Shown here: positions 1 through 64,000 of the stretch, piece after piece
Layout: every line of letters starts with the position of its first letter
Numbering within the stretch: the stretch's first letter is position 1
NCBI RefSeq assembly: GCF_024655635.1
Contig: NZ_JANLGI010000003.1
Coordinates: 62,001 to 126,000 of the forward strand
DNA: 64,000 nt
Source: Allobosea sp. 47.2.35
GTDB taxonomy: Bacteria > Pseudomonadota > Alphaproteobacteria > Rhizobiales > Beijerinckiaceae
Direction of reading: 5' to 3'
Program-made: the position numbers and the translations under genes
The notes under the pieces: model-generated
What the model saw: the letters and a program-made list of their open reading frames with translations, nothing else
What the model was told of the DNA's origin: nothing
Database searches by the model: none

Positions 1-1432
1 GGATGTTGCCGAGAAGCGACATGAAATCATGCTGCGCCAGAGCACAGGCCTTGTCCATGAGAAGCGGCGTCGGGTGCGAGGGCTCGACCTGGCGATAGAA
101 GGCGGCGACCGCCTTCATCGCGTTCACCGCATCCGCGCGGCTGCCGATCACGATCGTGGCCGGCACCGGGCTCGGCGCGAGGCTGGAAGGCTCGGCCGCC
201 TCTGCAGCGACCTCCTCCTCCGCCCCGTCTTCGGAAGCCGCCTCGCTCGCTTCGGCGTCGCCGTCATAGCTCTCCTCGGCTTCATCCGAACTGTCGCCGT
301 AGCTCTCGTCCGAATCGCCATCGTCTTCGTATTCGCTCTCCGCCTCGTAGCCGTCAGGCGCCGGCAGCCGCTCGAGCGGCAAGCGGAACCGGCGCTGCTC
401 GCCGATCTCGATCACCGCCTTGTCGACATGCTCGGGGAACATGATCTGGATGACCTCGATCAACGATTTTCCGATCAGCTGCTGTGCCTGCCCGATCAGC
501 AGGACGGCCGGGCTCGACGGCTCGGTTTTGCGAAAGTAGCCGAGGCAGGCAGAGAGCGTATCCTTCACATGGAGGATGCTCGAAACGCTGCCGGGACTGA
601 AGCTGACGGGGTTTGCTGCCGAGCCCTGCGGACCGGTCGCCGCCGGCTCCGACCCCGCCGCCTGATGGCCCGGGACGCGCCGCGTGACCGCAGCATCGAG
701 GAAGGCGGCGATCTGGTCCAGCAGCGCCGCCAGGCGCGGAAAGCTCAGGGGATGATCGACGCCGACCTTCTCCAGCCAGCTTGCCCGCAGGCGCGCGAGC
801 GCGTCGCGCGCCGCATTCACCTGGCCGAGCACCGCGACCAGATCGTCGGCATCGACCTCCCCCAGCGCCGCCTGGATCGTGCTCGCATCGGGATGCTGCT
901 CGCCATCGACCAGCTTGGTCTCGCCACTGGCCACAAGCTGGCTGCGGAACATGAACGGGCCGATACGCCGGCTGACGAAGAGAGGCGCGTGCTGCAGTGG
1001 CAGCACTACCGTCGCCAACTCGTCGAGCCCCTGCAGGGCAACCTCGCGCATCACGAAATCGCCGTCCATCGCGCGCGGATGCGCCTCCTCCCAGTACGAG
1101 CCGAGGAGATCGGCCATGGCTGAGAGGCTGGCAGCGAAACTCGGCACGTCACGATTGAGGATCGTCAGCTTCGCCGCGAGCACGAAGAGCCTGAGGTCGC
1201 GCGAGCGCTCCAGCAGCTTGCCGAGCTCGGCGAAGGCAGCGGGAAACTCGATGCTCGTGCGGTCGAAGGCAATCTGCCGGCCGTCGTCGTCGCGGCGGAA
1301 ATACGAGGCCGGAAGCGCGACCTCGAGCCGCGCCGTGGCATTCATGAAATCGAGATCATCCTCGAGATCCGGCCCGCAGGGCTCGTCAGCCGAGATCGGC
1401 TTCGTAAGTTCGGCGAAATTCAGGCCCGCCAT
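1..1432 (-). CDS. tssA: Type VI secretion protein TssA (ImpA family), 3' end outside window
   Basis: TssA caps the growing T6SS tail and helps prime sheath polymerisation at the baseplate in the cytoplasm. The 477 residues visible carry the ImpA N-terminal region at about 12-135, opening with the typical PISADEPCGPDLEDD. Residues 287-333 hold a segment of the form YFRKTEPSSPAVLL; a second copy of the same motif (FYRQVEPSHPTPLL) lies at 445-458. Between them, residues 362-413 are a strongly acidic, low-complexity Asp/Glu/Ser stretch. The ATG at 1432 follows the OmpA-like gene by 70 bases on the same strand, so the two are probably cotranscribed. No stop codon occurs before base 1, so the gene is partial. 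The family call is secure; the exact TssA subclass is not. Confidence 0.9.
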   Translation of the reverse strand, partial: MAGLNFAELTKPISADEPCGPDLEDDLDFMNATARLEVALPASYFRRDDDGRQIAFDRTSIEFPAAFAELGKLLERSRDLRLFVLAAKLTILNRDVPSFAASLSAMADLLGSYWEEAHPRAMDGDFVMREVALQGLDELATVVLPLQHAPLFVSRRIGPFMFRSQLVASGETKLVDGEQHPDASTIQAALGEVDADDLVAVLGQVNAARDALARLRASWLEKVGVDHPLSFPRLAALLDQIAAFLDAAVTRRVPGHQAAGSEPAATGPQGSAANPVSFSPGSVSSILHVKDTLSACLGYFRKTEPSSPAVLLIGQAQQLIGKSLIEVIQIMFPEHVDKAVIEIGEQRRFRLPLERLPAPDGYEAESEYEDDGDSDESYGDSSDEAEESYDGDAEASEAASEDGAEEEVAAEAAEPSSLAPSPVPATIVIGSRADAVNAMKAVAAFYRQVEPSHPTPLLMDKACALAQHDFMSLLGNI

Positions 1433-1502
1433 CGCTTTCCCCGCTCACAGGAACAGCGCCCCGGCCACAGCCGGGGGCGCCGCAGCCGTCCCTCGTCCCG
1501 CA

Positions 1503-2060
1503 TCACTCGGTCCGCAGGCGTGTCTCCACCCGGCGGTTGTCGCCGGAGAGGGGATCGGCCGCGATCGGCTTGCTCTGCCCGTAGCCCTTGGCCACCAGGT
1601 TGGAGGCCTTGACGCCGTGCCCGCCGAGATAGCGGACCACGGCCTGCGCGCGGCGCTGCGACAGATTGAGATTGTAAGAAGCGCTGCCGGCGGCGTCGGT
1701 ATGCCCCTCGACCATGAAGGTCTGCTTGGAGAGCTGCGGGGTCTTCAGCGCCTTGGCGAACTCGTCCAGATTGAGCTTGGCCTCGGGCTCCAGCTCGTCG
1801 GAATTGTATTTGAACTTCACCACGAGGTCGAAGGCGCTCACCGGCTTGGCCGGCTCGACCACCTGCCCGGCCCGGGCGCATTCGGCCTCGGTGCCGACGC
1901 AGAGCCCCCGCGTCAGGGCGGGCTTGGGCGCGACCCCCGGCCCGAAATGCTTGACGATGTCGTCCGCCTTGTAGGTCTGCGCGCCCGCCATGTTCGCCAT
2001 GAAGAGAACCATGGCGCCGGTCAGAGCGACAAAGGCAGTGAAGCCGGGCTGCTTGCGCAT
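1503..2060 (-). CDS. OmpA-family peptidoglycan-binding envelope protein
   Basis: This 185-residue protein has a signal peptide (residues 1-27, ending AGAQ) and a C-terminal OmpA-like domain at about 75-183. The peptidoglycan-contact motif is visible as VEGHTDAAGS, followed by LSQRRAQAV and a terminal NRRVETRL. The mature protein should sit in the periplasm or outer membrane and bind peptidoglycan non-covalently. It precedes tssA on the same strand and is divergent from vgrG, so a role in anchoring or stabilising the T6SS envelope complex is a reasonable inference. It has no lipobox, so it is not an obvious TssJ or Pal-type lipoprotein. The function is inferred from the domain only. Confidence 0.8.
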   Translation of the reverse strand: MRKQPGFTAFVALTGAMVLFMANMAGAQTYKADDIVKHFGPGVAPKPALTRGLCVGTEAECARAGQVVEPAKPVSAFDLVVKFKYNSDELEPEAKLNLDEFAKALKTPQLSKQTFMVEGHTDAAGSASYNLNLSQRRAQAVVRYLGGHGVKASNLVAKGYGQSKPIAADPLSGDNRRVETRLRTE

Positions 2061-2178
2061 GGGAACACTCCCGCTGAGTTTCGCCGTCTGGCAGTTGATG
2101 ACTTAGGGATCGAAGGATGAACCTAGAAATCACCTACGTCAAGATAAAAATAGAGGCACGAATCGAAAGGTTCAATTG
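2061..2178. promoter_or_regulatory. Divergent intergenic region between the OmpA-like gene and vgrG
   Basis: These 118 bases separate two divergently read T6SS genes and must hold promoters for both directions. The half next to vgrG is clearly richer in A and T than the surrounding genes. A GAAAGG sequence at about 2165-2170 is a plausible ribosome binding site for the ATG at 2179. I see no convincing sigma-54 site or clear -35/-10 pair. Confidence 0.45.
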
Positions 2179-4038
2179 ATGCCATCCGCCCTTGGACAAG
2201 AACAGAGAACCGCGTCCTTCTCAACTCCGGCGGGGAAAGACGAATTTACACTTATTAAATTCGAAGCCAGCGAAGCTTTGAGCGAACTATTTACCTTTAA
2301 TATTGAGGCGACCAGCAAGACTGAGAACGCCGATCTGCAAAGCATCATGAGCGAGAAATGCTCGATCAAGTTCACGCTCAAGAACAAGAGCGAGCGCGTG
2401 CTGAACGGAACGCTGGTCGATGCGCAATGGCTCGGCCAGCAGGACGACCTCTATATCTACCGCTTCACGCTCCGGCCCTGGCTCTGGCTGCTCTCGCAGC
2501 GGGCGGATTGCCGGATCTTCAAGAACAAGACCGCGCTCGACATCATCAAGGAGATATTCAAGAAGGAGGGGTCGGCGAGCTTCGACGACCGCACCAGCGA
2601 GACGCTCCAGCCGATCGACTACTGCGTGCAGTATCGCGAGACCGATCTCGACTTCGTGCTACGCCTGATGGAGCAGTACGGCATCTACTACTATTTCAAG
2701 CACAGCGACGGCGACCACAAGCTCGTGCTCTGCGATTCCCGCTCCGCCCATGACCAGGTGACGGCGGCGGCCGAGCCGAGCTTCCAGGGCGATGCCTCGG
2801 CCTATGCCTTCGTCCCGCAGGGCAATCGCTTCCCGCGCAGCATGGTCGAGCACCTCACGCACTGGTCGACGATCCGCCGCCTGCGCACCGGCAAGTTCGA
2901 GCTCAAGGACTATGATTTCGAGAAATCGGAATCCGATCTCACGGCCCGCGCCGAGGAAGGCTTCCCGAAGGCCAAGTCCTACGAGGCCTATGACTATCCG
3001 GCCGCCTACACCAAACGCGACCAGGGCGAGCATTTCGCCCGCGTGATGGCCCAGGCCGAGCAGGCGCAGGACGACCGCCGCTATGCCGGCGGCGATGCCG
3101 CGAGCCTCTATCCCGGCGCGCTGATGAAGCTCTGCGAGCACCCGACCGGCGCCGAGAACAGCGAATATATCGTCGTGCGCGCCACCCATGCCTTCGGCAT
3201 CCAGAGCTATCGCTCCTCGGGACGCCGGGACGAGGCCCTCTATCACGGCTCCTACGAGCTCCAGAAAAGCGACAAGCGCTTCCGCGCGCCGATCGTGACG
3301 CCGCGCCCGACCGTCTACGGGCCGCACACCGCCAAGGTGGTCGGCGAGAAGAACCAGGGCGAGGAAGGCGACATCGACGTCGACGAATACGGCCGCATCT
3401 GGCTGCGCTTTCATTGGGATCGCGAGGACGGCTCGACCTCCTGCCGCACCCGCGTCGCGCAGATGTGGGCCGGCAAGGGCTGGGGCGGTCAGGTGATCCC
3501 GCGCATCGGCCAGGAGGTGATCGTCGAATACATCGAGGGCAATCCCGACCTGCCGCTCGTCGTGGGTGCCGTCGTCAACGACCAGCACAAGCCGCCCTAT
3601 GAACTGCCGGCGAACAAGACCCAGTCCGGCCTCAAGTCGGAATCGACCGATGGAGCGGGTTTCTCCGACACCTACAACGAGATCAAGTTCGAGGATCGCA
3701 AGGACCAGGAGGTCCTGGAAATCCGGACCGAGAAGGACCACAAGATCACGGTCAACAACATCGAGACCCGCGATATCGGCGAACGTTACCAGGATGGAGG
3801 CTATTCGCGCGAGACGACGCTCATCAAGGGCAACGACAAGCTCGACATCCAGAACGGCAAGCTCGACGTCGAGGCGCTCACGGAAATCAACCTCAAGGTC
3901 GGCGAGAGCACGATCAAGATGACGCCCGGCAGCATCGAGATCAAATCGCCGAAGATCACGATCCATAGCCAGGCGCTGACGGAGGTGAAAAGCGATGGCA
4001 TCCTCACCGTCAAGGCGTCGATGGTGAACATCAACTGA
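2179..4038 (+). CDS. vgrG: Type VI secretion spike protein VgrG (TssI)
   Basis: VgrG trimers form the spike on the Hcp tube and carry effectors out of the cell. The 619-residue protein has the gp27-like N-terminal part (about 10-380, with the typical YCVQYRETDLDFVLRLMEQ region) and the gp5-like OB fold (about 385-470, with DEYGRIWLRFHW and TRVAQMWAGKGWG). A beta-helical tail of repeats ends at NIN. No extra effector domain follows the spike, so cargo is probably bound through PAAR or adaptors. A TTG lies one codon before the ATG; I chose the ATG at 2179 because it has GAAAGG at good spacing. The first 55 or so codons use A/T-ending codons unusual for this region. The gene heads the plus-strand cluster leading to tagH. 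Confidence 0.95.
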   Translation: MPSALGQEQRTASFSTPAGKDEFTLIKFEASEALSELFTFNIEATSKTENADLQSIMSEKCSIKFTLKNKSERVLNGTLVDAQWLGQQDDLYIYRFTLRPWLWLLSQRADCRIFKNKTALDIIKEIFKKEGSASFDDRTSETLQPIDYCVQYRETDLDFVLRLMEQYGIYYYFKHSDGDHKLVLCDSRSAHDQVTAAAEPSFQGDASAYAFVPQGNRFPRSMVEHLTHWSTIRRLRTGKFELKDYDFEKSESDLTARAEEGFPKAKSYEAYDYPAAYTKRDQGEHFARVMAQAEQAQDDRRYAGGDAASLYPGALMKLCEHPTGAENSEYIVVRATHAFGIQSYRSSGRRDEALYHGSYELQKSDKRFRAPIVTPRPTVYGPHTAKVVGEKNQGEEGDIDVDEYGRIWLRFHWDREDGSTSCRTRVAQMWAGKGWGGQVIPRIGQEVIVEYIEGNPDLPLVVGAVVNDQHKPPYELPANKTQSGLKSESTDGAGFSDTYNEIKFEDRKDQEVLEIRTEKDHKITVNNIETRDIGERYQDGGYSRETTLIKGNDKLDIQNGKLDVEALTEINLKVGESTIKMTPGSIEIKSPKITIHSQALTEVKSDGILTVKASMVNIN

Positions 4039-4076
4039 CGGCGCATATCGATAACGACCGAACGGCCGGAGCCTCC

Positions 4077-4625
4077 ATGTCACGCCTGCGCTTCAGCACC
4101 GCCCGCGAAGTGTTCGAGACCTATCCCGCGGCCCGTCAGGCCGTGACGATGGCGCCGACCAACGAGCCGCCGCTGGCTTTCCTCGGCCGGTTGGTCAGGG
4201 GTCCTGCACCGACGGAAGCCGCAAGCTTCTGCGCCTTCCTCCTGCCGCGGCGCGAGACCGTGTGGTGGGCGCTCCAGGCGGTGCGCTCGATGCAGCCGCC
4301 CGGCACGCAGGACCCGGGCCTCGCCGCAGCCGAAGCCTGGGTGCGCGAGCCCGGCGACAAGACCCGTTTCGAGGCGCTGCGGCAGGCGCAGACCGGCGAC
4401 AGCGCGCGGCCCGGCACCTTCGTCGCCTGGGCCGCAGGCTATTCCGGCGGCAGCATGTCGGAGAGCCATCCCATCCCGACGCCGTCCGACCTCACCGCGA
4501 AAATGGCCCGGATCGCAGTGCTCAATGCGATCAACTCTCTCCCCGCACGCGAGCGTGAAGGCGCATTGCGTGCTTGCGTCGAAGCATGCATTCGTTTGGC
4601 TGAAGACGATGCCGGCAAGCGCTGA
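4077..4625 (+). CDS. Small T6SS-associated conserved protein (DUF6931-like)
   Basis: This 182-residue soluble protein has no signal peptide or membrane segment. It opens with a segment rich in helix formers (FSTAREVFETYPAARQ), has Trp-rich helices around 60-70 (ETVWWALQAVR) and ends with a charged helix (REREGALRACVEACIRLAED). I recall similar proteins next to T6SS genes in alphaproteobacteria under the name DUF6931, but that is from memory. It begins 38 bases after vgrG behind a GGAG ribosome site and lies upstream of tagH. Position suggests a chaperone, adaptor or regulatory role in VgrG loading or T6SS control; nothing in the sequence shows an enzyme activity. Confidence 0.6.
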   Translation: MSRLRFSTAREVFETYPAARQAVTMAPTNEPPLAFLGRLVRGPAPTEAASFCAFLLPRRETVWWALQAVRSMQPPGTQDPGLAAAEAWVREPGDKTRFEALRQAQTGDSARPGTFVAWAAGYSGGSMSESHPIPTPSDLTAKMARIAVLNAINSLPAREREGALRACVEACIRLAEDDAGKR

Positions 4626-4632
4626 TACGCCA

Positions 4633-4682
4633 GAGCATTTTCAAGCGAAGTGGACACCGGTTCGCGTGAAGAAAATGCGACA
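4633..4682. repeat. REP-like palindromic intergenic element
   Basis: The gap between the small gene and tagH holds an imperfect palindrome whose arms are GCATTTTC at 4635-4642 and GAAAATGC at 4671-4678, around a core with GAAGTGG and CCGGTTCG. Elements of this form are common in intergenic gaps of Rhizobiales genomes. It could fold into an RNA hairpin and so affect read-through from vgrG into tagH. It is the only copy I noticed in the window. Confidence 0.6.
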
Positions 4683-4708
4683 AGCCAATGACCTAAGGCC
4701 GTAACGGG

Positions 4709-6103
4709 ATGTCCGCGATGGCGCTGACACTGACGATCGAGAACCAGACCTCGCTGCCCGATGGCGGCCCGCTCAGCGTGACCACCAGCGGCGGACGCGG
4801 CCTCGATATCGGCCGCGACCAGCATCTCGACTGGGCCTTGCCTGACCCGTCGCGCGCCGTCTCCGGCCGTCATTGCGAGATTCGCTTTCGCGACGGCGGC
4901 TGGTGGCTGCGCGACATCTCGACCAACGGGACCTTCGTCAATGGCGGCGAGCATCGCGTGCAGTCGCCCTACCGGCTCCAGAATGGCGATCGGCTGGAGA
5001 TCGGCCACTACATCATCGCCGTCGCCATCGAAGGCGAGGCCGGGCAAGCCGCCGACGTCGCCCCTGCCCCGCCGCCCTATGCCGCCCAGCCGGAATCGTT
5101 GTGGGCACCGAGCGAGGAGGCCGCCCCGCCGATCCCGCGCCGCGACCTGATGCCCCCAAACCATGCCAGGCCGGTCCATGCCGGCTTCATCGACTGGGCG
5201 GCCGATATCCCGGCTCCGAGCGCCGAGCCAGCACCGCCGCCGCCGGCACGGGACTGGTCTGCGCCAGCGGCGCGGACCGACGAATTCGCCTGGGCACCGC
5301 TCCAGCCGCAGCCCCTTCCCCCGGAGGAGCCTGCTGCGCCGATCCCGACGCCGCGCCGCCCGCCTGCGGGCAGCCCGGCCAGCGCCAGCCCGTGGGACGA
5401 GCCGACCGAGGATACCGTTCCATCCGAGCCGGCTGCCGAACCGCCTCCTGCTCCGGCTGCCTTCGCGCCGCCGCCCTTCCCGGCAGAGCCGGCCGCTCGA
5501 CAGCCCGGCGCGCCCGCGCCGATCTCGATGGGCGAGTTCATGCAGCGCTTCGCCAAGGGCGCCGGCGTCTCACCGCAAGCGCTCGCGACGCAGGACCCCG
5601 GCGCCTTCGCCGAGCAGCTCGGCGGCCTGATGCGCCTGATCGCCGAGGAGCTTAAAGGCCTGCTCGCCGCCCGCGCTGAAACCAAGCGCATCGCCCGCAG
5701 CACCAGCCAGACGATGATCCAGGCGCAGGACAACAACCCGTTGAAATTCTCGCCGACGGTCGACGACGCACTGCAACTGATCTTCGGCCAGCCGCGCAGC
5801 GGCTATCTCGATGCCAAGCGCGCTTTCGACGAGAGCTTCCGCGATCTCAAGGCCCACCAGATCAAGACCTATTCGGCCATGCAGCACGCGCTGAAGATGC
5901 TGGTCGAGGATCTCGATCCGCAGGCGATCAACGAGGCGACGGCACAGGATGGCGGCATCAGTGGGCTGATCGGCTCGCGCAAGGCCAAGATGTGGGAGGC
6001 CTATGTCGCCCGCTGGGACGCCAAGACCGCCCCTTACGAAAACGGCCTCGTCGACGCCTTCATGATCTATTTCGCCGAGTGCTACGACCGCGGCGGGAGA
6101 TGA
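4709..6103 (+). CDS. tagH: T6SS FHA-domain regulator TagH (Fha)
   Basis: TagH reads threonine phosphorylation by PpkA and switches on T6SS assembly at the membrane complex. The 464-residue protein has an FHA domain at about 18-105, with the core motifs GRDQHLDWALPDP, SGRHCEI and STNGTFVNG intact. A long Pro/Ala-rich linker covers about 115-270. The conserved TagH C-terminal domain occupies about 275-462 (MGEFMQRFAKGAGVSP, then FSPTVDDALQLIFG). The kinase and phosphatase partners are encoded about 10 kb downstream. The start at 4709 was kept because it is the first ATG; 4718 is an equally possible start with no effect on the domains. Confidence 0.93.
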   Translation: MSAMALTLTIENQTSLPDGGPLSVTTSGGRGLDIGRDQHLDWALPDPSRAVSGRHCEIRFRDGGWWLRDISTNGTFVNGGEHRVQSPYRLQNGDRLEIGHYIIAVAIEGEAGQAADVAPAPPPYAAQPESLWAPSEEAAPPIPRRDLMPPNHARPVHAGFIDWAADIPAPSAEPAPPPPARDWSAPAARTDEFAWAPLQPQPLPPEEPAAPIPTPRRPPAGSPASASPWDEPTEDTVPSEPAAEPPPAPAAFAPPPFPAEPAARQPGAPAPISMGEFMQRFAKGAGVSPQALATQDPGAFAEQLGGLMRLIAEELKGLLAARAETKRIARSTSQTMIQAQDNNPLKFSPTVDDALQLIFGQPRSGYLDAKRAFDESFRDLKAHQIKTYSAMQHALKMLVEDLDPQAINEATAQDGGISGLIGSRKAKMWEAYVARWDAKTAPYENGLVDAFMIYFAECYDRGGR

Positions 6104-6113
6104 CGGGCCTCAC

Positions 6114-6206
6114 CGTCATGCTCGCCCTTGTGGCGAGCATCCACGTCTTGAACACGACCTTCGATCACTGAAGACGTGGATGGTCGGGACAAGCCCGACC
6201 ATGACG
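6114..6206. repeat. Composite palindromic repeat with CGTCATG/CATGACG ends
   Basis: This 93-base element lies between convergent tagH and the RidA-type gene. It is bounded by inverted CGTCATG and CATGACG. Inside are three nested hairpins: a TGCTCGCC/GGCGAGCA arm pair, a CCACGTCTT/AAGACGTGG pair, and ATGGTCGGG/CCCGACCAT. The last hairpin recurs almost unchanged at 49158-49180, within a second element of nearly the same size and the same ends. It resembles a REP/BIME-type dispersed element and could serve as a bidirectional terminator here. Confidence 0.7.
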
Positions 6207-6227
6207 TTATCCGGCAACGCGCGAGGA

Positions 6228-6581
6228 CTATCCCTTCGCCGCCACCGCCGTGATCTCGATGGCATAGCCGGGCGAGGCCAGCTTCGCCTCGACGGTCGCG
6301 CGGGCCGGGGAATGGCCCTTCGCCACCCATTTGTCCCAGACCGCGTTCATCTCGCCGATCCTGCTGATATCGGTGAGGAAAATCTGGACGCTGAGGATGC
6401 GTTCCTTGCGGCTGCCGGCCTGCGCCAGCGTGTCTTCCAGCAGCGCGAGCACCTCCTCGGTCTGCTCGGTCAGCGAAGCGCCCTCGGTCTTCTCCGCGAC
6501 ATGGCCGGCGAGGAAGATGATGCCGTTGAAAATGGCGGCGTCGCAGTAGCGGGCAGCCAGTCCGATGCGTTCGATGGTCAT
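6228..6581 (-). CDS. RidA/YjgF-family protein
   Basis: RidA proteins hydrolyse reactive enamine or imine intermediates released by PLP enzymes; several paralogs serve specific pathways instead. The 117-residue protein shows the family layout: IFLAGHVAE near the N terminus, TEQTEEVLALLEDTLAQAGS in the middle, and the signature region SPARATVEAKLASPGYAIEI at the end. The strongly conserved Arg of the family is present in PARATV. I set the start at the ATG at 6581; an earlier in-frame start adds 21 unconserved residues. It is the last gene of the minus-strand trio with PAAR and the unknown gene. Any link to secretion is only positional. Confidence 0.88.
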   Translation of the reverse strand: MTIERIGLAARYCDAAIFNGIIFLAGHVAEKTEGASLTEQTEEVLALLEDTLAQAGSRKERILSVQIFLTDISRIGEMNAVWDKWVAKGHSPARATVEAKLASPGYAIEITAVAAKG

Positions 6582-6640
6582 GGGCTTTGCGTCCTGTCGC
6601 GGAAGAGGGAAAGCCCGCTTCGCCCGCCAGCCTCGCCCGG

Positions 6641-7423
6641 TCAAGCCGGCGGCAGCGTCAGAATCTCGCGGATCGCCTGCAATTTGAGCTGGCGCGGCGT
6701 CTCGTCCATCGCGACCTTGTAATAGCCAAGAATGCTGAGCTGCTCGTAGGTCGCCCAGATCGAGTCGTCCTCGAAGGCGGCCATCCGCTCCTCGAAATTC
6801 AGGATCATGCCGTATTCCATGCCGACGCCACGCTTGAGCGGCGGCGGGGTCGGCTTGCTGCGCTTCTGCGCCTCGGCCGCCGCGAAGGCGGCAATCGCGC
6901 CGGGTATCCAGACCTGCTCATAGGCCGCGACGATATCGGACGGGGCATCGCCCTTGCCGGTCAGGACCCTCCGGCAGGCATCGGCGAAGGCCTCGGTCAG
7001 GCCGTTCGCCTCGGCCGCGGAATCGGCCTTGTTGTAGTCGGCCCGCAGCGGCTCGACATAGGCGAAGAGGTTTTCGAGCTGCCGCGCCGCCGGCCCGGCC
7101 AGGAACAGCCAGGGAAAGGCACCGTCGATCGATATCTGACCGGGCAGGAGATGCGCCGCCTGCTCGCCATCGTCGGCCCGGAAGAACTGGCGCACCGCCG
7201 CCGTGCAGCTCACGTTCGGCACCGGCAGGATCGGCCGCTTGCGCCGGGCCGGATCGCGGATCAGCGCCATGAAGCAGAGGGCCTCGGCGACGCGCCCGTT
7301 GCGGGCGAGCCCATGGTTCTTCGCCCGGCGCTGGTCCGAGGACAGGCGCTGGACCGTCTTGAGGCGGAAGCGCTCCAGCTTCGCCTCCGCCCGATCCGGG
7401 ACCGTCCGCCTGCTTTTCGCCAT
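6641..7423 (-). CDS. Unknown protein encoded directly after PAAR; candidate T6SS cargo or partner
   Basis: I do not recognise this 260-residue protein. It has a basic N terminus (about 1-45, many Arg and Lys), no signal peptide, and one moderately hydrophobic stretch near 102-110 (FPWLFLAGP). The remainder is predicted mainly helical, with a Pro/Lys patch (KRSKPTPPPLKRG) near 190-202 and a C-terminal conserved-looking segment (FEERMAAFEDDSIWATYEQLSILGYYKVAMD). It starts 67 bases after the PAAR stop on the same strand and is followed by the RidA-type gene. Genes directly after PAAR often encode effectors, adaptors or immunity proteins, so this is a candidate, but no toxin motif is visible. A housekeeping role is not excluded. 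Confidence 0.6.
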   Translation of the reverse strand: MAKSRRTVPDRAEAKLERFRLKTVQRLSSDQRRAKNHGLARNGRVAEALCFMALIRDPARRKRPILPVPNVSCTAAVRQFFRADDGEQAAHLLPGQISIDGAFPWLFLAGPAARQLENLFAYVEPLRADYNKADSAAEANGLTEAFADACRRVLTGKGDAPSDIVAAYEQVWIPGAIAAFAAAEAQKRSKPTPPPLKRGVGMEYGMILNFEERMAAFEDDSIWATYEQLSILGYYKVAMDETPRQLKLQAIREILTLPPA

Positions 7424-7490
7424 CGCACCTCGCAGCGAGAAAACGATTCCGCCTCAACGACTTCCGCCGCCGTCTTGAATCAATCCGTGA

Positions 7491-8000
7491 TCATCCGCCG
7501 ATGATCACGGTCGGCAGGCCCATCGCGATCTTGTTGGGCGGACCGAGCGCCTCCAGGACCGTGTCGCCCATCCGGCAGGCCGGCAGGTTGTTGATCAGCA
7601 CGGTCTGCGAGCCGTCGATGACGACCCCGGGCCCATGCGTCGGCAGCGGCAACGGGCCGAGCGGTGTCAGGCAGATATGGATATCGGCGCCGCCTGCCGC
7701 GCCTGTGATCATCGAGCCCATGCTGGCGGCGGCCGTGTTCTTGGCGGTTTCCTCGGCGGCGATGGCGGCTGGCGCTCCCGGCGTGCCGGCTGCGGCGACG
7801 GTGGCCGCCTGAGCCACCTGCAGAGCCGCATCGGAGACCGCCTTGGCGGCCTGTATTGCAGCCGCTGCGGCGGCCGGCACGCCGCGCCAGGCCAGCATCC
7901 CGCCGATGATCACGTTCATGCTGCCAGGTCCCGGTTGCAGGACTGGCGGCAGCGGGTGCAGCACCGGGTCCATGATACGGGCGGCCGGTCCCTTGGGCAT
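7491..8000 (-). CDS. PAAR-domain spike-tip protein
   Basis: PAAR proteins cap the VgrG spike and sharpen it, often carrying effectors. The 169-residue protein begins with the PAAR-like turn (AARIMDPVLHPLPPVLQPGPGSMNVIIGG), has a long Ala-rich helical insertion at about 40-100, and closes with the second half of the fold (DIHICLTPLGPLPLPTHGPGVVIDGSQTVLINNLPACRMGD, then a Gly-rich end). His and Cys residues suited to metal binding are present (HICL, THG, PACR). The Ala-rich insertion, rich in small residues, resembles the transmembrane-type hairpins seen in some PAAR effectors. The gene is read opposite to the flanking tagH and tssK and probably heads its own operon. Confidence 0.85.
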   Translation of the reverse strand: MPKGPAARIMDPVLHPLPPVLQPGPGSMNVIIGGMLAWRGVPAAAAAAIQAAKAVSDAALQVAQAATVAAAGTPGAPAAIAAEETAKNTAAASMGSMITGAAGGADIHICLTPLGPLPLPTHGPGVVIDGSQTVLINNLPACRMGDTVLEALGPPNKIAMGLPTVIIGG

Positions 8001-8176
8001 GCGAGCCTCCTGCTGGAACGGATTCGTCGCTACGAGGACTGCCGCGAAAATCGCTCGCCCGCATCCTTCAAGTCAATGATGGCGGTGCCTGACCGCCGCG
8101 CTAGCATTCGTTTGGTGACGCTTGGGTAGGACCCGTATAAGCTCGCCCAGCCTGCCGTCGAGTGAGCGAGACCGGA

Positions 8177-9514
8177 ATGTCGTGGTACAGCAAGGTCGTC
8201 TGGTCGGAAGGACTGTTTCTCAGGCCGCATCACTTCCAGCAGAGCGACCGTTATCTCGAAAACCTGCTGGAAAGCCGCGTCAGGACCATCACGCCCTATC
8301 CATGGGGCTTCTCGGTGCTGGAGATCGACCGCGACCTCGCCCAGCAGAGCCGCATCGGCCTGCGCCGCGCCGTCGGCGTGATGCCGGACGGCACGCCCTT
8401 CGCGCTGCCCGATAACAGCCCGCTCCCCGCCGCGATCGAGGTGCCGGAGAACGCCGCCGGCCAGATCGTCTGGCTTTCGCTGCCGCTCGCCGCCGCCAAC
8501 ACGCGCGAGGTCGAGGACACCCTGAACGGCTCGGCCAGCCGCTATGTCCCCGCGAACGAGATGCTGATCGATTCCACCGCCTCGCTGCGGACGGAGGAAG
8601 AGATCGACGTCGCCCATCCGCGCCTGACGCTGGAGCTGCGCAAGACCTCGAAGGCCGGCTATGTCGGCCTCGCGCTCGGCCGCATCCTCGAAGTGCGCGA
8701 CCGCGCCATCCTCTTCGACGAGAAATTCGCCCCACCCGTGCTGGTCTGCTCGGCCTATCCGGTGATCGAGGGCTGGCTCGACCGCGTCATCGGCTGGATC
8801 GACAACAAGCTGGAGGAGCTCGCCCGCTACGCCGCCGATCCGACGGCCGGCGGCGGCCTGCAGAGCGCGGACTATTTCGTGCTCCAGCTCCTCAACCGCA
8901 ACATCCCCGTGCTCAAGCACCTGCGCCGCTCGCGCTTTGTCCATCCCGAGCGATTGTTCTCGACCTTCCTGGCGCTCGCTGGCGAGCTTGCGACCTTCAC
9001 CACGGCAGAGCGTCGCGCCCGCGACTACCCGGCCTACGATCATGACGACCTGGAGAACTGCTTTGCGCCGGTCGTGCGCGACATCCAGGACTTCCTCTCG
9101 GCCAATCTCGGCCGCCGGGCGATCCGGCTGGAGATCGTCGAGCGGGCGCAGAACGCCTTCATGTCGACGATCCGCGACCGCAGCCTCGTGCGCAACGCGA
9201 CGCTGGTGCTGGAAGTGGCGGCGCGCCGGCCTCTGACCGAGATCCAGGCGCAGTTCCCGCAGCTCTTCAAGATCGGCCCCAACACCAAGATGAACGAGAT
9301 CGTCCATGCCCATCTGCCGGGCATCAATCTCGTCCATCTGCCGACGCCGCCGCCGCAGATCCGCGCGCTCACGGATCATGTATACTTCTATCTCGACCGC
9401 ACCTCGCCGCTCTGGCCGGAATTTTCGACGGCGAGTTCGATCGGCATGCATTTTTCCGGTGACTGGCCCGATCTCGAACTCGAGCTCTGGGCCGTTCTGG
9501 AGGGCAGGCGATGA
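8177..9514 (+). CDS. tssK: Type VI secretion baseplate protein TssK
   Basis: TssK joins the cytoplasmic baseplate to the TssJLM membrane complex. The 445-residue protein opens with the hallmark MSWYSKVVWSEGLFLRPHHFQQSDRY and has the central conserved LRKTSKAGYVGLALGRI and the C-terminal GINLVHLPTPPPQIRAL with FYLDRTSPLW. A GTG at 8162 is in frame, but I chose the ATG at 8177 because family members begin at this point. Its stop overlaps the start of tssL by 4 bases (ATGA), so the two are translationally coupled and head the tssK-L-M-tagF-pppA-ppkA operon. Confidence 0.96.
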   Translation: MSWYSKVVWSEGLFLRPHHFQQSDRYLENLLESRVRTITPYPWGFSVLEIDRDLAQQSRIGLRRAVGVMPDGTPFALPDNSPLPAAIEVPENAAGQIVWLSLPLAAANTREVEDTLNGSASRYVPANEMLIDSTASLRTEEEIDVAHPRLTLELRKTSKAGYVGLALGRILEVRDRAILFDEKFAPPVLVCSAYPVIEGWLDRVIGWIDNKLEELARYAADPTAGGGLQSADYFVLQLLNRNIPVLKHLRRSRFVHPERLFSTFLALAGELATFTTAERRARDYPAYDHDDLENCFAPVVRDIQDFLSANLGRRAIRLEIVERAQNAFMSTIRDRSLVRNATLVLEVAARRPLTEIQAQFPQLFKIGPNTKMNEIVHAHLPGINLVHLPTPPPQIRALTDHVYFYLDRTSPLWPEFSTASSIGMHFSGDWPDLELELWAVLEGRR

Positions 9515-10956
9515 GCGATCCGGGTTCGCCCTCAGATCCGTTCGGCCGCTCCGAGCGGACGATCATCAGGCCGAACCCCGGCGGGCGCCGCGCGCCTTTG
9601 CCGCCCGCTCCCGCCGCGCCGGCAGCCGCAGCGCCGCAGGCTGCCCAGCCCTATCAGCCGCCGCAGGTGCCCTCGCCCGGCGTGCCCGGCACCGGCGACG
9701 AATGGATGTCTCAAGCTGCGCCGGTCCCGCAGCGTCAGGCTCCGCCGCCTCCGGCCGGCGGGGGGCAGTCCCTGCCGCGCCGCGACCAGCTGCTGACGCC
9801 GAACGCCAACCCGCTATTGCGCGCGGCCGGCCCGCTCCTGCTGCTGCTCGGGCGCATGCGCGCCAATCTCTCCAACGCGCCCTTCGCCCAGCTCCTCGGG
9901 CAGGTCGGCGAGACGATCGAGGCTTTCGAGCATGAGGTCCGCGCCGCCGGCGTCTCGGCCGATACGGCGCAGATGGCGAAATACGTCATCGCCGCGACCG
10001 CCGACGACATCGTCCAGAACATCCCCGGCGACGACCGCCATGTCTGGACGCAATACAGCATGCTCTCGCGCTTCTTCGGCGAGCGCATCGGCGGCGTGCG
10101 CTTCTTCGAAATGCTCGACAAGGCCAAGGCCGACCCATCGGTCAATTACGACCTGCTCGAACTGATGCATGCCTGCCTGGCGCTGGGCTTCCAGGGTATC
10201 CACCGGACGTCTGCCGGCGGCGCCAACAATCTCCAGATGATCCAGCGCAACCTGTTCGAGACGCTGCGCCGGGTGAAGCAGCCCGACCCCGAATTGTCGC
10301 CGCGCTGGCGTGGGCAGGCGATCGCGCAGGCCGTCGCCGGGTTCAAGGTGCCGGTCTGGTCGGTGGCGGCGATCGCGGCCGTCGCTCTGCTCGGCGTCTA
10401 TTTCGTCTTCCGCGCGCTGCTCGCCGGCAATGCCGAGGCGGCCTCGACCGCGCTGCTCTCGGTCCATCCCAAGGGCGAGATCGGCATCATGCGCAAGGTC
10501 TTCTCGGCCCCGCCGCCGCCTCCCCCGCCTCCGCCGCAGCCGCCCAAGGTCTGCGCCGCCGTGCAGCCGCCGATCGTCTGCCTTGTGACGCCGAACGTCG
10601 TCATCGTCCGCCTCGTCGGCATCACCCTGTTCGAGCCGGGGCAAGCGGCCGTGCGCGCGGAGTTCCAGCCCCTGATCGAGCGCATCGCCGCCGTGCTGGA
10701 GCAGGAGGGCGGTGCGATCAAGGTCGTCGGCCATACCGACAACGTGCCGATCCGCACCGCCCGCTTCCCGTCCAATGTCGAGCTGTCGCAGGCCCGCGCC
10801 AAGGCCGTCGGCGATGGCTTGAAGGCCAAGCTCAGCAAGCCGGACCGGATCGCGACCGAGGGCAAGGGCGCGGATACGCCGATCGCACCCAACACCACCG
10901 CCGACGGACGCGCCCAGAACCGGCGCGTCGAAATCCTGATCCAGCGTCAGAACTAG
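9511..10956 (+). CDS. tssL: Type VI secretion protein TssL with C-terminal OmpA domain (DotU/IcmH family)
   Basis: TssL is an inner-membrane anchor of the T6SS. The 481-residue protein has a Pro/Ala-rich cytoplasmic leader (1-95), a DotU-like domain (about 98-262, with DDIVQNIPGDDRHVWTQYSM and FEMLDK), one membrane helix (about 280-300), a run of prolines (about 330-345) and a periplasmic OmpA-like domain (about 365-480, GHTDNVPIRT, then NRRVEIL). This is the extended form that binds peptidoglycan directly. It overlaps tssK by 4 bases and is followed by tssM after 11 bases. Confidence 0.96.
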   Translation: MSDPGSPSDPFGRSERTIIRPNPGGRRAPLPPAPAAPAAAAPQAAQPYQPPQVPSPGVPGTGDEWMSQAAPVPQRQAPPPPAGGGQSLPRRDQLLTPNANPLLRAAGPLLLLLGRMRANLSNAPFAQLLGQVGETIEAFEHEVRAAGVSADTAQMAKYVIAATADDIVQNIPGDDRHVWTQYSMLSRFFGERIGGVRFFEMLDKAKADPSVNYDLLELMHACLALGFQGIHRTSAGGANNLQMIQRNLFETLRRVKQPDPELSPRWRGQAIAQAVAGFKVPVWSVAAIAAVALLGVYFVFRALLAGNAEAASTALLSVHPKGEIGIMRKVFSAPPPPPPPPPQPPKVCAAVQPPIVCLVTPNVVIVRLVGITLFEPGQAAVRAEFQPLIERIAAVLEQEGGAIKVVGHTDNVPIRTARFPSNVELSQARAKAVGDGLKAKLSKPDRIATEGKGADTPIAPNTTADGRAQNRRVEILIQRQN

Positions 10957-10967
10957 GAGGCAGGACG

Positions 10968-13900
10968 ATGAATCTCGCCACCTGGCTCCGCATCGTGGCC
11001 ATCCTGATCGGCGCGCTCGCGCTCGCGGCGCTGATCTGGTTCGGCGGTCCCTTCGTCGCGTTCGGCGAGGTCCGCCCGTTCGAATCCTTCTGGGTGCGCT
11101 TGGCCGTCGCCGTGCTTCTTTTGGTGGGGGCGCTCGCCTGGATCGCCGTCATCGTCATCCGCCGCCGCAAGGCGACCGCCGCGCTGACCGAGGCTCTTGA
11201 AAAGGAAGAATCGACCGGCGATGGCGCCGCGCTCTCCAGCGCGATGAAGGACGCGCTCGCGACGCTGAAGAGCGCGCGCGGCAAGGGCGGCGATTATCTC
11301 TACGACCTGCCCTGGTACGTGATCATCGGCCCGCCCGGCGCCGGCAAGACGACCGCGCTAGTCAATTCCGGGCTGAAATTCCCGCTCGCGCGCGGCGCGA
11401 CGCCGGCCGCCGTCGCCGGCTCCGGCGGCACCCGCTATTGCGACTGGTGGTTCGCCGAGGACGCAGTGCTGATCGACACCGCCGGCCGCTATACGACGCA
11501 GGACACCGACACCAAGGCCGAGAAGTCGAGCTGGCTCGCCTTCCTCGACCTGCTCAAGACCAATCGCCCGCGCCAACCCATCAACGGCGTGCTCGTCGCG
11601 ATCAGCGTCGAGGACCTGCTGACTTCCTCGCCCGAGGAGATCGCCGCCCATGCCGACGCGATCCGCGCCCGCCTGCTCGAACTGCACGAGCGCCTGAAGG
11701 TCGATTTCCCGGTCTATGCCGTCTTCACCAAAGCCGACCTGATCGCCGGCTTCAACGAATTCTTCGGCCAGTTGACCGAGCCGCAGCGGCGCATGGTCTG
11801 GGGCCATACCTTCCAGACCGCCGACAAGACCCGCAACATGATCGGCGACGTGCCGCCGGAATACGACGCATTGATCGAGCGGCTGAACGAGCGCCTGCCC
11901 GACCGGCTCCAGGACGAGCACAACCCGACCGCCCGCGCCCAGATCTTCGGCTTCCCGAGCCAGATGGCGACGCTGAAGCGCTCCATCGTCGATTTCCTCA
12001 CCCGCGTCTTCGAACCGACGCGCTACCATGCCAATGCGACGCTGCGCGGCTTCTACTTCACCTCGGGCACGCAGGAAGGCACGCCGATCGACCAGTTGAT
12101 CGGCGCGCTATCGCGCAATTTCGGCTCGGACCATGCCGGCGCGGCCTCCTTCTCCGGCAAGGGCAAGAGCTACTTCCTGACCGAGCTGGTCCAGAAGGTC
12201 GTGATCGGCGAATCCGGCTGGGTGTCGACCGATCTCGGCGCCGCCCGCCGCACGACCGCCCTGCGCATCGCCGGCTTCGCCACGGTCGCGTTGCTCTCGC
12301 TCGCCGCGCTCAGCCTGTGGTGGACGAGTTTTTCACGCAACAGCGACCTGGTCACCGCGACCAACTACGGGCTCTCGGATTATCGCAGCGCCGCAGCCCC
12401 GGTTCTGCAGGAGACCACGATCTCCGACCGCAACTTCAGCCGCGTGCTGCCGCTGCTGCACAAGCTCCGGAACATGCCGGCTGGCTATGCCACGAAATCC
12501 GAGCCGACGCCGACGCTCGCCACTTTCGGCCTGAGCCAGCGCGACCGCCTGCAGAACGCGACCGAGATCACCTATCAGCAGGCGCTGGAGCGGATGCTGC
12601 GCTCGCGCATCATCTTCCGGCTGGAGGAGCAGCTCGAGGCCAATGCCAACAATCCCGGCTTCGTCTACGAGGCGCTGAAGGTCTACATGATGGTCGGCGG
12701 CCAGGCGAAGATGGACCGCGATCTCGTGACCTCCTGGATGCGGCTCGACTGGGCCGAGAACCTCTTCCCCGGCCCGGCCAATGCCAAGGGCCGCGAGGCG
12801 CTGGAGGAGCATCTCGCCGCCATGCTCGATCTCGACGAGGGCACGGGCGAGCCGATCGTCAAGCTCAACCAGTCGCTGATCGAGCAGAGCCAGCGCACCT
12901 TGCGCCGCCTCAGCATCGCTGAGCGCGCCTATGAGCTCCTGCGCACGCAGTCCCGCAGCGAGAGCCAGAAGGACTGGGTCGTCTCGCAGCGCGGCGGCTC
13001 CGATGTCCGCCTCGTCTTCGAAGGCGTCACCGGCGAGGATCTCGACCAGATCCGCGTGCCCTATTTCTACACCTATGACGGCTTCCAGAACGCCTTCATC
13101 GCCAAGCTCGGCGATATCGGCGACCAGATCGAGCGCGAGCGCTGGGTGCTCGGCGAAAACCTCGACCAGCAGGCGATCACCGCTCAGTACGCCACGCTCT
13201 TCCCCGACCTGATGAAGCTCTACAGCCGCGACTATGCCGCGAGCTGGCAGCGCATGCTGAAGCGCCTGAAGCTCAGGCCGCTCAACGCCGACAAGCCGCG
13301 CTATGTCGCGCTCAGCGCGATCAGCGCCGCGACCTCCCCCTTCAAGCAGGTGCTGGAGGCGCTCCGCGACGAGACGCAGCTCACCAAGGAGCGCCCCAAC
13401 GCGAAGAAGGCCGTCGCGCAGGCTGCGGCCCAGGCCGCTGCCGATACGCTGGCCCAGCGCGCTAGCAGCGCCTTGAGCCGCCTCGGCACCAATCTGCCGC
13501 TGGCGGCGCCCGGCGTCGACCGCGTGCTGGCGGGTGGCGGGGCCGATACGGCGCTCGGCGCGGATATCGAATCCCAGTTCAAGCCTTTCCACGTCCTCGT
13601 CGACGGCGATCTCGGCCGCCGGCCTGTGGACCAGCTCCTGCAGACCTTCTCGGAGATCAACCAGAACCTCGCGACCGCCGCGACCAACCCGGCGCAGTCT
13701 GCGGCGGCGAATGCCGCGCTCGTGCCGCTGATCGCGACCTTGCGCGCCAATTCCTCGCGCTATCCCGCGCCCTTCGACGGCATGGTCATCCAGGCGGTGA
13801 ATGATTTCGAGGGTGACGCCACCGGCGCGACGGTCGCCCTGCTGCGGCAGGCGCTGGCCGAGCAGGTCACGCGCGTCTGCACCGAGGTGATGAACAACCG

Positions 13901-14603
13901 CTACCCCTTCACCAAGGCGAGCACGCGGGACGTGCCGCTCGCCGATTTCGCCCGGCTCTTCGCGCCCGGCCAGATCATGGACAAGTTCTACAAGGAGCGG
14001 CTGGAGCCCTTCGCCGACACCTCCAAGCCGCAATGGAACTGGCGCATCGACAGCCGGGTGGCGCGCGCGCTTTCGCCGACGACGCTGCGCGAGTTCCAGC
14101 GCGCCAGCGAGATCAAGGAAGCCTTCTTCCCGACCGGCGGCAACCTGCCCTCCTTCCAGATGGTGGTGACGCCGACCGCGCTCTCGGCCGATGCCGCCAA
14201 TGCCAAGCTGGAGATCAACGGCTTCACCGTGACGAGCCAGCAGGGCGTCAACACGCCGACCCCGGTGATGTGGCCGGGCGGCGGCGTCGGCAAGACGGCG
14301 GTGACGCTGACGCTGGGCGGCGGCGGCAACGCGTCCGGCGGCATGTTCAGCGGCGGCTTCTTCTCTTCAGGTCAGCAAGGCGGCGGCGCGCAGGGCGGCG
14401 AAGCCAAGCTGTTCGAGAAGGACGGCACGTGGTCCTTCTTCCGCCTGCTCGATGCCGGCTCGGTGCTGAAGCAGGGCGACAATGTCGGCTTCAACCTGAA
14501 TGCCGGCGGCCGGCAGGTCGGCTATTCCTTCGGCGTCGGCTCGCTCAAGAACCCGCTGATCCTGCCGGCGCTGCGGGAAATCCGCTGCCCCACCGGGATC
14601 TGA
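10968..14603 (+). CDS. tssM: Type VI secretion membrane protein TssM (IcmF)
   Basis: TssM spans the inner membrane and forms the periplasmic channel with TssL and TssJ. At 1211 residues it has the usual family length. Two membrane helices lie at about 8-26 and 43-64 and a third at about 430-450. The cytoplasmic NTPase domain between them has an intact Walker A (GPPGAGKT, 121-128) and the DTAGRY motif near 169. The periplasmic part contains the ImcF-related helical region and the C-terminal beta domain, which ends with Gly-rich loops around 1110-1150. It has a ribosome site (AGGAGGCAGG) just before the ATG and is followed by tagF after 3 bases. Confidence 0.97.
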   Translation: MNLATWLRIVAILIGALALAALIWFGGPFVAFGEVRPFESFWVRLAVAVLLLVGALAWIAVIVIRRRKATAALTEALEKEESTGDGAALSSAMKDALATLKSARGKGGDYLYDLPWYVIIGPPGAGKTTALVNSGLKFPLARGATPAAVAGSGGTRYCDWWFAEDAVLIDTAGRYTTQDTDTKAEKSSWLAFLDLLKTNRPRQPINGVLVAISVEDLLTSSPEEIAAHADAIRARLLELHERLKVDFPVYAVFTKADLIAGFNEFFGQLTEPQRRMVWGHTFQTADKTRNMIGDVPPEYDALIERLNERLPDRLQDEHNPTARAQIFGFPSQMATLKRSIVDFLTRVFEPTRYHANATLRGFYFTSGTQEGTPIDQLIGALSRNFGSDHAGAASFSGKGKSYFLTELVQKVVIGESGWVSTDLGAARRTTALRIAGFATVALLSLAALSLWWTSFSRNSDLVTATNYGLSDYRSAAAPVLQETTISDRNFSRVLPLLHKLRNMPAGYATKSEPTPTLATFGLSQRDRLQNATEITYQQALERMLRSRIIFRLEEQLEANANNPGFVYEALKVYMMVGGQAKMDRDLVTSWMRLDWAENLFPGPANAKGREALEEHLAAMLDLDEGTGEPIVKLNQSLIEQSQRTLRRLSIAERAYELLRTQSRSESQKDWVVSQRGGSDVRLVFEGVTGEDLDQIRVPYFYTYDGFQNAFIAKLGDIGDQIERERWVLGENLDQQAITAQYATLFPDLMKLYSRDYAASWQRMLKRLKLRPLNADKPRYVALSAISAATSPFKQVLEALRDETQLTKERPNAKKAVAQAAAQAAADTLAQRASSALSRLGTNLPLAAPGVDRVLAGGGADTALGADIESQFKPFHVLVDGDLGRRPVDQLLQTFSEINQNLATAATNPAQSAAANAALVPLIATLRANSSRYPAPFDGMVIQAVNDFEGDATGATVALLRQALAEQVTRVCTEVMNNRYPFTKASTRDVPLADFARLFAPGQIMDKFYKERLEPFADTSKPQWNWRIDSRVARALSPTTLREFQRASEIKEAFFPTGGNLPSFQMVVTPTALSADAANAKLEINGFTVTSQQGVNTPTPVMWPGGGVGKTAVTLTLGGGGNASGGMFSGGFFSSGQQGGGAQGGEAKLFEKDGTWSFFRLLDAGSVLKQGDNVGFNLNAGGRQVGYSFGVGSLKNPLILPALREIRCPTGI

Positions 14604-14606
14604 GCC

Positions 14607-15314
14607 TTGAGCTGCGGCCTCTTCGGCAAGCTGCCGGCCAAGCGCGACTTCATCGCGCTGAACGCTCCATCCGGCTTCCTCGGAACTTATGAGAAATGGC
14701 TGCAGGGCGGGCTGACCGCGAGCCGGCTCGAACTCGGCAATCGCTGGCAGGAGGCCTATCTCAACGCCCCGATCTGGCGCTTCTGGCTGGGCGGCGCCCA
14801 TGGCGGGCAGACGGTCGCCGGCGCCTTCATGCCCTCCATCGACGGTGTCGGCCGCTATTTCCCGCTGACGGTCTTCGCTGTCGCCAGCCCGGGAGCCGCG
14901 ATCCCGCCGCCCGAGCTCGACCCGCAGGATCAATGGTTCGAGGCGGTCGAGGATTTCCTGCTCCACGCGCTGGAACCGCAGGCGAGCTACGAGGCCGTGG
15001 CGCAGCGCCTCGCCGCCCTGCCCGTCCCCAACGATCACCATCTCGCCGCGCCGCCCCAGGACATGGTCCGCCTCGCCGACGGCACCATCGTCAGCGCCGC
15101 GATCGCTTCCGGCTTCCCGGAGCGGCTGGCGGCCCTGCGCGTCGAGGATCATGCCCGCGCCTATGCCCATGCATGCTATCTCTGGACGGTCGGCGGCCCG
15201 AATTTCGAGCCGCTGGCCCTGACCGGCCACGCCTTGCCCGATCCCTATCTCTTCGCCGGCCTGCTCACCGGCCGCTTCGACGGCCATCTCGCGCCCGAGC
15301 GCGCCGGATCATGA
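14607..15314 (+). CDS. tagF: T6SS negative regulator TagF (ImpM family)
   Basis: TagF holds the T6SS off after translation; in several species it blocks Fha- or TssL-dependent assembly. The 235-residue protein has the family opening GLFGKLPAKRDFIALNAPSGFLGTYEKWLQ and the central WLGGAHGGQTVAGAFMPSIDGVGRYFPL. It starts at a TTG at 14607, three bases after the tssM stop, and no in-frame ATG lies near the conserved beginning. In Agrobacterium this domain is fused to the phosphatase; here the phosphatase is a separate gene 10 bases downstream. Confidence 0.92.
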   Translation: MSCGLFGKLPAKRDFIALNAPSGFLGTYEKWLQGGLTASRLELGNRWQEAYLNAPIWRFWLGGAHGGQTVAGAFMPSIDGVGRYFPLTVFAVASPGAAIPPPELDPQDQWFEAVEDFLLHALEPQASYEAVAQRLAALPVPNDHHLAAPPQDMVRLADGTIVSAAIASGFPERLAALRVEDHARAYAHACYLWTVGGPNFEPLALTGHALPDPYLFAGLLTGRFDGHLAPERAGS

Positions 15315-15324
15315 GGGCGATGCC

Positions 15325-16134
15325 ATGAACGACGCCCCGCGCCGGAACCCGGATTTCGAGACCGGCTGCATCAGCCATACCGGCAAGGTCCGCACGGCCA
15401 ACGAGGACAATTTCATCCTGCGCCCGGAGATCGGCCTCTGGGCCGTCGCCGACGGCATGGGCGGGCACGAGAACGGCGCGCTCGCCAGCGCAACCGTGGT
15501 CGCGGCGCTGGAGGCGGTCGGCGCCGCCGACTCCGCGCCCGATCTGCTCGCCATGCTCGAAGCGGGTGTGCTCAAGGCCAACGAGGATCTCCGCGCCGAG
15601 ATCGACAAGCGCGGCGCGACCATGGGCGCGACATTGGTCTGCCTCCTGATCCACCAGCGTCATTTCGCCTGCCTTTGGTCGGGCGACAGCCGCATCTACC
15701 TGATCCGCGGCGGCATCATCGCGCAGGTCTCGCGCGACCATACCGAGGTCCAGGACATGGTCGATCGCGGCCTGCTCACCGCCGAGGAGGCGAAGCGCTC
15801 GCCGCGCCGGCACATCATCACCCATGCGATCGGCGTCCACGAGACGCCCGAACTCGATCTCGAAAACGGCGAGATCGCCGATGGCGACGCCTTCCTGCTC
15901 TGCTCGGACGGATTGACCGAGCATGTCACTGACGCCGAGATCCTGGCTGCCGTCCAGGCCGGCAGCGCGCAGGCCGCCTGCGACGCCCTGCTGGCGCTGA
16001 CGCTGGAGCGCGGCGCGCGCGACAATGTCACCGTCGTCATCGTGCGCTATCGACAGGGAGCGAGCGAAAGGACACGCTGGATGCCGAACCGGTCCGCACG
16101 GGGGAACGCTACGCCAGGGAGCTCCATGCCATGA
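15325..16134 (+). CDS. pppA: PP2C-type Ser/Thr phosphatase of the T6SS (PppA)
   Basis: PppA removes the phosphate that PpkA puts on the FHA protein and so turns the T6SS down. The 269-residue cytosolic protein keeps the PP2C metal-binding motifs: VRTANEDNF near 22-30, VADGMGGHENG near 42-52, LWSGDSRIYL near 115-124, SDGLTEHV near 193-200 and RDNVTVVIV near 232-240. A C-terminal tail of about 25 residues is unconserved. Its stop overlaps the kinase start by 4 bases, so the opposing enzymes are made together. Confidence 0.93.
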   Translation: MNDAPRRNPDFETGCISHTGKVRTANEDNFILRPEIGLWAVADGMGGHENGALASATVVAALEAVGAADSAPDLLAMLEAGVLKANEDLRAEIDKRGATMGATLVCLLIHQRHFACLWSGDSRIYLIRGGIIAQVSRDHTEVQDMVDRGLLTAEEAKRSPRRHIITHAIGVHETPELDLENGEIADGDAFLLCSDGLTEHVTDAEILAAVQAGSAQAACDALLALTLERGARDNVTVVIVRYRQGASERTRWMPNRSARGNATPGSSMP

Positions 16135-18281
16135 GCGACGACTCCGAGCGCACCGTCTTCGCGCCTCGCGCCAATGCCCGCATCGGCACGAAGCTGAACG
16201 GCATCTACGAGATCGAGAGCCTGATCGCGGTCGGCGGCATGGGCGAGGTCTACAAGGGCCGCGCCATCCAGACCGGCGACGCCGTGGCGATCAAGATGAT
16301 CCGCCCGGACATGGCGCGCGACGACGCCGTGCTCGCCCTGTTCCGGCGCGAGGCGGCGGCCCTGCACAACCTCTATAACGAGGCCATCGTCCGCTACTAC
16401 GTCTTCGCCATCGATCCGGTGAGCGAGACGCCTTATCTCGCGATGGAATTCGTCGACGGCCAGCCGCTCTCCGAGCGCATCCAGCAGGGGCCGCTCAGCG
16501 TCGAGGAAGCCGATATCCTGCGCCAGCGCGTCGGGCCGGGCCTGCATGCCGCACACCGGCTCGGCATCATCCATCGCGATATCTCGCCCGACAATATCAT
16601 CCTGCCGGGTGGCGATCCCTCGCGCGCCAAGATCATCGATTTCGGCATCGCCCGCTCCAGCATTCTGGGCGAAGGCACCGTGATCGGCTCCGGCTTCGCC
16701 GGAAAGTACAACTATGTTTCGCCCGAGCAACTCGGCCTCTATGGCGGCGAAGTCTCAGGCCGCTCGGACATGTACTCCTTCGCGCTGGTACTGGCTCAGG
16801 CCCTGACCGGCCGCGCGATCGACATGGGCGGCAGCCAGGTCGACATCATCGACAAGCGCCGCCGCCTGCCTGATCTCTCCGGCGTCGACGCACGGATTCG
16901 CCCGCTGATCGCGCGCATGCTCGCGCCCGATCCGAAGGATCGCCCCGCCGACATGGCCGAGGTCGCGACCTGGCAAGCGCCCGTTTCAGGCAAGAAGGCT
17001 GCAGCGAAGGCCCCCACCGGCAAGACGACCACCGACAAGCCGGGCCGCTCCCCCCTGCCGCTCGTCGCCGGCATCGCCGCACTCGCGCTGCTGGGGGGCG
17101 GCGGCTTCTACGCCTGGACGACGATTGGCGGCGGGCAGCCGGCGCGCGTCGCGACCAACGATCCGCCGCCGCTCTCGGAACAGCCCTCGGCCAGCACGCC
17201 GACTGCCGCGGTGAACGCGCCGCCTGCCCTGACCGAAGCGCCTGCCGCTAAGGCCCCGCCGGCAAGCGCTCCCCCGGCGCTGACCGAAGCACCGGCGCAG
17301 CCTGCCGCCCCTGCGACGCCGGTGCCTACCGCCGAGAAGTCTCCCGCGCCACCGAGCCCGCCTGCGCCGCCCCCGATGGCACAGCCGCCGGCCGCTCAAA
17401 CGCAAACGGGGCAGCAGCAGCCCCAACGACCACAGCGGCCTTCGCCTGGCTCATCGGGCTCTCAGGTCGCCGTGAACACCGAGCCGCCACAGCAGCAGAC
17501 ACCCGCACGTCCGCCTGCCGCCGAGCCCGTCAAGCCGCCACCGGCCGTGGAGGTGAAACCGCCGGAGCTGCCGCCCGTCGCCGTCGTCATTCCGACGCCG
17601 CCCCTCAGCCCGAGCGTCTCGCCGCCGCAGGTCGCCGCCATGGTGCAGGAGCCCGAGCCGCGCACGCCGGCCGAGCGGATCGAACGCTATGTCCGCGACT
17701 ATGACGGCGGCTCCTGCTTCTTCCTCTGGCCGCTGGAGATCGGCGACCGCAAGGCCACGCTGGAAGGCTTCGGCAGCGCGTCCGCGCCCTTCGTCGCCTT
17801 CGACGGCGCCTTCAAGGCGGCGCAGGGTTTCGAGGCACAGATTCACCTGCGGCCGATGACCGAAGCGCAGTGTCCGATGGTGGATTTCCTGCGCCGGCCC
17901 GGCATCGGCATCGACCGCAGCCCGAAAATCCAGATCGGCTCCTTCAACATGAAGAGCGGCGACATCCTCAACGGCTCCGTCGAGGCCGGCGGCGGTCAGA
18001 ATCTCGATGTCGTGCTGATCGGCGACGACGGCCTGGTCTACAACCTCGCGAGCTTCATGAAGCGCGACGGCGGCAAGGTGACCTTCAACCTCAAGCTCGA
18101 ATCGACCGGCGGCGCCGCACGTCCGCAGACCGTGCTCGCGCTCGTCACCAAGGAGCCGCTGCCGGCGCTCTCCGGCCCCAATCCCTCGCCCGCGAGCGAG
18201 TTTTTCGCCAATCTCAAGCTCGACCTCGCTCGCCAGACCGGCAAGCTGGGGCTGGCGATCAAGTATTTCCGGATCGAGTGA
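16131..18281 (+). CDS. ppkA: Membrane Ser/Thr kinase of the T6SS (PpkA)
   Basis: PpkA phosphorylates TagH/Fha to start secretion. The 716-residue protein has a cytosolic kinase domain at about 24-285: Gly-rich loop VGGMGEVY, VAIK lysine 55, catalytic HRDISPDN at 148-155 and DFG at 170-172. The catalytic loop has Ser where most Ser/Thr kinases have Lys (HRDxKxxN). One membrane helix lies at about 308-328, then a 200-residue Pro/Ala-rich periplasmic linker, then a conserved globular C-terminal domain at about 510-716 that includes two Cys (GGSCFFLWPL and AQCPMVDF) and may sense envelope state. The gene ends the T6SS operon and is followed by a hairpin. Confidence 0.92.
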   Translation: MSDDSERTVFAPRANARIGTKLNGIYEIESLIAVGGMGEVYKGRAIQTGDAVAIKMIRPDMARDDAVLALFRREAAALHNLYNEAIVRYYVFAIDPVSETPYLAMEFVDGQPLSERIQQGPLSVEEADILRQRVGPGLHAAHRLGIIHRDISPDNIILPGGDPSRAKIIDFGIARSSILGEGTVIGSGFAGKYNYVSPEQLGLYGGEVSGRSDMYSFALVLAQALTGRAIDMGGSQVDIIDKRRRLPDLSGVDARIRPLIARMLAPDPKDRPADMAEVATWQAPVSGKKAAAKAPTGKTTTDKPGRSPLPLVAGIAALALLGGGGFYAWTTIGGGQPARVATNDPPPLSEQPSASTPTAAVNAPPALTEAPAAKAPPASAPPALTEAPAQPAAPATPVPTAEKSPAPPSPPAPPPMAQPPAAQTQTGQQQPQRPQRPSPGSSGSQVAVNTEPPQQQTPARPPAAEPVKPPPAVEVKPPELPPVAVVIPTPPLSPSVSPPQVAAMVQEPEPRTPAERIERYVRDYDGGSCFFLWPLEIGDRKATLEGFGSASAPFVAFDGAFKAAQGFEAQIHLRPMTEAQCPMVDFLRRPGIGIDRSPKIQIGSFNMKSGDILNGSVEAGGGQNLDVVLIGDDGLVYNLASFMKRDGGKVTFNLKLESTGGAARPQTVLALVTKEPLPALSGPNPSPASEFFANLKLDLARQTGKLGLAIKYFRIE

Positions 18282-18295
18282 GGCGCTGCCCCTTC

Positions 18296-18318
18296 CCTTC
18301 TCCCCTTGCGGGAGAAGG
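18296..18318. terminator. Bidirectional terminator-like hairpin after ppkA
   Basis: CCTTCTCCC at 18296-18304 pairs perfectly with GGGAGAAGG at 18310-18318 around a 5-base loop. It lies in the 46-base gap between the convergent ppkA and the small minus-strand gene. There is no T-run after it on the plus strand, so termination strength is uncertain. Confidence 0.6.
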
Positions 18319-18327
18319 AAGATCCCC

Positions 18328-18606
18328 TCAATCCTCGCGATAGAGCACGCCCCATTCGTCCTGCCAGACGCCGGCCTTGTCCTCGACCACGATCGGCGCC
18401 CTGATCTCGTTGGCGAGGCGTATCGCGGTGCGGAAGGCGTCCTTCGCGGCCAGCTCGTCGCTGACGAAATCATTGACGAGATGCCCGCCGGCGAGATCGG
18501 CCGGGCAGAGCACATGCCCGAAGGCTTCCCCGCCGCGCTCCGACAGCTTGAGCGTGATCGCATCGGTCGGTGGCTCGTCGACCTGTTCGAAACGGTTGGC
18601 CGGCAT
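18328..18606 (-). CDS. Small conserved cytosolic protein of unknown function
   Basis: This 92-residue acidic protein has no signal peptide or membrane helix. The pattern (ITLKLSERGGEAFGHVLCPADL, then AFRTAIRLANEIRAPIVVEDKAGVWQDEWG) suggests a small alpha/beta fold. It lies 57 bases after the transglycosylase gene on the same strand and converges on ppkA, so it may be the last gene of a three-gene unit with the transglycosylase and the methyltransferase. I do not recognise the family. Confidence 0.6.
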   Translation of the reverse strand: MPANRFEQVDEPPTDAITLKLSERGGEAFGHVLCPADLAGGHLVNDFVSDELAAKDAFRTAIRLANEIRAPIVVEDKAGVWQDEWGVLYRED

Positions 18607-18663
18607 GGTTCGTCTCCTTTCGGTGCTCGCTGGGAGCGGATGGCCGCGCGCGGCGGCAAGGCG

Positions 18664-20454
18664 TCATTTCTTCGGTTGCGGCCGGGCGATGCCCGGCCCC
18701 TGCCCCGGTCTGACCGCGCTGTAGCGGTCGAGCCTGACCTTGATCATCTCGTTGAACTTCTTGTGGACCTCGGAGACCGTGAGCACCTTGGTCTCGCCGC
18801 CGGCATCCGCGTAGAAGATCGGGCGATTGGCCTGGGCCGGCTTGGGCAGGAGCTCGGCCGCCTTGACGCCCGGTTGCTCCTCCATGGTCTCGATGAAGGT
18901 CTGCGCCGCATCGGGCCCGAGGAAGTGGATCAGGTAGATCTCGCCACCGGTGAGATGGCGCCCCAGCGCCCGCTCCAGCCGAAGCGTGTCGCGCTTCAGC
19001 ATCTCGGCCGCCAGCAACGCCGAGATATAGGGCTCACGCCGCATGTCGAGGATGCGCTGGCGCTGGGCAGCATCGCTCACCACGAACTGCCGGCCTGACT
19101 TGCCGATCAGCTTCGCGTCGGCGGCAAGCCCGTGCTTGGCACCGAACTCGTAGATCACGCCGAGCCAGGTCTGCTCGATGAACTGATAGAGCCCGGTCGC
19201 CGAGGAGGTCTGCGCCTTCACCGCCGTCGAGAACGAGGATTCCTTGTCGGCGACAGCCATCAGCAGGGTCGGATCGGCACCGACGACCTTGCTCGCCCGC
19301 ACGATCAGGTCGACGAGATGGCGGCGGATCTTGATCGGCCCGAAGGTCAGAACCTGATCGGGATCGCCGCTGGAAATCTGCGGCGGCGGCTGCGGCGCAC
19401 CGCTGGACGAGACCGGTCCCGGCGGCGGCCCGCTTTGCATCTTCGGCGGTACCAGCAGGATGTTGGACGGCAACTGCAACTGGTTGACCGGCACCTGCTG
19501 GGTCGGCGCATCCCCCTGCGGCTTGATCGCCGCCAGCGAGGGGTCGTTGTCGAGAGCGAACTGGGCTGCCTGCCGCGCGCCCTCGAGATCCTGCTCGACC
19601 GAGGACAGGATCAGCGAGGGCCGCGCCGGCGCGTCCTTCAGCGCCGGAGCCTCGACCGCCGCGACCTCGATACCGCGCTCCGGCTCCGGCCGCTCCTGCT
19701 GCTGGAGCCGTGCATAGGCCAGCCCAAGGACAGCCGCCGTCACGCAAGCGACGCCGGCCACGACGGCTGCGATCGCCTTGCGCCCGGAAGCCGCCTTTTT
19801 CGGTCGCGCATCGGATGGTTCGGCAACCTCCGAGGGTTTGTCGGGAGAGTTTCGCGAGGGGGCCGGAGAAGCAGCTGCCGGCGGCGGGGCGGAAGATGGA
19901 GCTGGGGTGGCCGCAATCGGCCGCGCCGGAGCGGGTCGCGGTGGCGTCGCCGCCACCTGTCGCGCTGGGGAAGGCGCGACCGGAGCAGGGAATGGGCGCG
20001 AAGGTGGCGGGCTTGCAGGCTCCGGCGTTGCGGCCGCTTCCGGCTTCCCCATCACGAGGCTGCGCAGTTTTTCCAGCCAGCCGGTATCCCCTCGCCCGGC
20101 AAGCGCAGCGAGATCATCGACAAGCCGCTGCGCCATGACCTGCGGCACGCCTGTATCGCGCGCGATCGTGCCGACAGCGCCCTTGCCCAGCTGCTCCGAT
20201 ACCGTCTTCAGCGCGTAGAACCAGAGCTGCAGCGGTGTGCGCCGGCTCTCCAGCGGCGTCCCCTCGGCCGGATGGATCATGTAATTGCAATGCTGGCAGG
20301 CGAAGCCGCGCAACTTCGGGCGCGGCTCGAACTGCGCCGGCCGGCCGCAGGCGGGGCAGGTCATGCTCGTCCCGCCACGGCGCAGGCGCATCAGCGCGGC
20401 GAGGCAAGCCTCCTCCGGAAACAGCGCCTGGAATTGCCGGAAGCGCTCGCTCAT
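18664..20454 (-). CDS. Membrane-anchored lytic transglycosylase with N-terminal transposase-type zinc ribbon
   Basis: The 596-residue protein joins two unrelated parts. Residues 5-115 match the N-terminal zinc ribbon and helical region of IS1595-type transposases: FPEEACLAALMRLRRGG, CPAC (33-36), CQHC (53-56), then EGTPLESRRTPLQLWFYAL. No DDE catalytic domain follows. Residues 140-225 are a Pro/Ala-rich linker, 228-248 a membrane helix, and the periplasmic part carries a transglycosylase fold at about 376-520, with the likely catalytic Glu406 in ADKESSF and SSATGLYQFIEQTWLG after it. The expected activity is cleavage of peptidoglycan glycan strands; the cytosolic ribbon may bind DNA or protein. 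I chose the ATG at 20454 since transposase homology begins there. It follows the methyltransferase gene and faces the T6SS operon. Confidence 0.85.
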   Translation of the reverse strand: MSERFRQFQALFPEEACLAALMRLRRGGTSMTCPACGRPAQFEPRPKLRGFACQHCNYMIHPAEGTPLESRRTPLQLWFYALKTVSEQLGKGAVGTIARDTGVPQVMAQRLVDDLAALAGRGDTGWLEKLRSLVMGKPEAAATPEPASPPPSRPFPAPVAPSPARQVAATPPRPAPARPIAATPAPSSAPPPAAASPAPSRNSPDKPSEVAEPSDARPKKAASGRKAIAAVVAGVACVTAAVLGLAYARLQQQERPEPERGIEVAAVEAPALKDAPARPSLILSSVEQDLEGARQAAQFALDNDPSLAAIKPQGDAPTQQVPVNQLQLPSNILLVPPKMQSGPPPGPVSSSGAPQPPPQISSGDPDQVLTFGPIKIRRHLVDLIVRASKVVGADPTLLMAVADKESSFSTAVKAQTSSATGLYQFIEQTWLGVIYEFGAKHGLAADAKLIGKSGRQFVVSDAAQRQRILDMRREPYISALLAAEMLKRDTLRLERALGRHLTGGEIYLIHFLGPDAAQTFIETMEEQPGVKAAELLPKPAQANRPIFYADAGGETKVLTVSEVHKKFNEMIKVRLDRYSAVRPGQGPGIARPQPKK

Positions 20455-20520
20455 TCCGCTGGCCTGCGCTCCATCGCCCCCTGCCGCAAGGTTACGCCCG
20501 GCACGGGCGCTCGACAATCA

Positions 20521-22074
20521 TCACGCCCGCAGCAGCCCGAGCCGCGCGACGTCCTTCAGATGCATCGCCACCTCTTCCGCCGTCGCCCGCTCCGGCAGGT
20601 TGGGGACAGTGATGCCGGAGCTCCGGGTCTCGTCGAGGAAGGTGTTCATCGCATCGAGCAGCATGCGCTGGTCGCGCGAGCCGTCGAGAAGACTGACGAA
20701 CTTGCGCACCACGACACCGTCGAGTTGCACGGTGCGGTGGCGCAGATCGGTGACCTCGGCAGAACTCGAGGCCTGCCAGCGCGCGATCTCGCTGGCGGCC
20801 GGCTTCTCGCTGATCGTCGTCGTCAAGGGCGGCGCTTCCAGCCGGATGTCGAGCAAACCCGCCTTGAAGATCGCGATCAGGGCCTCGTCCAGCCGCGCGA
20901 TCTCATGCGCCCGATCCGCCCCCAGTTCATCGGCCACCGCGCGACAGGAGCGTTCGACCAGCTCGTCCCAGGCGATGCTCGCCGGCCAGATCGCGCTGAG
21001 GATTCCGAGCGCCGCCTTGCACAGCGGCAGATCGACCGCGAGCTGCACGCCCTCGTCGAAGCTGAAGCGCTGGACGCCGGGCTTCTCGTCGTCCTTGGCA
21101 GGCGCAAGCCGCGCATTGGCGGCAAGGTGATAAGGCCTGAGCGAGCCGGGCCGAACGCCGCGGCTGAGCGGGACATCGGCACGGCACAGGAGCGTCTCGC
21201 GAAAGGCGCGCCCGATCAGCAGGTCGAGCATCTGCTCGCGCAAGGCCGCCTGCTCCAGCGGCAGCTTGTCGAGCATCTGCTGAGCCGGCCCCTTGGCCGC
21301 GCCGTAGAGGTTCGGGAACGAGGCCTCGGCCAGGAATTGCAGGCCATTCCGCTCCGCGACCGACAGCACCTCATGCAGCGCGAAGGCACGCGCCCCGGGA
21401 TTGAGATCGTCATGATAGAGGACGTTATCGGGCAGTTCGTCGATCTGCTTCAGGCGCTGCCGCAGCGCCGCGCCATGGAAGGTGTCGGGATCGCTCGCTT
21501 CGGCGATCTCCTTCAGGGCGTCGCGGGCGACCCTGACCCGCTCACGCGGGTCATCGATGCCTTTGACGGCGAAGAGCATGACGTCGCGTGCGAGATCCCG
21601 CAGCCGGCAACCGGGCAAGGCATTGTAGCTGACATAGGCCACGCCCTGCGGCGCCAGCAATTGCCCGAACAGCGCGATGATCCGCTCGCGCACCACGTCC
21701 GGCACCCATGAATAGACGCCGTGGACGATGATGTAGTCGAAGGTGCCGATCTCCGCGCCGACCGCGAGGATGTCGCGTTGCTCGAAGGCGAGATTGGAGA
21801 GGCCGAGCTCTGCGGCATTGGCGCTCGCCTGCCGGATCGAGTCACCGCTGAGATCGATGCCGAGGAAGCGGCTGCCGGGGTATTGCGCCGCCATCGGGAT
21901 CAGGTTGCCGCCGCGCCCGCAGCCCAGCTCGAGCACGCGCATCGCGCTCGGCAAGGCTGGGGCCATGCTGTGGAAATGCGCGATGGTCGACAGCCGCGCC
22001 GGATGGGTCTGCGCGAAGGAATGGCCGGGATAGGCCACGGCATCATAGGGATTGATGGCTGAATCGCTCGTCAT
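20521..22074 (-). CDS. SAM-dependent methyltransferase with methyltransferase regulatory domain
   Basis: The 517-residue cytosolic protein starts with NPYDAVAYPGHSFAQTHPARLS, typical of methyltransferases linked to the MethyTransf_Reg domain. Motif I is clear (VLELGCGRGGN, 47-57), followed by FLGIDLSGDSI and a motif around IIVHGVYSWVP. The regulatory domain covers about 210-300 and a helical C-terminal domain runs to the end. Rickettsial lysine methyltransferases acting on outer-membrane proteins share this architecture, so protein lysine methylation is possible; the substrate here is not known. The ATG at 22074 is preferred over an upstream in-frame start. The transglycosylase gene follows after 66 bases on the same strand. 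Confidence 0.85.
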   Translation of the reverse strand: MTSDSAINPYDAVAYPGHSFAQTHPARLSTIAHFHSMAPALPSAMRVLELGCGRGGNLIPMAAQYPGSRFLGIDLSGDSIRQASANAAELGLSNLAFEQRDILAVGAEIGTFDYIIVHGVYSWVPDVVRERIIALFGQLLAPQGVAYVSYNALPGCRLRDLARDVMLFAVKGIDDPRERVRVARDALKEIAEASDPDTFHGAALRQRLKQIDELPDNVLYHDDLNPGARAFALHEVLSVAERNGLQFLAEASFPNLYGAAKGPAQQMLDKLPLEQAALREQMLDLLIGRAFRETLLCRADVPLSRGVRPGSLRPYHLAANARLAPAKDDEKPGVQRFSFDEGVQLAVDLPLCKAALGILSAIWPASIAWDELVERSCRAVADELGADRAHEIARLDEALIAIFKAGLLDIRLEAPPLTTTISEKPAASEIARWQASSSAEVTDLRHRTVQLDGVVVRKFVSLLDGSRDQRMLLDAMNTFLDETRSSGITVPNLPERATAEEVAMHLKDVARLGLLRA

Positions 22075-22447
22075 GCCCGCTGCCGCCCGGCTTCGTCCCC
22101 GGTATTCGAGCCGAAGCACCGCCCCGGCGCTTCATTCATTTGAAGGAGCGCCCGGCCCGACCCTGCTCCTGCGGGACAGCCGGAACAAGCCCTCCGATAC
22201 GCGGGCAATTAAGTCACACCCGCGCGATTACGCTTGAGGAACCGCTGCGGTTGCCGCTGCCAACATCAAGCGAAACCTGGAGAACAGGCCGGTCGGAGCC
22301 GGTTCCGGGTCGTGGTTTCCCAGGGTGATTTAATGTTGCTTCAAGTGCCGGCTTTCTGGGAACCTCCGTCATATGGCGGACGCCCCTTCGAGTCGTGGGC
22401 GTCAGACAGGGTCCAGCGAGTCGTTTGTCTCGCCCAGGGGAAGCAGC
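22075..22447. promoter_or_regulatory. Divergent 373-base intergenic region
   Basis: This gap separates the methyltransferase operon (minus) from the caspase-like gene (plus) and should contain promoters for both. AGGGGAAG at 22436-22443 is a good ribosome site for the ATG at 22448. Several short GC-rich inverted repeats are present around 22280-22385, but none is long enough to name. No gene was seen here. Confidence 0.4.
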
Positions 22448-24583
22448 ATGCGGATACATGCCCGGGCCTATGCGTATCTCGTCGCCGCGTGGACCGTGGC
22501 CTTCGCCGCGCTGAGCCTCGGCGCCACGCCCGCCCTCGCCCAGAAGCGCTTCGCCTTCGTCGTCGGCAATGGCGCCTATGCCAATGTCACGAAGCTGCCC
22601 AACGCCCTGAACGATGCCAATGCCACCAGCACCATGCTGCGGGAAGCGGGCTTCGATATCACGCCGGCGCTCGATCTCTCGCTCGCAGGCCTGCGCGGCG
22701 CGCTCGACGTCTTCATCGACAAGGTCCGCCGCAGCGGCCCCGATACCACGGCACTGGTCTATTACGCCGGCCATGCTGTGCAGCTCGATGGCGCCAACTA
22801 CATCCTACCGACCGATATCCGCCCGCAGATCGCGACCAGCATCGCCGATCAATCGCTGTCGCTGGGCGATATCCTGCGCCGCCTCGACGGAGCCGGCGCC
22901 AAGTCGAAGATCGCGATCCTCGATGCCTGCCGCGACAATCCCTTTGCCAACCGCCAGGGCGCGCGCGGGCTGGCCCTGCAGATCGTCGACGGCGCCAATG
23001 AAGGCATCAGCAACGAGGCGGGCCTCGCCCGCGTCGATTCCGGCAGCGGCACCTTCGTCGCCTTCGCGACCTCGCCCGGCTCCACCGCAGCGGACGGCAC
23101 GGGGAACAACAGCCCCTTCACCACCGCCTTCCTGCGCGAGGCGCGCGAGCCGGGCCTCGCCGTCGAGCAGATCTTCCGCCGCATCCGCCTGGCCGTCTAC
23201 GATTCAACCAACGGCACCCAGATCCCCTGGGACACCTCCTCGCTGATCACCGAGTTCAGCTTCTTCCAGCGCCCGGCCGGCGCTCCTGGCGCCCAGCCTG
23301 CCACCGCCGGCAACGTGCCGCTGACGGCGCGCCCGACGCTCGCCTCGCTGCGCGCCATGTCTCCGGCCGATGCCGCCCGCACCGCGATCGCCTGGGACCG
23401 CAGCGATATCTACGGCAACACCCTGGCCATCAATCCCGAGGATCAGACCGCGCTGCGCCTGAACCGCATCCTCGCCCAGCGCACCGACGAGCGCGCCTGG
23501 GCCGAGGCGATACTTGCCGGCGATGCCGAATCCTTCCGGCTCTATGCCCGGCTCTACCCGGTCTCGGATCATACCGCCGCAGCCCTGCGGCTGGCAGCGA
23601 CCGCGCCCAGCCGCAACCGCGTCCAGGTCGCACAGACCTGCCCGATCTGCCCGGCCGTCCAGCAGCCCCGCACCCGCCGCGCCGACTATACGCCGCGCGG
23701 CGTCTCGCCGGCTCAGTCGGGCGCGCCGCGTCAGGCGCCCGTCACGCCGCCTCAGGGTGTGGCACCGCAGACCATGGCGCCCGTCCTGCCCACCCTGCTG
23801 CCCGAACGCCCACGTTGGACCGGATTCTACGTCGGCGGCTCGCTCGGTGGCGGTCGCCAGAGCGACCGCACGACGGTGGTCGGCCCCTTCGGCAGCCCGA
23901 TCTTCACGCCGACGACAACCACTACCACGACCGTCACCACGACGTCGCCCATTGCCGGAACCACGACGACGACGACGACGACCTTCGGCACTCCGGTCCT
24001 TGCCGCTAACGCCATCAACGCGGCCGCCGTGCCGCGCAGCCTGACGCCTGACGGCAGCGGCATGGTCGGCGGCGCGCAGTTCGGCTTCAACTACCAGATC
24101 GGCGCCGTGGTGCTCGGCGCCGAGACCGACCTCTCGGCGACGCGCCTCGGCGGCAGTCAGACGGTCGCGGCCAATCCAGGCGGAACCCGCTTCACCACCC
24201 GCGCCGAGAACGAGGTTTCGATGCTGGGCACGGTCCGCGCCCGCGCCGGCTTCGTCCTTGGCGACTTCATGATCTATGGCAGCGGCGGCTATGCCTATGG
24301 CCTCGTCGACCAGAAGGGCTCGATCGCCCCCGACAATCCGGCGACCACCTCGGGCGCCGCAGGCTCGCGGTCAGGTCTCGCCAGCGGCTGGGCCCTGGGT
24401 GGCGGCGTGGAATATGCGATCATGCCCGGCATGACGCTGCGGCTCGACTACACGCATTACGACCTGGGCAACCAGAAGCTGACCTTGCAGGACTATACCG
24501 GGCTCGCGCCCTCGCAGTACGCGATCATGCGCGCCCGCACCGCCGGGGATATCATCAAGGCCGGCTTCAACTTCGGCTTCTGA
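22448..24583 (+). CDS. Secreted caspase-like (peptidase C14) protein fused to an outer-membrane beta-barrel
   Basis: The 711-residue protein has a signal peptide (1-31, cut near ALA/QK), a caspase-like domain at about 32-275 and an Omp25/RopB-type beta-barrel at about 457-711. The caspase dyad is complete: His109 in YYAGHA and Cys161 in LDACRDNPF; the strand before His and the GNGAYANVTKLPNALNDA opening are typical of bacterial C14 proteins. Residues 276-450 are a helical, then Pro-rich linker. The barrel opens with WTGFYVGGSLGGG and ends in Phe as outer-membrane proteins do. Its first loop has long Thr tracts. Caspase-like domains normally cleave after Arg or Lys; being secreted, this one would act in the periplasm or at the surface. 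A non-peptidase scaffold is possible. Confidence 0.88.
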   Translation: MRIHARAYAYLVAAWTVAFAALSLGATPALAQKRFAFVVGNGAYANVTKLPNALNDANATSTMLREAGFDITPALDLSLAGLRGALDVFIDKVRRSGPDTTALVYYAGHAVQLDGANYILPTDIRPQIATSIADQSLSLGDILRRLDGAGAKSKIAILDACRDNPFANRQGARGLALQIVDGANEGISNEAGLARVDSGSGTFVAFATSPGSTAADGTGNNSPFTTAFLREAREPGLAVEQIFRRIRLAVYDSTNGTQIPWDTSSLITEFSFFQRPAGAPGAQPATAGNVPLTARPTLASLRAMSPADAARTAIAWDRSDIYGNTLAINPEDQTALRLNRILAQRTDERAWAEAILAGDAESFRLYARLYPVSDHTAAALRLAATAPSRNRVQVAQTCPICPAVQQPRTRRADYTPRGVSPAQSGAPRQAPVTPPQGVAPQTMAPVLPTLLPERPRWTGFYVGGSLGGGRQSDRTTVVGPFGSPIFTPTTTTTTTVTTTSPIAGTTTTTTTTFGTPVLAANAINAAAVPRSLTPDGSGMVGGAQFGFNYQIGAVVLGAETDLSATRLGGSQTVAANPGGTRFTTRAENEVSMLGTVRARAGFVLGDFMIYGSGGYAYGLVDQKGSIAPDNPATTSGAAGSRSGLASGWALGGGVEYAIMPGMTLRLDYTHYDLGNQKLTLQDYTGLAPSQYAIMRARTAGDIIKAGFNFGF

Positions 24584-24658
24584 GTCCGGCAGGCCTCTCT
24601 CTGGCGCTGGAGACGGAAGCGCCGGAGCCACATCTGGCGGACAACCTTGATCGGCCCC

Positions 24659-24687
24659 TTGACACTGGCGGGTCCGATGGGGAATTT
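24659..24687 (+). promoter_or_regulatory. Candidate promoter of tRNA-Gly
   Basis: A perfect -35 hexamer TTGACA lies at 24659-24664 and a weak -10 (GAATTT) at 24682-24687 with 17-base spacing, placing the start just before the tRNA at 24698. This is a by-eye call. Confidence 0.45.
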
Positions 24688-24697
24688 GGCGCCCGAT

Positions 24698-24771
24698 GCG
24701 GGTGTAGCTCAATGGTAGAGCAGCAGCCTTCCAAGCTGAATACCCGGGTTCGATTCCCGGTACCCGCTCCA
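24698..24771 (+). tRNA. tRNA-Gly(UCC)
   Basis: The 74-base gene folds into a standard cloverleaf: a 7-base acceptor stem (GCGGGTG with TACCCGC), a D-arm with GCTC/GAGC, a 7-base anticodon loop with TCC at 24730-24732, and a T-arm CCGGG/CCCGG with the loop TTCGATT. The discriminator is T and CCA is encoded. The outermost anticodon-stem pair is a G-A mismatch. The anticodon UCC reads glycine GGA/GGG codons. No integrase or partial repeat of the 3' end was seen nearby, so it does not look used as an attachment site. Confidence 0.96.
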
Positions 24772-25025
24772 AAAATCCCGATGATCGCCAAAGCATTGCA
24801 GCCGAGCCTCGTGATCGGTTTCCATTCCCGGCGCTGCGGGCACGGCTGGCCCCCCTGCTCTTACTCGAACCACGTTCCATCGAGTCAGGCGCGACGGCCC
24901 TTCAAGCGCCCTCGTCGACGCACCTCACGCTCGCCGGCCCCTCCGGGCGCCGGACGCCATTTTGCGTGATCGGCGATCTCTGAGTATGGACGTTGCCCGC
25001 ATCAGTTACAGAACACGAGCGAACC

Positions 25026-25232
25026 ATGCCGAAGCTCTGCAAGTTCACATCGCCTGGCGACGGAAAGCCCGTCTACGTCAATCCCGACCAGGTGGCGGTT
25101 GTCTATCAGTTCAAGGGCGAGCCGCCGGACACCATTATCGCCTTTCGGAAGGACTTCGTTCTCGGCGTGAAGGAGAGCGTCGAGGCGGTTGTGGCGGCGC
25201 TGGAAAACGCGTCCCTGAACACGGTCGAGTGA
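25026..25232 (+). CDS. Small FlbD-like protein
   Basis: This 68-residue protein reads like the small FlbD/YlzI family: a metal-free beta fold opening with CKFTSPGDGKPVYVNPDQVAVV, then PDTIIAF and a closing VKESVEAVVAALE. In flagellar operons such proteins sit next to flagellar genes, but here there are none, so a flagellar role is not implied. An in-frame start at 24993 would add 11 residues; the ATG at 25026 fits the conserved opening better. It converges with the hemolysin III-type gene. Confidence 0.6.
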   Translation: MPKLCKFTSPGDGKPVYVNPDQVAVVYQFKGEPPDTIIAFRKDFVLGVKESVEAVVAALENASLNTVE

Positions 25233-25247
25233 TCCCAAAGCGATCAC
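25229..25247. terminator. Terminator-like hairpin after the FlbD-like gene
   Basis: GTGATC at 25229-25234 pairs with GATCAC at 25242-25247 around a 7-base loop, overlapping the stop codon region of the small gene and lying before the convergent hemolysin III-type gene. There is no clear T-run, so this is tentative. Confidence 0.4.
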
Positions 25248-25269
25248 CCGGCAGAATCGGATCGACGGC

Positions 25270-25971
25270 TCACACCGTCGGCGCAATCGCATAGGCCCGA
25301 AACACCGCCCCGTAGAAGCAGCCGGAAGCCACGAGAACGAAGCCATGCCAGATCGCATTCTGGAACGGCAGGCTTTCCCAGACGTGGAAGATGACCCCGA
25401 TCGAATAGAGAAGGCCGCCGGCGACGATCAACCACAAGGTGGTCGCCGGCAGCAGGCTGACGCTTTCCCAGATCAGGAGCCCGCTCCATCCGATCATGAG
25501 ATAGAGAACGATCGACAGGCGGTCGAACCGGCCGGGCAAGACCACCTTGATCACGACGCCGGCTGCGGCCGCGAACCACACGACCGCCAGCAGAATCGGG
25601 GCAAAAAAGCTTCCACTCAGCTTCATCAGGAACGGGGTGTAGGTGCCGGCGATGAGAACATAGATCGCCGAATGGTCGAAGCGCCTGATGAACCACTTGC
25701 GGGGCGAGATCGGCCACATGTTGTACGTGGCGGAAACGATCAGAACGGCGAGCAGGGCCGCGCTGTAGATCGAAACGGGGATCAGATCGAACAGCGGAGC
25801 ACTGTTCGCGACCTGAACGATCAAGACTGCGACGGCCCCCAAGCCCAAGGCAACGCCAAGGACATGGATCACGCCGTCGGCCCAAAGCTCGGCACGCCTG
25901 AAAACAAAACGTCCTGTGGCTGGCAGGTTCAAGGGAGGCCTCGCGGATACAGGGGCTTCACGAAGAAACAC
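25270..25971 (-). CDS. Hemolysin III / PAQR-type membrane protein
   Basis: The 233-residue protein has seven hydrophobic helices and the family motifs RRFDHSAIYVLIAGTYTPF, GGLLYSIGVIFHVWES and NAIWHGFVLVASG; the His and Asp residues match the metal site of the hemolysin III/adiponectin-receptor group. These proteins are probably membrane hydrolases with an unknown substrate in bacteria; the hemolysin label is historical. The start is a GTG at 25971 with a weak ribosome site; no internal ATG precedes the first membrane helix in a better position. It stands alone. Confidence 0.9.
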   Translation of the reverse strand: MFLREAPVSARPPLNLPATGRFVFRRAELWADGVIHVLGVALGLGAVAVLIVQVANSAPLFDLIPVSIYSAALLAVLIVSATYNMWPISPRKWFIRRFDHSAIYVLIAGTYTPFLMKLSGSFFAPILLAVVWFAAAAGVVIKVVLPGRFDRLSIVLYLMIGWSGLLIWESVSLLPATTLWLIVAGGLLYSIGVIFHVWESLPFQNAIWHGFVLVASGCFYGAVFRAYAIAPTV

Positions 25972-26084
25972 CTAGCAAAAACCGGTTGCTCTTTCCTACC
26001 CGCGATTTGAATGGGCGCTTATCACCGTCGGCTCCTTGCGCCGATGATTGCGAGAAATGCGCCCTCGCAATGCTCCTGCCGTTC

Positions 26085-26687
26085 TCAGGTCGCCGGCATG
26101 AGCGCGGGATAGAGCGACGCGAGCAGCAACAGCGCCATCGCGAGGTTGAAGGCGCGCAGGAAGCGCGCATCGCCGAGAAAGCCGCGCAGCATCGTGCCGA
26201 GCCCCGCCCAGGCGATAATGCAGGGCGCATTGATGACCATGTAGACCAGCGTCACGATCAGGATGTTGGAAAAGAAGCCGTCCTGCGGCGTATAGGTCGC
26301 CACCGCCCCGATCGCCATGATCCACGCCTTGGGGTTGATCCACTGAAACGCCGCCATGTCCACGAAGCCGAAGGGCTCGCTGCCGGCGCTTTCCGTACCC
26401 ACCGCCCCTGATCGGGCGATCTTCCAGGCGAGATAGGCGAGATAGGCCGCGCCGCCATAGCGCAGCAGATCATGCAGGATCGGAAAGGCCGTGAAGACGG
26501 TGCCGATGCCGAGCCCGACCGCCATAACCATGGCGGAGAAGCCGAGATTGACCCCGAGAATGGCCGGAATCGTCGGCCGAAAGCCGAAATTGGCTCCGGA
26601 CACCAGAAGCATCGTGTTGTTCGGCCCCGGCGTGATCGACGTCACGAAGGCATAGACGGCAAAGCCGAGGAGAAGATCGAGACTCAT
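26085..26687 (-). CDS. LysE/RhtB-family amino-acid exporter
   Basis: The 200-residue membrane protein has six hydrophobic segments and the family hallmark TSITPGPNNTMLLVSGANFG near the N terminus, where the second half of TM1 and the following loop are strongly conserved. LysE-type carriers export basic or small amino acids and related compounds by proton antiport; the substrate cannot be read from the sequence. It lies 120 bases after the LysR gene on the same strand, so they may share control. Confidence 0.92.
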   Translation of the reverse strand: MSLDLLLGFAVYAFVTSITPGPNNTMLLVSGANFGFRPTIPAILGVNLGFSAMVMAVGLGIGTVFTAFPILHDLLRYGGAAYLAYLAWKIARSGAVGTESAGSEPFGFVDMAAFQWINPKAWIMAIGAVATYTPQDGFFSNILIVTLVYMVINAPCIIAWAGLGTMLRGFLGDARFLRAFNLAMALLLLASLYPALMPAT

Positions 26688-26807
26688 GAACCACCGCGTG
26701 ATCGAGAAGCCCTCGAATGCGCAGTGGTCACGGTGCGAGGCAAACGAGTAATATTGACCTCCGCGTGAATGATCCTCACGCGCCGCACGGCTGCAGCCTG
26801 CATGAGC

Positions 26808-27692
26808 TCAGGCAGCCGGCGCCGCGCTTTCCTGCAGGATCCAGGAGCGGAACGCGGCAATGCGCGGATCATCCGCCCGGCTTTCGGCTCCGACGAGCCA
26901 GTAAGCGGTCTTGCTCGGGACCGCCTCCCAGACTTCCACGAGATCGCCCGAAGCCAGTTCCTCGTTCACCAGGGGCTTGCGCCCCATCGCCACGCCAAGC
27001 CCGCGGCTGGCCGCCTGGAAGGCCATCTGGATGGTGTCGAAGCGCAGGCCCCGCGCCGCATCAGGCACAACACGGCCGGTTTCGGCCGCCCAGGTCGCCC
27101 AGTCCTCGCTGGTCCGCGTCACATGGATCAACGGCGCCTGCTCGATATCGGCGAGGCCCTGCACGCGCTCGCGGATCGAGGGCGCGCAGACGGGAACCAG
27201 CTCCTCGGCGACCAGCTTGTCGGCGATGACGCCCTGCCAGTTGCCACGGCCCATGCGGATCGCGAGATCGACCCCGCCCTCCGACAGCTCGGCCCGCTCC
27301 TGCGCGGTGTCGATGACGATCTGGATCTCCGGATGAAGCGCGCGGAACTTGTGCAGTCGCGGCAGCAGCCAGCGCGCCCCGAATGTCGGCGCCGCGCTGA
27401 TCGAGAGCTGGCCCGAGCCGTGGCGGTTGATGATCTGAGCGCTGCCGCTGGCCAGCAAGTGAAGTGCTTCCCGAACCACCGGGACATAGGCGTGTCCCGC
27501 CTCCGACAGCACCAGCCCTTTCGAGGTCCGCAGGAAAAGCGGCACGCCGAGCCATTCCTCCAGCGACTGGATGCCGTGGCTGACGGCACTCGGCGTCAGC
27601 AGCAGCTCCTCCGCCGCGTTCTTGAAGCTCGACAGCCGTGCCGCCGCCTCGAACAGGCGCAGCGAGTTCAGCGGGGGTAACCGGGAGCGCAT
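26808..27692 (-). CDS. LysR-type regulator (GcvA-like)
   Basis: The 294-residue regulator has an N-terminal winged helix-turn-helix (about 8-66: LRLFEAAARLSSFKNAAEELLLTPSAVSHGIQSLEEWLG) and a periplasmic-binding-protein-like effector domain at about 92-288. The opening PPLNSLRLFEAAAR and the HTH place it in the GcvA subgroup. It is divergent from the enoyl-CoA hydratase gene, so it likely controls that gene and itself from the shared 155-base gap. The inducer is unknown. Confidence 0.93.
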   Translation of the reverse strand: MRSRLPPLNSLRLFEAAARLSSFKNAAEELLLTPSAVSHGIQSLEEWLGVPLFLRTSKGLVLSEAGHAYVPVVREALHLLASGSAQIINRHGSGQLSISAAPTFGARWLLPRLHKFRALHPEIQIVIDTAQERAELSEGGVDLAIRMGRGNWQGVIADKLVAEELVPVCAPSIRERVQGLADIEQAPLIHVTRTSEDWATWAAETGRVVPDAARGLRFDTIQMAFQAASRGLGVAMGRKPLVNEELASGDLVEVWEAVPSKTAYWLVGAESRADDPRIAAFRSWILQESAAPAA

Positions 27693-27750
27693 CGCACTCG
27701 CCTCCTGTTAGGCTTCTCGCCGCACAAACAACCCAGCGCCAATCACAGAG

Positions 27751-27765
27751 GTGAAATTTTCTCAC
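27751..27765. promoter_or_regulatory. Candidate LysR operator
   Basis: GTGAAATTTTCTCAC is a 15-base dyad with GTGA and TCAC arms and fits the T-N11-A rule for LysR-type sites. It lies in the divergent gap, 59 bases from the regulator start and 83 bases from the enoyl-CoA hydratase start. It is a strong candidate by position only. Confidence 0.5.
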
Positions 27766-27847
27766 GTGACCACGAATATTACCCGTTTGTTCGATCCGCG
27801 GCCTGATTGCAACGTCGCGCGACGCAGCAGAGGCAGGAGCCGTGATC

Positions 27848-28651
27848 ATGACCGCAACGACAGAGCACCCGGTGTTGATCGAGATCGCCGGCAGCATCGC
27901 CACCCTCACGCTCAACCGGCCGGACAAGCTGAACGCGCTGAACTATGCGACGATCGACATGCTGCAACGCGACTTCGACACGATCGAGCGCGACGATTCC
28001 GTGGGCATCGTGATCCTGACCGGAGCGGGCGACAAGGCGTTCAGCGCCGGTGCCGATATCGCCGGCTTCTCCCTCAGCGTCGAGGCCGGCGTCACCGCCG
28101 CCATGCGGGACTTCGTCGGGCGCGGCCAGGCCCTGACCCGCCGCATCGAGAACTTCCCCAAGCCCGTCATCGCTGCGGTGAACGGCCTCGCCTTCGGCGG
28201 CGGCTGCGAGATCGTCGAGGCCTGTCCGCTCGCGATCGCAAGCGAACATGCCCGCTTCGCGAAGCCCGAGATCAATCTCGGCTTTCCCCCGACCTTCGGC
28301 GGGACGCAGCGCCTGCCGCGCCATGTCGGCCGCAAGCGGGCACTCCAGCTCATCCTCACCGGGGAGCCGATCCCGGCCGAGGAAGCCATGCAGATCGGGC
28401 TGATCAACGAGGTCGTCCCCGCAGCCCGGCTCCTGAAGCGGGCACGGCAGCTCGCGACGACGATCCTCGGCAAGTCGCCGGCGGCGGTCAGCGCCTGCCT
28501 CGCGAGCGTCACCCGCGGCATCAACCTCTCCATCGACGAGGGGCTGGCGGTCGAAGCCGGCCAGTTCGCGCAGCTGGCCCATACGGCGGACGTCCGCGAG
28601 GGCATCAGCGCCTTCCTCGAGCGCCGGCCGGCCCGGTTCGGCGGGCACTGA
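27848..28651 (+). CDS. Enoyl-CoA hydratase/isomerase family protein
   Basis: This 267-residue crotonase-fold enzyme should act on an acyl-CoA in the cytosol. It shows the oxyanion-hole segments AFSAGADIAGF and GLAFGGGCEI, with a candidate catalytic Glu in the KPEINLGFPPTFGGTQRLPRHVG segment. Crotonases cover hydratases, isomerases and others, so the exact reaction is open. The ATG at 27848 follows a GTG two codons upstream in frame. It is divergent from the LysR gene and is followed after 50 bases by the DUF1330 gene. Confidence 0.92.
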   Translation: MTATTEHPVLIEIAGSIATLTLNRPDKLNALNYATIDMLQRDFDTIERDDSVGIVILTGAGDKAFSAGADIAGFSLSVEAGVTAAMRDFVGRGQALTRRIENFPKPVIAAVNGLAFGGGCEIVEACPLAIASEHARFAKPEINLGFPPTFGGTQRLPRHVGRKRALQLILTGEPIPAEEAMQIGLINEVVPAARLLKRARQLATTILGKSPAAVSACLASVTRGINLSIDEGLAVEAGQFAQLAHTADVREGISAFLERRPARFGGH

Positions 28652-28701
28652 CGGTGACCGGAACAACGTTGGCAACCCGCTCCACCCGCAAGGCCAGGAA
28701 C

Positions 28702-29142
28702 ATGTCAGGCTACATTGATATCGAGAAGGAACGTTACCTCGCGCTGCGCGACGGCGAGCATCAGGGCGCAATCCACCTGCTCAACCTGATCCGCCTGCGC
28801 GAGCACGCCGATTATCCGGATGGCCGCGAGGTCAGCGGCGTCGAGGCCTATCAGAGCTACGGCCGGGCCAGCGAGCCGGTGCTCGCCCGCATCGGCGCCC
28901 GGATCGTCTGGGAGGGCCGGTTCGAGACGATGCTGATCGGGCCGTGGGGAGAATACTGGGATCTCTGCTTCGTCGCGGAATATCGCAGCGTGCAGGCCTT
29001 CATCGAGCTGCTGCGCGACCCCGTCTATCGCGAAGCCGTCCTGCATCGGAAGGCCGCCGCGCTGGACTCCCGTCTCATCGCCCTGCAGCCCCGGCCGGGG
29101 GCGACCCGCTTCGGCCAGTTCCTTGCGGAAGCCTATGGCTGA
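28702..29142 (+). CDS. DUF1330-family protein
   Basis: This 146-residue protein has the ferredoxin-like dimeric alpha/beta-barrel pattern of DUF1330: IHLLNLIRLREHADYP, then AYQSYGRASEPVLARIGARIVWEGRFETMLIG, then WDLCFVAEYRSVQAFIELLRDPVYREAVLHRKAAALDSRLIAL. Such small proteins bind or act on small ligands; no activity is established. An open frame extends far upstream through the hydratase gene, but it is out of phase with it and unlikely to be used; the ATG at 28702 has a fair ribosome site (AGGAAC). Confidence 0.85.
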   Translation: MSGYIDIEKERYLALRDGEHQGAIHLLNLIRLREHADYPDGREVSGVEAYQSYGRASEPVLARIGARIVWEGRFETMLIGPWGEYWDLCFVAEYRSVQAFIELLRDPVYREAVLHRKAAALDSRLIALQPRPGATRFGQFLAEAYG

Positions 29143-29183
29143 TCGCTGGCGCGGCGACGGCCTCAGGCCGAGGCCACGACGGG

Positions 29184-31907
29184 CTAGAGCGTCTCGGACG
29201 TGTCGACCGCGCGGCCGCCTCGCTGCCCGCTGCGCTTGCGCGGCGAACGCCTGAACAGGGTCGCGTGGACAGCATGCAGGATCGGGTGCGGCTTTCCGAG
29301 CAGGTAGCCCTGCGCCTCGGTGCAGCCCGCACGATCGACGGCATCGAGCTGGTCCTGCGTCTCGATGCCCTCCGCCGTGGTCGTCATGCCGAGCTCGGCC
29401 GCCAGCGCCGCGACCGCCGTCACGATGGCCGCGCTGTCGGAATGGGCCGTCATGTCGCGCACGAAGGAGCGGTCGATCTTGACCTTGTCCAGCGGGAACA
29501 GCCTGAGATGGCTGAGACTCGAATAGCCCGTCCCGAAGTCGTCGAGCACGATGCGTACGCCAAGCTCCTTCAGGCTCCTCAGCGTCCCGAGATTGCGGTT
29601 ATCGTTGGCGAGCAGCGCGGTCTCGGTGATCTCCAGCTCCAGCCGTTCCGGATCAAGCCCCGTCTCACGCAGGATGTCGCGCACGGTCGCGACCGCATCG
29701 CCGAAGATCAACTGCACCGGCGACAGGTTGACCGCGATGCGCAGGTCGCCCGGCAACTGGGCCGCATCGGTGCAGGCCTGGCGGAGGACCCATTCGCCGA
29801 GATCGACGATCAGTCGCGTCTCCTCGGCCAGCGGCACGAACTCGGCCGGCGCGACGAGGCCGCGTTCGGGATGGTGCCAGCGCAGCAATGCCTCGAAGCC
29901 GCAGAGCTTGCTGGAATTCAGGTCGAAGATCGGCTGGTAGGACAATTCGAACTGCCGCTCCTCGATCGCCTCGCGCAAATCGGCTTCGAGCTCGATACGG
30001 GCGCGCAGCTGCTCGTCCATCTCGGCCGTGAAGACGCAGCAGACGCCGCGCCCCAGAGCCTTGGCCTGATAGAGCGCGAGATCGGCCTGTTTCAGCAGAA
30101 GGTCGGCATCGAAGTCCGGCCCGTCGGCCACGGCGATGCCGATGCTCGCCGAGATCGAGATCGTACGCTCCTTGATGATATAGGGCTGGCTCAGAACCTC
30201 GATGATGCTCGCGCCGAGCGCCTGCGCCTGTTGCGGCTGCTCCCGGCCGAGGCTGAGGACCGCGAATTCGTCTCCACCGAGGCGGGCGACGCAGTCGGTA
30301 TCGCGCACGCAGGTCGCCAGCCGCTCAGCGACGGACAGGAGCAGCTGATCGCCGACCGGGTGCCCGAGCGTGTCGTTGACGTCCTTGAAGCGATCGAGAT
30401 CGAGGAAGAGCAGCGCGACCGCCCCGGCCTCGCCCCCCGCACGCCGGAGTGATTTTGCGATCTGGCTGCGGAAGGAGAAGCGGTTCTGCAGGCTCGTCAG
30501 GTCATCATGATGCGCCAGGAAGCGGATGCGGCTCTCCTGTTCGATGAGAGCCGCATTCTGCTGCCGCGCTTCCTCCGCCGCCTCGTTCGCGCGTATATTG
30601 GCGGCCGCCAGCTCGGCAAGCGCCGCCTTGAGCGCGGTGATGTCGGTACGGATGCCGACGGTCCCGCCGGCCTTCATCCGCCGCTCGGTGATCAGGAGCC
30701 AGCGGCCATCCGGCAGCAGGCGCTCCATCGCGCCGCTGCCTTGCCGGTGCCAGCTGGCGATCTCCTTCACGAATTCATCGATATCGACCGTCATCTGGGG
30801 ATACTGGCCGAGCTCCGCACCCTTGCGGATGATCTCCTCGAAATGCGTTCCGACCGTCATGAAGGGCGCGCTCAGGGCGTAGAGCTCGCGGTAGCGCTGG
30901 TTGCAGGTCACCAGCCGATCGTCCTCGTCCCACATCACGAAGCCGTCGGACATCGCCTCGATCGCGTTATCGAGCACGCCGGCCGCACGCGCCCGCTCGG
31001 CATCCGCGCGTTCGCGCTGGTGGATGGCGAGCAGGATCGCCCCGGCAAAGGCCGACAGAAGCAGCGCCCCGACGATCGCCGCGGTGATCGTCCTGTCCCG
31101 ATCCTGGCGCCAATCCGCGAGGAGAACCGCATTGGTTGCGCTCAGGATGACGCGGATATCGCCGTATAGCGAGCTGCGGACCACGTTGAGGGTGCCGTTC
31201 TCGCTGCCTCTGCTTCCGAGCATGAAGGCCTTGCCGTTGACCACCCCTTCCGGCAGCGCGGCGGCGCGAGCCTTGCCGATCAGCAACTCGTCATGCGGCA
31301 GCGTGGCGACGACCTGGCCGTTGGCGCGTTCGAGCGAGATCTGCGTGCCGGGGCTGATGCCGGTTTCGCCCAGGAGCTTCATCAGCGTGTGCAGGGGCAC
31401 TTCCGCGACGGGGGCAACGCCGTGCCATGCGGGGATCCGGCGTGCGACATAGAGCGACCAGTCCCCGGTGACGACGTTGCGCAGGGGTCCGATCAGGTCG
31501 GTCGGCGCTCGCCCGACCATGGCGACGGCGAGCGGCAGCCCATGACGTGCACCGCTCGATCTGGCGGAGGCGATGACGCTGCCGTCCGGCCCGACGAGCA
31601 GAAGATCGCGGAAGGCCATGGTCTGGAAATTGAGCCCGCGCAGCAGCCGGCTCGCGGCGTCCCGCTGGCCTGGCCCGATCTGTGCGACCTCGAACAGGGT
31701 GGCGAAACTCGCCAGCGCGCCGTCGACCTGCAGCAACTGCCGGTCAAGCGCATTCTCGACGGCCATGGCGGAGCTTTCCAGCGCCTGCTCGGCGGCGCGC
31801 CAGGCGGCGGCCTCGCGCTGCCGGACCAGATTGGACGCACCGGTGGCAGCCACTGCAAGGATGACGGCCGTCCCTGCTGCGACCATGAGTTTCAGGCGGC
31901 TGATCAC
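29184..31907 (-). CDS. Membrane c-di-GMP enzyme with PAS, GGDEF and EAL domains
   Basis: The 907-residue protein can in principle make and break cyclic di-GMP. A membrane helix at about 5-27 and another at about 275-298 enclose a periplasmic sensor region; a PAS domain follows at about 305-430, GGDEF at about 460-620 (intact GGDEF near 543) and EAL at about 640-880 (GFEALLRW near 670, then DDFGTGYSSLSHLR and AEGIET). Both catalytic signatures look complete. The start is a GTG that overlaps the stop of the upstream TRAP-type binding protein by 4 bases, so both are made together; that protein may present a ligand to the sensor region. Confidence 0.93.
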   Translation of the reverse strand: MISRLKLMVAAGTAVILAVAATGASNLVRQREAAAWRAAEQALESSAMAVENALDRQLLQVDGALASFATLFEVAQIGPGQRDAASRLLRGLNFQTMAFRDLLLVGPDGSVIASARSSGARHGLPLAVAMVGRAPTDLIGPLRNVVTGDWSLYVARRIPAWHGVAPVAEVPLHTLMKLLGETGISPGTQISLERANGQVVATLPHDELLIGKARAAALPEGVVNGKAFMLGSRGSENGTLNVVRSSLYGDIRVILSATNAVLLADWRQDRDRTITAAIVGALLLSAFAGAILLAIHQRERADAERARAAGVLDNAIEAMSDGFVMWDEDDRLVTCNQRYRELYALSAPFMTVGTHFEEIIRKGAELGQYPQMTVDIDEFVKEIASWHRQGSGAMERLLPDGRWLLITERRMKAGGTVGIRTDITALKAALAELAAANIRANEAAEEARQQNAALIEQESRIRFLAHHDDLTSLQNRFSFRSQIAKSLRRAGGEAGAVALLFLDLDRFKDVNDTLGHPVGDQLLLSVAERLATCVRDTDCVARLGGDEFAVLSLGREQPQQAQALGASIIEVLSQPYIIKERTISISASIGIAVADGPDFDADLLLKQADLALYQAKALGRGVCCVFTAEMDEQLRARIELEADLREAIEERQFELSYQPIFDLNSSKLCGFEALLRWHHPERGLVAPAEFVPLAEETRLIVDLGEWVLRQACTDAAQLPGDLRIAVNLSPVQLIFGDAVATVRDILRETGLDPERLELEITETALLANDNRNLGTLRSLKELGVRIVLDDFGTGYSSLSHLRLFPLDKVKIDRSFVRDMTAHSDSAAIVTAVAALAAELGMTTTAEGIETQDQLDAVDRAGCTEAQGYLLGKPHPILHAVHATLFRRSPRKRSGQRGGRAVDTSETL

Positions 31908-33004
31908 GGCGTCTTGGGCTCGATGGCATGGAGCGGTTTGAGATAGGTGTTCCAGGCCGAGACACAGTCCTGGCCGCAGCGCTCGAACCAGCGCGGCAGG
32001 ACGACCTCGGCGAGGAGACGACGGCGCGTCTCGTCGGCAGGCGAGGTCGGCACCACGGTCATCGGCCGCTCGGGCTTGCCCGAGCAGGGTTCCGATCCGG
32101 CATTGCAGGCCAGCCCTTTCCGCGTATCGGCTTCCGTCTGCGACCAGATGCGATCCTCGAGCCGGCCGACGCCCATCTTGATCGTATCACGCACATCCGC
32201 AGGCAGGGCATTCCAGGCGGTCGCATTGGCGCCGAAGATCGAGACGCCCCAGCTGAGCGCGAAGGCATGCACGGAGACGGCGACGCGCGGCAGGCCGATC
32301 TCATAGCCGCTGAGCGTGCCGGTGATCGCGCAATCGGCGACCCCGCCGCGCAGCGCCGCCACGATCTCGGCAAAGGGCAGGATCACCGGCACGGCACCCA
32401 TCGCGGTCATCAGTTCGGATTGAGCGACCGAGGAGGTGCGGACCTTGCGGCCGGTGAGATCGCCGAGCCCGGTGAAGGGCTTCGCGCAGAACATGACCTG
32501 GGCCGGATAGGCGTAAACCCCGAGAAGCTCGATATCGTAGCGCTCGCGCAGCACATTGCGCAGATGCGCCCGGAAGGCATCGACGGTCCGGCGCAGCGTC
32601 GCGACATCCGGATTCAGAACCGGCAGGTCGACGGCGCTCAGTTCCGGTTCGTCGCCCGCGACCGCGCTCAGCAGCGCCGTGCCGAACGAGACCACGCCGA
32701 GCCGCATCAGCTGAAGCATTTCCTGGTTGCGCAGGCCCCCGGCATCGAGCGGCCGGATCGTCGCGCTGATGCGGCCCTTCGACAGCGCGCTGATTTCCGA
32801 CTGCCAGAAGGGTTGCTCGATCTTGGTGTACTGGGTGACGCCGGCAAGCCCGCCGATGATCTGCAGCTTGACCGGCTCCTCGGGCTTCGTCTGGGCCTGA
32901 GCGTCACAGCCTGCGAAGGCGAGCATCGCAGCAACCGCTGCAATCACAGGCTGCACGCGTCGACGCGGGTGATACGTGCTGGCGTTGTCGCAGGCCGTGC
33001 CCAT
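31904..33004 (-). CDS. TRAP-type (DctP) periplasmic binding protein coupled to a GGDEF-EAL gene
   Basis: The 366-residue protein has a signal peptide (hydrophobic 18-31, then QAQ) and the DctP fold: IRPLDAGGLRNQEMLQLMRLGVVSFGTALLS, then GYEIGLPRVAVSVHAFALSWGVSIFGANATAWNALPADVR. The C-terminal third contains four extra Cys in two pairs (ACNAGSEPCS and CGQDCV), unusual in this family and perhaps disulfide bonded. No TRAP permease genes are nearby. Its stop overlaps the GTG of the GGDEF-EAL gene, so a sensing role rather than transport is likely. The ATG at 33004 was chosen; a GTG 16 codons later would give a more standard signal peptide. Confidence 0.82.
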   Translation of the reverse strand: MGTACDNASTYHPRRRVQPVIAAVAAMLAFAGCDAQAQTKPEEPVKLQIIGGLAGVTQYTKIEQPFWQSEISALSKGRISATIRPLDAGGLRNQEMLQLMRLGVVSFGTALLSAVAGDEPELSAVDLPVLNPDVATLRRTVDAFRAHLRNVLRERYDIELLGVYAYPAQVMFCAKPFTGLGDLTGRKVRTSSVAQSELMTAMGAVPVILPFAEIVAALRGGVADCAITGTLSGYEIGLPRVAVSVHAFALSWGVSIFGANATAWNALPADVRDTIKMGVGRLEDRIWSQTEADTRKGLACNAGSEPCSGKPERPMTVVPTSPADETRRRLLAEVVLPRWFERCGQDCVSAWNTYLKPLHAIEPKTP

Positions 33005-33467
33005 CTCCCCCCCGGTGGTCGCCTGTTACGAGGGGGCCGATATTCGACCGCAGCGGTTAACCGGGGTTGAATCGGAAGCTCGACCTTGTCGGGATGGCGT
33101 ATCTGTCCCCGCTTTCCAGAGGGCGATCAGAAATCCGGATGCAGGGCTTGCCTGCGGGCAACGGGAGGTTGGGCTTCTCGACGGTACATCCGAATACTGT
33201 TCGGAGCGCAGCAGCGGATTCTATTGCAGAAGCGAGCGATAGCGGGGGCTGCCTGCAACAACGGCCGGGAACGCTTCTGCTGTTGCCGTGCAAGCCAGGC
33301 TCGCTATGCTCAACAATCTGGCGATCCTGATCCCAAGTCATGCCCCGAGGCCCCGTGGCTTCTCCCTTCACGCGCGTCTGGCGACGACGCGTGGATGAGC
33401 CAGGACGGGCCTGTCGAGCAAGGGCTGGTGGGGCGAACAGGCTCGAGCGATGCAGTGGGGGCAGAAG
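33005..33467. other. 463-base non-coding gap with a weak promoter candidate
   Basis: This gap lies between the divergent TRAP-type binding protein gene and the HdeA-like small gene. I see no supported gene. A plausible promoter for the plus-strand gene is TTGCCG at 33283-33288 with TATGCT at 33305-33310 and a 16-base spacer. That would leave a leader of about 150 bases. Confidence 0.3.
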
Positions 33468-33785
33468 ATGCGTCTATGGGCGGCAGCGGTGCTTTGGGCT
33501 CTGGCATGTCCGACGGCAGCGACCAGCGAGGTGCTGCGCCAGGGCGAATTCCTGCAGGACTACATCACCTGCGAGGCCTGGATGAAGCGTGAGGCAGCGG
33601 ATAACGAGATGCATGCCCTGATCGGCCACTGGGTGATCGACGCCCTGCGCAAGAGCTCGCCGTCGCGGCTGTCGAAATACGGCGACGGCGAAGTCCTCGA
33701 GGCGGTCGAGCGGCAATGCCGCGCTCAACCGGCCAAGACATTGACGGTCGCCACCTTCCTGGCCGGCCTTCGGCTGCCCGAGTAA
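33468..33785 (+). CDS. Small exported protein, HdeA-like pattern
   Basis: This 105-residue protein has a signal peptide (about 1-18, ending TAATS) and a mature part with exactly two Cys (YITCEAWM and VERQCRAQ), spaced as in acid-stress chaperones of the HdeA type, with an intervening helical stretch. A disulfide-linked periplasmic helical protein is likely; chaperone function is a guess from the Cys pattern. I chose the ATG at 33468, which keeps a compact signal peptide, over the ATG at 33450. Confidence 0.6.
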   Translation: MRLWAAAVLWALACPTAATSEVLRQGEFLQDYITCEAWMKREAADNEMHALIGHWVIDALRKSSPSRLSKYGDGEVLEAVERQCRAQPAKTLTVATFLAGLRLPE

Positions 33786-33807
33786 CGCCCTGCCATCGAT
33801 CGAGGTG

Positions 33808-34059
33808 TCAGAACGAAGGTGCCAGGCCGTTGCCGAAGCTGTCGGACCGGCCGGCAAAGCCAGGTGAGCTGTCGCGCGAGTAGGCCGGGCCGCTCAGCCG
33901 GGCGGGGGCCGGGCCAGCGTCGAGATAGCTGCGCTGCTGCGGCCGGATCGTCATGGTCTGCACGGCCGGCGGTTCGGAATAGGCGGCAGGCTGGTTCGAA
34001 ACGCAGCCACCCAGCGCCGCGAGGAAAGCCGTGGCTGCAGAGAAACGGAGAATGCGCAT
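33808..34059 (-). CDS. Small predicted lipoprotein
   Basis: This 83-residue protein has a lipoprotein signal with lipobox ALGGC (Cys19) and a short Pro/Ser-rich mature part without recognisable domain (AAYSEPPAVQTMTIRPQQRSYLDAGP). It should be lipid-anchored in the envelope. It converges with the HdeA-like gene. I do not recognise a family. Confidence 0.65.
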   Translation of the reverse strand: MRILRFSAATAFLAALGGCVSNQPAAYSEPPAVQTMTIRPQQRSYLDAGPAPARLSGPAYSRDSSPGFAGRSDSFGNGLAPSF

Positions 34060-34208
34060 CGTTGCCTCGTCATGAAAATGCAGGAGGAAAACGAAGACCG
34101 GCCGCGCCGATGCGATTCACCCCGCTGAACCGTCATTATCGGGACCCCGGCCGGAAATGTACATGACCGCCCCGACCCTTCGCCGCAGGCCGGGCATGCA
34201 TCACTTGT

Positions 34209-34511
34209 TCAGCAGTGGTCGCGGCGCCCCTGCGACGGAATGAATTCGATCTGCTCCTCCGCGACCGTTCCATCGGCCGCGATGACGGCCTGCCAGCGGC
34301 GATTGCCGCAGAGAACCGAGAGGCGCCAGCGACCGGCATCCTCACCCTCCCCGCGCTCGACCCGGCTCGTCACCAGCCCGCGGCGCATCAGCTCGCGCAA
34401 TTCTTCCGCCGACCAGCCGAAGCGCCGGGACAGTCGCGCGGCATCGAGCACGAAGGAGCCATCCGCATCCCGGGTGAAGGGCAATTCGGGCGAGGCTTCG
34501 CCGGTGGTCAT
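34209..34511 (-). CDS. DUF6522-like small protein
   Basis: The 100-residue cytosolic protein has the pattern I recall for DUF6522: FVLDAARLSRRFGWSAEELRELMRRGLVTSRVERGEGEDAGRWRLSVLCGNRRWQAVI. The N-terminal half resembles a small helical DNA- or ligand-binding unit and the C-terminal half a beta sheet. Such proteins are widespread in Rhizobiales with no assigned function. It stands alone; the start at 34511 is the only good ATG. Confidence 0.6.
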   Translation of the reverse strand: MTTGEASPELPFTRDADGSFVLDAARLSRRFGWSAEELRELMRRGLVTSRVERGEGEDAGRWRLSVLCGNRRWQAVIAADGTVAEEQIEFIPSQGRRDHC

Positions 34512-34730
34512 GACGTTTCGCTCCGGAGGCGCCGATCATTCGGCCTCTTCTGCCGCGAAGCACCAGCCGCATCCAGCCTTCAAGAAAGGAAGGAACGGAA
34601 TTCTTTCCGCGCGCCATCATCCGGTGGCGCTTCCGCCTCCGGCGCGGGCGATCTTTGAAAGGCTGTTTCATTGACCGCGCAGCGTTCCGCAGAAAGAATG
34701 ATCAGTATCGAGCGGTGTTCGCATCGCTCC

Positions 34731-34780
34731 TTCGCGGGATTTGCTGGAGCAGCTTGCACCGCGTCAACAATGCTAAAAGC
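34731..34780 (+). promoter_or_regulatory. Candidate SAM-II riboswitch aptamer
   Basis: A 50-base stretch has the order of conserved parts known for SAM-II (metA-type) aptamers: a 5-bp stem CGCGG (34733-34737) with CCGCG (34759-34763); directly inside it GATTTG (34738-34743) and CTTGCA (34753-34758) bound a large loop with a small CTGGAGCAG hairpin; after the stem comes a short A-rich strand ending in GCTAAAA (34772-34778). The pseudoknot pairing between loop and 3' strand looks weaker than in the copies I remember, with a clear 3-bp core (TTG with CAA). It leads the sulfur-type operon at 35057. SAM binding would be expected to repress. Confidence 0.6.
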
Positions 34781-34781
34781 A

Positions 34782-34828
34782 CCACGACGAAATCGTGGGC
34801 TCCGCGACACGGAGACACGTCGGTGACG
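34782..34828 (+). promoter_or_regulatory. Three tandem RNA hairpins after the candidate aptamer
   Basis: Three small hairpins follow the aptamer without a gap: CCACGA/TCGTGG (34782-34798), CTCCG/CGGAG (34800-34814) and CGTC/GACG (34818-34828). They end two bases before an ATG that opens a 23-codon frame. They are candidates for the expression platform. No U-run follows, so control at translation or by Rho is more likely than intrinsic termination. Confidence 0.4.
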
Positions 34829-34830
34829 AC

Positions 34831-34902
34831 ATGCACGACTTCACCCAATCCTACCCCGACGCGCCTGGAACGATGTTCCTGACGGAATGTCGGGCGCCCT
34901 GA
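34831..34902 (+). CDS. Possible 23-residue leader peptide
   Basis: An ATG directly after the tandem hairpins opens a short frame of 23 codons ending in TGA at 34902. The peptide has one Cys and two Met but is not rich in either. No strong ribosome site is visible. It is listed only because of its position between the candidate riboswitch and the operon. Confidence 0.25.
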   Translation: MHDFTQSYPDAPGTMFLTECRAP

Positions 34903-35056
34903 GCGCCTGAAATCTTTCCATCGCGACGCTACTGCGACGCCGGCTCTTCCGGCGAAGGGAGAGGCTTGCCCCATCCTCCCGGCAGCAATCTGCGGAACTG
35001 CCGCCCATCGGCGCCCTGCCCCTCACACATCCAGACGGCCTGCTCCAGAGGTTTCC

Positions 35057-35662
35057 ATGGCGATCCTGTCTCTTGCCTCCTCGCTTCCGACCCGTGCCGC
35101 GACCGGCCAGGCCGCCCGTAGTCTCCCGGCCTCGACGACCGAGAACGGCGATTTCCGCACGGCGCTACGCCACCTCGCCGGTGGCGTGTCGGTCATCACG
35201 GCTGGGCGTGGCGAGGATCGCACCGGCCTGACCGTGACGTCGCTGTCGTCGCTCTCGGCCGAGCCGCCGACCGTGATGTTCGGCCTCAACCTCTCCTCTT
35301 CTACCTACCCCGTCCTCGCGCGCCATCGCAGCTTCGGCGTCAACTTCCTCAGCGCCGCGCAGAAGCAGGTCGCCGACCGCTTCGCCGGCCGTGGCGGCGA
35401 GAAGGGCCCGGAGCGCTATGCCGAGGCGGAGTGGAGCGAGGGCCGCACCGGCGCGCCGCTTCTCGAAGGCGCGCTCGCCGCGCTCGATTGCGAGCTGGAA
35501 GAGCTGATCGAGCGGCACTCGCACGCCATCGTCATCGGCCGGGTGCGCGAGATCCGGCTCGGCGCCAACGATGCCGCCCTTCTCTACTGGCGCGGCGATT
35601 ACGAGCGGCTCGGCTGGATGGCCGAGGAAGCGTCGACAGCCCTCGGCCTCCGCTCCGCCTGA
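35057..35662 (+). CDS. FMN reductase-type flavin reductase domain protein
   Basis: The 201-residue enzyme should reduce FMN with NAD(P)H and hand it to the two monooxygenases encoded next. It has the flavin-reductase-like fold: FRTALRHLAGGVSVITAG, GLTVTSLSSLSAEPPTVMFGLN, SFGVNFLSAAQKQVADRFAG and a C-terminal HSHAIVIGRVREIRLGANDAALLYWRGDY. The first 30 residues are a variable extension. It is the first gene of the operon, about 280 bases after the candidate aptamer, and precedes the LLM gene by 23 bases. Confidence 0.9.
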   Translation: MAILSLASSLPTRAATGQAARSLPASTTENGDFRTALRHLAGGVSVITAGRGEDRTGLTVTSLSSLSAEPPTVMFGLNLSSSTYPVLARHRSFGVNFLSAAQKQVADRFAGRGGEKGPERYAEAEWSEGRTGAPLLEGALAALDCELEELIERHSHAIVIGRVREIRLGANDAALLYWRGDYERLGWMAEEASTALGLRSA

Positions 35663-35685
35663 TCTCCCGAACGGTATCGAATCCC

Positions 35686-36690
35686 ATGACCTACGCACTC
35701 AGCCTTCTCGACAAGACCCCGCTCATCGAAGGGGAAACCGCCGGCGCGGCGCTCCAGCGCACGGTGAACCTGGCCCAGGCGGCGGAGCGTCTCGGCTATC
35801 ATCGCTTCTGGCTGGCCGAGCACCATGATTTCCCCGGCCTCGTCAGTCCGGCGCCTGAAGTATTCGCCGCCTATCTGCTGGCGCGCACGCAGCGCATCCG
35901 GATCGGCTCCGGCGGCGTCCTGCTGCCGCATTACAGCCCCTACAAGGTCGCCGAGACCTTCAACCTGCTGGCCTCGCTCGCGCCCGGCCGTGTCGATCTC
36001 GGCATCGGCAAGGCGCCGGGAGGCCTGCCGCTCTCGACCAAGGCCCTGCGCGTGCTGCACGATCCCGCACGCGCACCGTCGTTCGAAGCTCTGCTGGACG
36101 AGCTCGACGGCTTCCTCGCTCCGCCCGCAGCCACGGACGGCCCGCGGGACAAGGCGCGTGCCCTGCCCGTCCCGCCCGTGACGCCCGAGCGCTTCCTGCT
36201 CGGCGCCAGCCCGGACAGCGCCCGGCAGGCGGGCGAGCGCGGCTGGCACTTCGTCTTCGCCGGTCACCACAACGGCGATCCCAAGGCGATAGACGAGAGC
36301 CTGAACGCCTATGCCAAGGCCGGCGGCACGGCCCCCTTGCTGCTCGCGGTAGCCGCCTTCGCCGCCGAGACGACCGAGGAGGCCCTGAGCTTGACGGAGA
36401 ACCACCGCGTTGTCCGTCTGACCCTCGACAACGGCCAGAACCTCAATCTCGGCAGCGAGGAGCAGGCGGCCGAGTATGCCCGCCAGGCCGGCGCCGCCTC
36501 CTACCGCACCGAGATCCGCAAGCCGCATATCCTCGCCGGCACGTCCGAGCAGGTCCGGCGCGAGCTCGACGGGCTGCATGCCCGCTTCGGCATCGCCGAA
36601 TTCGTCATCGACACGCCGAATGCCCTGACCAGCCGGCGTCTCGCCTCCCTCACGCTGCTCGCCGGCGAGAGGCCGGCGCTGGCAGCCTGA
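35686..36690 (+). CDS. LLM-class flavin-dependent monooxygenase, YtmO/MsnO8-like
   Basis: The 334-residue luciferase-like enzyme uses reduced FMN and O2. Its opening (ALSLLDKTPLIEG, AAERLGYHRFWLAEHHDF) and SGGVLLPHYSPYKVAETFNLLASLAPGRVDLGIGKAPGG match the YtmO/MsnO8 subgroup found in sulfur operons. The start is the ATG at 35686; an overlapping longer frame runs into the flavin reductase gene out of phase. The next gene is the second FMN monooxygenase, 26 bases away. The substrate is inferred to be a sulfur compound from context only. Confidence 0.9.
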   Translation: MTYALSLLDKTPLIEGETAGAALQRTVNLAQAAERLGYHRFWLAEHHDFPGLVSPAPEVFAAYLLARTQRIRIGSGGVLLPHYSPYKVAETFNLLASLAPGRVDLGIGKAPGGLPLSTKALRVLHDPARAPSFEALLDELDGFLAPPAATDGPRDKARALPVPPVTPERFLLGASPDSARQAGERGWHFVFAGHHNGDPKAIDESLNAYAKAGGTAPLLLAVAAFAAETTEEALSLTENHRVVRLTLDNGQNLNLGSEEQAAEYARQAGAASYRTEIRKPHILAGTSEQVRRELDGLHARFGIAEFVIDTPNALTSRRLASLTLLAGERPALAA

Positions 36691-36716
36691 TCCCCGCTTT
36701 CGAAAGGACTGATCCC

Positions 36717-38060
36717 ATGTCCCGCACCCGCCTCACTTTCGGCCTGATGCTCCAGGGCGCCGGCAGCCACATGAACGCCTGGCGCCACCCCAGCAACCCG
36801 GCCGATGCCAGCGTCAATCTCGACTTCTTCATCCGCAACGCCCGCAAAGCCGAGGAGAACGGCATCGCATTCGCCTTCGTCGCGGACGGGCTCTACATCA
36901 ACGAGAAGTCGATCCCGCATTTCCTCAACCGCTTCGAACCGCTGACCATCCTCTCGGCGCTGGCGACGGTGACGACGAAGCTCGGCCTCGTCGGCACGGT
37001 CTCGACCTCCTATAGCGACCCCTACACGATCGCCCGGCAATTCGCCTCGCTCGACCTGATCTCCGGCGGCCGCGCCGGCTGGAACGCCGTCACCTCGCCG
37101 CTGGAAGGCTCCGGTCGCAACTACAGCCGCCCGCATCCCGAGCATTCGCTGCGCTACGAGATCGCCCAGGAATATCTCGATGTCGCCAAAGGCCTCTGGG
37201 ATTCCTGGGATGACGACGCCTTCATCCGCGACCGCGAAGCGAGCCGCTTCTTCAACCGCGACAAGCTGCACACGCTGAACCACAAGGGCCGCTTCTTCCA
37301 GGTCGAGGGCCCGCTCAACATCCAGCGCTCACCGCAGGGCCAGCCGGTGCTGTTCCAGGCCGGCGCCTCGGAATCCGGCATCGGGCTCGCCGGCCGCCAT
37401 GCCGATGCGGTCTTCGCCAATCATGTCCCGCTGGAGGAGGCGCAGGCCCTCTACCGCGCCATCAAGACCAGCGCCGTCGCCCATGGCCGCAGCGCCGATG
37501 ATGTGAAGCTCTTCCCCGGCGCCGGGCCGATCGTCGGACGCACGGCGGCAGAAGCCGAGGAGAAGTACCAAGCCATCCGCAATCTCGTCTCGATCGAGGA
37601 TGCGCTGGCCTATATCGGCCGCTATTTCGACCATCACGACTTCACGGCCTACCCGCTGGACGCGCCGTTCCCAGAGCTCGGCGATATCGGCAAGAACAGC
37701 TTCCGCTCGACGACCGATCGCATCAAGCGCAACGCCGTCCTGAAAGGCCAGACGCTGCGCGAAGCGGCGCTGGAAGCCGCCACGCCCCGCACCGACCTGA
37801 TCGGCTCGGCTGAGGAGATCGCCGACCGGCTGATCGAGCGCGTCGAGGCGCAGGCCGCCGACGGCTTCGTGCTCGGCTTCCCGGTGATCGGCCAGGGCCT
37901 CGACGATTTCGTCGAGCTGGTCATCCCGGTGCTGGAGGAGCGCGGCGTCTACGACCGCAACCTGCCGGGCACGACGCTTCGCGACCATCTCGGCCTCCCC
38001 CGCCGCGAGAGCCGCTACGCCACCCCATCGGACGCCGAGCCCGCGCGCCGCGCGAGTTGA
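36717..38060 (+). CDS. NtaA/SnaA/DszA-family FMN monooxygenase (YtnJ-like)
   Basis: The 447-residue enzyme belongs to the two-component FMN monooxygenases that oxidise C-S or C-N bonds. The family opening FGLMLQGAGSHMNAWRHPSN, the YSDPYTIARQFASLDLISGGRAGWNAVTS segment and HRGRFFQVEGPLN-type middle (HKGRFFQVEGPLN here) are present. Bacillus YtnJ and YxeK, which act on N-acetyl S-modified cysteines, belong to this family. It lies between the LLM gene and the acetyltransferase gene, as expected for such a pathway. Confidence 0.93.
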   Translation: MSRTRLTFGLMLQGAGSHMNAWRHPSNPADASVNLDFFIRNARKAEENGIAFAFVADGLYINEKSIPHFLNRFEPLTILSALATVTTKLGLVGTVSTSYSDPYTIARQFASLDLISGGRAGWNAVTSPLEGSGRNYSRPHPEHSLRYEIAQEYLDVAKGLWDSWDDDAFIRDREASRFFNRDKLHTLNHKGRFFQVEGPLNIQRSPQGQPVLFQAGASESGIGLAGRHADAVFANHVPLEEAQALYRAIKTSAVAHGRSADDVKLFPGAGPIVGRTAAEAEEKYQAIRNLVSIEDALAYIGRYFDHHDFTAYPLDAPFPELGDIGKNSFRSTTDRIKRNAVLKGQTLREAALEAATPRTDLIGSAEEIADRLIERVEAQAADGFVLGFPVIGQGLDDFVELVIPVLEERGVYDRNLPGTTLRDHLGLPRRESRYATPSDAEPARRAS

Positions 38061-38095
38061 GCTGTCCGCAACGATGTCCCGGAAAGGCTGACGCC

Positions 38096-38632
38096 ATGGC
38101 CGACAGGTTCCTCTACACCACCCCGCTCGATCCGCTTGCCCAGCCGCTGGTCGAGCAGCTCACCTGGGAATATGCCACACGCTACGGCAGCTATTTCGGC
38201 GAGGCACCGGGCGCGGAGATGAGCCGCTACCCGGCCGAACTCTTCGCCCCGCCCGACGGCAATTTCGTCCTGCTGCTACGCAATGGCCGCCCCATCGCCG
38301 GCGGCGCCTTCAAGCGCTACGACGCGCGCACGGCCGAGATGAAGCGGATCTGGACGGATAGCGAGTTCCGCCGCCAGGGCCTCGCGCGCCGCATCGTCGC
38401 CGAGCTGGAGCTGCAGGCCATCCGCCAGGGCTATGGCCGGATTTTCCTGACCACCGGCTTCCGCCAGCCAGAGGCCAAGGGTCTCTATCTGGAGACCGGC
38501 TACACGCCGCTCTTCGACGTCACGGTCGATCCCGAGATCTACGGCAAGCTCGGCTTCGAGAAGGAGCTGTCCGTCGCGCCGGCCTCACTGCCGCCCCCGC
38601 CTGACGCTCACGCCTCGCGCAGCGCCGCCTGA
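38096..38632 (+). CDS. GNAT-family N-acetyltransferase
   Basis: The 178-residue enzyme should move acetyl from acetyl-CoA to an amino group. The acetyl-CoA loop is visible as RRQGLARRIVAELE, preceded by AEMKRIWTDSEF and followed by IFLTTGFRQPEAKGLYLETGYTPLFDV, all typical of GNAT. The ATG at 38096 follows a GGAAAGG ribosome site; an upstream TTG in frame is less likely. In the ytm/yxe model it would N-acetylate an S-modified cysteine before the monooxygenase step. No matching deacetylase gene is in the operon. Confidence 0.92.
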   Translation: MADRFLYTTPLDPLAQPLVEQLTWEYATRYGSYFGEAPGAEMSRYPAELFAPPDGNFVLLLRNGRPIAGGAFKRYDARTAEMKRIWTDSEFRRQGLARRIVAELELQAIRQGYGRIFLTTGFRQPEAKGLYLETGYTPLFDVTVDPEIYGKLGFEKELSVAPASLPPPPDAHASRSAA

Positions 38633-38670
38633 CGGGCCCGCTTCCCTTTCTCCAATAACAAGAGCCAGCC

Positions 38671-40473
38671 ATGACCCTCGCCAGCGACTTCGCGGGCTTG
38701 CCCTCGCACGCCCAGAATCCAGCCCCGCATCGCGATTTCAGCCGCTATCGCATCGTCCCCGCCCGCTATCCCGGGCGGACCATCGGCACGGTCTTCGCCG
38801 CCGTCGTGATCTTCGCGATCCTGAACTCGGTGCTCTCGAATCCGCGCTGGGGCTGGGATGTCTTCGCGGAGTGGTTCTTCGCCGAACCCGTGCTGGTCGG
38901 GCTCGGCCGCACCCTGTTCCTGACCCTGCTCGGCACGGTCTTCGGCTTCCTGTTCGGCACCTTGCTGGCACTGGCGCGGGTCTCCGGCTCGCCGCTGCTC
39001 GCCTCGCTCTCCTGGGGCTATGTCTGGCTCTTCCGCTCGATCCCGCTGATCGTGCTGCTGCTGATCCTGAACAATCTCGGCTATCTCTACAGCACGATCT
39101 GGCTGGGCATTCCCTTCACCGATATCGGCTTCGGCAGCTGGTCGACCACGCAACTGATCACGCCCTTCTTCGCGGCGGTACTGGGTCTCACCCTCAACGC
39201 TGCCGCCTTCTCCTCGGAGATCGTGCGTGGCGGCATCCTCGCTGTCGACCAGGGCCAGCACGAGGCCGCCGCCGCGCTCGGCCTGCCGAAGCACCGTCAG
39301 GTCTCGCGGATCGTGCTGCCGCAGGCGATGCGCTCGATCCTGCCGACCGCCTTCAACGAGATCATCAGCCTCGCCAAGGGTACGAGCCAAGTCTACATCC
39401 TGGCCCTGCCGGAGCTGTTCTACACCATCCAGGTGATCTACCGGCGCAATCTCGAGGTGATCCCGCTGCTGATGGTGGCGACGGTCTGGTACCTCGTCAT
39501 CCTCAGCGTCCTTTCCTTCTTCCAGCGCCATATCGAGCGCCACTATGCCCGCGGCGCCCTGCGCAATCCGCCGCCCTCGGCCATCGACACGGCCCTGCGC
39601 TGGCTCGGCCGGAACCGGGTCGCCCCAGCAGCGGCTGACGCCGGCTTCGCAACCCCGACGCAAACCCCAGTCGCACCGCGCACGGCCTCGCTCGCCACGC
39701 TTTCCCCGCGCAGCGGCGGTGAGATCCGGATCAGCCATGTCTCGAAGAGCTTCGGCCCGCTCAAGGTGCTCGACGATGTCAGCCTGTCGCTGCGCCCCGG
39801 CAGCGTCACCGCGATCATCGGCCAGTCCGGCTCCGGCAAATCGACCCTGCTGCGCTCGATCAACCATCTGGAGCGCGTCGACGAGGGCTTCATCGCCATC
39901 GATGGCGAGCTGATCGGCTACCGGCAGGACGGCGAGACGCTCTACGAATTGAAGGAGAAGGACATCCTGGCCCGGCGCGTCGATGTCGGCATGGTCTTCC
40001 AGAACTTCAATCTCTTCCCGCATCTGACCGCGATCGAGAACATCGCCGAGGCGCCGGTCACCGTGCGCGGCCTCTCCCGCGAGCAGGCTCAGGCCGAAGC
40101 GCTGGAACTGCTCGCCCGTGTCGGCCTCGCCGAGAAGGCGGACGCCTATCCGCGCCAGCTTTCCGGCGGCCAGCAGCAGCGCGTCGCCATCGCCCGGGCG
40201 CTCGCCCTCAAGCCCAAGGTGCTGCTCTTCGACGAGCCGACCTCGGCGCTCGACCCCGAGCTCGTCGGCGAAGTACTCGACGTCATCAAGGAGCTCGCCC
40301 GCTCCGGCACGACGCTGGTCATCGTCACCCACGAGATCGGCTTCGCCCGCGAAGTCGCCGACCAAGTCGTCTTCATGGAGGCCGGCCGCATCGTCGAGAG
40401 CGGCGCCCCGGCCGATGTCCTCGGCAACCCCAGCCACACCCGCACCCGCGAATTCCTCGCCAAGGTGCTCTGA
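38671..40473 (+). CDS. Fused amino-acid ABC transporter permease and ATPase
   Basis: The 600-residue protein fuses two usually separate subunits. Residues 1-295 form the His/Glu/Gln-type permease with about five or six membrane helices and the EAA loop (EAAAALGLPKHRQVSRIVLPQAMRSILP). After a linker rich in Pro and Ala (about 300-350), the ATPase follows with Walker A GQSGSGKS (near 385), LSGGQQQR, LLFDEPTSALDPE and the switch His in VTHEIG. The two binding proteins encoded next would deliver ligand. The fusion implies a homodimer that carries both permease and both ATPase sites. Confidence 0.93.
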   Translation: MTLASDFAGLPSHAQNPAPHRDFSRYRIVPARYPGRTIGTVFAAVVIFAILNSVLSNPRWGWDVFAEWFFAEPVLVGLGRTLFLTLLGTVFGFLFGTLLALARVSGSPLLASLSWGYVWLFRSIPLIVLLLILNNLGYLYSTIWLGIPFTDIGFGSWSTTQLITPFFAAVLGLTLNAAAFSSEIVRGGILAVDQGQHEAAAALGLPKHRQVSRIVLPQAMRSILPTAFNEIISLAKGTSQVYILALPELFYTIQVIYRRNLEVIPLLMVATVWYLVILSVLSFFQRHIERHYARGALRNPPPSAIDTALRWLGRNRVAPAAADAGFATPTQTPVAPRTASLATLSPRSGGEIRISHVSKSFGPLKVLDDVSLSLRPGSVTAIIGQSGSGKSTLLRSINHLERVDEGFIAIDGELIGYRQDGETLYELKEKDILARRVDVGMVFQNFNLFPHLTAIENIAEAPVTVRGLSREQAQAEALELLARVGLAEKADAYPRQLSGGQQQRVAIARALALKPKVLLFDEPTSALDPELVGEVLDVIKELARSGTTLVIVTHEIGFAREVADQVVFMEAGRIVESGAPADVLGNPSHTRTREFLAKVL

Positions 40474-40505
40474 ATTCTCCGCCACGCCCAACAAGGAACC
40501 CTGTC

Positions 40506-41438
40506 ATGATTACGCGTCGTAACTCGCTCAGCCTTCTCGCCGGCGCCGCATCGGCCGCGCTCATCCCCGCCAGCGCCTTCGCCCAGCAGGTCGTCGACCT
40601 CTCGGCCGAGCAGCCTGGCCGCCCCCGCGCCGAGCGCGATGAGGAGGCGATCAAGCTCATTGCCAAGGATGCCAAATTCGCGAAGGACGGCGTCTTCACC
40701 GTGGGCAACAACACCGGGCGCTTTCCGTTCAGCGGCTTTGCGACCGATAACAAGACGGTCATCGGCGGCGAGGCCGAGATCGCGCAGCTTGTCGCGGACG
40801 CGCTGGGCCGCAAGCTGGAGATCGTCACGACTGCCTGGGCGGACTGGCCGCTCGGCGTCGTCTCCGGCAAGTTCGACGCGGTGATCTCCAACGTCACCGT
40901 CACCGAGCAGCGCAAGGAGAAGTTCGACTTCTCGACCTATCGCAAGGACCTGCTCGGCTTCTATGTGAAGAAGGGCAACGAGATCGATATTCGCGAGCCC
41001 CGCGATGTGGCGGGCCTCAAGGTCATCGTCGGCGCCGGCACCAATCAGGAGCAGATCCTGCTGCGCTGGAACGAGGCCAACCTCAAGGCCGGGCTGAAGC
41101 CGGTCGAGATCCAGTATTATGACGACGATGTCGTGCTCTATCTCGCGCTCGAATCCGGCCGTGCGGACGCCTATCTCGGCCCCAATGCGCTGCTGAGCTT
41201 CAAGGCCGCGCAGGAGGGCAAGACCCGGCTCGCCGGCAATTTCTCCGGCGGCTGGCCGGTTCTGGCCGAGATCGCAGTGACCACCCGCAAAGGCGCAGGC
41301 CTCGCCGAGGCCATCACCCAGGCGCTCAACACCCAGATCAAGAACGGCAACTACGCCAAGGTGCTGGCACGCTGGAACCTCTCGGCCGAGGCGATCGAGG
41401 CATCGCGCACCAACCCGCCCGGCCTGCCGAAGGCGTGA
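40506..41438 (+). CDS. Amino-acid-type ABC substrate-binding protein, copy 1
   Basis: The 310-residue protein has a signal peptide (1-26, ending AFAQ) and the family 3 binding fold: SGFATDNKTVIGGEAEIAQLVADALGRKLEIVTTAWADWPLGVVSGKFDAVISNVTVTEQRKEKFDFSTYRKD. It resembles the next gene product closely in length, motifs and order. It would bind an amino-acid-like ligand, probably sulfur containing, for the fused transporter. It starts 32 bases after the transporter gene. Confidence 0.93.
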   Translation: MITRRNSLSLLAGAASAALIPASAFAQQVVDLSAEQPGRPRAERDEEAIKLIAKDAKFAKDGVFTVGNNTGRFPFSGFATDNKTVIGGEAEIAQLVADALGRKLEIVTTAWADWPLGVVSGKFDAVISNVTVTEQRKEKFDFSTYRKDLLGFYVKKGNEIDIREPRDVAGLKVIVGAGTNQEQILLRWNEANLKAGLKPVEIQYYDDDVVLYLALESGRADAYLGPNALLSFKAAQEGKTRLAGNFSGGWPVLAEIAVTTRKGAGLAEAITQALNTQIKNGNYAKVLARWNLSAEAIEASRTNPPGLPKA

Positions 41439-41482
41439 GCACCTCGCCCGACCACGGACACTTTCGAGAACTGGAGAGCATC

Positions 41483-42415
41483 ATGATCCCGCGACGGACA
41501 CTCCTGTCGCTGCTCGTCGGCGCGCTCAGCGCCACGAGCCTGCCCGCCCTCGCCCAGCAAGCCCCCTTCGACCTCGGCCCCGAGCAACCCGGCCGTATTC
41601 GCGCCGAGAAGGACCCGGCAGCCATCGCCGCCGTGCCCAAGGGCTTCAGGTTCGTCGAGCCCGGCCTCTTCACCGTCGGCATCAGCCCCGGTGGCCCGCC
41701 GCTGACGACCTACGCCACCGATGCAAAGACCGTGATCGGCGCCGATCCCGACTTCGCCCAGCTCATCGCCGACAGCCTCGGCCTCAAGCTCAATCTCGTG
41801 CCGCTCGCCTGGGCCGACTGGCCGCTGGGCCTGACCTCCGGGAAATATGACGCCGTGATCTCGAATGTCGGCGTCACCGAACAGCGCAAGGAGAAGTTCG
41901 ACTTCTCGACCTATCGCCTCGGCCTGCACGGCTTCTTCGTCAAGGCTGACAGCAAGGTCACGAGCATCAAGGAGCCGAAGGACGCCGCCGGCCTGAGCTT
42001 CAGCGTCGGCGGCGGCACCAATCAGGAGCGCATCCTGCTGGAATGGAGCAAGCAGAACGTCGCTGCCGGCCTGAAGCCGCTCGAACTGCAACTCTTCGAC
42101 GACGAGGCCGCCCGGCTCGTCGCCTTGCGGGGCGGCCGCGTCGATGTCGTCGTGCAGCCCCACGCCCAGCTCGTCTTCATCGCGGCCCGCGATAAGGACA
42201 TCAAGCGCATCGGCACGCTCAGCGCCGGCTGGCCGCTGAAATCAGACGTCGCGATCACCACGCGCAAGGGCAGCGGCCTCGTCGATGCCCTCACGCTCGC
42301 CACCAACAACCTGATCAAGTCAGGCAAATACCGGCAGGCGCTCGCCCGCTGGGGCATCGAGGAGGAAGCGGTCGAGCGCTCCGAGACCAATCCGCCCGGC
42401 CTGCCCAAGTACTGA
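41483..42415 (+). CDS. Amino-acid-type ABC substrate-binding protein, copy 2
   Basis: This protein also has 310 residues, a signal peptide (1-25, ending ALAQ) and the same fold and key segments (DAKTVIGADPDFAQLIADSLGLKLNLVPLAWADWPLGLTSGKYDAVISNVGVTEQRKEKFDFSTYR) and the shared end SETNPPGLPK. The pair arose by tandem duplication and has diverged, which suggests two ligands for one transporter. The ATG at 41483 fits the signal peptide; a longer frame starts at 41435. It converges with the DUF2891 gene, only six bases between the stops. Confidence 0.93.
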   Translation: MIPRRTLLSLLVGALSATSLPALAQQAPFDLGPEQPGRIRAEKDPAAIAAVPKGFRFVEPGLFTVGISPGGPPLTTYATDAKTVIGADPDFAQLIADSLGLKLNLVPLAWADWPLGLTSGKYDAVISNVGVTEQRKEKFDFSTYRLGLHGFFVKADSKVTSIKEPKDAAGLSFSVGGGTNQERILLEWSKQNVAAGLKPLELQLFDDEAARLVALRGGRVDVVVQPHAQLVFIAARDKDIKRIGTLSAGWPLKSDVAITTRKGSGLVDALTLATNNLIKSGKYRQALARWGIEEEAVERSETNPPGLPKY

Positions 42416-42421
42416 CGGCTC

Positions 42422-43432
42422 TCAGCGTTCCTCGATGGCGAGCACGGCGAATGTCGCAAGCCAGTGCTCGCCCATATAGTCGCCGGCGATATGCGGTAGC
42501 CCGGTTTCGAGATGCAGCCTCGCCGCATCCGCGATGACCGGGCGCCGCACATCCCATTCCGGCAGCGCCGCGGCCAGCGCGCTCCAGCACCAGGCGCGGC
42601 TGAGATTGAGCCCGTCGAGATGCGCGATCTTGCCGTCGGTCCGGTCGGTCACGGTTGCCGGCTTGAACAGGATCGCCGGCTGCTGCTGCGCGACACGCGG
42701 CAGGAAACTCTCGAACCAGTGCAGGAAGCGCTCCGCCGGCAGCAGGCGGCGCATGCATTCGGCCTCGATCAGCGCCGATGACTGGAAATCGTCGCCGCTC
42801 GGCTCGCCCCAGGCCGGGCAATCCTCGTCGGCGCCATACCAGCGCAGCGCCGTCTCGCGCAGCAGGGTCAGGAAAGCGCCATCCCCGGTCGCATCGGCAT
42901 AGTCCGCCGCCATCCGCAGACCGAACGCCGTGTTGAAATGCGTGCCGACCCGCACCGGATAGGTCGCGATCGGCAGGAAATCGCGAAAGCGCTGCGCGAA
43001 GGCCTCGGCGAGCGGTTCCAGCGCCCGACTCCAGCGCCCGTCATCGAGCCCCTTCAGCTCGGACGCGAGCTTCAGCAGCCAGCCCCAGCCATAGGGTCGC
43101 TTGAAGCCGCGCGCCGTCGGCTGGGCGAGATAGGCGCATTCGACCGCAACCTTCTCCGGGACGAGCTGTGCGTCGAACAGCGCGACGATATCGGCAGCGG
43201 CCTCCATCGTCGGATGGCGCCGCAGCAGGCGCGCGAGCATCCAGTAGCTGTGCACGCAGGAATGCCAGTCATAGCTGCCGTAAAAGACCGGATGCAGCTG
43301 GCTCGGCGTCTGCGCATCCTGCGGCCCAGCCAGGGTGTGGTCCGGCTTGTTGGGATATTCGCGACGGATATGGCCGAGCGCGATGCGGGCAAAACGCTGG
43401 GCGATCTCTTCGGTCAGCTTGGGGGTGGTCAT
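42422..43432 (-). CDS. DUF2891-family protein
   Basis: The 336-residue protein shows the DUF2891 pattern of a helical, (alpha/alpha)-barrel-like enzyme: LHPVFYGSYDWHSCVHSYWMLARLLRRHP, then GFKRPYGWGWLLKLASEL, PVRVGTHFNTAFGL, CPAWGEPSGDDFQSSALIEAE and a conserved GLNLSRAWCWSALA. Several conserved His, Trp and Asp would suit a sugar- or lyase-type active site, but no activity is known to me. No signal peptide. Its ATG overlaps the stop of the BASS transporter gene by 4 bases, so the two are coupled and may handle one compound. Confidence 0.88.
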   Translation of the reverse strand: MTTPKLTEEIAQRFARIALGHIRREYPNKPDHTLAGPQDAQTPSQLHPVFYGSYDWHSCVHSYWMLARLLRRHPTMEAAADIVALFDAQLVPEKVAVECAYLAQPTARGFKRPYGWGWLLKLASELKGLDDGRWSRALEPLAEAFAQRFRDFLPIATYPVRVGTHFNTAFGLRMAADYADATGDGAFLTLLRETALRWYGADEDCPAWGEPSGDDFQSSALIEAECMRRLLPAERFLHWFESFLPRVAQQQPAILFKPATVTDRTDGKIAHLDGLNLSRAWCWSALAAALPEWDVRRPVIADAARLHLETGLPHIAGDYMGEHWLATFAVLAIEER

Positions 43433-44355
43433 GAAGTGGCTTTCTCCGGCGTGGCCCAGCGTATCAGGAATGCGATCAGGCGGGGGGTCATGTAGATCGG
43501 AAACTGCGTCGCTGCGAAGAAAAGCGCCATGGTCGGCGAGGCCGAGGCGCCGAGCGCCGACCAGACCAGCCCGACATTGCGATTGCCCAGGATCAGGCCG
43601 ATGCCGAGCCGCTCGGCCAAGGTGCCCGGCAACAGCGCCGCGCCCAGGCCTTGCAGGGCGAGATTGCAGGCGAAGGCAAGCGTGACGCAGACAAGGGCGG
43701 CCATGGGCTCGGCCTCGATCTGGGCGCGGACCCCGGCCATCGTCGAAATCGCGAAGATCAGCAGCGCGGCCAGCACCAGCCCATCGATGCCATCGGCATG
43801 GCGTTTCAACAATCCCGCTGCGCGTTGCCTCAGAACCAGCGCGACGCCGGCCGCCCCAGCCGTCAAGACGAACAGGCGCAGCGCCAGCTCGAACGGATCG
43901 AAGGCCATTCCAGCGAACCACGATGCCAGCACGGGCACGCTCAGCGGTGCCAGCGCCATCGACAGCAAGGTGACCGCCAGCGGAATTGTCGCGTCGAGTC
44001 CCAGCATCCGCGCCACGGCGGCCGTGCCGCCCGATGGCGGCGCGCAGACCGCGAGCACCATGGCCAGCGCCAACTCTGGCCCGATCCCGATCACACGAGC
44101 GGCCATCCCGACCAAGGCAGGGCAAACCAGCATCACCACGACGGGCAACAGAGCCGAGAAGCGCGGCTGCTGCATCGTCCGTATGAAATCGGCCGCGTTC
44201 ACACGGAGCAGCGTGCCGAGCACGATGACGAAGATCGATGCCGCCATCGCCGGGCGGACAGCCCCGGCCAGAGCCGGAAAGGCAAGGCCGGCGAGCACGC
44301 CGACGATCAGTAGGGTCGGTCCGCGCGGTACGAAGCGCAGAAGGGAATTCGTCAT
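43429..44355 (-). CDS. BASS-family (bile acid:sodium symporter type) transporter
   Basis: The 308-residue protein has about nine or ten hydrophobic helices and the BASS hallmarks: CAPPSGGTAAVARMLGLDATIPLAVTLLSM in the first half and GLILGNRNVGLVWSALGASASP in the second. Bacterial members import organic acids or related compounds, not necessarily bile acids. The ATG at 44355 was chosen over an upstream start because of hydrophobic alignment. It is divergent from a LysR gene and coupled to the DUF2891 gene, so this pair may be under that regulator. Confidence 0.86.
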   Translation of the reverse strand: MTNSLLRFVPRGPTLLIVGVLAGLAFPALAGAVRPAMAASIFVIVLGTLLRVNAADFIRTMQQPRFSALLPVVVMLVCPALVGMAARVIGIGPELALAMVLAVCAPPSGGTAAVARMLGLDATIPLAVTLLSMALAPLSVPVLASWFAGMAFDPFELALRLFVLTAGAAGVALVLRQRAAGLLKRHADGIDGLVLAALLIFAISTMAGVRAQIEAEPMAALVCVTLAFACNLALQGLGAALLPGTLAERLGIGLILGNRNVGLVWSALGASASPTMALFFAATQFPIYMTPRLIAFLIRWATPEKATS

Positions 44356-44414
44356 GCGGCGTCCGGCCCATCGATCGAGTCCGGCGCAAGCTAGGCGGGT
44401 CGATTCCATTATTG

Positions 44415-44424
44415 AAATCGATTT
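44415..44424. promoter_or_regulatory. Candidate LysR operator core (AAATCGATTT)
   Basis: A perfect 10-base palindrome lies in the 92-base divergent gap between the BASS and LysR genes, inside an A/T-rich stretch that contrasts with the GC-rich flanks. LysR regulators bind such sites and control divergent genes. Position is the only support. Confidence 0.4.
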
Positions 44425-44447
44425 TTGATATCTGCATCATTGTTCAA

Positions 44448-45356
44448 ATGAATTTAGCCGCGATCGACCTCAACCTGCTGGTGGCCTTCGAGGCCTTGAT
44501 GGAGGAGCGCCACGTCACGCGCGCTGCGAGCCGCATCGGCCTGGCCCAACCCTCGATGAGCAGCGCGCTCCGGCGACTGCGCGATCTTTTCGGCGACGAA
44601 CTCTTCCTGCGCGGCCCCGGCGGCATGCAGCCGACCGACAAGGCGCTGGCCCTCGCGCAGCCGATCGGCGCGGCGCTGGAGCAAATCCGTGGAGCGCTCG
44701 CCCCCGGGCAAGGCTTCGATCCCGCCACCTCGCGGCGGCGCTTCGCCATCGCCGTGACGGATTACGGCGACCTCGTGATCGTACCGGCCCTCGTCGCGCT
44801 GCTGCGCCGGGAAGCACCGGGCATCGACCTCGTCATCCGCCCGATCACCGACGCGGCGGCAGCGCTGGCGAAGCTCGAACGCGGCGAACTCGACGCCCTG
44901 ATCGGCGGTCATCTTCCGGACTCATCGGCGAGCCTGCGCCAGCAGCTGTTCGAGGAGCGCTTCGTCTGCATCCGCGACCGCAGCCATGCGGCCGACACGA
45001 CCGCTCTCGACATCGGCGAGTACGCCGCGCTGCCCCATGCCCTGTTCTCGGCAGCCGGCGGCGACGGGTTGCCGAGCGCGATCGACGATGTGCTGGCGCG
45101 CCAAGGCCTGAAACGCCGCATCGCGGTCACGCTCCCCCATGTCGTGGCCGTGCCCTTCACTGTCGCCGGCACCGATCTCGTCGCGACCATGGCCGAGCGC
45201 GTGGCGCGGCGCTTCGCGGAGAGCGCCGGGGTCGCGGTGCTGCCGCTTCCCTTCGAAAGTCCGGCCTTCGCCATCGACCTCGTCCACGCACGGCGCGCAC
45301 TGGCTGACCCAGCTTTGCGCTGGCTCGCCGAAGCCATCACGAGAGCAGCTGTCTGA
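44448..45356 (+). CDS. LysR-type regulator
   Basis: The 302-residue regulator opens with the NodD/LinR-type NLAAIDLNLLVAFEALMEERHVTRAASRIGLAQPSMSSALRRLRDLFGD winged helix-turn-helix and continues with an effector domain at about 92-300. The start at 44448 gives the classical opening; a long upstream extension in frame is not conserved-looking. It is divergent from the BASS-DUF2891 pair, which it probably controls. The effector ligand is unknown. Confidence 0.92.
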   Translation: MNLAAIDLNLLVAFEALMEERHVTRAASRIGLAQPSMSSALRRLRDLFGDELFLRGPGGMQPTDKALALAQPIGAALEQIRGALAPGQGFDPATSRRRFAIAVTDYGDLVIVPALVALLRREAPGIDLVIRPITDAAAALAKLERGELDALIGGHLPDSSASLRQQLFEERFVCIRDRSHAADTTALDIGEYAALPHALFSAAGGDGLPSAIDDVLARQGLKRRIAVTLPHVVAVPFTVAGTDLVATMAERVARRFAESAGVAVLPLPFESPAFAIDLVHARRALADPALRWLAEAITRAAV

Positions 45357-45498
45357 TCCGCCAGCAGGCTGCAACCCCGCCATCTCCTGCCATAGGGTCC
45401 GCGGCCCCGCTCGCTATGATCTAACCGAGTCCGCGCGTTCCCACAGGCTTCGGTCGGCCGGGCAGCGCCGCCAATCCATTCGCCTGAGGGGAAACGCC

Positions 45499-46269
45499 AT
45501 GGACCTGCCTGCCAACGCCTTCAAGGCCGCCCTGAAGCGCGGCGAGCTTCAGATCGGATTGTGGAGCAGCTTGTGCAGCCCGATCGTGTCCGAGATCATT
45601 GGTCAGAGCGGCTTCGACTGGATACTGGTCGATACCGAGCATTCGCCCAATGAGCCGCCCGACGTCCTCGCCCAGTTGCAGGCCCTAAAAGGGGGCACCG
45701 CGACGCCGATCGTCCGCCCGGCCTGGAATGACGCGGTGCTGCTCAAGCGCCTGCTCGATATCGGCGTGCAGGCCGTGCTCGTGCCCTTCGTCCAGAACGC
45801 CGAGGAAGCGCGCAAGGCCGTCGCCGCCTGCCGCTATCCGCCCGCCGGCATCCGCGGCATCACGGTCAGCGGCCGTGGCAGCCATTACGGGCGCGTGCCG
45901 GATTATCTCAAGCGCGCCGATGGCGAGATCTGCGTGCTGGTGCAGGTCGAGACCGGCGAGGCGCTCGCCCGCATCGAGGAGATCGCCTCGGTCGACGGTG
46001 TCGACGGCGTCTTCATCGGCCCGGCCGATCTCTCCGCCTCGCTCGGCCATATCGGCAATCCCGACCATCCCGAGGTCCAGGCCGCGATCCAGGACGCGGT
46101 GAAGCGCCTGACCGCGATCGGCAAGCCGGCCGGCATCCTGACGCCGTCAGAGCCCGACGCGCGCCGCTATATCGAATGGGGCTATCGCTTCGTCGCGGTC
46201 GGCTCCGACCTCGGTCTCATGACCAAGCATGCCGACGCGCTGGCCAAGGCGTTCGCCGGGCAGCGCTGA
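45499..46269 (+). CDS. HpcH/HpaI-family 2-keto-3-deoxy acid aldolase
   Basis: This 256-residue class II aldolase should split a 2-keto-3-deoxy sugar acid or a related compound into pyruvate and an aldehyde. Family motifs are present: GLWSSLCSP, DWILVDTEHSPNEP, PIVRPAWND, VLVQVETGEAL (metal-binding Glu) and VFIGPADLSASLG (metal-binding Asp). Its ribosome site is GAGGGGAAA. It is next to sugar-acid catabolic genes read from the GntR promoter, separated by a hairpin and the TctC-type gene, so a shared pathway is likely. Confidence 0.92.
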   Translation: MDLPANAFKAALKRGELQIGLWSSLCSPIVSEIIGQSGFDWILVDTEHSPNEPPDVLAQLQALKGGTATPIVRPAWNDAVLLKRLLDIGVQAVLVPFVQNAEEARKAVAACRYPPAGIRGITVSGRGSHYGRVPDYLKRADGEICVLVQVETGEALARIEEIASVDGVDGVFIGPADLSASLGHIGNPDHPEVQAAIQDAVKRLTAIGKPAGILTPSEPDARRYIEWGYRFVAVGSDLGLMTKHADALAKAFAGQR

Positions 46270-46284
46270 TCGGAGCGTGACTTA

Positions 46285-46306
46285 AGCCGGGGCGCCCGCC
46301 CCGGCT
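46285..46306. terminator. Shared bidirectional terminator hairpin
   Basis: AGCCGGGGCG (46285-46294) pairs perfectly with CGCCCCGGCT (46297-46306), leaving a 2-base gap, exactly between the convergent aldolase and TctC genes. TCTC follows on the plus strand instead of a full T-run; on the minus strand the outer sequence is TTAAG. It is a strong GC-rich hairpin. Confidence 0.75.
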
Positions 46307-46307
46307 C

Positions 46308-47279
46308 TCACTCGATCTTCACATTCGCCTTCTGCGCGACCTCGGCCCAGCGCTTGGTCTCGGAGGCGATATGGGCGGCGAACTGCTCCTGGCTCGACCC
46401 GACCGGGTCGACACCGAGCTTCTTGAGCTGCTCGATCACCGCCGGCTCGCGCATGATCGCCTGCGTCTCCGCCGAGAGCTTGGCGACGATCTCCTTCGGC
46501 ACGCCTGACGGCGCGAAGAAGCCGTGCCAGGAGCTGGCATCGTAGCCCGGAATGAACTCCGACAGCGCCGGCAGGTCCGGGGCGACCGCGAGCCGCTTCG
46601 GCGTCGCGGTGGCGAGCGCGCGGATCTTGCCGTCCTGCACATGCGGCCAGGCGATGGTGATGTTGTCGAAGGTGATCTGGATCTGGCCGGAGAGCAGATC
46701 CTGCGTCACCTGCCCGCTCGACCGATATGGCACATGCACCATGTCGGTGCCGGTCGAGACCTTGAACAGCTCGGCCGCCATATGCGTCGAGGTGCCCGCC
46801 CCCGACGAGCCGAACGAATATTTGCCGGGGTTCTTCTTCAGCAGGTCGATCAGCTCCGGCACGCTCTTCGCCGGCAGGTCGATATTGACCATCAGGATGT
46901 TCGGCACGCTCGCCACCTGCGAGATCGGCGCGAAATCCTTGATGTGGTCGAAGGGCAGCTTCGTATAGACCGCCGGGTTGATCGCATGGCTCGACACCGT
47001 GCCCATGGTCAGCGTGTAGCCGTCGGCCGGCGCGCGGGCGACCGCCGCGACGCCGGTATTGCCGCCCGCTCCGGGCCGGTTCTCGACGATGAACTTGCCG
47101 CCGAGCCGTTGCCCCAACCGGTCGGCCAGGATGCGCCCGAGCAGGTCGGTCGTGCCGCCGGCCGCGAAGGGCACGACGATGGTGACGACCTTGCTGCCGG
47201 GATAGTCGCCCTGCGCGAAGGCGGGCCCTGCCGCAGCCAGGCAGGCGGCGGCGATGATGGTTCTGCGCGTAATGCTCAT
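46308..47279 (-). CDS. TctC/Bug-family periplasmic binding protein
   Basis: The 323-residue protein has a signal peptide (1-22, ending AFAQ) and the Bug fold with its hallmarks: VVTIVVPFAAGGTTDLLGRILADRLGQRLG, VENRPGAGGNTGVAAVARAPADGYTL and SFGSSGAGTSTHMAAELFK. Such proteins deliver carboxylates to tripartite tricarboxylate transporters; no TctA or TctB gene is near, as is common for orphan Bug proteins. It is read divergently from the GntR regulator, with the palindrome between them, so it is likely under its control. Confidence 0.93.
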   Translation of the reverse strand: MSITRRTIIAAACLAAAGPAFAQGDYPGSKVVTIVVPFAAGGTTDLLGRILADRLGQRLGGKFIVENRPGAGGNTGVAAVARAPADGYTLTMGTVSSHAINPAVYTKLPFDHIKDFAPISQVASVPNILMVNIDLPAKSVPELIDLLKKNPGKYSFGSSGAGTSTHMAAELFKVSTGTDMVHVPYRSSGQVTQDLLSGQIQITFDNITIAWPHVQDGKIRALATATPKRLAVAPDLPALSEFIPGYDASSWHGFFAPSGVPKEIVAKLSAETQAIMREPAVIEQLKKLGVDPVGSSQEQFAAHIASETKRWAEVAQKANVKIE

Positions 47280-47365
47280 CGGTTCGTCTCCCCGTCGCGG
47301 ACAATTCCGCCTGCACCTCATGACGGGCGCTTGCTCCAAGCGATAACACAGGATCACAGATTTGA

Positions 47366-47383
47366 AATCTGAAATTTCAGATT
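47366..47383. promoter_or_regulatory. Perfect 18-bp palindrome, candidate GntR operator
   Basis: AATCTGAAATTTCAGATT is a perfect palindrome in the divergent gap, 86 bases before the TctC-type gene and 92 bases before the GntR gene. A partial second copy (AGATTTGAAATCT) overlaps it on its left. GntR/FadR-type proteins bind such dyads and usually repress until their ligand binds. Confidence 0.7.
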
Positions 47384-47475
47384 GCCGGGCACCGCGCTTT
47401 GTGCTGTTTGATGGCCATGGCGCATGAGCCGGCAGCCGCGGTGGAGCGGCCTCAGTAACGCGCCCCGGAAGAACC

Positions 47476-48177
47476 ATGTTGCAGCCTGCCGTCGAACCCG
47501 TTGCGCCCGATCTGCTGCGTTCGCTGCGCGAGCATGTCCATGAGCGCCTGCGCCGCGCCATCGTCGCCGGCCGCTTCCGCAATGGCGAGCGCTTGAACGA
47601 GCGCCATCTCGCCGAGATGCTCGGGGTCAGCACGACGCCGGTGAAGGACGCGATCCGCAAGCTCGAAAGCGAGGGATTGGTCCGGACCGAGGCGCGCCGC
47701 GGCGTCTTCGTCGAGTTCTCGCCGCGGCAGGCCTTGGAGATGGCGCTCGGCCGGGCCGCGCTCGAAAGCGTCATGGCCCATATCGCCGCCAATCACCTGA
47801 CCGAGGATGGCGCGACCGAACTCGGCAGGCTGATCGCCGAGATGGAGCAGGCGACCGAGCATGGCGATCTTGAGGACCTCGTTGCGCTGAACGAGGCCTA
47901 TCACCGCGCGATCCATCGCATCTCCGGCTGCACCTATCTGGAGCGCCGCCTCGACGGCCAGCGCATGTACGACCATGCCCAGCGCATCGCCCTGCATTCC
48001 GAACCGGACGAGCGCCGGAGAGGCTTCGAGGAACATCGCGACATCTACGAGGCGCTCCTGGCACGCGATCCCGCGCGCGCCGAACTCAGGATGCGCCATC
48101 ACATCGTCCGCTCGGCGAAGGCCCATGTCAGGCTGGTTTTCGGCGCGGATGCGGAGGGACTGAATTATGACGAATGA
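47476..48177 (+). CDS. GntR-family regulator with FCD domain
   Basis: The 233-residue regulator has a winged helix-turn-helix at about 15-80 (LREHVHERLRRAIVAGRFRNGERLNERHLAEMLGVSTTPVKDAIRKLESEGLV) and an all-helical FCD ligand domain at about 88-220 with metal-site His residues (NEAYHRAIH, EEHRDIY, MRHHI). It is divergent from the TctC-type gene and overlaps the DapA-like gene by 11 bases, so it is a local regulator of the sugar-acid operon. The inducer is probably a sugar acid or keto-deoxy acid. Confidence 0.94.
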   Translation: MLQPAVEPVAPDLLRSLREHVHERLRRAIVAGRFRNGERLNERHLAEMLGVSTTPVKDAIRKLESEGLVRTEARRGVFVEFSPRQALEMALGRAALESVMAHIAANHLTEDGATELGRLIAEMEQATEHGDLEDLVALNEAYHRAIHRISGCTYLERRLDGQRMYDHAQRIALHSEPDERRRGFEEHRDIYEALLARDPARAELRMRHHIVRSAKAHVRLVFGADAEGLNYDE

Positions 48178-49084
48178 CAAGGTTCGCCACGCGCTGCGCG
48201 GCATTTCCGGCGTCCATGTCACCGCCTGGAAGGCGGGTGGCGAGGCCGACTGGGCGCTGACCGGCAAGATCGTCCGGCGCATCGCGGAAGCCGGCATCCA
48301 CAACATCGTCTCGGCAGGCAATACCGGCGAGTTTTACCCCATGACGACGGCTGAGGTGGAGCGCTCGCACGCCACCGCCGCCGAAGCCGCTGCCGGCAAG
48401 GCGCTGGTCACCGCCGGCATCGGCCGCTCCCTGCGCGAGGCCGTTGCGACCGGCAAGCTCGCGGCCAAGGCCGGCTGCGATGCCGCCATGGTGCATCACC
48501 CGCTCGACCCCTTCGCCGCGCCGCAATCGCAGGCCGATTACATTCTCGCCATCGCCGAGGCGCTGACGATCCCGCTCGTCGCCTATATCCGCTCGGACGC
48601 GATCGGCGTGAAGGACCTGATCCGGGTCGCAACCCACCCGAATGTCGCAGGCGTGAAATTCGCCTCGAACAACATGATGCTGCTCGCCGATTGCGTGCGC
48701 GAGACGGAAGGCTCCTCCGCCAACTGGATCTGCGGCCTCGCCGAGGGCTGGGCCGCGCCCTTCTACGCGCTGGGTGCGCGGGGCTTCACCTCCGGCCTGA
48801 TCAATGTCGCACCAGAGCGCTCGCTGGCTGTCTGGCGTGCGCTGGAGGCCAGCGACTACGACACGGCACGGCGCGAGGTCGATGCCATCGCCGGCTTCGA
48901 GAAGCTGCGCACGAAATACGGCAACGGCGCCAATGTCACCGTGGTGAAGGAGGCGCTCGGCCTGCTCGGCACCCATGTCGGCCCGGTCCGCCTCCCCGGC
49001 CTGCCCGAGCTGAACGAGGCCGAGCGGGCAGAGCTGCGCGGCATCGTATCGAGCTGGGGTGCGGTGAAGGCCGCCGCTGAGTGA
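48167..49084 (+). CDS. DapA/NAL-family Schiff-base lyase for a keto-deoxy sugar acid
   Basis: The 305-residue TIM-barrel enzyme should form a Schiff base with a 2-keto acid and cleave or dehydrate it. The catalytic lysine is Lys164 in AGVKFAS and the helper Tyr is Tyr140 in LVAYIRSD; SAGNTGEFYPM supplies the carboxylate-binding GxTGE. It lacks the classic YNxP, which is common in sugar-acid members. It is coupled to the GntR gene by 11 overlapping bases. The IlvD/Edd gene follows after a repeat-bearing gap, so 2-keto-3-deoxy acid metabolism is the likely job. Confidence 0.9.
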   Translation: MTNDKVRHALRGISGVHVTAWKAGGEADWALTGKIVRRIAEAGIHNIVSAGNTGEFYPMTTAEVERSHATAAEAAAGKALVTAGIGRSLREAVATGKLAAKAGCDAAMVHHPLDPFAAPQSQADYILAIAEALTIPLVAYIRSDAIGVKDLIRVATHPNVAGVKFASNNMMLLADCVRETEGSSANWICGLAEGWAAPFYALGARGFTSGLINVAPERSLAVWRALEASDYDTARREVDAIAGFEKLRTKYGNGANVTVVKEALGLLGTHVGPVRLPGLPELNEAERAELRGIVSSWGAVKAAAE

Positions 49085-49089
49085 CGAGC

Positions 49090-49183
49090 CGTCATTCTCG
49101 GGCGGCGCGTAGCGCAGACCCGAGAATCTCATGACAAGATGACACTGGTTTCCGAAATGGTCGGGTCAAGCCCGACCATGACG
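49090..49183. repeat. Second composite palindromic repeat with CGTCAT/ATGACG ends
   Basis: This 94-base element fills most of the gap between the DapA-like and IlvD/Edd genes. It is bounded by CGTCAT and ATGACG, has an ATTCTCGGG/CCCGAGAAT arm pair on the left and the ATGGTCGGGTCAAGCCCGACCAT hairpin on the right. The right hairpin differs by one base in its loop from that at 6180-6202. Being inside an apparent operon, it may weaken or stabilise the transcript. Confidence 0.7.
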
Positions 49184-49223
49184 CCAGCACCAGTTAGAAC
49201 GACAAGAATTCGAGGGAACGCCC

Positions 49224-50957
49224 ATGTCTGCCCGCCCCCGCAAGACGCCCGAGACCCTGCGCAGCTGGCGCTGGTTCGGGGCGAGCGATCTGCGCTCCTT
49301 CGGGCATCGCTCGCGAGCCCTGCAGATGGGCTTCGGCCATGAGGAGTTCATGGGCAAGCCGGTCATCGGCATCATCAACACCTGGTCCGAGATCAACCCC
49401 TGCCACACCCATCTGCGCGACCGCGCGGAAGCCGTAAAGCGCGCGGTCTGGGCGGCCGGCGGCTTCCCCATCGAAATTCCGGTTATGTCGGTTTCCGAGC
49501 AATATCAGAAGCCTACGACCATGCTCTATCGGAACTTCCTGGCGATGGAGACCGAGGAATCGATCCGCTCCCATCCGCTTGACGGCGCCGTGCTGCTCGG
49601 CGGCTGCGACAAGTCCACGCCGGCCCTGATCATGGGCGCCTGCAGCGCCGGCCTGCCTTTCATCTTCGTGCCGGCCGGGCCGATGCTGCGCGGCAACTGG
49701 GCCGGCAAGGTGCTGGGTTCCGGCGCCGATGTCTGGAAATACTGGGCCGAGAAGGAAGCCGGCAACATCACCGACGATCAGTGGAAGGACATGGAGAGCG
49801 GCATCGCCCGCTCCTACGGCACCTGCATGGTGATGGGCACGGCCGCGACGATGATGAGCCATGCCGAGGTGCTCGGCCTCACCCTGCCCGGCGCCTCCGC
49901 CATCCCCGCCGCCGACGCCGCCCATCCCCGCATGGCCGCAATGGCAGGCAAGCGCATCGTCGAGATGGTCTGGGAGGACCTGACCCCGGATCAGATCCTG
50001 ACCCGCAAGAGCTTCGAGAACGCGCTGACCGTGCATATGGCCGTCGCCGGCTCGACCAATGCCATTATCCATCTCGTCGCCATGGCCGGCCGCGCCGGCG
50101 TGCCGCTGACGCCCGATGATTTCGATGCCGTCTCGCGCAACGTCCCGGTCGTCGCGAACCTGCGCCCCTCCGGCGATTTCCTGATGGAGGATTTCTTCTA
50201 TGCCGGCGGCCTGCCCGCCCTGCTGAAGCAGCTCGAAAGCAAACTCCACACCGATGCCATGACAGTGACCGGCAAGCCGATCGCGGAGACCATCGCGCTC
50301 GCGCAGGTCTATGACGACAACGTCATCCGCCCGCTCGACAAGCCCGTCTCGACCGCCAACGGGCTGGCCGTGCTCAAGGGCAACCTCGCGCCCGATGGCT
50401 GCGTCATCAAGCCTTCGGCGGCCGAGCCGCGCCTGCTCAAACATTCCGGCCCGGCGCTGGTCTTCGAGCATTACGACGCGATGATGCAGGCCGTGAACGA
50501 TGAGAACCTCGACGTCACCGCCGACCACATCATGGTCCTCAAGAATTGCGGCCCGGTCGGCGGCCCGGGCATGCCGGAATGGGGCATGCTGCCGATCCCG
50601 AAGAAGCTCCTGAAGCAGGGCTTGCGTGACATGCTGCGCATCTCGGATGCCCGCATGTCCGGCACCAGCTACGGCGCCTGCATCCTTCATGTCGCGCCCG
50701 AAGCCTATATCAAGGGCCCGCTCGCGGCGGTGCAAACCGGCGACATCATCAGCGTCGATGTCGAGGCGCGCAGCATCTCGGTTGACCTGACCGACGCCGA
50801 GATCGCTGGTCGCCTCGCCGTCTGGACGCCTCCGAACCGCGACTATCCACGCGGCTGGGGCAAGATGTCGGCGGCCCATATCCGCCAGGCCGACAAGGGC
50901 TGCGATTTCGATTATCTGGAGGGGACGGCAAAGGTGCCGGAACCCGAGATCCACTGA
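49224..50957 (+). CDS. IlvD/Edd-family sugar-acid dehydratase
   Basis: This 577-residue Fe-S enzyme should dehydrate an aldonate (such as arabonate, xylonate or a hexonate) to its 2-keto-3-deoxy form. The three cluster Cys are present: Cys60 (INPCH), Cys128 (GGCDKSTP) and Cys201 (YGTCMVMG). The opening ASDLRSFGHRSRALQMG and the end PNRDYPRGWGKMSAAHI are typical of pentonate/hexonate dehydratases rather than true dihydroxyacid dehydratase. It overlaps the next gene by one base (TGATG). Confidence 0.93.
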   Translation: MSARPRKTPETLRSWRWFGASDLRSFGHRSRALQMGFGHEEFMGKPVIGIINTWSEINPCHTHLRDRAEAVKRAVWAAGGFPIEIPVMSVSEQYQKPTTMLYRNFLAMETEESIRSHPLDGAVLLGGCDKSTPALIMGACSAGLPFIFVPAGPMLRGNWAGKVLGSGADVWKYWAEKEAGNITDDQWKDMESGIARSYGTCMVMGTAATMMSHAEVLGLTLPGASAIPAADAAHPRMAAMAGKRIVEMVWEDLTPDQILTRKSFENALTVHMAVAGSTNAIIHLVAMAGRAGVPLTPDDFDAVSRNVPVVANLRPSGDFLMEDFFYAGGLPALLKQLESKLHTDAMTVTGKPIAETIALAQVYDDNVIRPLDKPVSTANGLAVLKGNLAPDGCVIKPSAAEPRLLKHSGPALVFEHYDAMMQAVNDENLDVTADHIMVLKNCGPVGGPGMPEWGMLPIPKKLLKQGLRDMLRISDARMSGTSYGACILHVAPEAYIKGPLAAVQTGDIISVDVEARSISVDLTDAEIAGRLAVWTPPNRDYPRGWGKMSAAHIRQADKGCDFDYLEGTAKVPEPEIH

Positions 50958-51880
50958 TGCAGGATATCCGCGACATCGAGCGCGTCGCCATCATCGGCGC
51001 CGGGCTGATCGGCAGCTCATGGGCGGCCCTCGCCATGGGCCATGGCCTGAACGTCTCAGCCTACGACCCCGCGCCCGGCGCCGAAGAGCGGTTTCGCCAT
51101 GCGGTCGACCGTGCCCGCGCTCAGCTCGCCGAGCTGGGGCTGGCGAATACCGGCCAATACCAGTTCACCGCCGATCTCGACGAAGCCCTGCAAGGCGTTG
51201 ATTTCGTTCAGGAGAACGGGCCGGAGAACGAAACGGCCAAGCGCGAGCTTCTCGCCCGACTCGATGCCGCCCTGCCGCCCGCGGTGATCATCGCCAGCAG
51301 CACCTCGGCGCTGCTGCGCAGCGCGATCGTCGCCGATTGCCGGGACAAGCGCCGGATCATCGTCGCCCATCCCTTCAATCCGCCGCATCTGGTGCCGCTG
51401 GTCGAGGTCGTCGGCGAGGATGAGGCAGTGGTCGCGCGCGCCGCTGCCTTCTATCGCAGCCTCGACCGGCGCCCGGTCATCCTCCAGCGCGAGATGCCCG
51501 GCCATGTCGCCAACCGGCTGGCCTCGGCGCTCTATCGCGAGGCGGTCCATCTGGTCGAGCAGGGTGTCGCCAGCGTCGCCGAGATCGACGCCGCGCTCTG
51601 CAACGGCCCCGGCCTGCGCTGGGCCCTGATGGGCCCGCATATGACCTATCATCTCGGCGGCGGCGAAGGCGGCATCGCCGGCTATCTCGCCCATCTCGGG
51701 CCGAGCCAGGTCCGACGCTGGCAATCGCTCGGCACGCCCTCGCTCGACGCGGACGTCCAGCACAAGATCATCGAGGGCGTCGCCGAGGAAGCGGCGGGGC
51801 GCACGATCGCGCAGCTCGAGGAGCGCCGCGACGAAGGTCTTCTCGCCCTGCTACACGCCCGCAAGCTCGTCAGCGAGTAA
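50957..51880 (+). CDS. 3-hydroxyacyl-CoA dehydrogenase-type NAD oxidoreductase (gulonate/carnitine dehydrogenase-like)
   Basis: The 307-residue enzyme has an N-terminal Rossmann domain (GAGLIGSSWA, 14-23) and a helical C-terminal domain. HPFNPPHLVPLVEVV marks the family's catalytic His. Short stand-alone members oxidise hydroxy acids such as L-gulonate or L-carnitine rather than acyl-CoA. With the dehydratase and lyase genes directly upstream, it probably oxidises a sugar-acid intermediate. Its ATG overlaps the stop of the dehydratase gene. Confidence 0.9.
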   Translation: MQDIRDIERVAIIGAGLIGSSWAALAMGHGLNVSAYDPAPGAEERFRHAVDRARAQLAELGLANTGQYQFTADLDEALQGVDFVQENGPENETAKRELLARLDAALPPAVIIASSTSALLRSAIVADCRDKRRIIVAHPFNPPHLVPLVEVVGEDEAVVARAAAFYRSLDRRPVILQREMPGHVANRLASALYREAVHLVEQGVASVAEIDAALCNGPGLRWALMGPHMTYHLGGGEGGIAGYLAHLGPSQVRRWQSLGTPSLDADVQHKIIEGVAEEAAGRTIAQLEERRDEGLLALLHARKLVSE

Positions 51881-51883
51881 GCG

Positions 51884-53278
51884 CTACAGTTCAGCGTCGA
51901 AGGCGACCGCGTCGAAAGCCGCCCTCACCCGCCCCAGCGCCTGCGCGGTAACATAGGCATAGGCGCGCTCGGCCGACTGCGCGACGACGCCCCGGTCGCT
52001 ACCCTGCACGTTGATCTCCAGCGAGACGGTGGCAGTCACGCTCGGCGTCGTCCGCATCGGCACCGGCAGGGGGAGACTCTGCCGGCTCGCCGCCGCCGCG
52101 GCCTGATAGGCATCGATCAGCACCTGTCCGTCCTGCTTCAGGAAATAGCGCCGGCACAGCATCTGCTCGACGGAGAGCGGGCGCGTCGCCCAGTCGGTGG
52201 CAATCCGTCCACGCTCCAGCTTGATCCGCGCGAAACTGACCGCGCCCGCGCTCGGCGAAAGCCGCACCTGCAGCACGCCGGTGTCGCCGGCGGCAGGCGT
52301 CAACGTTACCGAACGGCGCCCGGCACCTGCCGTGATCGTGCCGGACTGGCTGCCGATCGTGACCGCGAGGCTGCCGCCGGTCAGATCATCGACCGAGAGC
52401 GTCAAGGGCAGGCTGGCGAAGGACGAAAGCCCCCAGAGCGCCGGCTCGACCGGCTGGATGATGGCGCCGGATGTCAGGGTGATGGCGAAGCCGCTCAGCG
52501 AGAGATTCGCGCCGCCCGGCGCCGCCTTCCAGCGATCGAAGCCGTAGACGCCGGCCGCCAGCGCGCCGCCGGTAAAACCACGCTGATTGATCGCCATGTC
52601 GCCATTCACCAGCAGGTTCGTCCCTGCGGCCCAGGGCGAGCCCGGCAAGGTGACGCTCCCCGACGCACGGTCGATCGCCAGCGCATCATGCCAGGCCGAG
52701 CCGTCGGCACTGACCTTCACCCGAAAGTCGTCGTCGCCGGCGAGGCCGAACTCGGCCCGGCCCGACCAGTTGCTCTGGAACAGCAGGCTCGCGGTGTTGC
52801 CGGCCGCGTTCTTGTTGATCTTCAGCCGGTGATCGCTGCCGGCATGGTTGAAGAGGCTGGCATCCGAGGACAGGGCAAGACGATTGGTCGTGTCTGCGGT
52901 CGCATTCACCCCCCAGCGTTCGGCGCCGAGGCTGCTGAGCGGGCTGTCTCGACGCCATTCCGTGCCGGTCCAGAGATTGTGTTCGGCCTCGTCGATCACC
53001 CAGGCCTGCCAGCCGGCGCGCGGCACGAGGAAGCTCCAGCCGCCATCCTCGAACAGCGCGACCTGATCGGTGCGCCCCGCGAAGGCGCCGGTGCCGCCCG
53101 CCGGCACGATATAGGCCGAGAGTTCGGTCGGCGAGATCGGCGGCGCGGTCTGCGTCCGGCTGTCGACGGTGAGATGGATCAACCCGTCGAGCCGGGTCAG
53201 GGCGTCGTTATGGGTGACGTGCTTCTGCGCCTGCCCGGCGGCGAGCAGCGGCAGGAAAAGACGGGGCGTGTCGGTCAT
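51884..53278 (-). CDS. DUF2793 tail-fibre-like protein
   Basis: The 464-residue protein starts with the DUF2793 signature: FLPLLAAGQAQKHVTHNDALTRLDGLIHLTV, then GGWSFLVPRAGWQAWVIDEAEHNLWTGTEW. These domains occur near the tail-fibre or host-specificity genes of phages and gene transfer agents. Residues 115-200 are beta rich (NRLALSSDASLFNHAGSDHRLKINK), and the C-terminal half has carbohydrate-binding-like beta repeats and an RYFLKQ patch. No signal peptide, no other phage gene and no chaperone were seen nearby. It is convergent with the dehydrogenase gene. Confidence 0.82.
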   Translation of the reverse strand: MTDTPRLFLPLLAAGQAQKHVTHNDALTRLDGLIHLTVDSRTQTAPPISPTELSAYIVPAGGTGAFAGRTDQVALFEDGGWSFLVPRAGWQAWVIDEAEHNLWTGTEWRRDSPLSSLGAERWGVNATADTTNRLALSSDASLFNHAGSDHRLKINKNAAGNTASLLFQSNWSGRAEFGLAGDDDFRVKVSADGSAWHDALAIDRASGSVTLPGSPWAAGTNLLVNGDMAINQRGFTGGALAAGVYGFDRWKAAPGGANLSLSGFAITLTSGAIIQPVEPALWGLSSFASLPLTLSVDDLTGGSLAVTIGSQSGTITAGAGRRSVTLTPAAGDTGVLQVRLSPSAGAVSFARIKLERGRIATDWATRPLSVEQMLCRRYFLKQDGQVLIDAYQAAAAASRQSLPLPVPMRTTPSVTATVSLEINVQGSDRGVVAQSAERAYAYVTAQALGRVRAAFDAVAFDAEL

Positions 53279-53344
53279 GGGGCCTCGCGGGCGGGGATTT
53301 CAGCGAGGCGGATTATCGGGCGGCTGCAAGGACCGGGGATAAAC

Positions 53345-54094
53345 TCAGCCGAAACGGCGTGGCCGCAATCCGGCGTGGAACCAGTTGATCAGCGAGTAGA
53401 TGTCGTGGACCGGGAGCCCGGTCGCCGCCTGCACATCGGCGGCATAGGGCGGCATGTTCGTGCATTCGAGCACGATCGCGCCGACTTCCGGGTGCCGAGC
53501 GACGAGATCGAGCGCCGCCTGCACCACGTCCTGCCGGGCAAGCTCGACATCCATGTCGTCCTTCTCGGCCTTGATCAGGACGCGGAAGAACTCGCGCCCG
53601 TTCTCCGTGCCGATGACAGGCGTATCGAGCGGCACGCCAGCCGCCTCCAGATGCTTTGGCGTGAGCGACCCGGCCGAGACGGTGACGATACCGACGCGCT
53701 TGCCGGGGGGCAGTGTCGCCTGCACCCAGGGCACCTGCATCAGCGAGGAGGTCGCGACCGGCACACCGACGGCGGCCGCGAGCTCGCGCTGGAACAGCGA
53801 GAGGAAACCGCAATTGGTGGTGATCGCCTCGGCGCCGAGCCGGACGAGATCGCGCGCAGCCTCGATGAAATCCGGCAGCAGGCCCGCGGCGCCCTTGAGC
53901 ACCACCTTCTCGGGGCTCGCACCGCCGACGACGCGGTACAGCACCGGGAAGGGCCAGGTCGTGCCATTGCCCATGTCGCCGGAGATCCGCGGAAAGCGGG
54001 CTTCCAGCATCAGGATGCCAAGTGGAACACCATAAATCGCCTTGCCGCCGCGCGCGATGCGCGTCGGCGAAGGTGCAGTCGAGAACTCCGTCAT
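53345..54094 (-). CDS. Aspartate/glutamate racemase superfamily protein
   Basis: The 249-residue protein has the two-Cys pattern of cofactor-free racemases and related maleate isomerases: first Cys in AITTNCGFLSLFQ, second in GAIVLECTNMPPYAADV. The conserved Thr/Asn next to each Cys suit carboxylate binding. Members racemise amino acids or hydantoins or isomerise maleate; the substrate cannot be told. It stands alone between the DUF2793 gene and the divergent VanZ-like gene. Confidence 0.85.
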   Translation of the reverse strand: MTEFSTAPSPTRIARGGKAIYGVPLGILMLEARFPRISGDMGNGTTWPFPVLYRVVGGASPEKVVLKGAAGLLPDFIEAARDLVRLGAEAITTNCGFLSLFQRELAAAVGVPVATSSLMQVPWVQATLPPGKRVGIVTVSAGSLTPKHLEAAGVPLDTPVIGTENGREFFRVLIKAEKDDMDVELARQDVVQAALDLVARHPEVGAIVLECTNMPPYAADVQAATGLPVHDIYSLINWFHAGLRPRRFG

Positions 54095-54343
54095 CCAGCC
54101 TCCGCTTGCCGATGAGTCGGTATGCTAGCGCCTGAGTGGCCGGTCCGTCACGCGCCGGAACAGCTTGCTGAAGCAAAATTGAAGAGAAACGTCATAGGGT
54201 TCGGCCGGAAACTCCGGCCGCTGCCATTGCTTCGTCGTTTTTGCATCGCCATAAGATCGGCTCTCGTTCCGCTCTCGCGCGATTCCGCCGGTTCTGGTCC
54301 GTATCTTGCCTGCAGCGCCTCGCCATTCGTCCGGAGCCCGGCC

Positions 54344-54718
54344 TTGATTCTTTCGCTCGACAAGCTTCGCCGCCTCGCCGTGCTTGCGGGCTGGGCTGCC
54401 CTGCTCGCGATCCTGTTCTCGACATTGTCGCCGCTGCAGGCGCGCCCGCACATCCCCTTCTTGGATCCGGATATCGAGCGCTTTCTCGCCTATTTCGCCG
54501 CCGGCGCCGCCCTCGCCTTCGCCTATCCGCGCCTGCGCTGGCTCGTGCTGGCGGGCATCGTAGCCCTCGCGATCGGCCTCGAATGGCTTCAGACCCTCGA
54601 AGAGACACGCCATGGCCTGCCGCATGATGCGATCGTGAAGGTCATCGGCGCGACGCTCGGCAGCATCCTGGCCGCAGGTTTCGACCTGATGATGCAGCGT
54701 TTCCGCAAGCCGGCCTGA
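54344..54718 (+). CDS. VanZ-like small membrane protein
   Basis: This 124-residue protein has three or four hydrophobic helices and the VanZ layout: LSTLSPLQARPHIPFLDPDIERFLAYFAAGAALAFAYPR, then LEWLQTLEETRHGLPHDAIVKVIGATLGSILA. I set the start at the TTG at 54344, which has a GGAG ribosome site, because the longer frame from 54122 has no conserved residues. VanZ-like proteins have no firm role outside teicoplanin resistance. It lies upstream of the sugar transferase gene on the same strand. Confidence 0.75.
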   Translation: MILSLDKLRRLAVLAGWAALLAILFSTLSPLQARPHIPFLDPDIERFLAYFAAGAALAFAYPRLRWLVLAGIVALAIGLEWLQTLEETRHGLPHDAIVKVIGATLGSILAAGFDLMMQRFRKPA

Positions 54719-54905
54719 TTCATCCCGGCACAACACGCGCCGACACCTGCCTTTTCAGGCGTCCGCCTTCATTCCGTTTCCCCCGTCACCGCCCCGAATT
54801 GACCCGGCCCGCACCGGCACGCGGCTTGCGACCTCGCTCCCCATCATGATCCGGCGCCGGCGCGATGTGCCGTTACGGAACATGCGCAAGCCGCTGGGGG
54901 TAACT

Positions 54906-56348
54906 ATGAGCGTCAATGATCTGAGCGGGATGCCGCAAGTCCTGCCCGACAACCGAGCGGGCATCTGGCGTGTCTGGTTCGGACCGCTGACCGCGGTGAC
55001 GGATGCCGCCGTGGTCGCCGCCCTCGTCTATGCGGCCTCGTTCGCCTACCATCTCGGCGCCACGAACCTGCCTGGCATCGACCGCTCGACGCCGGAACTG
55101 GCGGCGATGCTCGCGACCCTGTTTGTCTTCGTCAACCTGATGCGCGGCCGCTATCAGATCGGGAACTATCTCTCGACTCGCGGACAGATCGGCTCGGCCT
55201 TCGCCGTCTGGAACATCACGATGGTCGCCTTCCTGGTTCTGCTGTTCCTCGCCAAGATCGCCGATCACTACTCGCGCGCCATCATGGTCGTGACCTATCT
55301 CTCCGGCATCCCCGTCATCGCCCTGTCGCGCTCGGCTGTCGTCCGGCTGATCGCAGCCGGCAGCCGGACCGGGCGGATCACGGCCGAACGCGCCTTCCTC
55401 ATCGGGCGCGAGGCAAACATCATGTCCTTCGTCTCGCGGCACAAGCCTTGGCACATGGGCTTTGCAGTCACGGATGTCGCTTTCTTGAAATCATCGGCTG
55501 AAGCCGGCACCGCCGCCCTTGCGGCCGATCTCGCCGCGGCCGTCGCGAACTGCCGGGCGAAGCGACCGGACGCAGTCTTCATCGCGGTTCCCTGGTCCGA
55601 TCAGCACACTATCGCGGCCTGCGTCGATGCCTTCACGAACCTGCCGGTCGCGATCCATCTCGCACCCGAACCGATCATGGATCGCTTCGGCAATGCGCAT
55701 ATCGTCCACACCGGCACGCTCTCGAGCCTGCGCCTGACACGCCAGCCGCTCTCCGCGGTCGAGATCGCGGTCAAGCGGGCCTTCGACGTCGTGGCCGCCG
55801 CCGCCGGCATCATCCTGACCCTGCCGCTGCTGCTCCTGATCGCGGCGCTGATCCGGCTGGATTCCCCCGGTCCCGTCCTGTTCCGCCAGCGGCGCTACGG
55901 CTTCAACCAGCAGGCCTTCCGCATCTTCAAGTTCCGCACGATGTCGACGACGGATGACGGCAAGGTCGTCGTCCAGGCCAAGCGCAACGACCCCCGGATC
56001 ACACGCCTCGGCCATTGGCTGCGGCGCTATAATCTCGACGAATTGCCGCAGCTCCTGAACGTTCTCGCCGGCGATATGTCGCTCGTCGGGCCGCGCCCTC
56101 ATGCGCTGGCGCATGATATCGAGTTCGAGCGCAAGATCGCGAACTACGCCCGCCGCCACAACGTCAAGCCCGGCATCACCGGCTGGGCGCAGGTCAACGG
56201 TTTCCGCGGCGAGACCGATACCGACGAGAAGATGGCCGGCAGGGTCGCCTATGACCACTGGTACATCGATAACTGGTCGTTCTGGCTCGACATCACGATC
56301 CTGTTGCGGACCGTCCTGAGCAAGAAGGCCTTTGCGAACGCGCGCTGA
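54906..56348 (+). CDS. Polyprenyl-phosphate sugar-1-phosphate transferase for exopolysaccharide
   Basis: The 480-residue protein starts exopolysaccharide repeat units by putting a sugar phosphate on undecaprenyl phosphate. Four N-terminal membrane helices (about 20-130) are followed by a CoA-binding-like domain and the catalytic bacterial sugar transferase domain at about 286-480. Key motifs are VKRAFDVVAAAAG, FRQRRYGFNQQAFRIFKFRTM, DELPQLLNVLAGDMSLVGPRP and PGITGWAQVNGFRGETDT. The ATG at 54906 fits the hydrophobic start; an upstream in-frame ATG at 54846 is less likely. It converges with a short WecG-like gene. Confidence 0.94.
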   Translation: MSVNDLSGMPQVLPDNRAGIWRVWFGPLTAVTDAAVVAALVYAASFAYHLGATNLPGIDRSTPELAAMLATLFVFVNLMRGRYQIGNYLSTRGQIGSAFAVWNITMVAFLVLLFLAKIADHYSRAIMVVTYLSGIPVIALSRSAVVRLIAAGSRTGRITAERAFLIGREANIMSFVSRHKPWHMGFAVTDVAFLKSSAEAGTAALAADLAAAVANCRAKRPDAVFIAVPWSDQHTIAACVDAFTNLPVAIHLAPEPIMDRFGNAHIVHTGTLSSLRLTRQPLSAVEIAVKRAFDVVAAAAGIILTLPLLLLIAALIRLDSPGPVLFRQRRYGFNQQAFRIFKFRTMSTTDDGKVVVQAKRNDPRITRLGHWLRRYNLDELPQLLNVLAGDMSLVGPRPHALAHDIEFERKIANYARRHNVKPGITGWAQVNGFRGETDTDEKMAGRVAYDHWYIDNWSFWLDITILLRTVLSKKAFANAR

Positions 56349-56362
56349 GTCGCCGGCCGCGC

Positions 56363-56920
56363 TCAGCCGCGGCTGCCACGCCGGGGCGTCACAGCGTCGG
56401 CCGGCGGAAAGGCGCCGCGTAGCTTCTGCATCATAACAATACGGCAGAAGGCCAGCCCCATTTTCGCCGCCGCTCCAAACCGGCGCAGCCGCCTCGGCAG
56501 AAAACGGCCGGACAGGGCGCCCGCCTCCCCGGCAGCAAAGCTCGGAAAGCTCCCGGGCAGGTTGACGCGTTTTCCACGGATTCGGGCCGTGTCGCATTGC
56601 GCGCAGAACTGCCGAAAACGTGCCTTCGGCAGATCGGTGACGATCACATCCGCATCTGCCGCAGCGATGTGATCGAGAACGGCGCGATCAGCCGGCCCGG
56701 CGAAGTCGGCGTCGCAGATGCCGGCGACGCGCAGCGCCGGCCAGTCCGCCGCGATTCGGTCCCTCAGCGCATAGATCGCGCGATGATCGCCACCGAAGAA
56801 GAAAACGGCCTGGTTCCGCCCGGCGCAGTCGCGCAGAAAGCCGGCCATAGCGCCTTCTCCGCCATCCCGCGCGGGCGTTGCAAGGAGGCGTGCCTGGCCC
56901 TGAATGATGCTCGACTGCAC
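56363..56920 (-). CDS. Short WecG/TagA-like glycosyltransferase (GT26), N terminus missing
   Basis: The 185-residue protein matches only the C-terminal two thirds of GT26 enzymes: AVFFFGGDHRAIYALRDRIAADWPALRVAGICDADF, ADVIVTDLPKARFRQF, then a basic C-terminal tail (RFLPRRLRRFGAAAKMGL). The usual N-terminal region with the catalytic Asp is absent. The start is a GTG at 56920 and no earlier start is in frame. The DNA just upstream is A/T rich. It may be a degenerate remnant or a specialised small form; it lies opposite the sugar transferase gene and could belong to the same polysaccharide. Confidence 0.62.
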   Translation of the reverse strand: MQSSIIQGQARLLATPARDGGEGAMAGFLRDCAGRNQAVFFFGGDHRAIYALRDRIAADWPALRVAGICDADFAGPADRAVLDHIAAADADVIVTDLPKARFRQFCAQCDTARIRGKRVNLPGSFPSFAAGEAGALSGRFLPRRLRRFGAAAKMGLAFCRIVMMQKLRGAFPPADAVTPRRGSRG

Positions 56921-57087
56921 GGCTATCCCGACATGAATACGGATTGCACGCCGGACGGTCCGGCACGCTTGCGCTCCATCTCCGAGCGATATGGTAAATT
57001 TTTTATGATACGTGCCGCAACGTCAATGTATCGGCACTGCCGTTTTGCGGGGATCAGGTGACGTGGCAGGGCGCCATCTGCGCCGGA

Positions 57088-57309
57088 TCAGACGAGGTGG
57101 CGCCACACCGTGCGGCCAAGCCAGAGGCTCCACCCGGCCACGAGAGTCAGGGCCAGCAGCGTTGCCCCGATGATCAGGGAGCGCCCGATCAGAATGCTCA
57201 CGACGCTGTCCGCGATCTCCGGCTCATTGTCGTTCGCCGCCTGCGGCCGCCGGCCAAAGCCGGGAGCGTGAACAGGTGCCGGAAACCGAGGCACGCGCTC
57301 AGGTCGCAT
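57088..57309 (-). CDS. Small single-helix membrane protein
   Basis: This 73-residue protein has a cytosolic Pro/Arg-rich N terminus with an AANDNEPE patch common in Rhizobiales proteins, one membrane helix (about 45-63, SLIIGATLLALTLVAGW) and a short end. No family is recognised. The ATG at 57309 was preferred to a start five codons earlier. Confidence 0.6.
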   Translation of the reverse strand: MRPERVPRFPAPVHAPGFGRRPQAANDNEPEIADSVVSILIGRSLIIGATLLALTLVAGWSLWLGRTVWRHLV

Positions 57310-57398
57310 GGAACACTCTCGCAAAGTTACTCAGGCGTTAAAACAGGACCCGGTATCAATGATCCAATTCGCGACGAAATAAAAGCGCAAGATATGCG

Positions 57399-57794
57399 CT
57401 ATCCGCCATATTGAGTGTCGGAAACCTGCTCCATCCAATCGACGACCTTGCCGTCCTGCACTTCCTGGATCGCGATATGGGTCATGGCCGTCGCCGGAGA
57501 GGCGCCATGCCAATGCTTCTCACCGGGCGGGAACCAGACCACGTCGCCGGGCCGGATCTCCATGATCGGCCCGCCCCAGCACTGTGCACGACCAAGACCG
57601 GCGGTAACGATCACCGTCTGCCCGAGCGGATGGGTGTGCCAGGCGGTGCGTGCCCCGGGCTCGAAGGTAACGCTCGCGCCCTGGACGCGCTCCGCTGCAT
57701 GGGCGTTGCAGAGCGGATCGATCCTGACCGTCCCGGTGAACCAGTCCGAGGGCCCCTTCCCGGAAGGCCGGGAGCCAGCACGCGTGATGTCCAA
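57399..57794 (-). CDS. Cupin-fold protein, carboxymuconolactone-decarboxylase-linked type
   Basis: The 131-residue protein has a single cupin domain at about 40-115 with both motifs: [22 protein letters not shown] (two His) and [19 protein letters not shown] (His), typical of metal-binding quercetinase- or dioxygenase-like cupins found with carboxymuconolactone decarboxylase. I chose the TTG at 57794 because GAGGAG precedes it closely; the longer frame upstream lacks conserved residues. It stands alone, and the substrate is unknown. Confidence 0.82.
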
Positions 57795-57979
57795 GAAATC
57801 TCTCCTCGCTTCAACCGGAGTTCGCGGGAACCATGCCGCCGCCGGAGCCCGGAATCCAGCCCTGCGTGACTGCTGGCCGCATTCGGAACGGAGTCGATGG
57901 AATCGTCGATCGCTCACAGATGTTTCGCCGAAACCTGCGCGGCGCATCGCTTGACAGCATTCCGGGTGGATGATTGCCT

Positions 57980-58001
57980 ATTATGGTCTATATAACATAA
58001 T
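57980..58001. promoter_or_regulatory. Inverted repeat at the promoter of the peptide-binding protein gene
   Basis: ATTATG (57980-57985) and CATAAT (57996-58001) form a dyad with a 10-base centre. TTGCCT at 57974-57979 and the CATAAT arm could serve as -35 and -10 with 16-base spacing. A regulator bound here would block the promoter. The stretch is A/T rich, unlike its surroundings. Confidence 0.45.
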
Positions 58002-58018
58002 TACGGAATAAAAAGACG

Positions 58019-59548
58019 ATGAGGAAACTGCTTGCTCTCATGGGGGTCGCCGCGTCGATCTCGCTTTCGTCCGTCGCGCCGAGCCCTGCCCAGCAGGCCG
58101 GCGGCATCGTCAATGTCGCGGTGATCGGCGAGCCCGCCTCGCTCGACCCGGGCATCAGCGCGACCGACCTCGTCGGCATGATCTCGCAGCATGTCTTCGA
58201 GACGCTGTTTACCTTCGACAGCAAGTGGAACGTCACGCCGCTCCTCGCCGAGGCGATGCCAAACGTCAGCGCCGACGGCACGGTCTACAAGATCGCGATG
58301 CGACAGGGAATCAAGTTCCATAACGGTCGCGACATGACCGCCGAGGATGTCGTCGCCTCGCTGAAGCGCTGGATGGAGGTCGCCTCGCGCGGCAAGCAGA
58401 CGGCGCTCTACGTCAAGTCGGTCGCTGCGACCGGGCCGAGCGAGGTCACCATCACGCTGAGCCAACCCTATGCGCCGCTGCTCTCGCTGCTCGCCTTCAA
58501 CAACTCCGCCGCCGCGATCATGCCGGCTGAGGCCTTGGCGACGCCGCTCAAGGAGGTCATCGGCACCGGCCCCTACAGGCTCAAGGAGCACAAGCCGGAC
58601 CAGTATGTTCAGCTCACCCGCTTCGACGGCTACAAGCCGCGCAGCGAGAAGGCCGACGGCTTCGGTGGCGCCCGTGTCGCCAAGTTCGACGAGATCCGCT
58701 TCGTCCCGGTGCCGGACGCCAATACCCGCGTCGAGGCCGCCATCGCCGGCCAGTTCGACTATGTCGACTCCCTGCCCGTCGAAGCCTTCGCGCGGCTGGA
58801 GAAGGGCAAGGCGAAGCCGGCCCTGCTGAACAATTTCGGCTGGCCGATCTTCGTGATGAACAACAAGCAAGGCCCGCTCAAGAACGAGAAGATCCGCAAG
58901 GCGGTTCAGGCGGCCCTCAGCGAGACGGACATGCTGGCCGCCGGCTTCGGCGACCAGAAGTTCTATGCCGCCGACGGCGCGATGTATCCGGAAAGCTATG
59001 CCTGGCGCAGCGATGTCGGCGTCAAGGGCAACTACAATATCGCCGACGACAAGAAGGCGGCCGCGCTGCTCAAGGAGGCCGGCTACAAGGGCGAGCCGAT
59101 CCGCATCCTGACCAGCCGGCAATACGAGTTCCACTACAAGATGGCGCAGGTCGCGCAGATCTATCTGGAACAGGCCGGCTTCAAGGTCGATCTCCAGGTC
59201 AGCGACTGGGCGACCATGATCCAGCGCAACAAGAAGCCGGAGCTCTGGGAAGTCTTCATCACCCACAGCCCGTTCCTGCCGGAACCCGCGCTGAACTTCA
59301 TCCTGTCGAAGACGGCCGGCGGCTGGTGGGATACGCCGGAAAAGGAAAAGGCGCTCGATGCCTTCAACAGCGCGACCAGCCAGGACGCCCGCGTCAAGCA
59401 CTGGGTCGAATTGCAGAAGCTGATCTTCGAGCAGGCCCCGATCGTGAAGATCGGCAATTTCAGCGCGCTCTCGGCGGTCGCGCCGGGCCTCACGGGCTTC
59501 ACCCCGTCGCCCTGGCCGGCCTTCTGGAACGTCGAGATCAAGCGCTAA
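58019..59548 (+). CDS. Family 5 (peptide/nickel-type) ABC substrate-binding protein
   Basis: The 509-residue protein has a signal peptide (1-24, ending SPAQQ) and the family 5 opening GEPASLDPGISATDLVGMISQHVFETLF, with MRQGIKFHNGRDMTAEDVVASLKRW and TGPYRLKEHKPDQYVQL after it. It would deliver peptides, amino-acid conjugates or other organic solutes to an ABC permease; no permease gene follows. A D-aminopeptidase-like hydrolase gene lies next, so D-peptide or amide use is possible. Confidence 0.93.
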   Translation: MRKLLALMGVAASISLSSVAPSPAQQAGGIVNVAVIGEPASLDPGISATDLVGMISQHVFETLFTFDSKWNVTPLLAEAMPNVSADGTVYKIAMRQGIKFHNGRDMTAEDVVASLKRWMEVASRGKQTALYVKSVAATGPSEVTITLSQPYAPLLSLLAFNNSAAAIMPAEALATPLKEVIGTGPYRLKEHKPDQYVQLTRFDGYKPRSEKADGFGGARVAKFDEIRFVPVPDANTRVEAAIAGQFDYVDSLPVEAFARLEKGKAKPALLNNFGWPIFVMNNKQGPLKNEKIRKAVQAALSETDMLAAGFGDQKFYAADGAMYPESYAWRSDVGVKGNYNIADDKKAAALLKEAGYKGEPIRILTSRQYEFHYKMAQVAQIYLEQAGFKVDLQVSDWATMIQRNKKPELWEVFITHSPFLPEPALNFILSKTAGGWWDTPEKEKALDAFNSATSQDARVKHWVELQKLIFEQAPIVKIGNFSALSAVAPGLTGFTPSPWPAFWNVEIKR

Positions 59549-59553
59549 GCCAT

Positions 59554-59586
59554 AAGCGCCGCGTTCCCCCGGGGAGCGCGGCGCTT
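59554..59586 (+). terminator. Strong terminator-like hairpin
   Basis: AAGCGCCGCG pairs with CGCGGCGCTT around a further TCCCC/GGGGA extension, giving a very stable hairpin six bases after the stop of the binding-protein gene. The T-run is only two bases, so it may stop or process the message before the hydrolase gene. Confidence 0.65.
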
Positions 59587-59616
59587 CCACATCGGACTCA
59601 AGCCTAAAAGCCTACC

Positions 59617-61230
59617 ATGCCCCGCGCCTCGCTTACCCTCGATCCCGCAACGATCGCCGCCCGCATCGCCCCGCATGTCGCGGTCTGGAACAGCGAGACC
59701 TCGCCGGGAATGGTGATCGCCGTTCTCTCAGGGGGCAAGGTCGTGCACGAGGCCGCCTATGGCATGGCCGATCTTGCCAACGGCATCGCGCTCTCCAGCC
59801 GCTCGGTGGTGCGGATCGCCTCGCAGAGCAAGCAGTTCACCACTTGGCTGCTGCTGGCGTTGGAGCGCGAGGGCCGGCTATCCCTGCAGGACGATGTCCG
59901 CACCCACCTGCCTTGGCTGCCCGATTACGGCCGGACGATCACCCTGCACCATCTCGCCTCGAACACCTCGGGCCTGCGCGACATCCTGGAGATGATGACG
60001 ATCGGCGGCGTGCCGATCCTCGCGCCCTCCTCGCGCCGATACGCCTGCAATGTGGTCGGCCGGCAGAGCGAGCTCAATTTCGAGCCGGGCTATGACCTGC
60101 TCTACAGCAACAGCAACTTCCTGCTGCTCTCCGAGATCCTGGAGAAGGTCTCGGGGCTCAGCTTCAACGACCTCCTGAAGGAGCGCATCACCGGCCCGCT
60201 CGGCATGCACGATACGGCCTTGATGCCGCGCGACGACGTAATCCTGCCGCGGCTCGCCGGACATCACCGCCGCGGGCCGGACGGCAACTGGCTGAAAGCC
60301 GCCTGGGGCATCGCCATCGGCGGCGAAGGCGGCATGGTCTCGACGCTGCACGACATGATCATCTGGCAGCAGAACCTGCGCCAGCCGAAGATCGGCGACG
60401 CGCAGATGATCGCGCGCATGGAAGACGCCGGCGTGACGATCAACGGCGTGCCCTCGCCCTATGGCTACGGGCTGGTGCGCGATAGCGGCGCTCTCGGCGA
60501 GGCGGTCGGACATGGTGGCTGGATCGCCGGCGCGCGCTCCGAGTCGGTCCGGTTCAAGGAGGCCGATCTCGGCATCGTCCTGCTCGCCAACCACGACGAC
60601 TGCGCGCCTTATGTCGTCGCCCGTTCGATCGCGCACGATCTGCTGGGTAAAGCCAGCGAAGCGCGGGAGCAGGCGTTCGAACTCCCCGCCGGCACCTATC
60701 GCGACGAAGCCGGCGACGACGCGTTCCAGATCGAACTGCGCCAGGGGCAGCCCTATCTGGTGATGAACATGGGCGGCGCACCGCTCCTTCCCGTCGGCGA
60801 CGGAAGCTGGCAGCCGCAGGCCTCGATCCCCGCCTTCTCGCTGAAGCTGGAAGCCGGTGGCACGCTCTCGGCAACGCGCTTCGGCCGGACCCGTCGCTTC
60901 GTCCCGATCGCGCCGACCGCGACCCCGATCGATCGCTTCGCCGGCAGGAGCTTCGCGGCAGAATCCGGCGCCTTCCGCGGCGAGACCCGCAAGGCCGGCT
61001 CCGACCTGCATCTCACTCTGTCCTCGCCCGAGGGCAGCCAGCGCATCAGGCTCGTCGCCCATGGCGATGATTTCTTCTTCGCCCATCCCGTCAGCACCGA
61101 GGTGCATGACCAGTGGCGCGTCTGCCCCTGGGTGCTGCCCTGGCTCTTCACCGTCCGCATCACGAACGATCGCCTGATCATCAACAGCGATCGCACCAAG
61201 CGGTTGGTGCTGGGCGAATTGGCTCCTTAG
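59617..61230 (+). CDS. Serine hydrolase of the beta-lactamase/D-aminopeptidase family
   Basis: The 537-residue protein has the penicillin-binding-type domain at about 15-345 with SxxK (Ser69-Lys72 in ASQSKQFT), YSN at 163-165 and a HGG motif near 295, followed by two beta-barrel-like domains (about 350-440 and 445-535) as in the D-aminopeptidase of Ochrobactrum. It probably cleaves D-amino-acid peptides, amides or esters. There is no obvious signal peptide, so it acts in the cytosol. It follows the peptide-binding protein gene, which fits uptake and then hydrolysis. Confidence 0.9.
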   Translation: MPRASLTLDPATIAARIAPHVAVWNSETSPGMVIAVLSGGKVVHEAAYGMADLANGIALSSRSVVRIASQSKQFTTWLLLALEREGRLSLQDDVRTHLPWLPDYGRTITLHHLASNTSGLRDILEMMTIGGVPILAPSSRRYACNVVGRQSELNFEPGYDLLYSNSNFLLLSEILEKVSGLSFNDLLKERITGPLGMHDTALMPRDDVILPRLAGHHRRGPDGNWLKAAWGIAIGGEGGMVSTLHDMIIWQQNLRQPKIGDAQMIARMEDAGVTINGVPSPYGYGLVRDSGALGEAVGHGGWIAGARSESVRFKEADLGIVLLANHDDCAPYVVARSIAHDLLGKASEAREQAFELPAGTYRDEAGDDAFQIELRQGQPYLVMNMGGAPLLPVGDGSWQPQASIPAFSLKLEAGGTLSATRFGRTRRFVPIAPTATPIDRFAGRSFAAESGAFRGETRKAGSDLHLTLSSPEGSQRIRLVAHGDDFFFAHPVSTEVHDQWRVCPWVLPWLFTVRITNDRLIINSDRTKRLVLGELAP

Positions 61231-61399
61231 GCAGCCCTTGCGCGGCTCAGTCGCCCCGGCTCTCACTCGCCCAACCTCACTCATAACTTCTTGGAATGAA
61301 GTTCGGATTCCTTTGAATTTGCAATGAGGGTTGGCACGCGGGAGGCTCCCATCATCGAGGCCGCGCAGAACGGCCCGCACGAGAATCGGGAGCCATCAG

Positions 61400-62428
61400 A
61401 TGAAGCCATGGGTGTTCGCATTGTCGATGCTGGCGGCCAGCGCCGGCCCCGGCGCAGCCGAAGTCATTCACGCGACCTGGGGCGGCGGCGGCGCGGCCGT
61501 GCTGCGCGAGCATTTCCAGGTTCCGTTCACCCAGAAGACCGGCATCGCCGCTCGCATGGCCGAGGTGCCGAACACGGCCGGCGCCGTTCGCTCGCCCTCC
61601 GCCTCGCAATATAACGTGGTCGAGGTCACCTATTTCGAGGCGATCGGGCTGGCCAAATCGAACCTTCTCGAAACCTTCGAGGACAAGGAGATCCCCTCGA
61701 TCGCCAACCTGCCGAAGGAGCTGGTCGTCCGGAACAAGGATGGCAAGATCGTCGGCCTTGCCACGCATTTCGGCTATTACGGCATCGCCTTCAACAACAC
61801 GCTGGCCAAGGCCTCGGATTTCCAGTCCTGGAACGATCTCACCGACGCCCGCTGGAAGGGCAAGCTCGCGGTCACGCGCCCGGTCTATGCGACTTCCTAC
61901 GACCTCACGATCCTCGCCCATGCCAATGGCGGCGGCGCGGCCAAGATCGAGCCTGGCATCGAGCCGCTGAAGGCGATCTTCGCCAATTCGCTGACGACCT
62001 ATACCTCGCTCGCCCATATGAACACGCTGCTGACGCGTGGCGAGGTCACCGCCGCACCATTTTACTCGACGCGTGTCTGGAGCCTGCGCCGCGACGGCCA
62101 GAAGACCATCGAGCTGGCGATCCCCAAGGAGGGCGCGCTGATGCTGCCCTATGTCGTCGTGGTGCCGAAAGGCTCCGCCGAACGGGCGCAGACCATCACC
62201 TATCTCAACGAACTCCTGGATGCCGCCGCGCAGACCCGGATCTCCGGCCAGAACGGCTCGATCCCGACCAATAACAAGGCCGTGCTGCCGCCCGAATATG
62301 AGCAGGATCTCGGCATGACCCGCGAGGCGCTGATGAAGAAGATGTATATTCCCGATTGGAATGTCATCGTCAGCGACTACGAGGATCGGCTCAACCGGGT
62401 CGAGCAGATCGCCGCCGGCAAGCGCTGA
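61400..62428 (+). CDS. Spermidine/putrescine-type ABC substrate-binding protein
   Basis: The 342-residue protein has a signal peptide (1-18, ending GAAE) and the PotD/AfuA-like fold: VIHATWGGGGAAVLREHFQVPFTQKTGI, YYGIAFNNTLAKASDFQSWNDLTDARWKGKLAV and ALMLPYVVVVPKGS. It would bind a polyamine or other small cation or organic ligand. It is followed by PotA- and PotB-type genes, so this is a complete uptake operon in part. The ATG at 61400 has a GGGAG ribosome site. Confidence 0.92.
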   Translation: MKPWVFALSMLAASAGPGAAEVIHATWGGGGAAVLREHFQVPFTQKTGIAARMAEVPNTAGAVRSPSASQYNVVEVTYFEAIGLAKSNLLETFEDKEIPSIANLPKELVVRNKDGKIVGLATHFGYYGIAFNNTLAKASDFQSWNDLTDARWKGKLAVTRPVYATSYDLTILAHANGGGAAKIEPGIEPLKAIFANSLTTYTSLAHMNTLLTRGEVTAAPFYSTRVWSLRRDGQKTIELAIPKEGALMLPYVVVVPKGSAERAQTITYLNELLDAAAQTRISGQNGSIPTNNKAVLPPEYEQDLGMTREALMKKMYIPDWNVIVSDYEDRLNRVEQIAAGKR

Positions 62429-62497
62429 TCTCAGCGCCCAAGCCGCGATCCGCCGAACATTGTCTCACCCCACTCGCTTACCCGGCGGATTCGATCG

Positions 62498-63676
62498 ATG
62501 TCCCCTGCCCAGCCTGAAGCCCTCGCGCAGGCCGCGCCCTCCCGTGCGGCCCGCGGTTCCATCGATGTCGCCGGCGTCGCCAAGGCCTATGGCGCGACGA
62601 CGGTGCTCTCCGGCCTCGATCTCGCGGTCGAAGCCGGAACCTTCGTCACGCTGCTCGGCCCCTCCGGCTGCGGCAAGACCACCTTGCTGCGCCTGATCGC
62701 CGGCTTCATCCAGCCCAGCGCCGGGTCAATCGCGATCGACGGACGCGACATGGCGGGCCTGCCGCCGCAGCGCCGGCCGATCGGGATGGTCTTCCAGAAC
62801 CTCGCCCTGTTCCCGCATTTCTCGGTGGAGGAGAACGTCGCCTACGGCCTGCGCCTGCGCAACGTGCCGGAGGCGGATTTGCGCCGGAAGGTCGGCACCT
62901 TCCTCGATCTCGTCGGGCTCGGCCATCTCGGCAGCCGCCGCATCTCGCAGCTCTCCGGCGGCCAGAAGCAGCGCGTCGCGCTGGCGCGTTCGCTGGTGCT
63001 CGAACCCTCGATCCTGCTGCTCGACGAGCCGCTCTCGGCGCTCGACCTGCAGCTCCGCAAGCAGTTGCAGGTCGCCCTCAAGGAAATCCAGCGCGAACTC
63101 GGCACCACCTTCGTCTTCGTCACCCACGACCAGGAAGAAGCGACCCTGATGTCGGATCGCATCGTGGTGATGAGCGCGGGTGCGATCCAGCAATACGACA
63201 CGCCGCCGGCAATCTATTCGCAGCCCGCCAATCTCTTCGTCGCCAAGTTCGTCGGCGAGCTCAACGAGATCACCGGCCGCGTAGCAGCGGTGACGACCGG
63301 CAGCGTTGAGATCGACGGCCCGGGCGGCCGCCATGGCCTGCCGGCGAGTGGCGCTCGTGGCTTCTCGCCTACCGCAGGCGCCAATTGCGTGATCGGCCTG
63401 CGCCCCGAACGCATCACGATCCTGCCGCCGGATGCCGATGCAAGCGGTCGCATCGCGCTGCCCGGAACCGTCGTCGAGCGCATCGCGCTCGGCCCGGTCC
63501 TGCGTTTCGTCCTGCGCTGCGGCGAGCAGCGCCTCGTCGCCGTGCGGCTCGCCAGCGACGGCGCCGCCCTGCCGGAGGCCGGCTCGCCCTGCCGCATCGC
63601 CTTCGATCCCGCCGACGCGCAGCTCTTCGAACCGCTCGCAGCGCCAGCCGCCGCGAGCTTCGGAGAGAAGCCATGA
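62498..63676 (+). CDS. PotA-type ABC transporter ATPase
   Basis: The 392-residue ATPase has Walker A GPSGCGKT (54-61), the Q loop VFQNLALFPHF, LSGGQKQR, Walker B with ILLLDEPLSALD and the switch His in VTHDQEE. The C-terminal TOBE domain covers about 300-380. It powers uptake of the ligand of the upstream binding protein. Its stop overlaps the permease start by 4 bases (ATGA). Confidence 0.95.
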   Translation: MSPAQPEALAQAAPSRAARGSIDVAGVAKAYGATTVLSGLDLAVEAGTFVTLLGPSGCGKTTLLRLIAGFIQPSAGSIAIDGRDMAGLPPQRRPIGMVFQNLALFPHFSVEENVAYGLRLRNVPEADLRRKVGTFLDLVGLGHLGSRRISQLSGGQKQRVALARSLVLEPSILLLDEPLSALDLQLRKQLQVALKEIQRELGTTFVFVTHDQEEATLMSDRIVVMSAGAIQQYDTPPAIYSQPANLFVAKFVGELNEITGRVAAVTTGSVEIDGPGGRHGLPASGARGFSPTAGANCVIGLRPERITILPPDADASGRIALPGTVVERIALGPVLRFVLRCGEQRLVAVRLASDGAALPEAGSPCRIAFDPADAQLFEPLAAPAAASFGEKP

Positions 63677-64000
63677 CGGAGACGCAAGCCTCCTCGCCGG
63701 CAAAGGCGCTGCTGCTCCTGCCGGTCCTCGTCCTGCTCGGCCTGTTCTTCGCCTCGGTCTTCCAGCTCTTCTCGAACGGCTTCGCCGATGCCGATGGCTG
63801 GTCGCTGCGCTATTTCCGCCAGATCCTCAACCGCAGCGATTATCAGGTGATCTTCGCGCGGACGATCCTGTCATCGCTGACGGTGGCCCTCCTCTCGGTA
63901 GCCCTGTCCTACCCGATCGCGCTGCTGCTCTGGCGGCTCGAACGCTGGCGCAACACGCTCTTGATCGTGGTTCTCGTGCCCTGGCTCGTCAGCCTCGTCG
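63673..64000 (+). CDS. PotB-type ABC permease, 3' end outside window
   Basis: The visible 109 residues start MTETQASSPAKALLLLPVL and contain two hydrophobic segments (about 12-30 and 63-85), a NRSDYQVIFARTILSSLTVALLSVALSYPIALLLWR region typical of the PotB/CysW-type permease, and the beginning of a third. It is coupled to the ATPase gene by ATGA. The gene runs off the right edge. Confidence 0.9.
   Translation, partial: MTETQASSPAKALLLLPVLVLLGLFFASVFQLFSNGFADADGWSLRYFRQILNRSDYQVIFARTILSSLTVALLSVALSYPIALLLWRLERWRNTLLIVVLVPWLVSLV

Follow-up and report, generated by a model that had tools for sequence, protein, structure and literature searches.

Organization of the Locus

The DNA analysed here (the window) is a 64,000-nucleotide stretch of the genome of Allobosea sp. 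47.2.35. An open frame with an ATG start lies at positions 18664–20454 on the minus strand, next to a type VI secretion system (T6SS) cluster. It encodes a fusion of a zinc ribbon and helix-turn-helix (HTH) with a lytic transglycosylase (LT). The features of the fusion gene and its neighbors are listed below.

18664..20454 (−): whole fusion gene, 596 aa; ribbon-HTH, linker, membrane helix and LT
20257..20454 (−): residues 1–66, N-terminal helices and zinc ribbon with C33, C36, C53 and C56
20053..20256 (−): residues 67–134, HTH-like part, homologous to IS1595 transposases, with an eroded recognition helix
19789..20052 (−): residues 135–222, Pro/Ala-rich linker, predicted to be cytosolic, poorly conserved
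19720..19776 (−): residues 227–245, single membrane helix; Lys/Arg 5 v 3, the N-terminal flank being the richer, from which an N-in orientation is predicted
19339..19704 (−): residues 251–372, predicted periplasmic linker, which holds the conserved stretch RPSLILSSVE
18760..19338 (−): residues 373–565, gp144-like LT domain with Pfam SLT and PDB matches
19240–19242 (−): Glu405, likely catalytic acid of the LT, aligned with the Glu of gp144
18328..18606 (−): o92, conserved protein of 92 aa, 57 bp downstream of the fusion gene and in the same orientation
20521..22119 (−): protein-lysine-methyltransferase-like gene, 66 bp upstream of the fusion gene and in the same orientation
16131..18281 (+): ppkA-like T6SS kinase gene, oriented towards o92 and the fusion gene
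8162..16134 (+): tssK, tssL (DotU+OmpA), tssM, tagF and pppA, T6SS operon
2176..6103 (+): vgrG, DUF6931 and fha, T6SS cluster

The T6SS operon is read on the plus strand in the order tssK-tssL-tssM-tagF-pppA-ppkA. It is faced by the fusion gene, as a prior sequence-only reading had described, with o92 placed between ppkA and the fusion gene. The o92 gene is present beside the fusion in 29 of 30 Bosea-group loci (it is missing in L024), and in genome G425 an o92 frame is found next to ppkA. No match to o92 was obtained in Pfam, PHROGs or PADLOC, or at E ≤ 1e-4 in nine fusion loci from other genera (L121–L127, L129 and L130), some of which are short. An export signal is not evident by eye in o92.

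The methyltransferase gene is also present in 29 of the 30 Bosea-group loci, the remaining locus (L012) starting at the fusion. Its product carries a PKMT C-terminal domain, and the methyltransferase part matches PADLOC mad2 at 5.5e-21; it may conceivably serve in T6SS-linked protein methylation. The product of 22373–24583 (+) combines a caspase-like peptidase with an outer-membrane beta-barrel domain, and caspase-domain genes are recurrent near the T6SS loci of the host's family. The DUF6931 gene at 4077–4625 (+), between vgrG and fha, recurs in T6SS clusters of this family. In locus L026 (Bosea sp. CRIB-10; from 10001 to about 17000), the fusion gene and o92 border fha, DUF6931 and vgrG rather than ppkA, and the fusion/o92 block has therefore stayed with the T6SS through a rearrangement.

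Domain Architecture and Topology

Residues 1–134 were modeled by AlphaFold2 as a confident fold (mean pLDDT 93, pTM 0.86) that starts with two helices, followed by a ribbon of three strands and by four more helices. On reading of the sequence, the N-terminus is occupied by the ribbon and has no signal peptide or lipobox. Exactly one hydrophobic segment is present in 42/42 fusions. Lys and Arg residues are more numerous on the N-terminal than on the C-terminal flank of this segment in 33 of the 42, equal in 5 and fewer in 4. An N-in topology is predicted from these charges and because the enzyme needs to sit in the periplasm.

The sequence-only reading had proposed that the catalytic domain of a transposase is absent and that a membrane-anchored transglycosylase stands in its place. 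This description agrees with the present data. Residues 135–596 consist of the linker, the membrane helix and the LT, and no DDE family appears among the Pfam matches of the protein at E ≤ 10. VanY likewise gave no match at E ≤ 10, the catalytic domain being of the SLT type.

The full fusion frame is kept in 30 loci of named records (L002–L031, mostly Bosea) and in another 11 that belong to other genera. Two genes joined or split by a sequencing error, a concern raised with the original reading, are ruled out by these 30 + 11 other intact frames. The mean identity to the 596-aa reference protein is 0.71 for the ribbon, 0.57 for the HTH, 0.20 for the linker (residues 135–226) and 0.88 for the LT. 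The corresponding dN/dS values, calculated as mean dN over mean dS for ten pairs each with the reference fusion gene, are 0.20, 0.28, 0.42 and 0.08. All folded parts of the fusion are under purifying selection, and the two halves are one gene because the full frame is conserved across loci with low dN/dS.

Transglycosylase Domain

The Pfam SLT family matches the fusion protein at 2e-5, which is above the cut-off. The phiKZ endolysin gp144 (PDB 3bkh and 9xps) matches residues 388–564 with an E-value of about 6e-21. The Glu of the ES motif is aligned between the fusion LT (E405) and gp144 and is invariant in 31/31 alignment rows, in keeping with its likely catalytic role. The fusion is probably an enzyme that cuts the cell wall.

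In the LT tree, the fusion LT is nested within a 31-row group (support 99/99) that includes 14 ribbon-less LTs of the host's family. Sixteen of the 17 ribbon enzymes form one clade (100/97). The ribbon enzyme of G425 has no firm placement, and all 17 come together at only 71/82. The ribbon-less gp144-like LTs of the family are the nearest LT relatives of the fusion; their frames are mostly 340–460 aa long (for example L133 and L134), and in L133, L134 and L136 a hydrophobic N-terminal segment is seen by eye.

Origin of the Ribbon-HTH

When residues 1–134 alone were scanned, the IS1595 ribbon family PF12760 was matched at E 9.3e-5 with 22.8 bits, against a cut-off of 25.4. In the same scan the Cas12f1-like TNB ribbon family PF07282 gave 23.2 bits, below its cut-off of 26.3. 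Since PF07282 scores as well as PF12760, single-sequence Pfam comparison leaves the ribbon family unsettled. The G425 orthologue lies above the PF12760 cut-off (25.7 bits). A search of the host genome with PF12760 at E ≤ 0.001 found one other place, and the fusion gene was not among the matches.

A profile built from the N-termini of 31 orthologues (A1) was used to search 397 genomes of the order, with some candidates scored per genome. Frames from Hyphomicrobiales, mostly of about 300 aa, were matched with E-values down to 1.4e-25. The matches to transposases span the ribbon and the HTH, roughly residues 6–118. By eye the C-termini of the matched frames are those of IS1595-type transposases, a few frames being short or cut; we take these C-termini to be DDE domains. 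The claim that residues 1–120 resemble a transposase zinc ribbon was therefore borne out by the profile, which extends it over the HTH, and not by the single-sequence Pfam score. IS1595 transposase ancestry of the N-terminus is supported by this homology.

Thinning at 75% identity reduced the 42 fusion and 24 transposase N-termini to 19 and 16, respectively, and a tree was calculated from these. The fusions lie on one side of a branch with support of 98/95. The tree, which has no outside root, fits a single capture of the ribbon-HTH from an IS1595 transposase. No ribbon fusion was recognised outside the host's family in 385 genomes of the class, few of which belong to that family and in which some candidates were scored per genome.

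The long frames of G652 and G934 were considered as further fusions and rejected as transposases with a spurious upstream extension. Weaker ribbon matches appear in frames of 409–441 aa in G677, G710 and G990 in the class survey, and weak ones in a 576-aa frame of G308 (E 0.003) and a 428-aa frame of G374 in the order survey (397 genomes). A 243-aa frame elsewhere in the host genome (G000:C22:358793-358939 (−), L001) also contains an IS1595-type ribbon-HTH. By eye this frame has no evident DDE part, and the TAW motif of the recognition helix, lost from the fusions, is still present in it. It is possibly another domesticated transposase part.

Erosion of the Recognition Helix

The four Cys residues of the ribbon are present in 42/42 fusions and, per position, in 23 or 24 of 24 transposases. 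Per column, the conservation of residues 102–112, which comprise the HTH turn and the recognition helix, amounts to 3.49 bits in the transposases vs 2.33 in the fusions. The conservation of the ribbon changes in the opposite direction, from 2.49 bits in the transposases to 2.83 in the fusions. The mean pairwise identity is alike in the two sets (0.45 v 0.41). Residues 102–112 rank first of 103 11-column windows for loss of conservation relative to the transposases, with a helix-minus-ribbon contrast of 1.30 bits (bootstrap 1.09–1.47).

Trp109 is found in 24/24 transposases that reach this position vs 0/42 fusions, one further transposase row stopping short of it. The TYKTAWRM-type recognition helix of the IS1595 transposases does not occur in the fusions. 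The mean net charge falls from +4.7 in the transposases to +0.9 in the fusions (range −3 to +6) for the HTH, and from +9.2 to +5.4 for residues 1–120.

These data bear on the proposal, made in the sequence-only reading, that wall opening is linked to chromosome position or gene state. The ribbon-HTH would then still bind DNA, and the protein would be a membrane-tethered regulator or a chromosome anchor. The helix that would read DNA is the very part that has lost most conservation, Trp109 is gone from every fusion, and most of the HTH charge is lost, which makes this explanation unlikely. Since the recognition helix is eroded and the four Cys are kept, sequence-specific DNA reading by the fusion is unlikely; unspecific DNA binding would be compatible with the loss. 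With the sequence-reading surface lost and the fold kept, a protein-docking or gating role of the module is inferred.

The invariance of the four Cys while other parts drift could also be explained if the ribbon senses cytosolic zinc or the redox state, gates the enzyme and so ties T6SS building to metal supply. A structural zinc in the ribbon predicts equal conservation, and the transposase ribbons keep their Cys too. A sensor of this kind appears improbable.

Association with the T6SS

A T6SS gene adjoins the fusion in 30/30 Bosea-group loci; it is ppkA in 29 and fha in one (L026). In 49 loci that match only the transglycosylase (L032–L080), no T6SS match was obtained at E ≤ 1e-5. In seven loci from other genera the two genes share a strand and the fusion comes after ppkA, at distances of 3, 3, 4, −4, 83, 91 and 688 bases as counted from the first possible start codon. 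The fusion thus lies within 4 bases of ppkA in four of these seven. It is convergent with ppkA in Bosea and in G473 and G496, which represent one other genus.

The distribution of the fusion was surveyed with profiles at the levels of family, order and class; some candidates were scored per genome, and the counts refer to the matches listed. Among the matches listed for the host's genus, TssK and the fusion occur together in 11 of 16 genomes and neither occurs in the other 5. TssK (PF05936) is present in 56 of 248 genomes drawn from the family. The fusion, counted where a ribbon lies in a frame of 495 aa or more, is present in 22 of the 248 among the matches listed, and the remaining ribbon frames listed are no longer than 392 aa. 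TssK is found in 20/22 carriers among the matches listed vs 36/226 other genomes of the family (Fisher's test, p 9e-13, for related genomes that are not independent and with kinship uncorrected).

The TssK tree has 51 rows, which cover every one of the 45 TssK genomes outside the host's genus and three of the 11 within it. Twelve carrier rows, three from the host's genus and nine from other genera, lie on one side of a branch with support of 94/92, which is recovered in 96% of the bootstrap trees. L128 and L137, with the fusion on another contig, and L138 (G425), with the fusion about 900 kb away, were counted as carriers. The link to the T6SS, which had first been inferred from a single locus, is now supported as a conserved and phylogenetically coherent association, with all 30 Bosea-group loci and one TssK clade behind it.

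The main weak points are the unlinked G425 copy, the case of G539 and the many T6SSs of the same type that have no fusion. The distance of about 900 kb between the G425 fusion and its own T6SS is a point against a T6SS role. So is G539 (83% complete), in which the fusion is present, TssK was not found and the 15.6-kb contig holds no T6SS gene. TssK was also not found in G525 (85% complete), where ppkA is adjacent to the fusion. A T6SS of the same type with no fusion in the fetched stretch is represented by 26 rows of the TssK tree (25 genomes), from genomes outside the 22 listed carriers; two of these rows, L144 and L160, have no ppkA in the fetched stretch. A T6SS of this type can therefore do without the fusion. 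In the fusion-less loci the LT profile found nothing except a 26-bit match to an 813-aa frame of L146. No replacement wall hydrolase was recognised downstream among the 25 listed of 63 matching Pfam families, in a scan of 72 proteins (22 loci) from a set of 112 that had been taken from 24 loci.

A transglycosylase of ordinary wall turnover that only happens to be encoded next to a T6SS would account for the G425 copy and for the fusion-less LT relatives in many TssK-less genomes (the LT-containing profile matches at least 156/248 genomes, TssK 56/248). It would also account for the four ribbon-less copies with flanks examined (L133, L134, L136 and L205), which show no T6SS gene in the 13–29 kb around each. 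It would not lead one to expect that the ribbon form tracks the T6SS within the genus and one TssK clade within the family, and we regard it as having little probability. Still less credible is that the protein is an effector carried by the T6SS, or that it shields the cell itself from effectors that cut the wall. The lytic domain, the T6SS linkage and the small adjacent gene would suit such a role, but all 42 fusions have one membrane anchor and, by prediction, a cytosolic domain, conservation is highest in the LT, contrary to what is typical of effectors, and o92 as the would-be immunity gene lacks both an evident export signal and a match in the nine other-genus loci.

Proposed Function

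On balance, we consider the protein to be probably a dedicated inner-membrane-anchored LT of one T6SS branch that carries the captured ribbon-HTH as a docking or gating module. The occurrence of the fusion together with one T6SS branch suggests a part in opening the passage that construction of the T6SS requires. By analogy with MltE and TagX, the periplasmic LT domain would cut glycan strands at the point where the wall has to let the TssJLM complex through. The ribbon-HTH would have been captured from an IS1595 transposase, most simply once, as homology and the ribbon tree suggest, and its conservation pattern indicates that the DNA-recognition helix was lost. The module would now most likely serve in protein docking or gating, and it may place or switch on the enzyme at the nascent T6SS, for example via TssK, TssL or TssM, Fha or the PpkA pathway. 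Enzyme activity, the role in T6SS assembly and the function of the ribbon are what we infer here. A more tentative extension is that the ribbon-HTH is a cytosolic switch by which this T6SS branch opens the wall only where the inner-side machinery is in place, a form of inside-out gating across the membrane; this is possible, and we would not yet call it probable.

Specialised transglycosylases are called an exception in T6SS clusters in a review (PMC10433429). In enteroaggregative E. coli the T6SS relies on the LT MltE (PMC10433429, PMC5841429). The fusion resembles MltE in being an LT with a proposed tie to T6SS assembly. Unlike MltE, a housekeeping lipoprotein encoded outside the cluster, the fusion is cluster-linked, predicted to be anchored in the inner membrane and provided with a cytosolic domain. 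The N-terminal lipobox of the MltE type is absent from the fusion, and the membrane helix is internal. MltE is located in the outer membrane.

TagX, found in Acinetobacter and some Betaproteobacteria, is described in PMC5061870 as a membrane-anchored wall hydrolase encoded in T6SS clusters. It is an L,D-endopeptidase of the VanY/Ply500 type with two membrane helices, and its N-terminal part is suspected by its authors to hold activity back. The fusion is like TagX, so described (PMC5061870), in being a membrane-anchored wall enzyme conserved in T6SS clusters, here in 30/30 Bosea-group loci, and differs from it in having an SLT-type transglycosylase, one membrane helix and a ribbon-HTH.

The catalytic domain is of the same type as that of phiKZ gp144, a phage endolysin that is not known to have a membrane anchor or a ribbon-HTH of the kind seen in the fusion. 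With IS1595-family transposases the fusion shares the ribbon and HTH; unlike them, it has no DDE domain and has lost the TAWR recognition motif. It differs from the ribbon-less LTs in possessing the ribbon. We propose that the role is like that of MltE or TagX, but with a gp144-type SLT enzyme that carries a ribbon-HTH. We know of no other T6SS wall enzyme with a comparable ribbon-HTH part. Among open-licence PMC papers, none of the listed titles on T6SS, transglycosylases, zinc ribbons or IS1595 domestication points to the fusion protein, and no paper was found that joins type VI secretion, a lytic transglycosylase and a zinc ribbon.

In most systems it is still a question how the T6SS complex, some 18 nm across, gets past a wall whose pores measure about 2 nm. 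The architecture, ancestry and T6SS association described here, which rest on sequence comparison, point to a T6SS branch with its own transglycosylase and with a cytosolic handle of transposon origin. They also illustrate clearly how the DNA-binding module of a transposase has apparently been turned to another use. It would thereby become testable, in non-pathogenic bacteria, what recruits or licenses wall cutting at the site of the T6SS.
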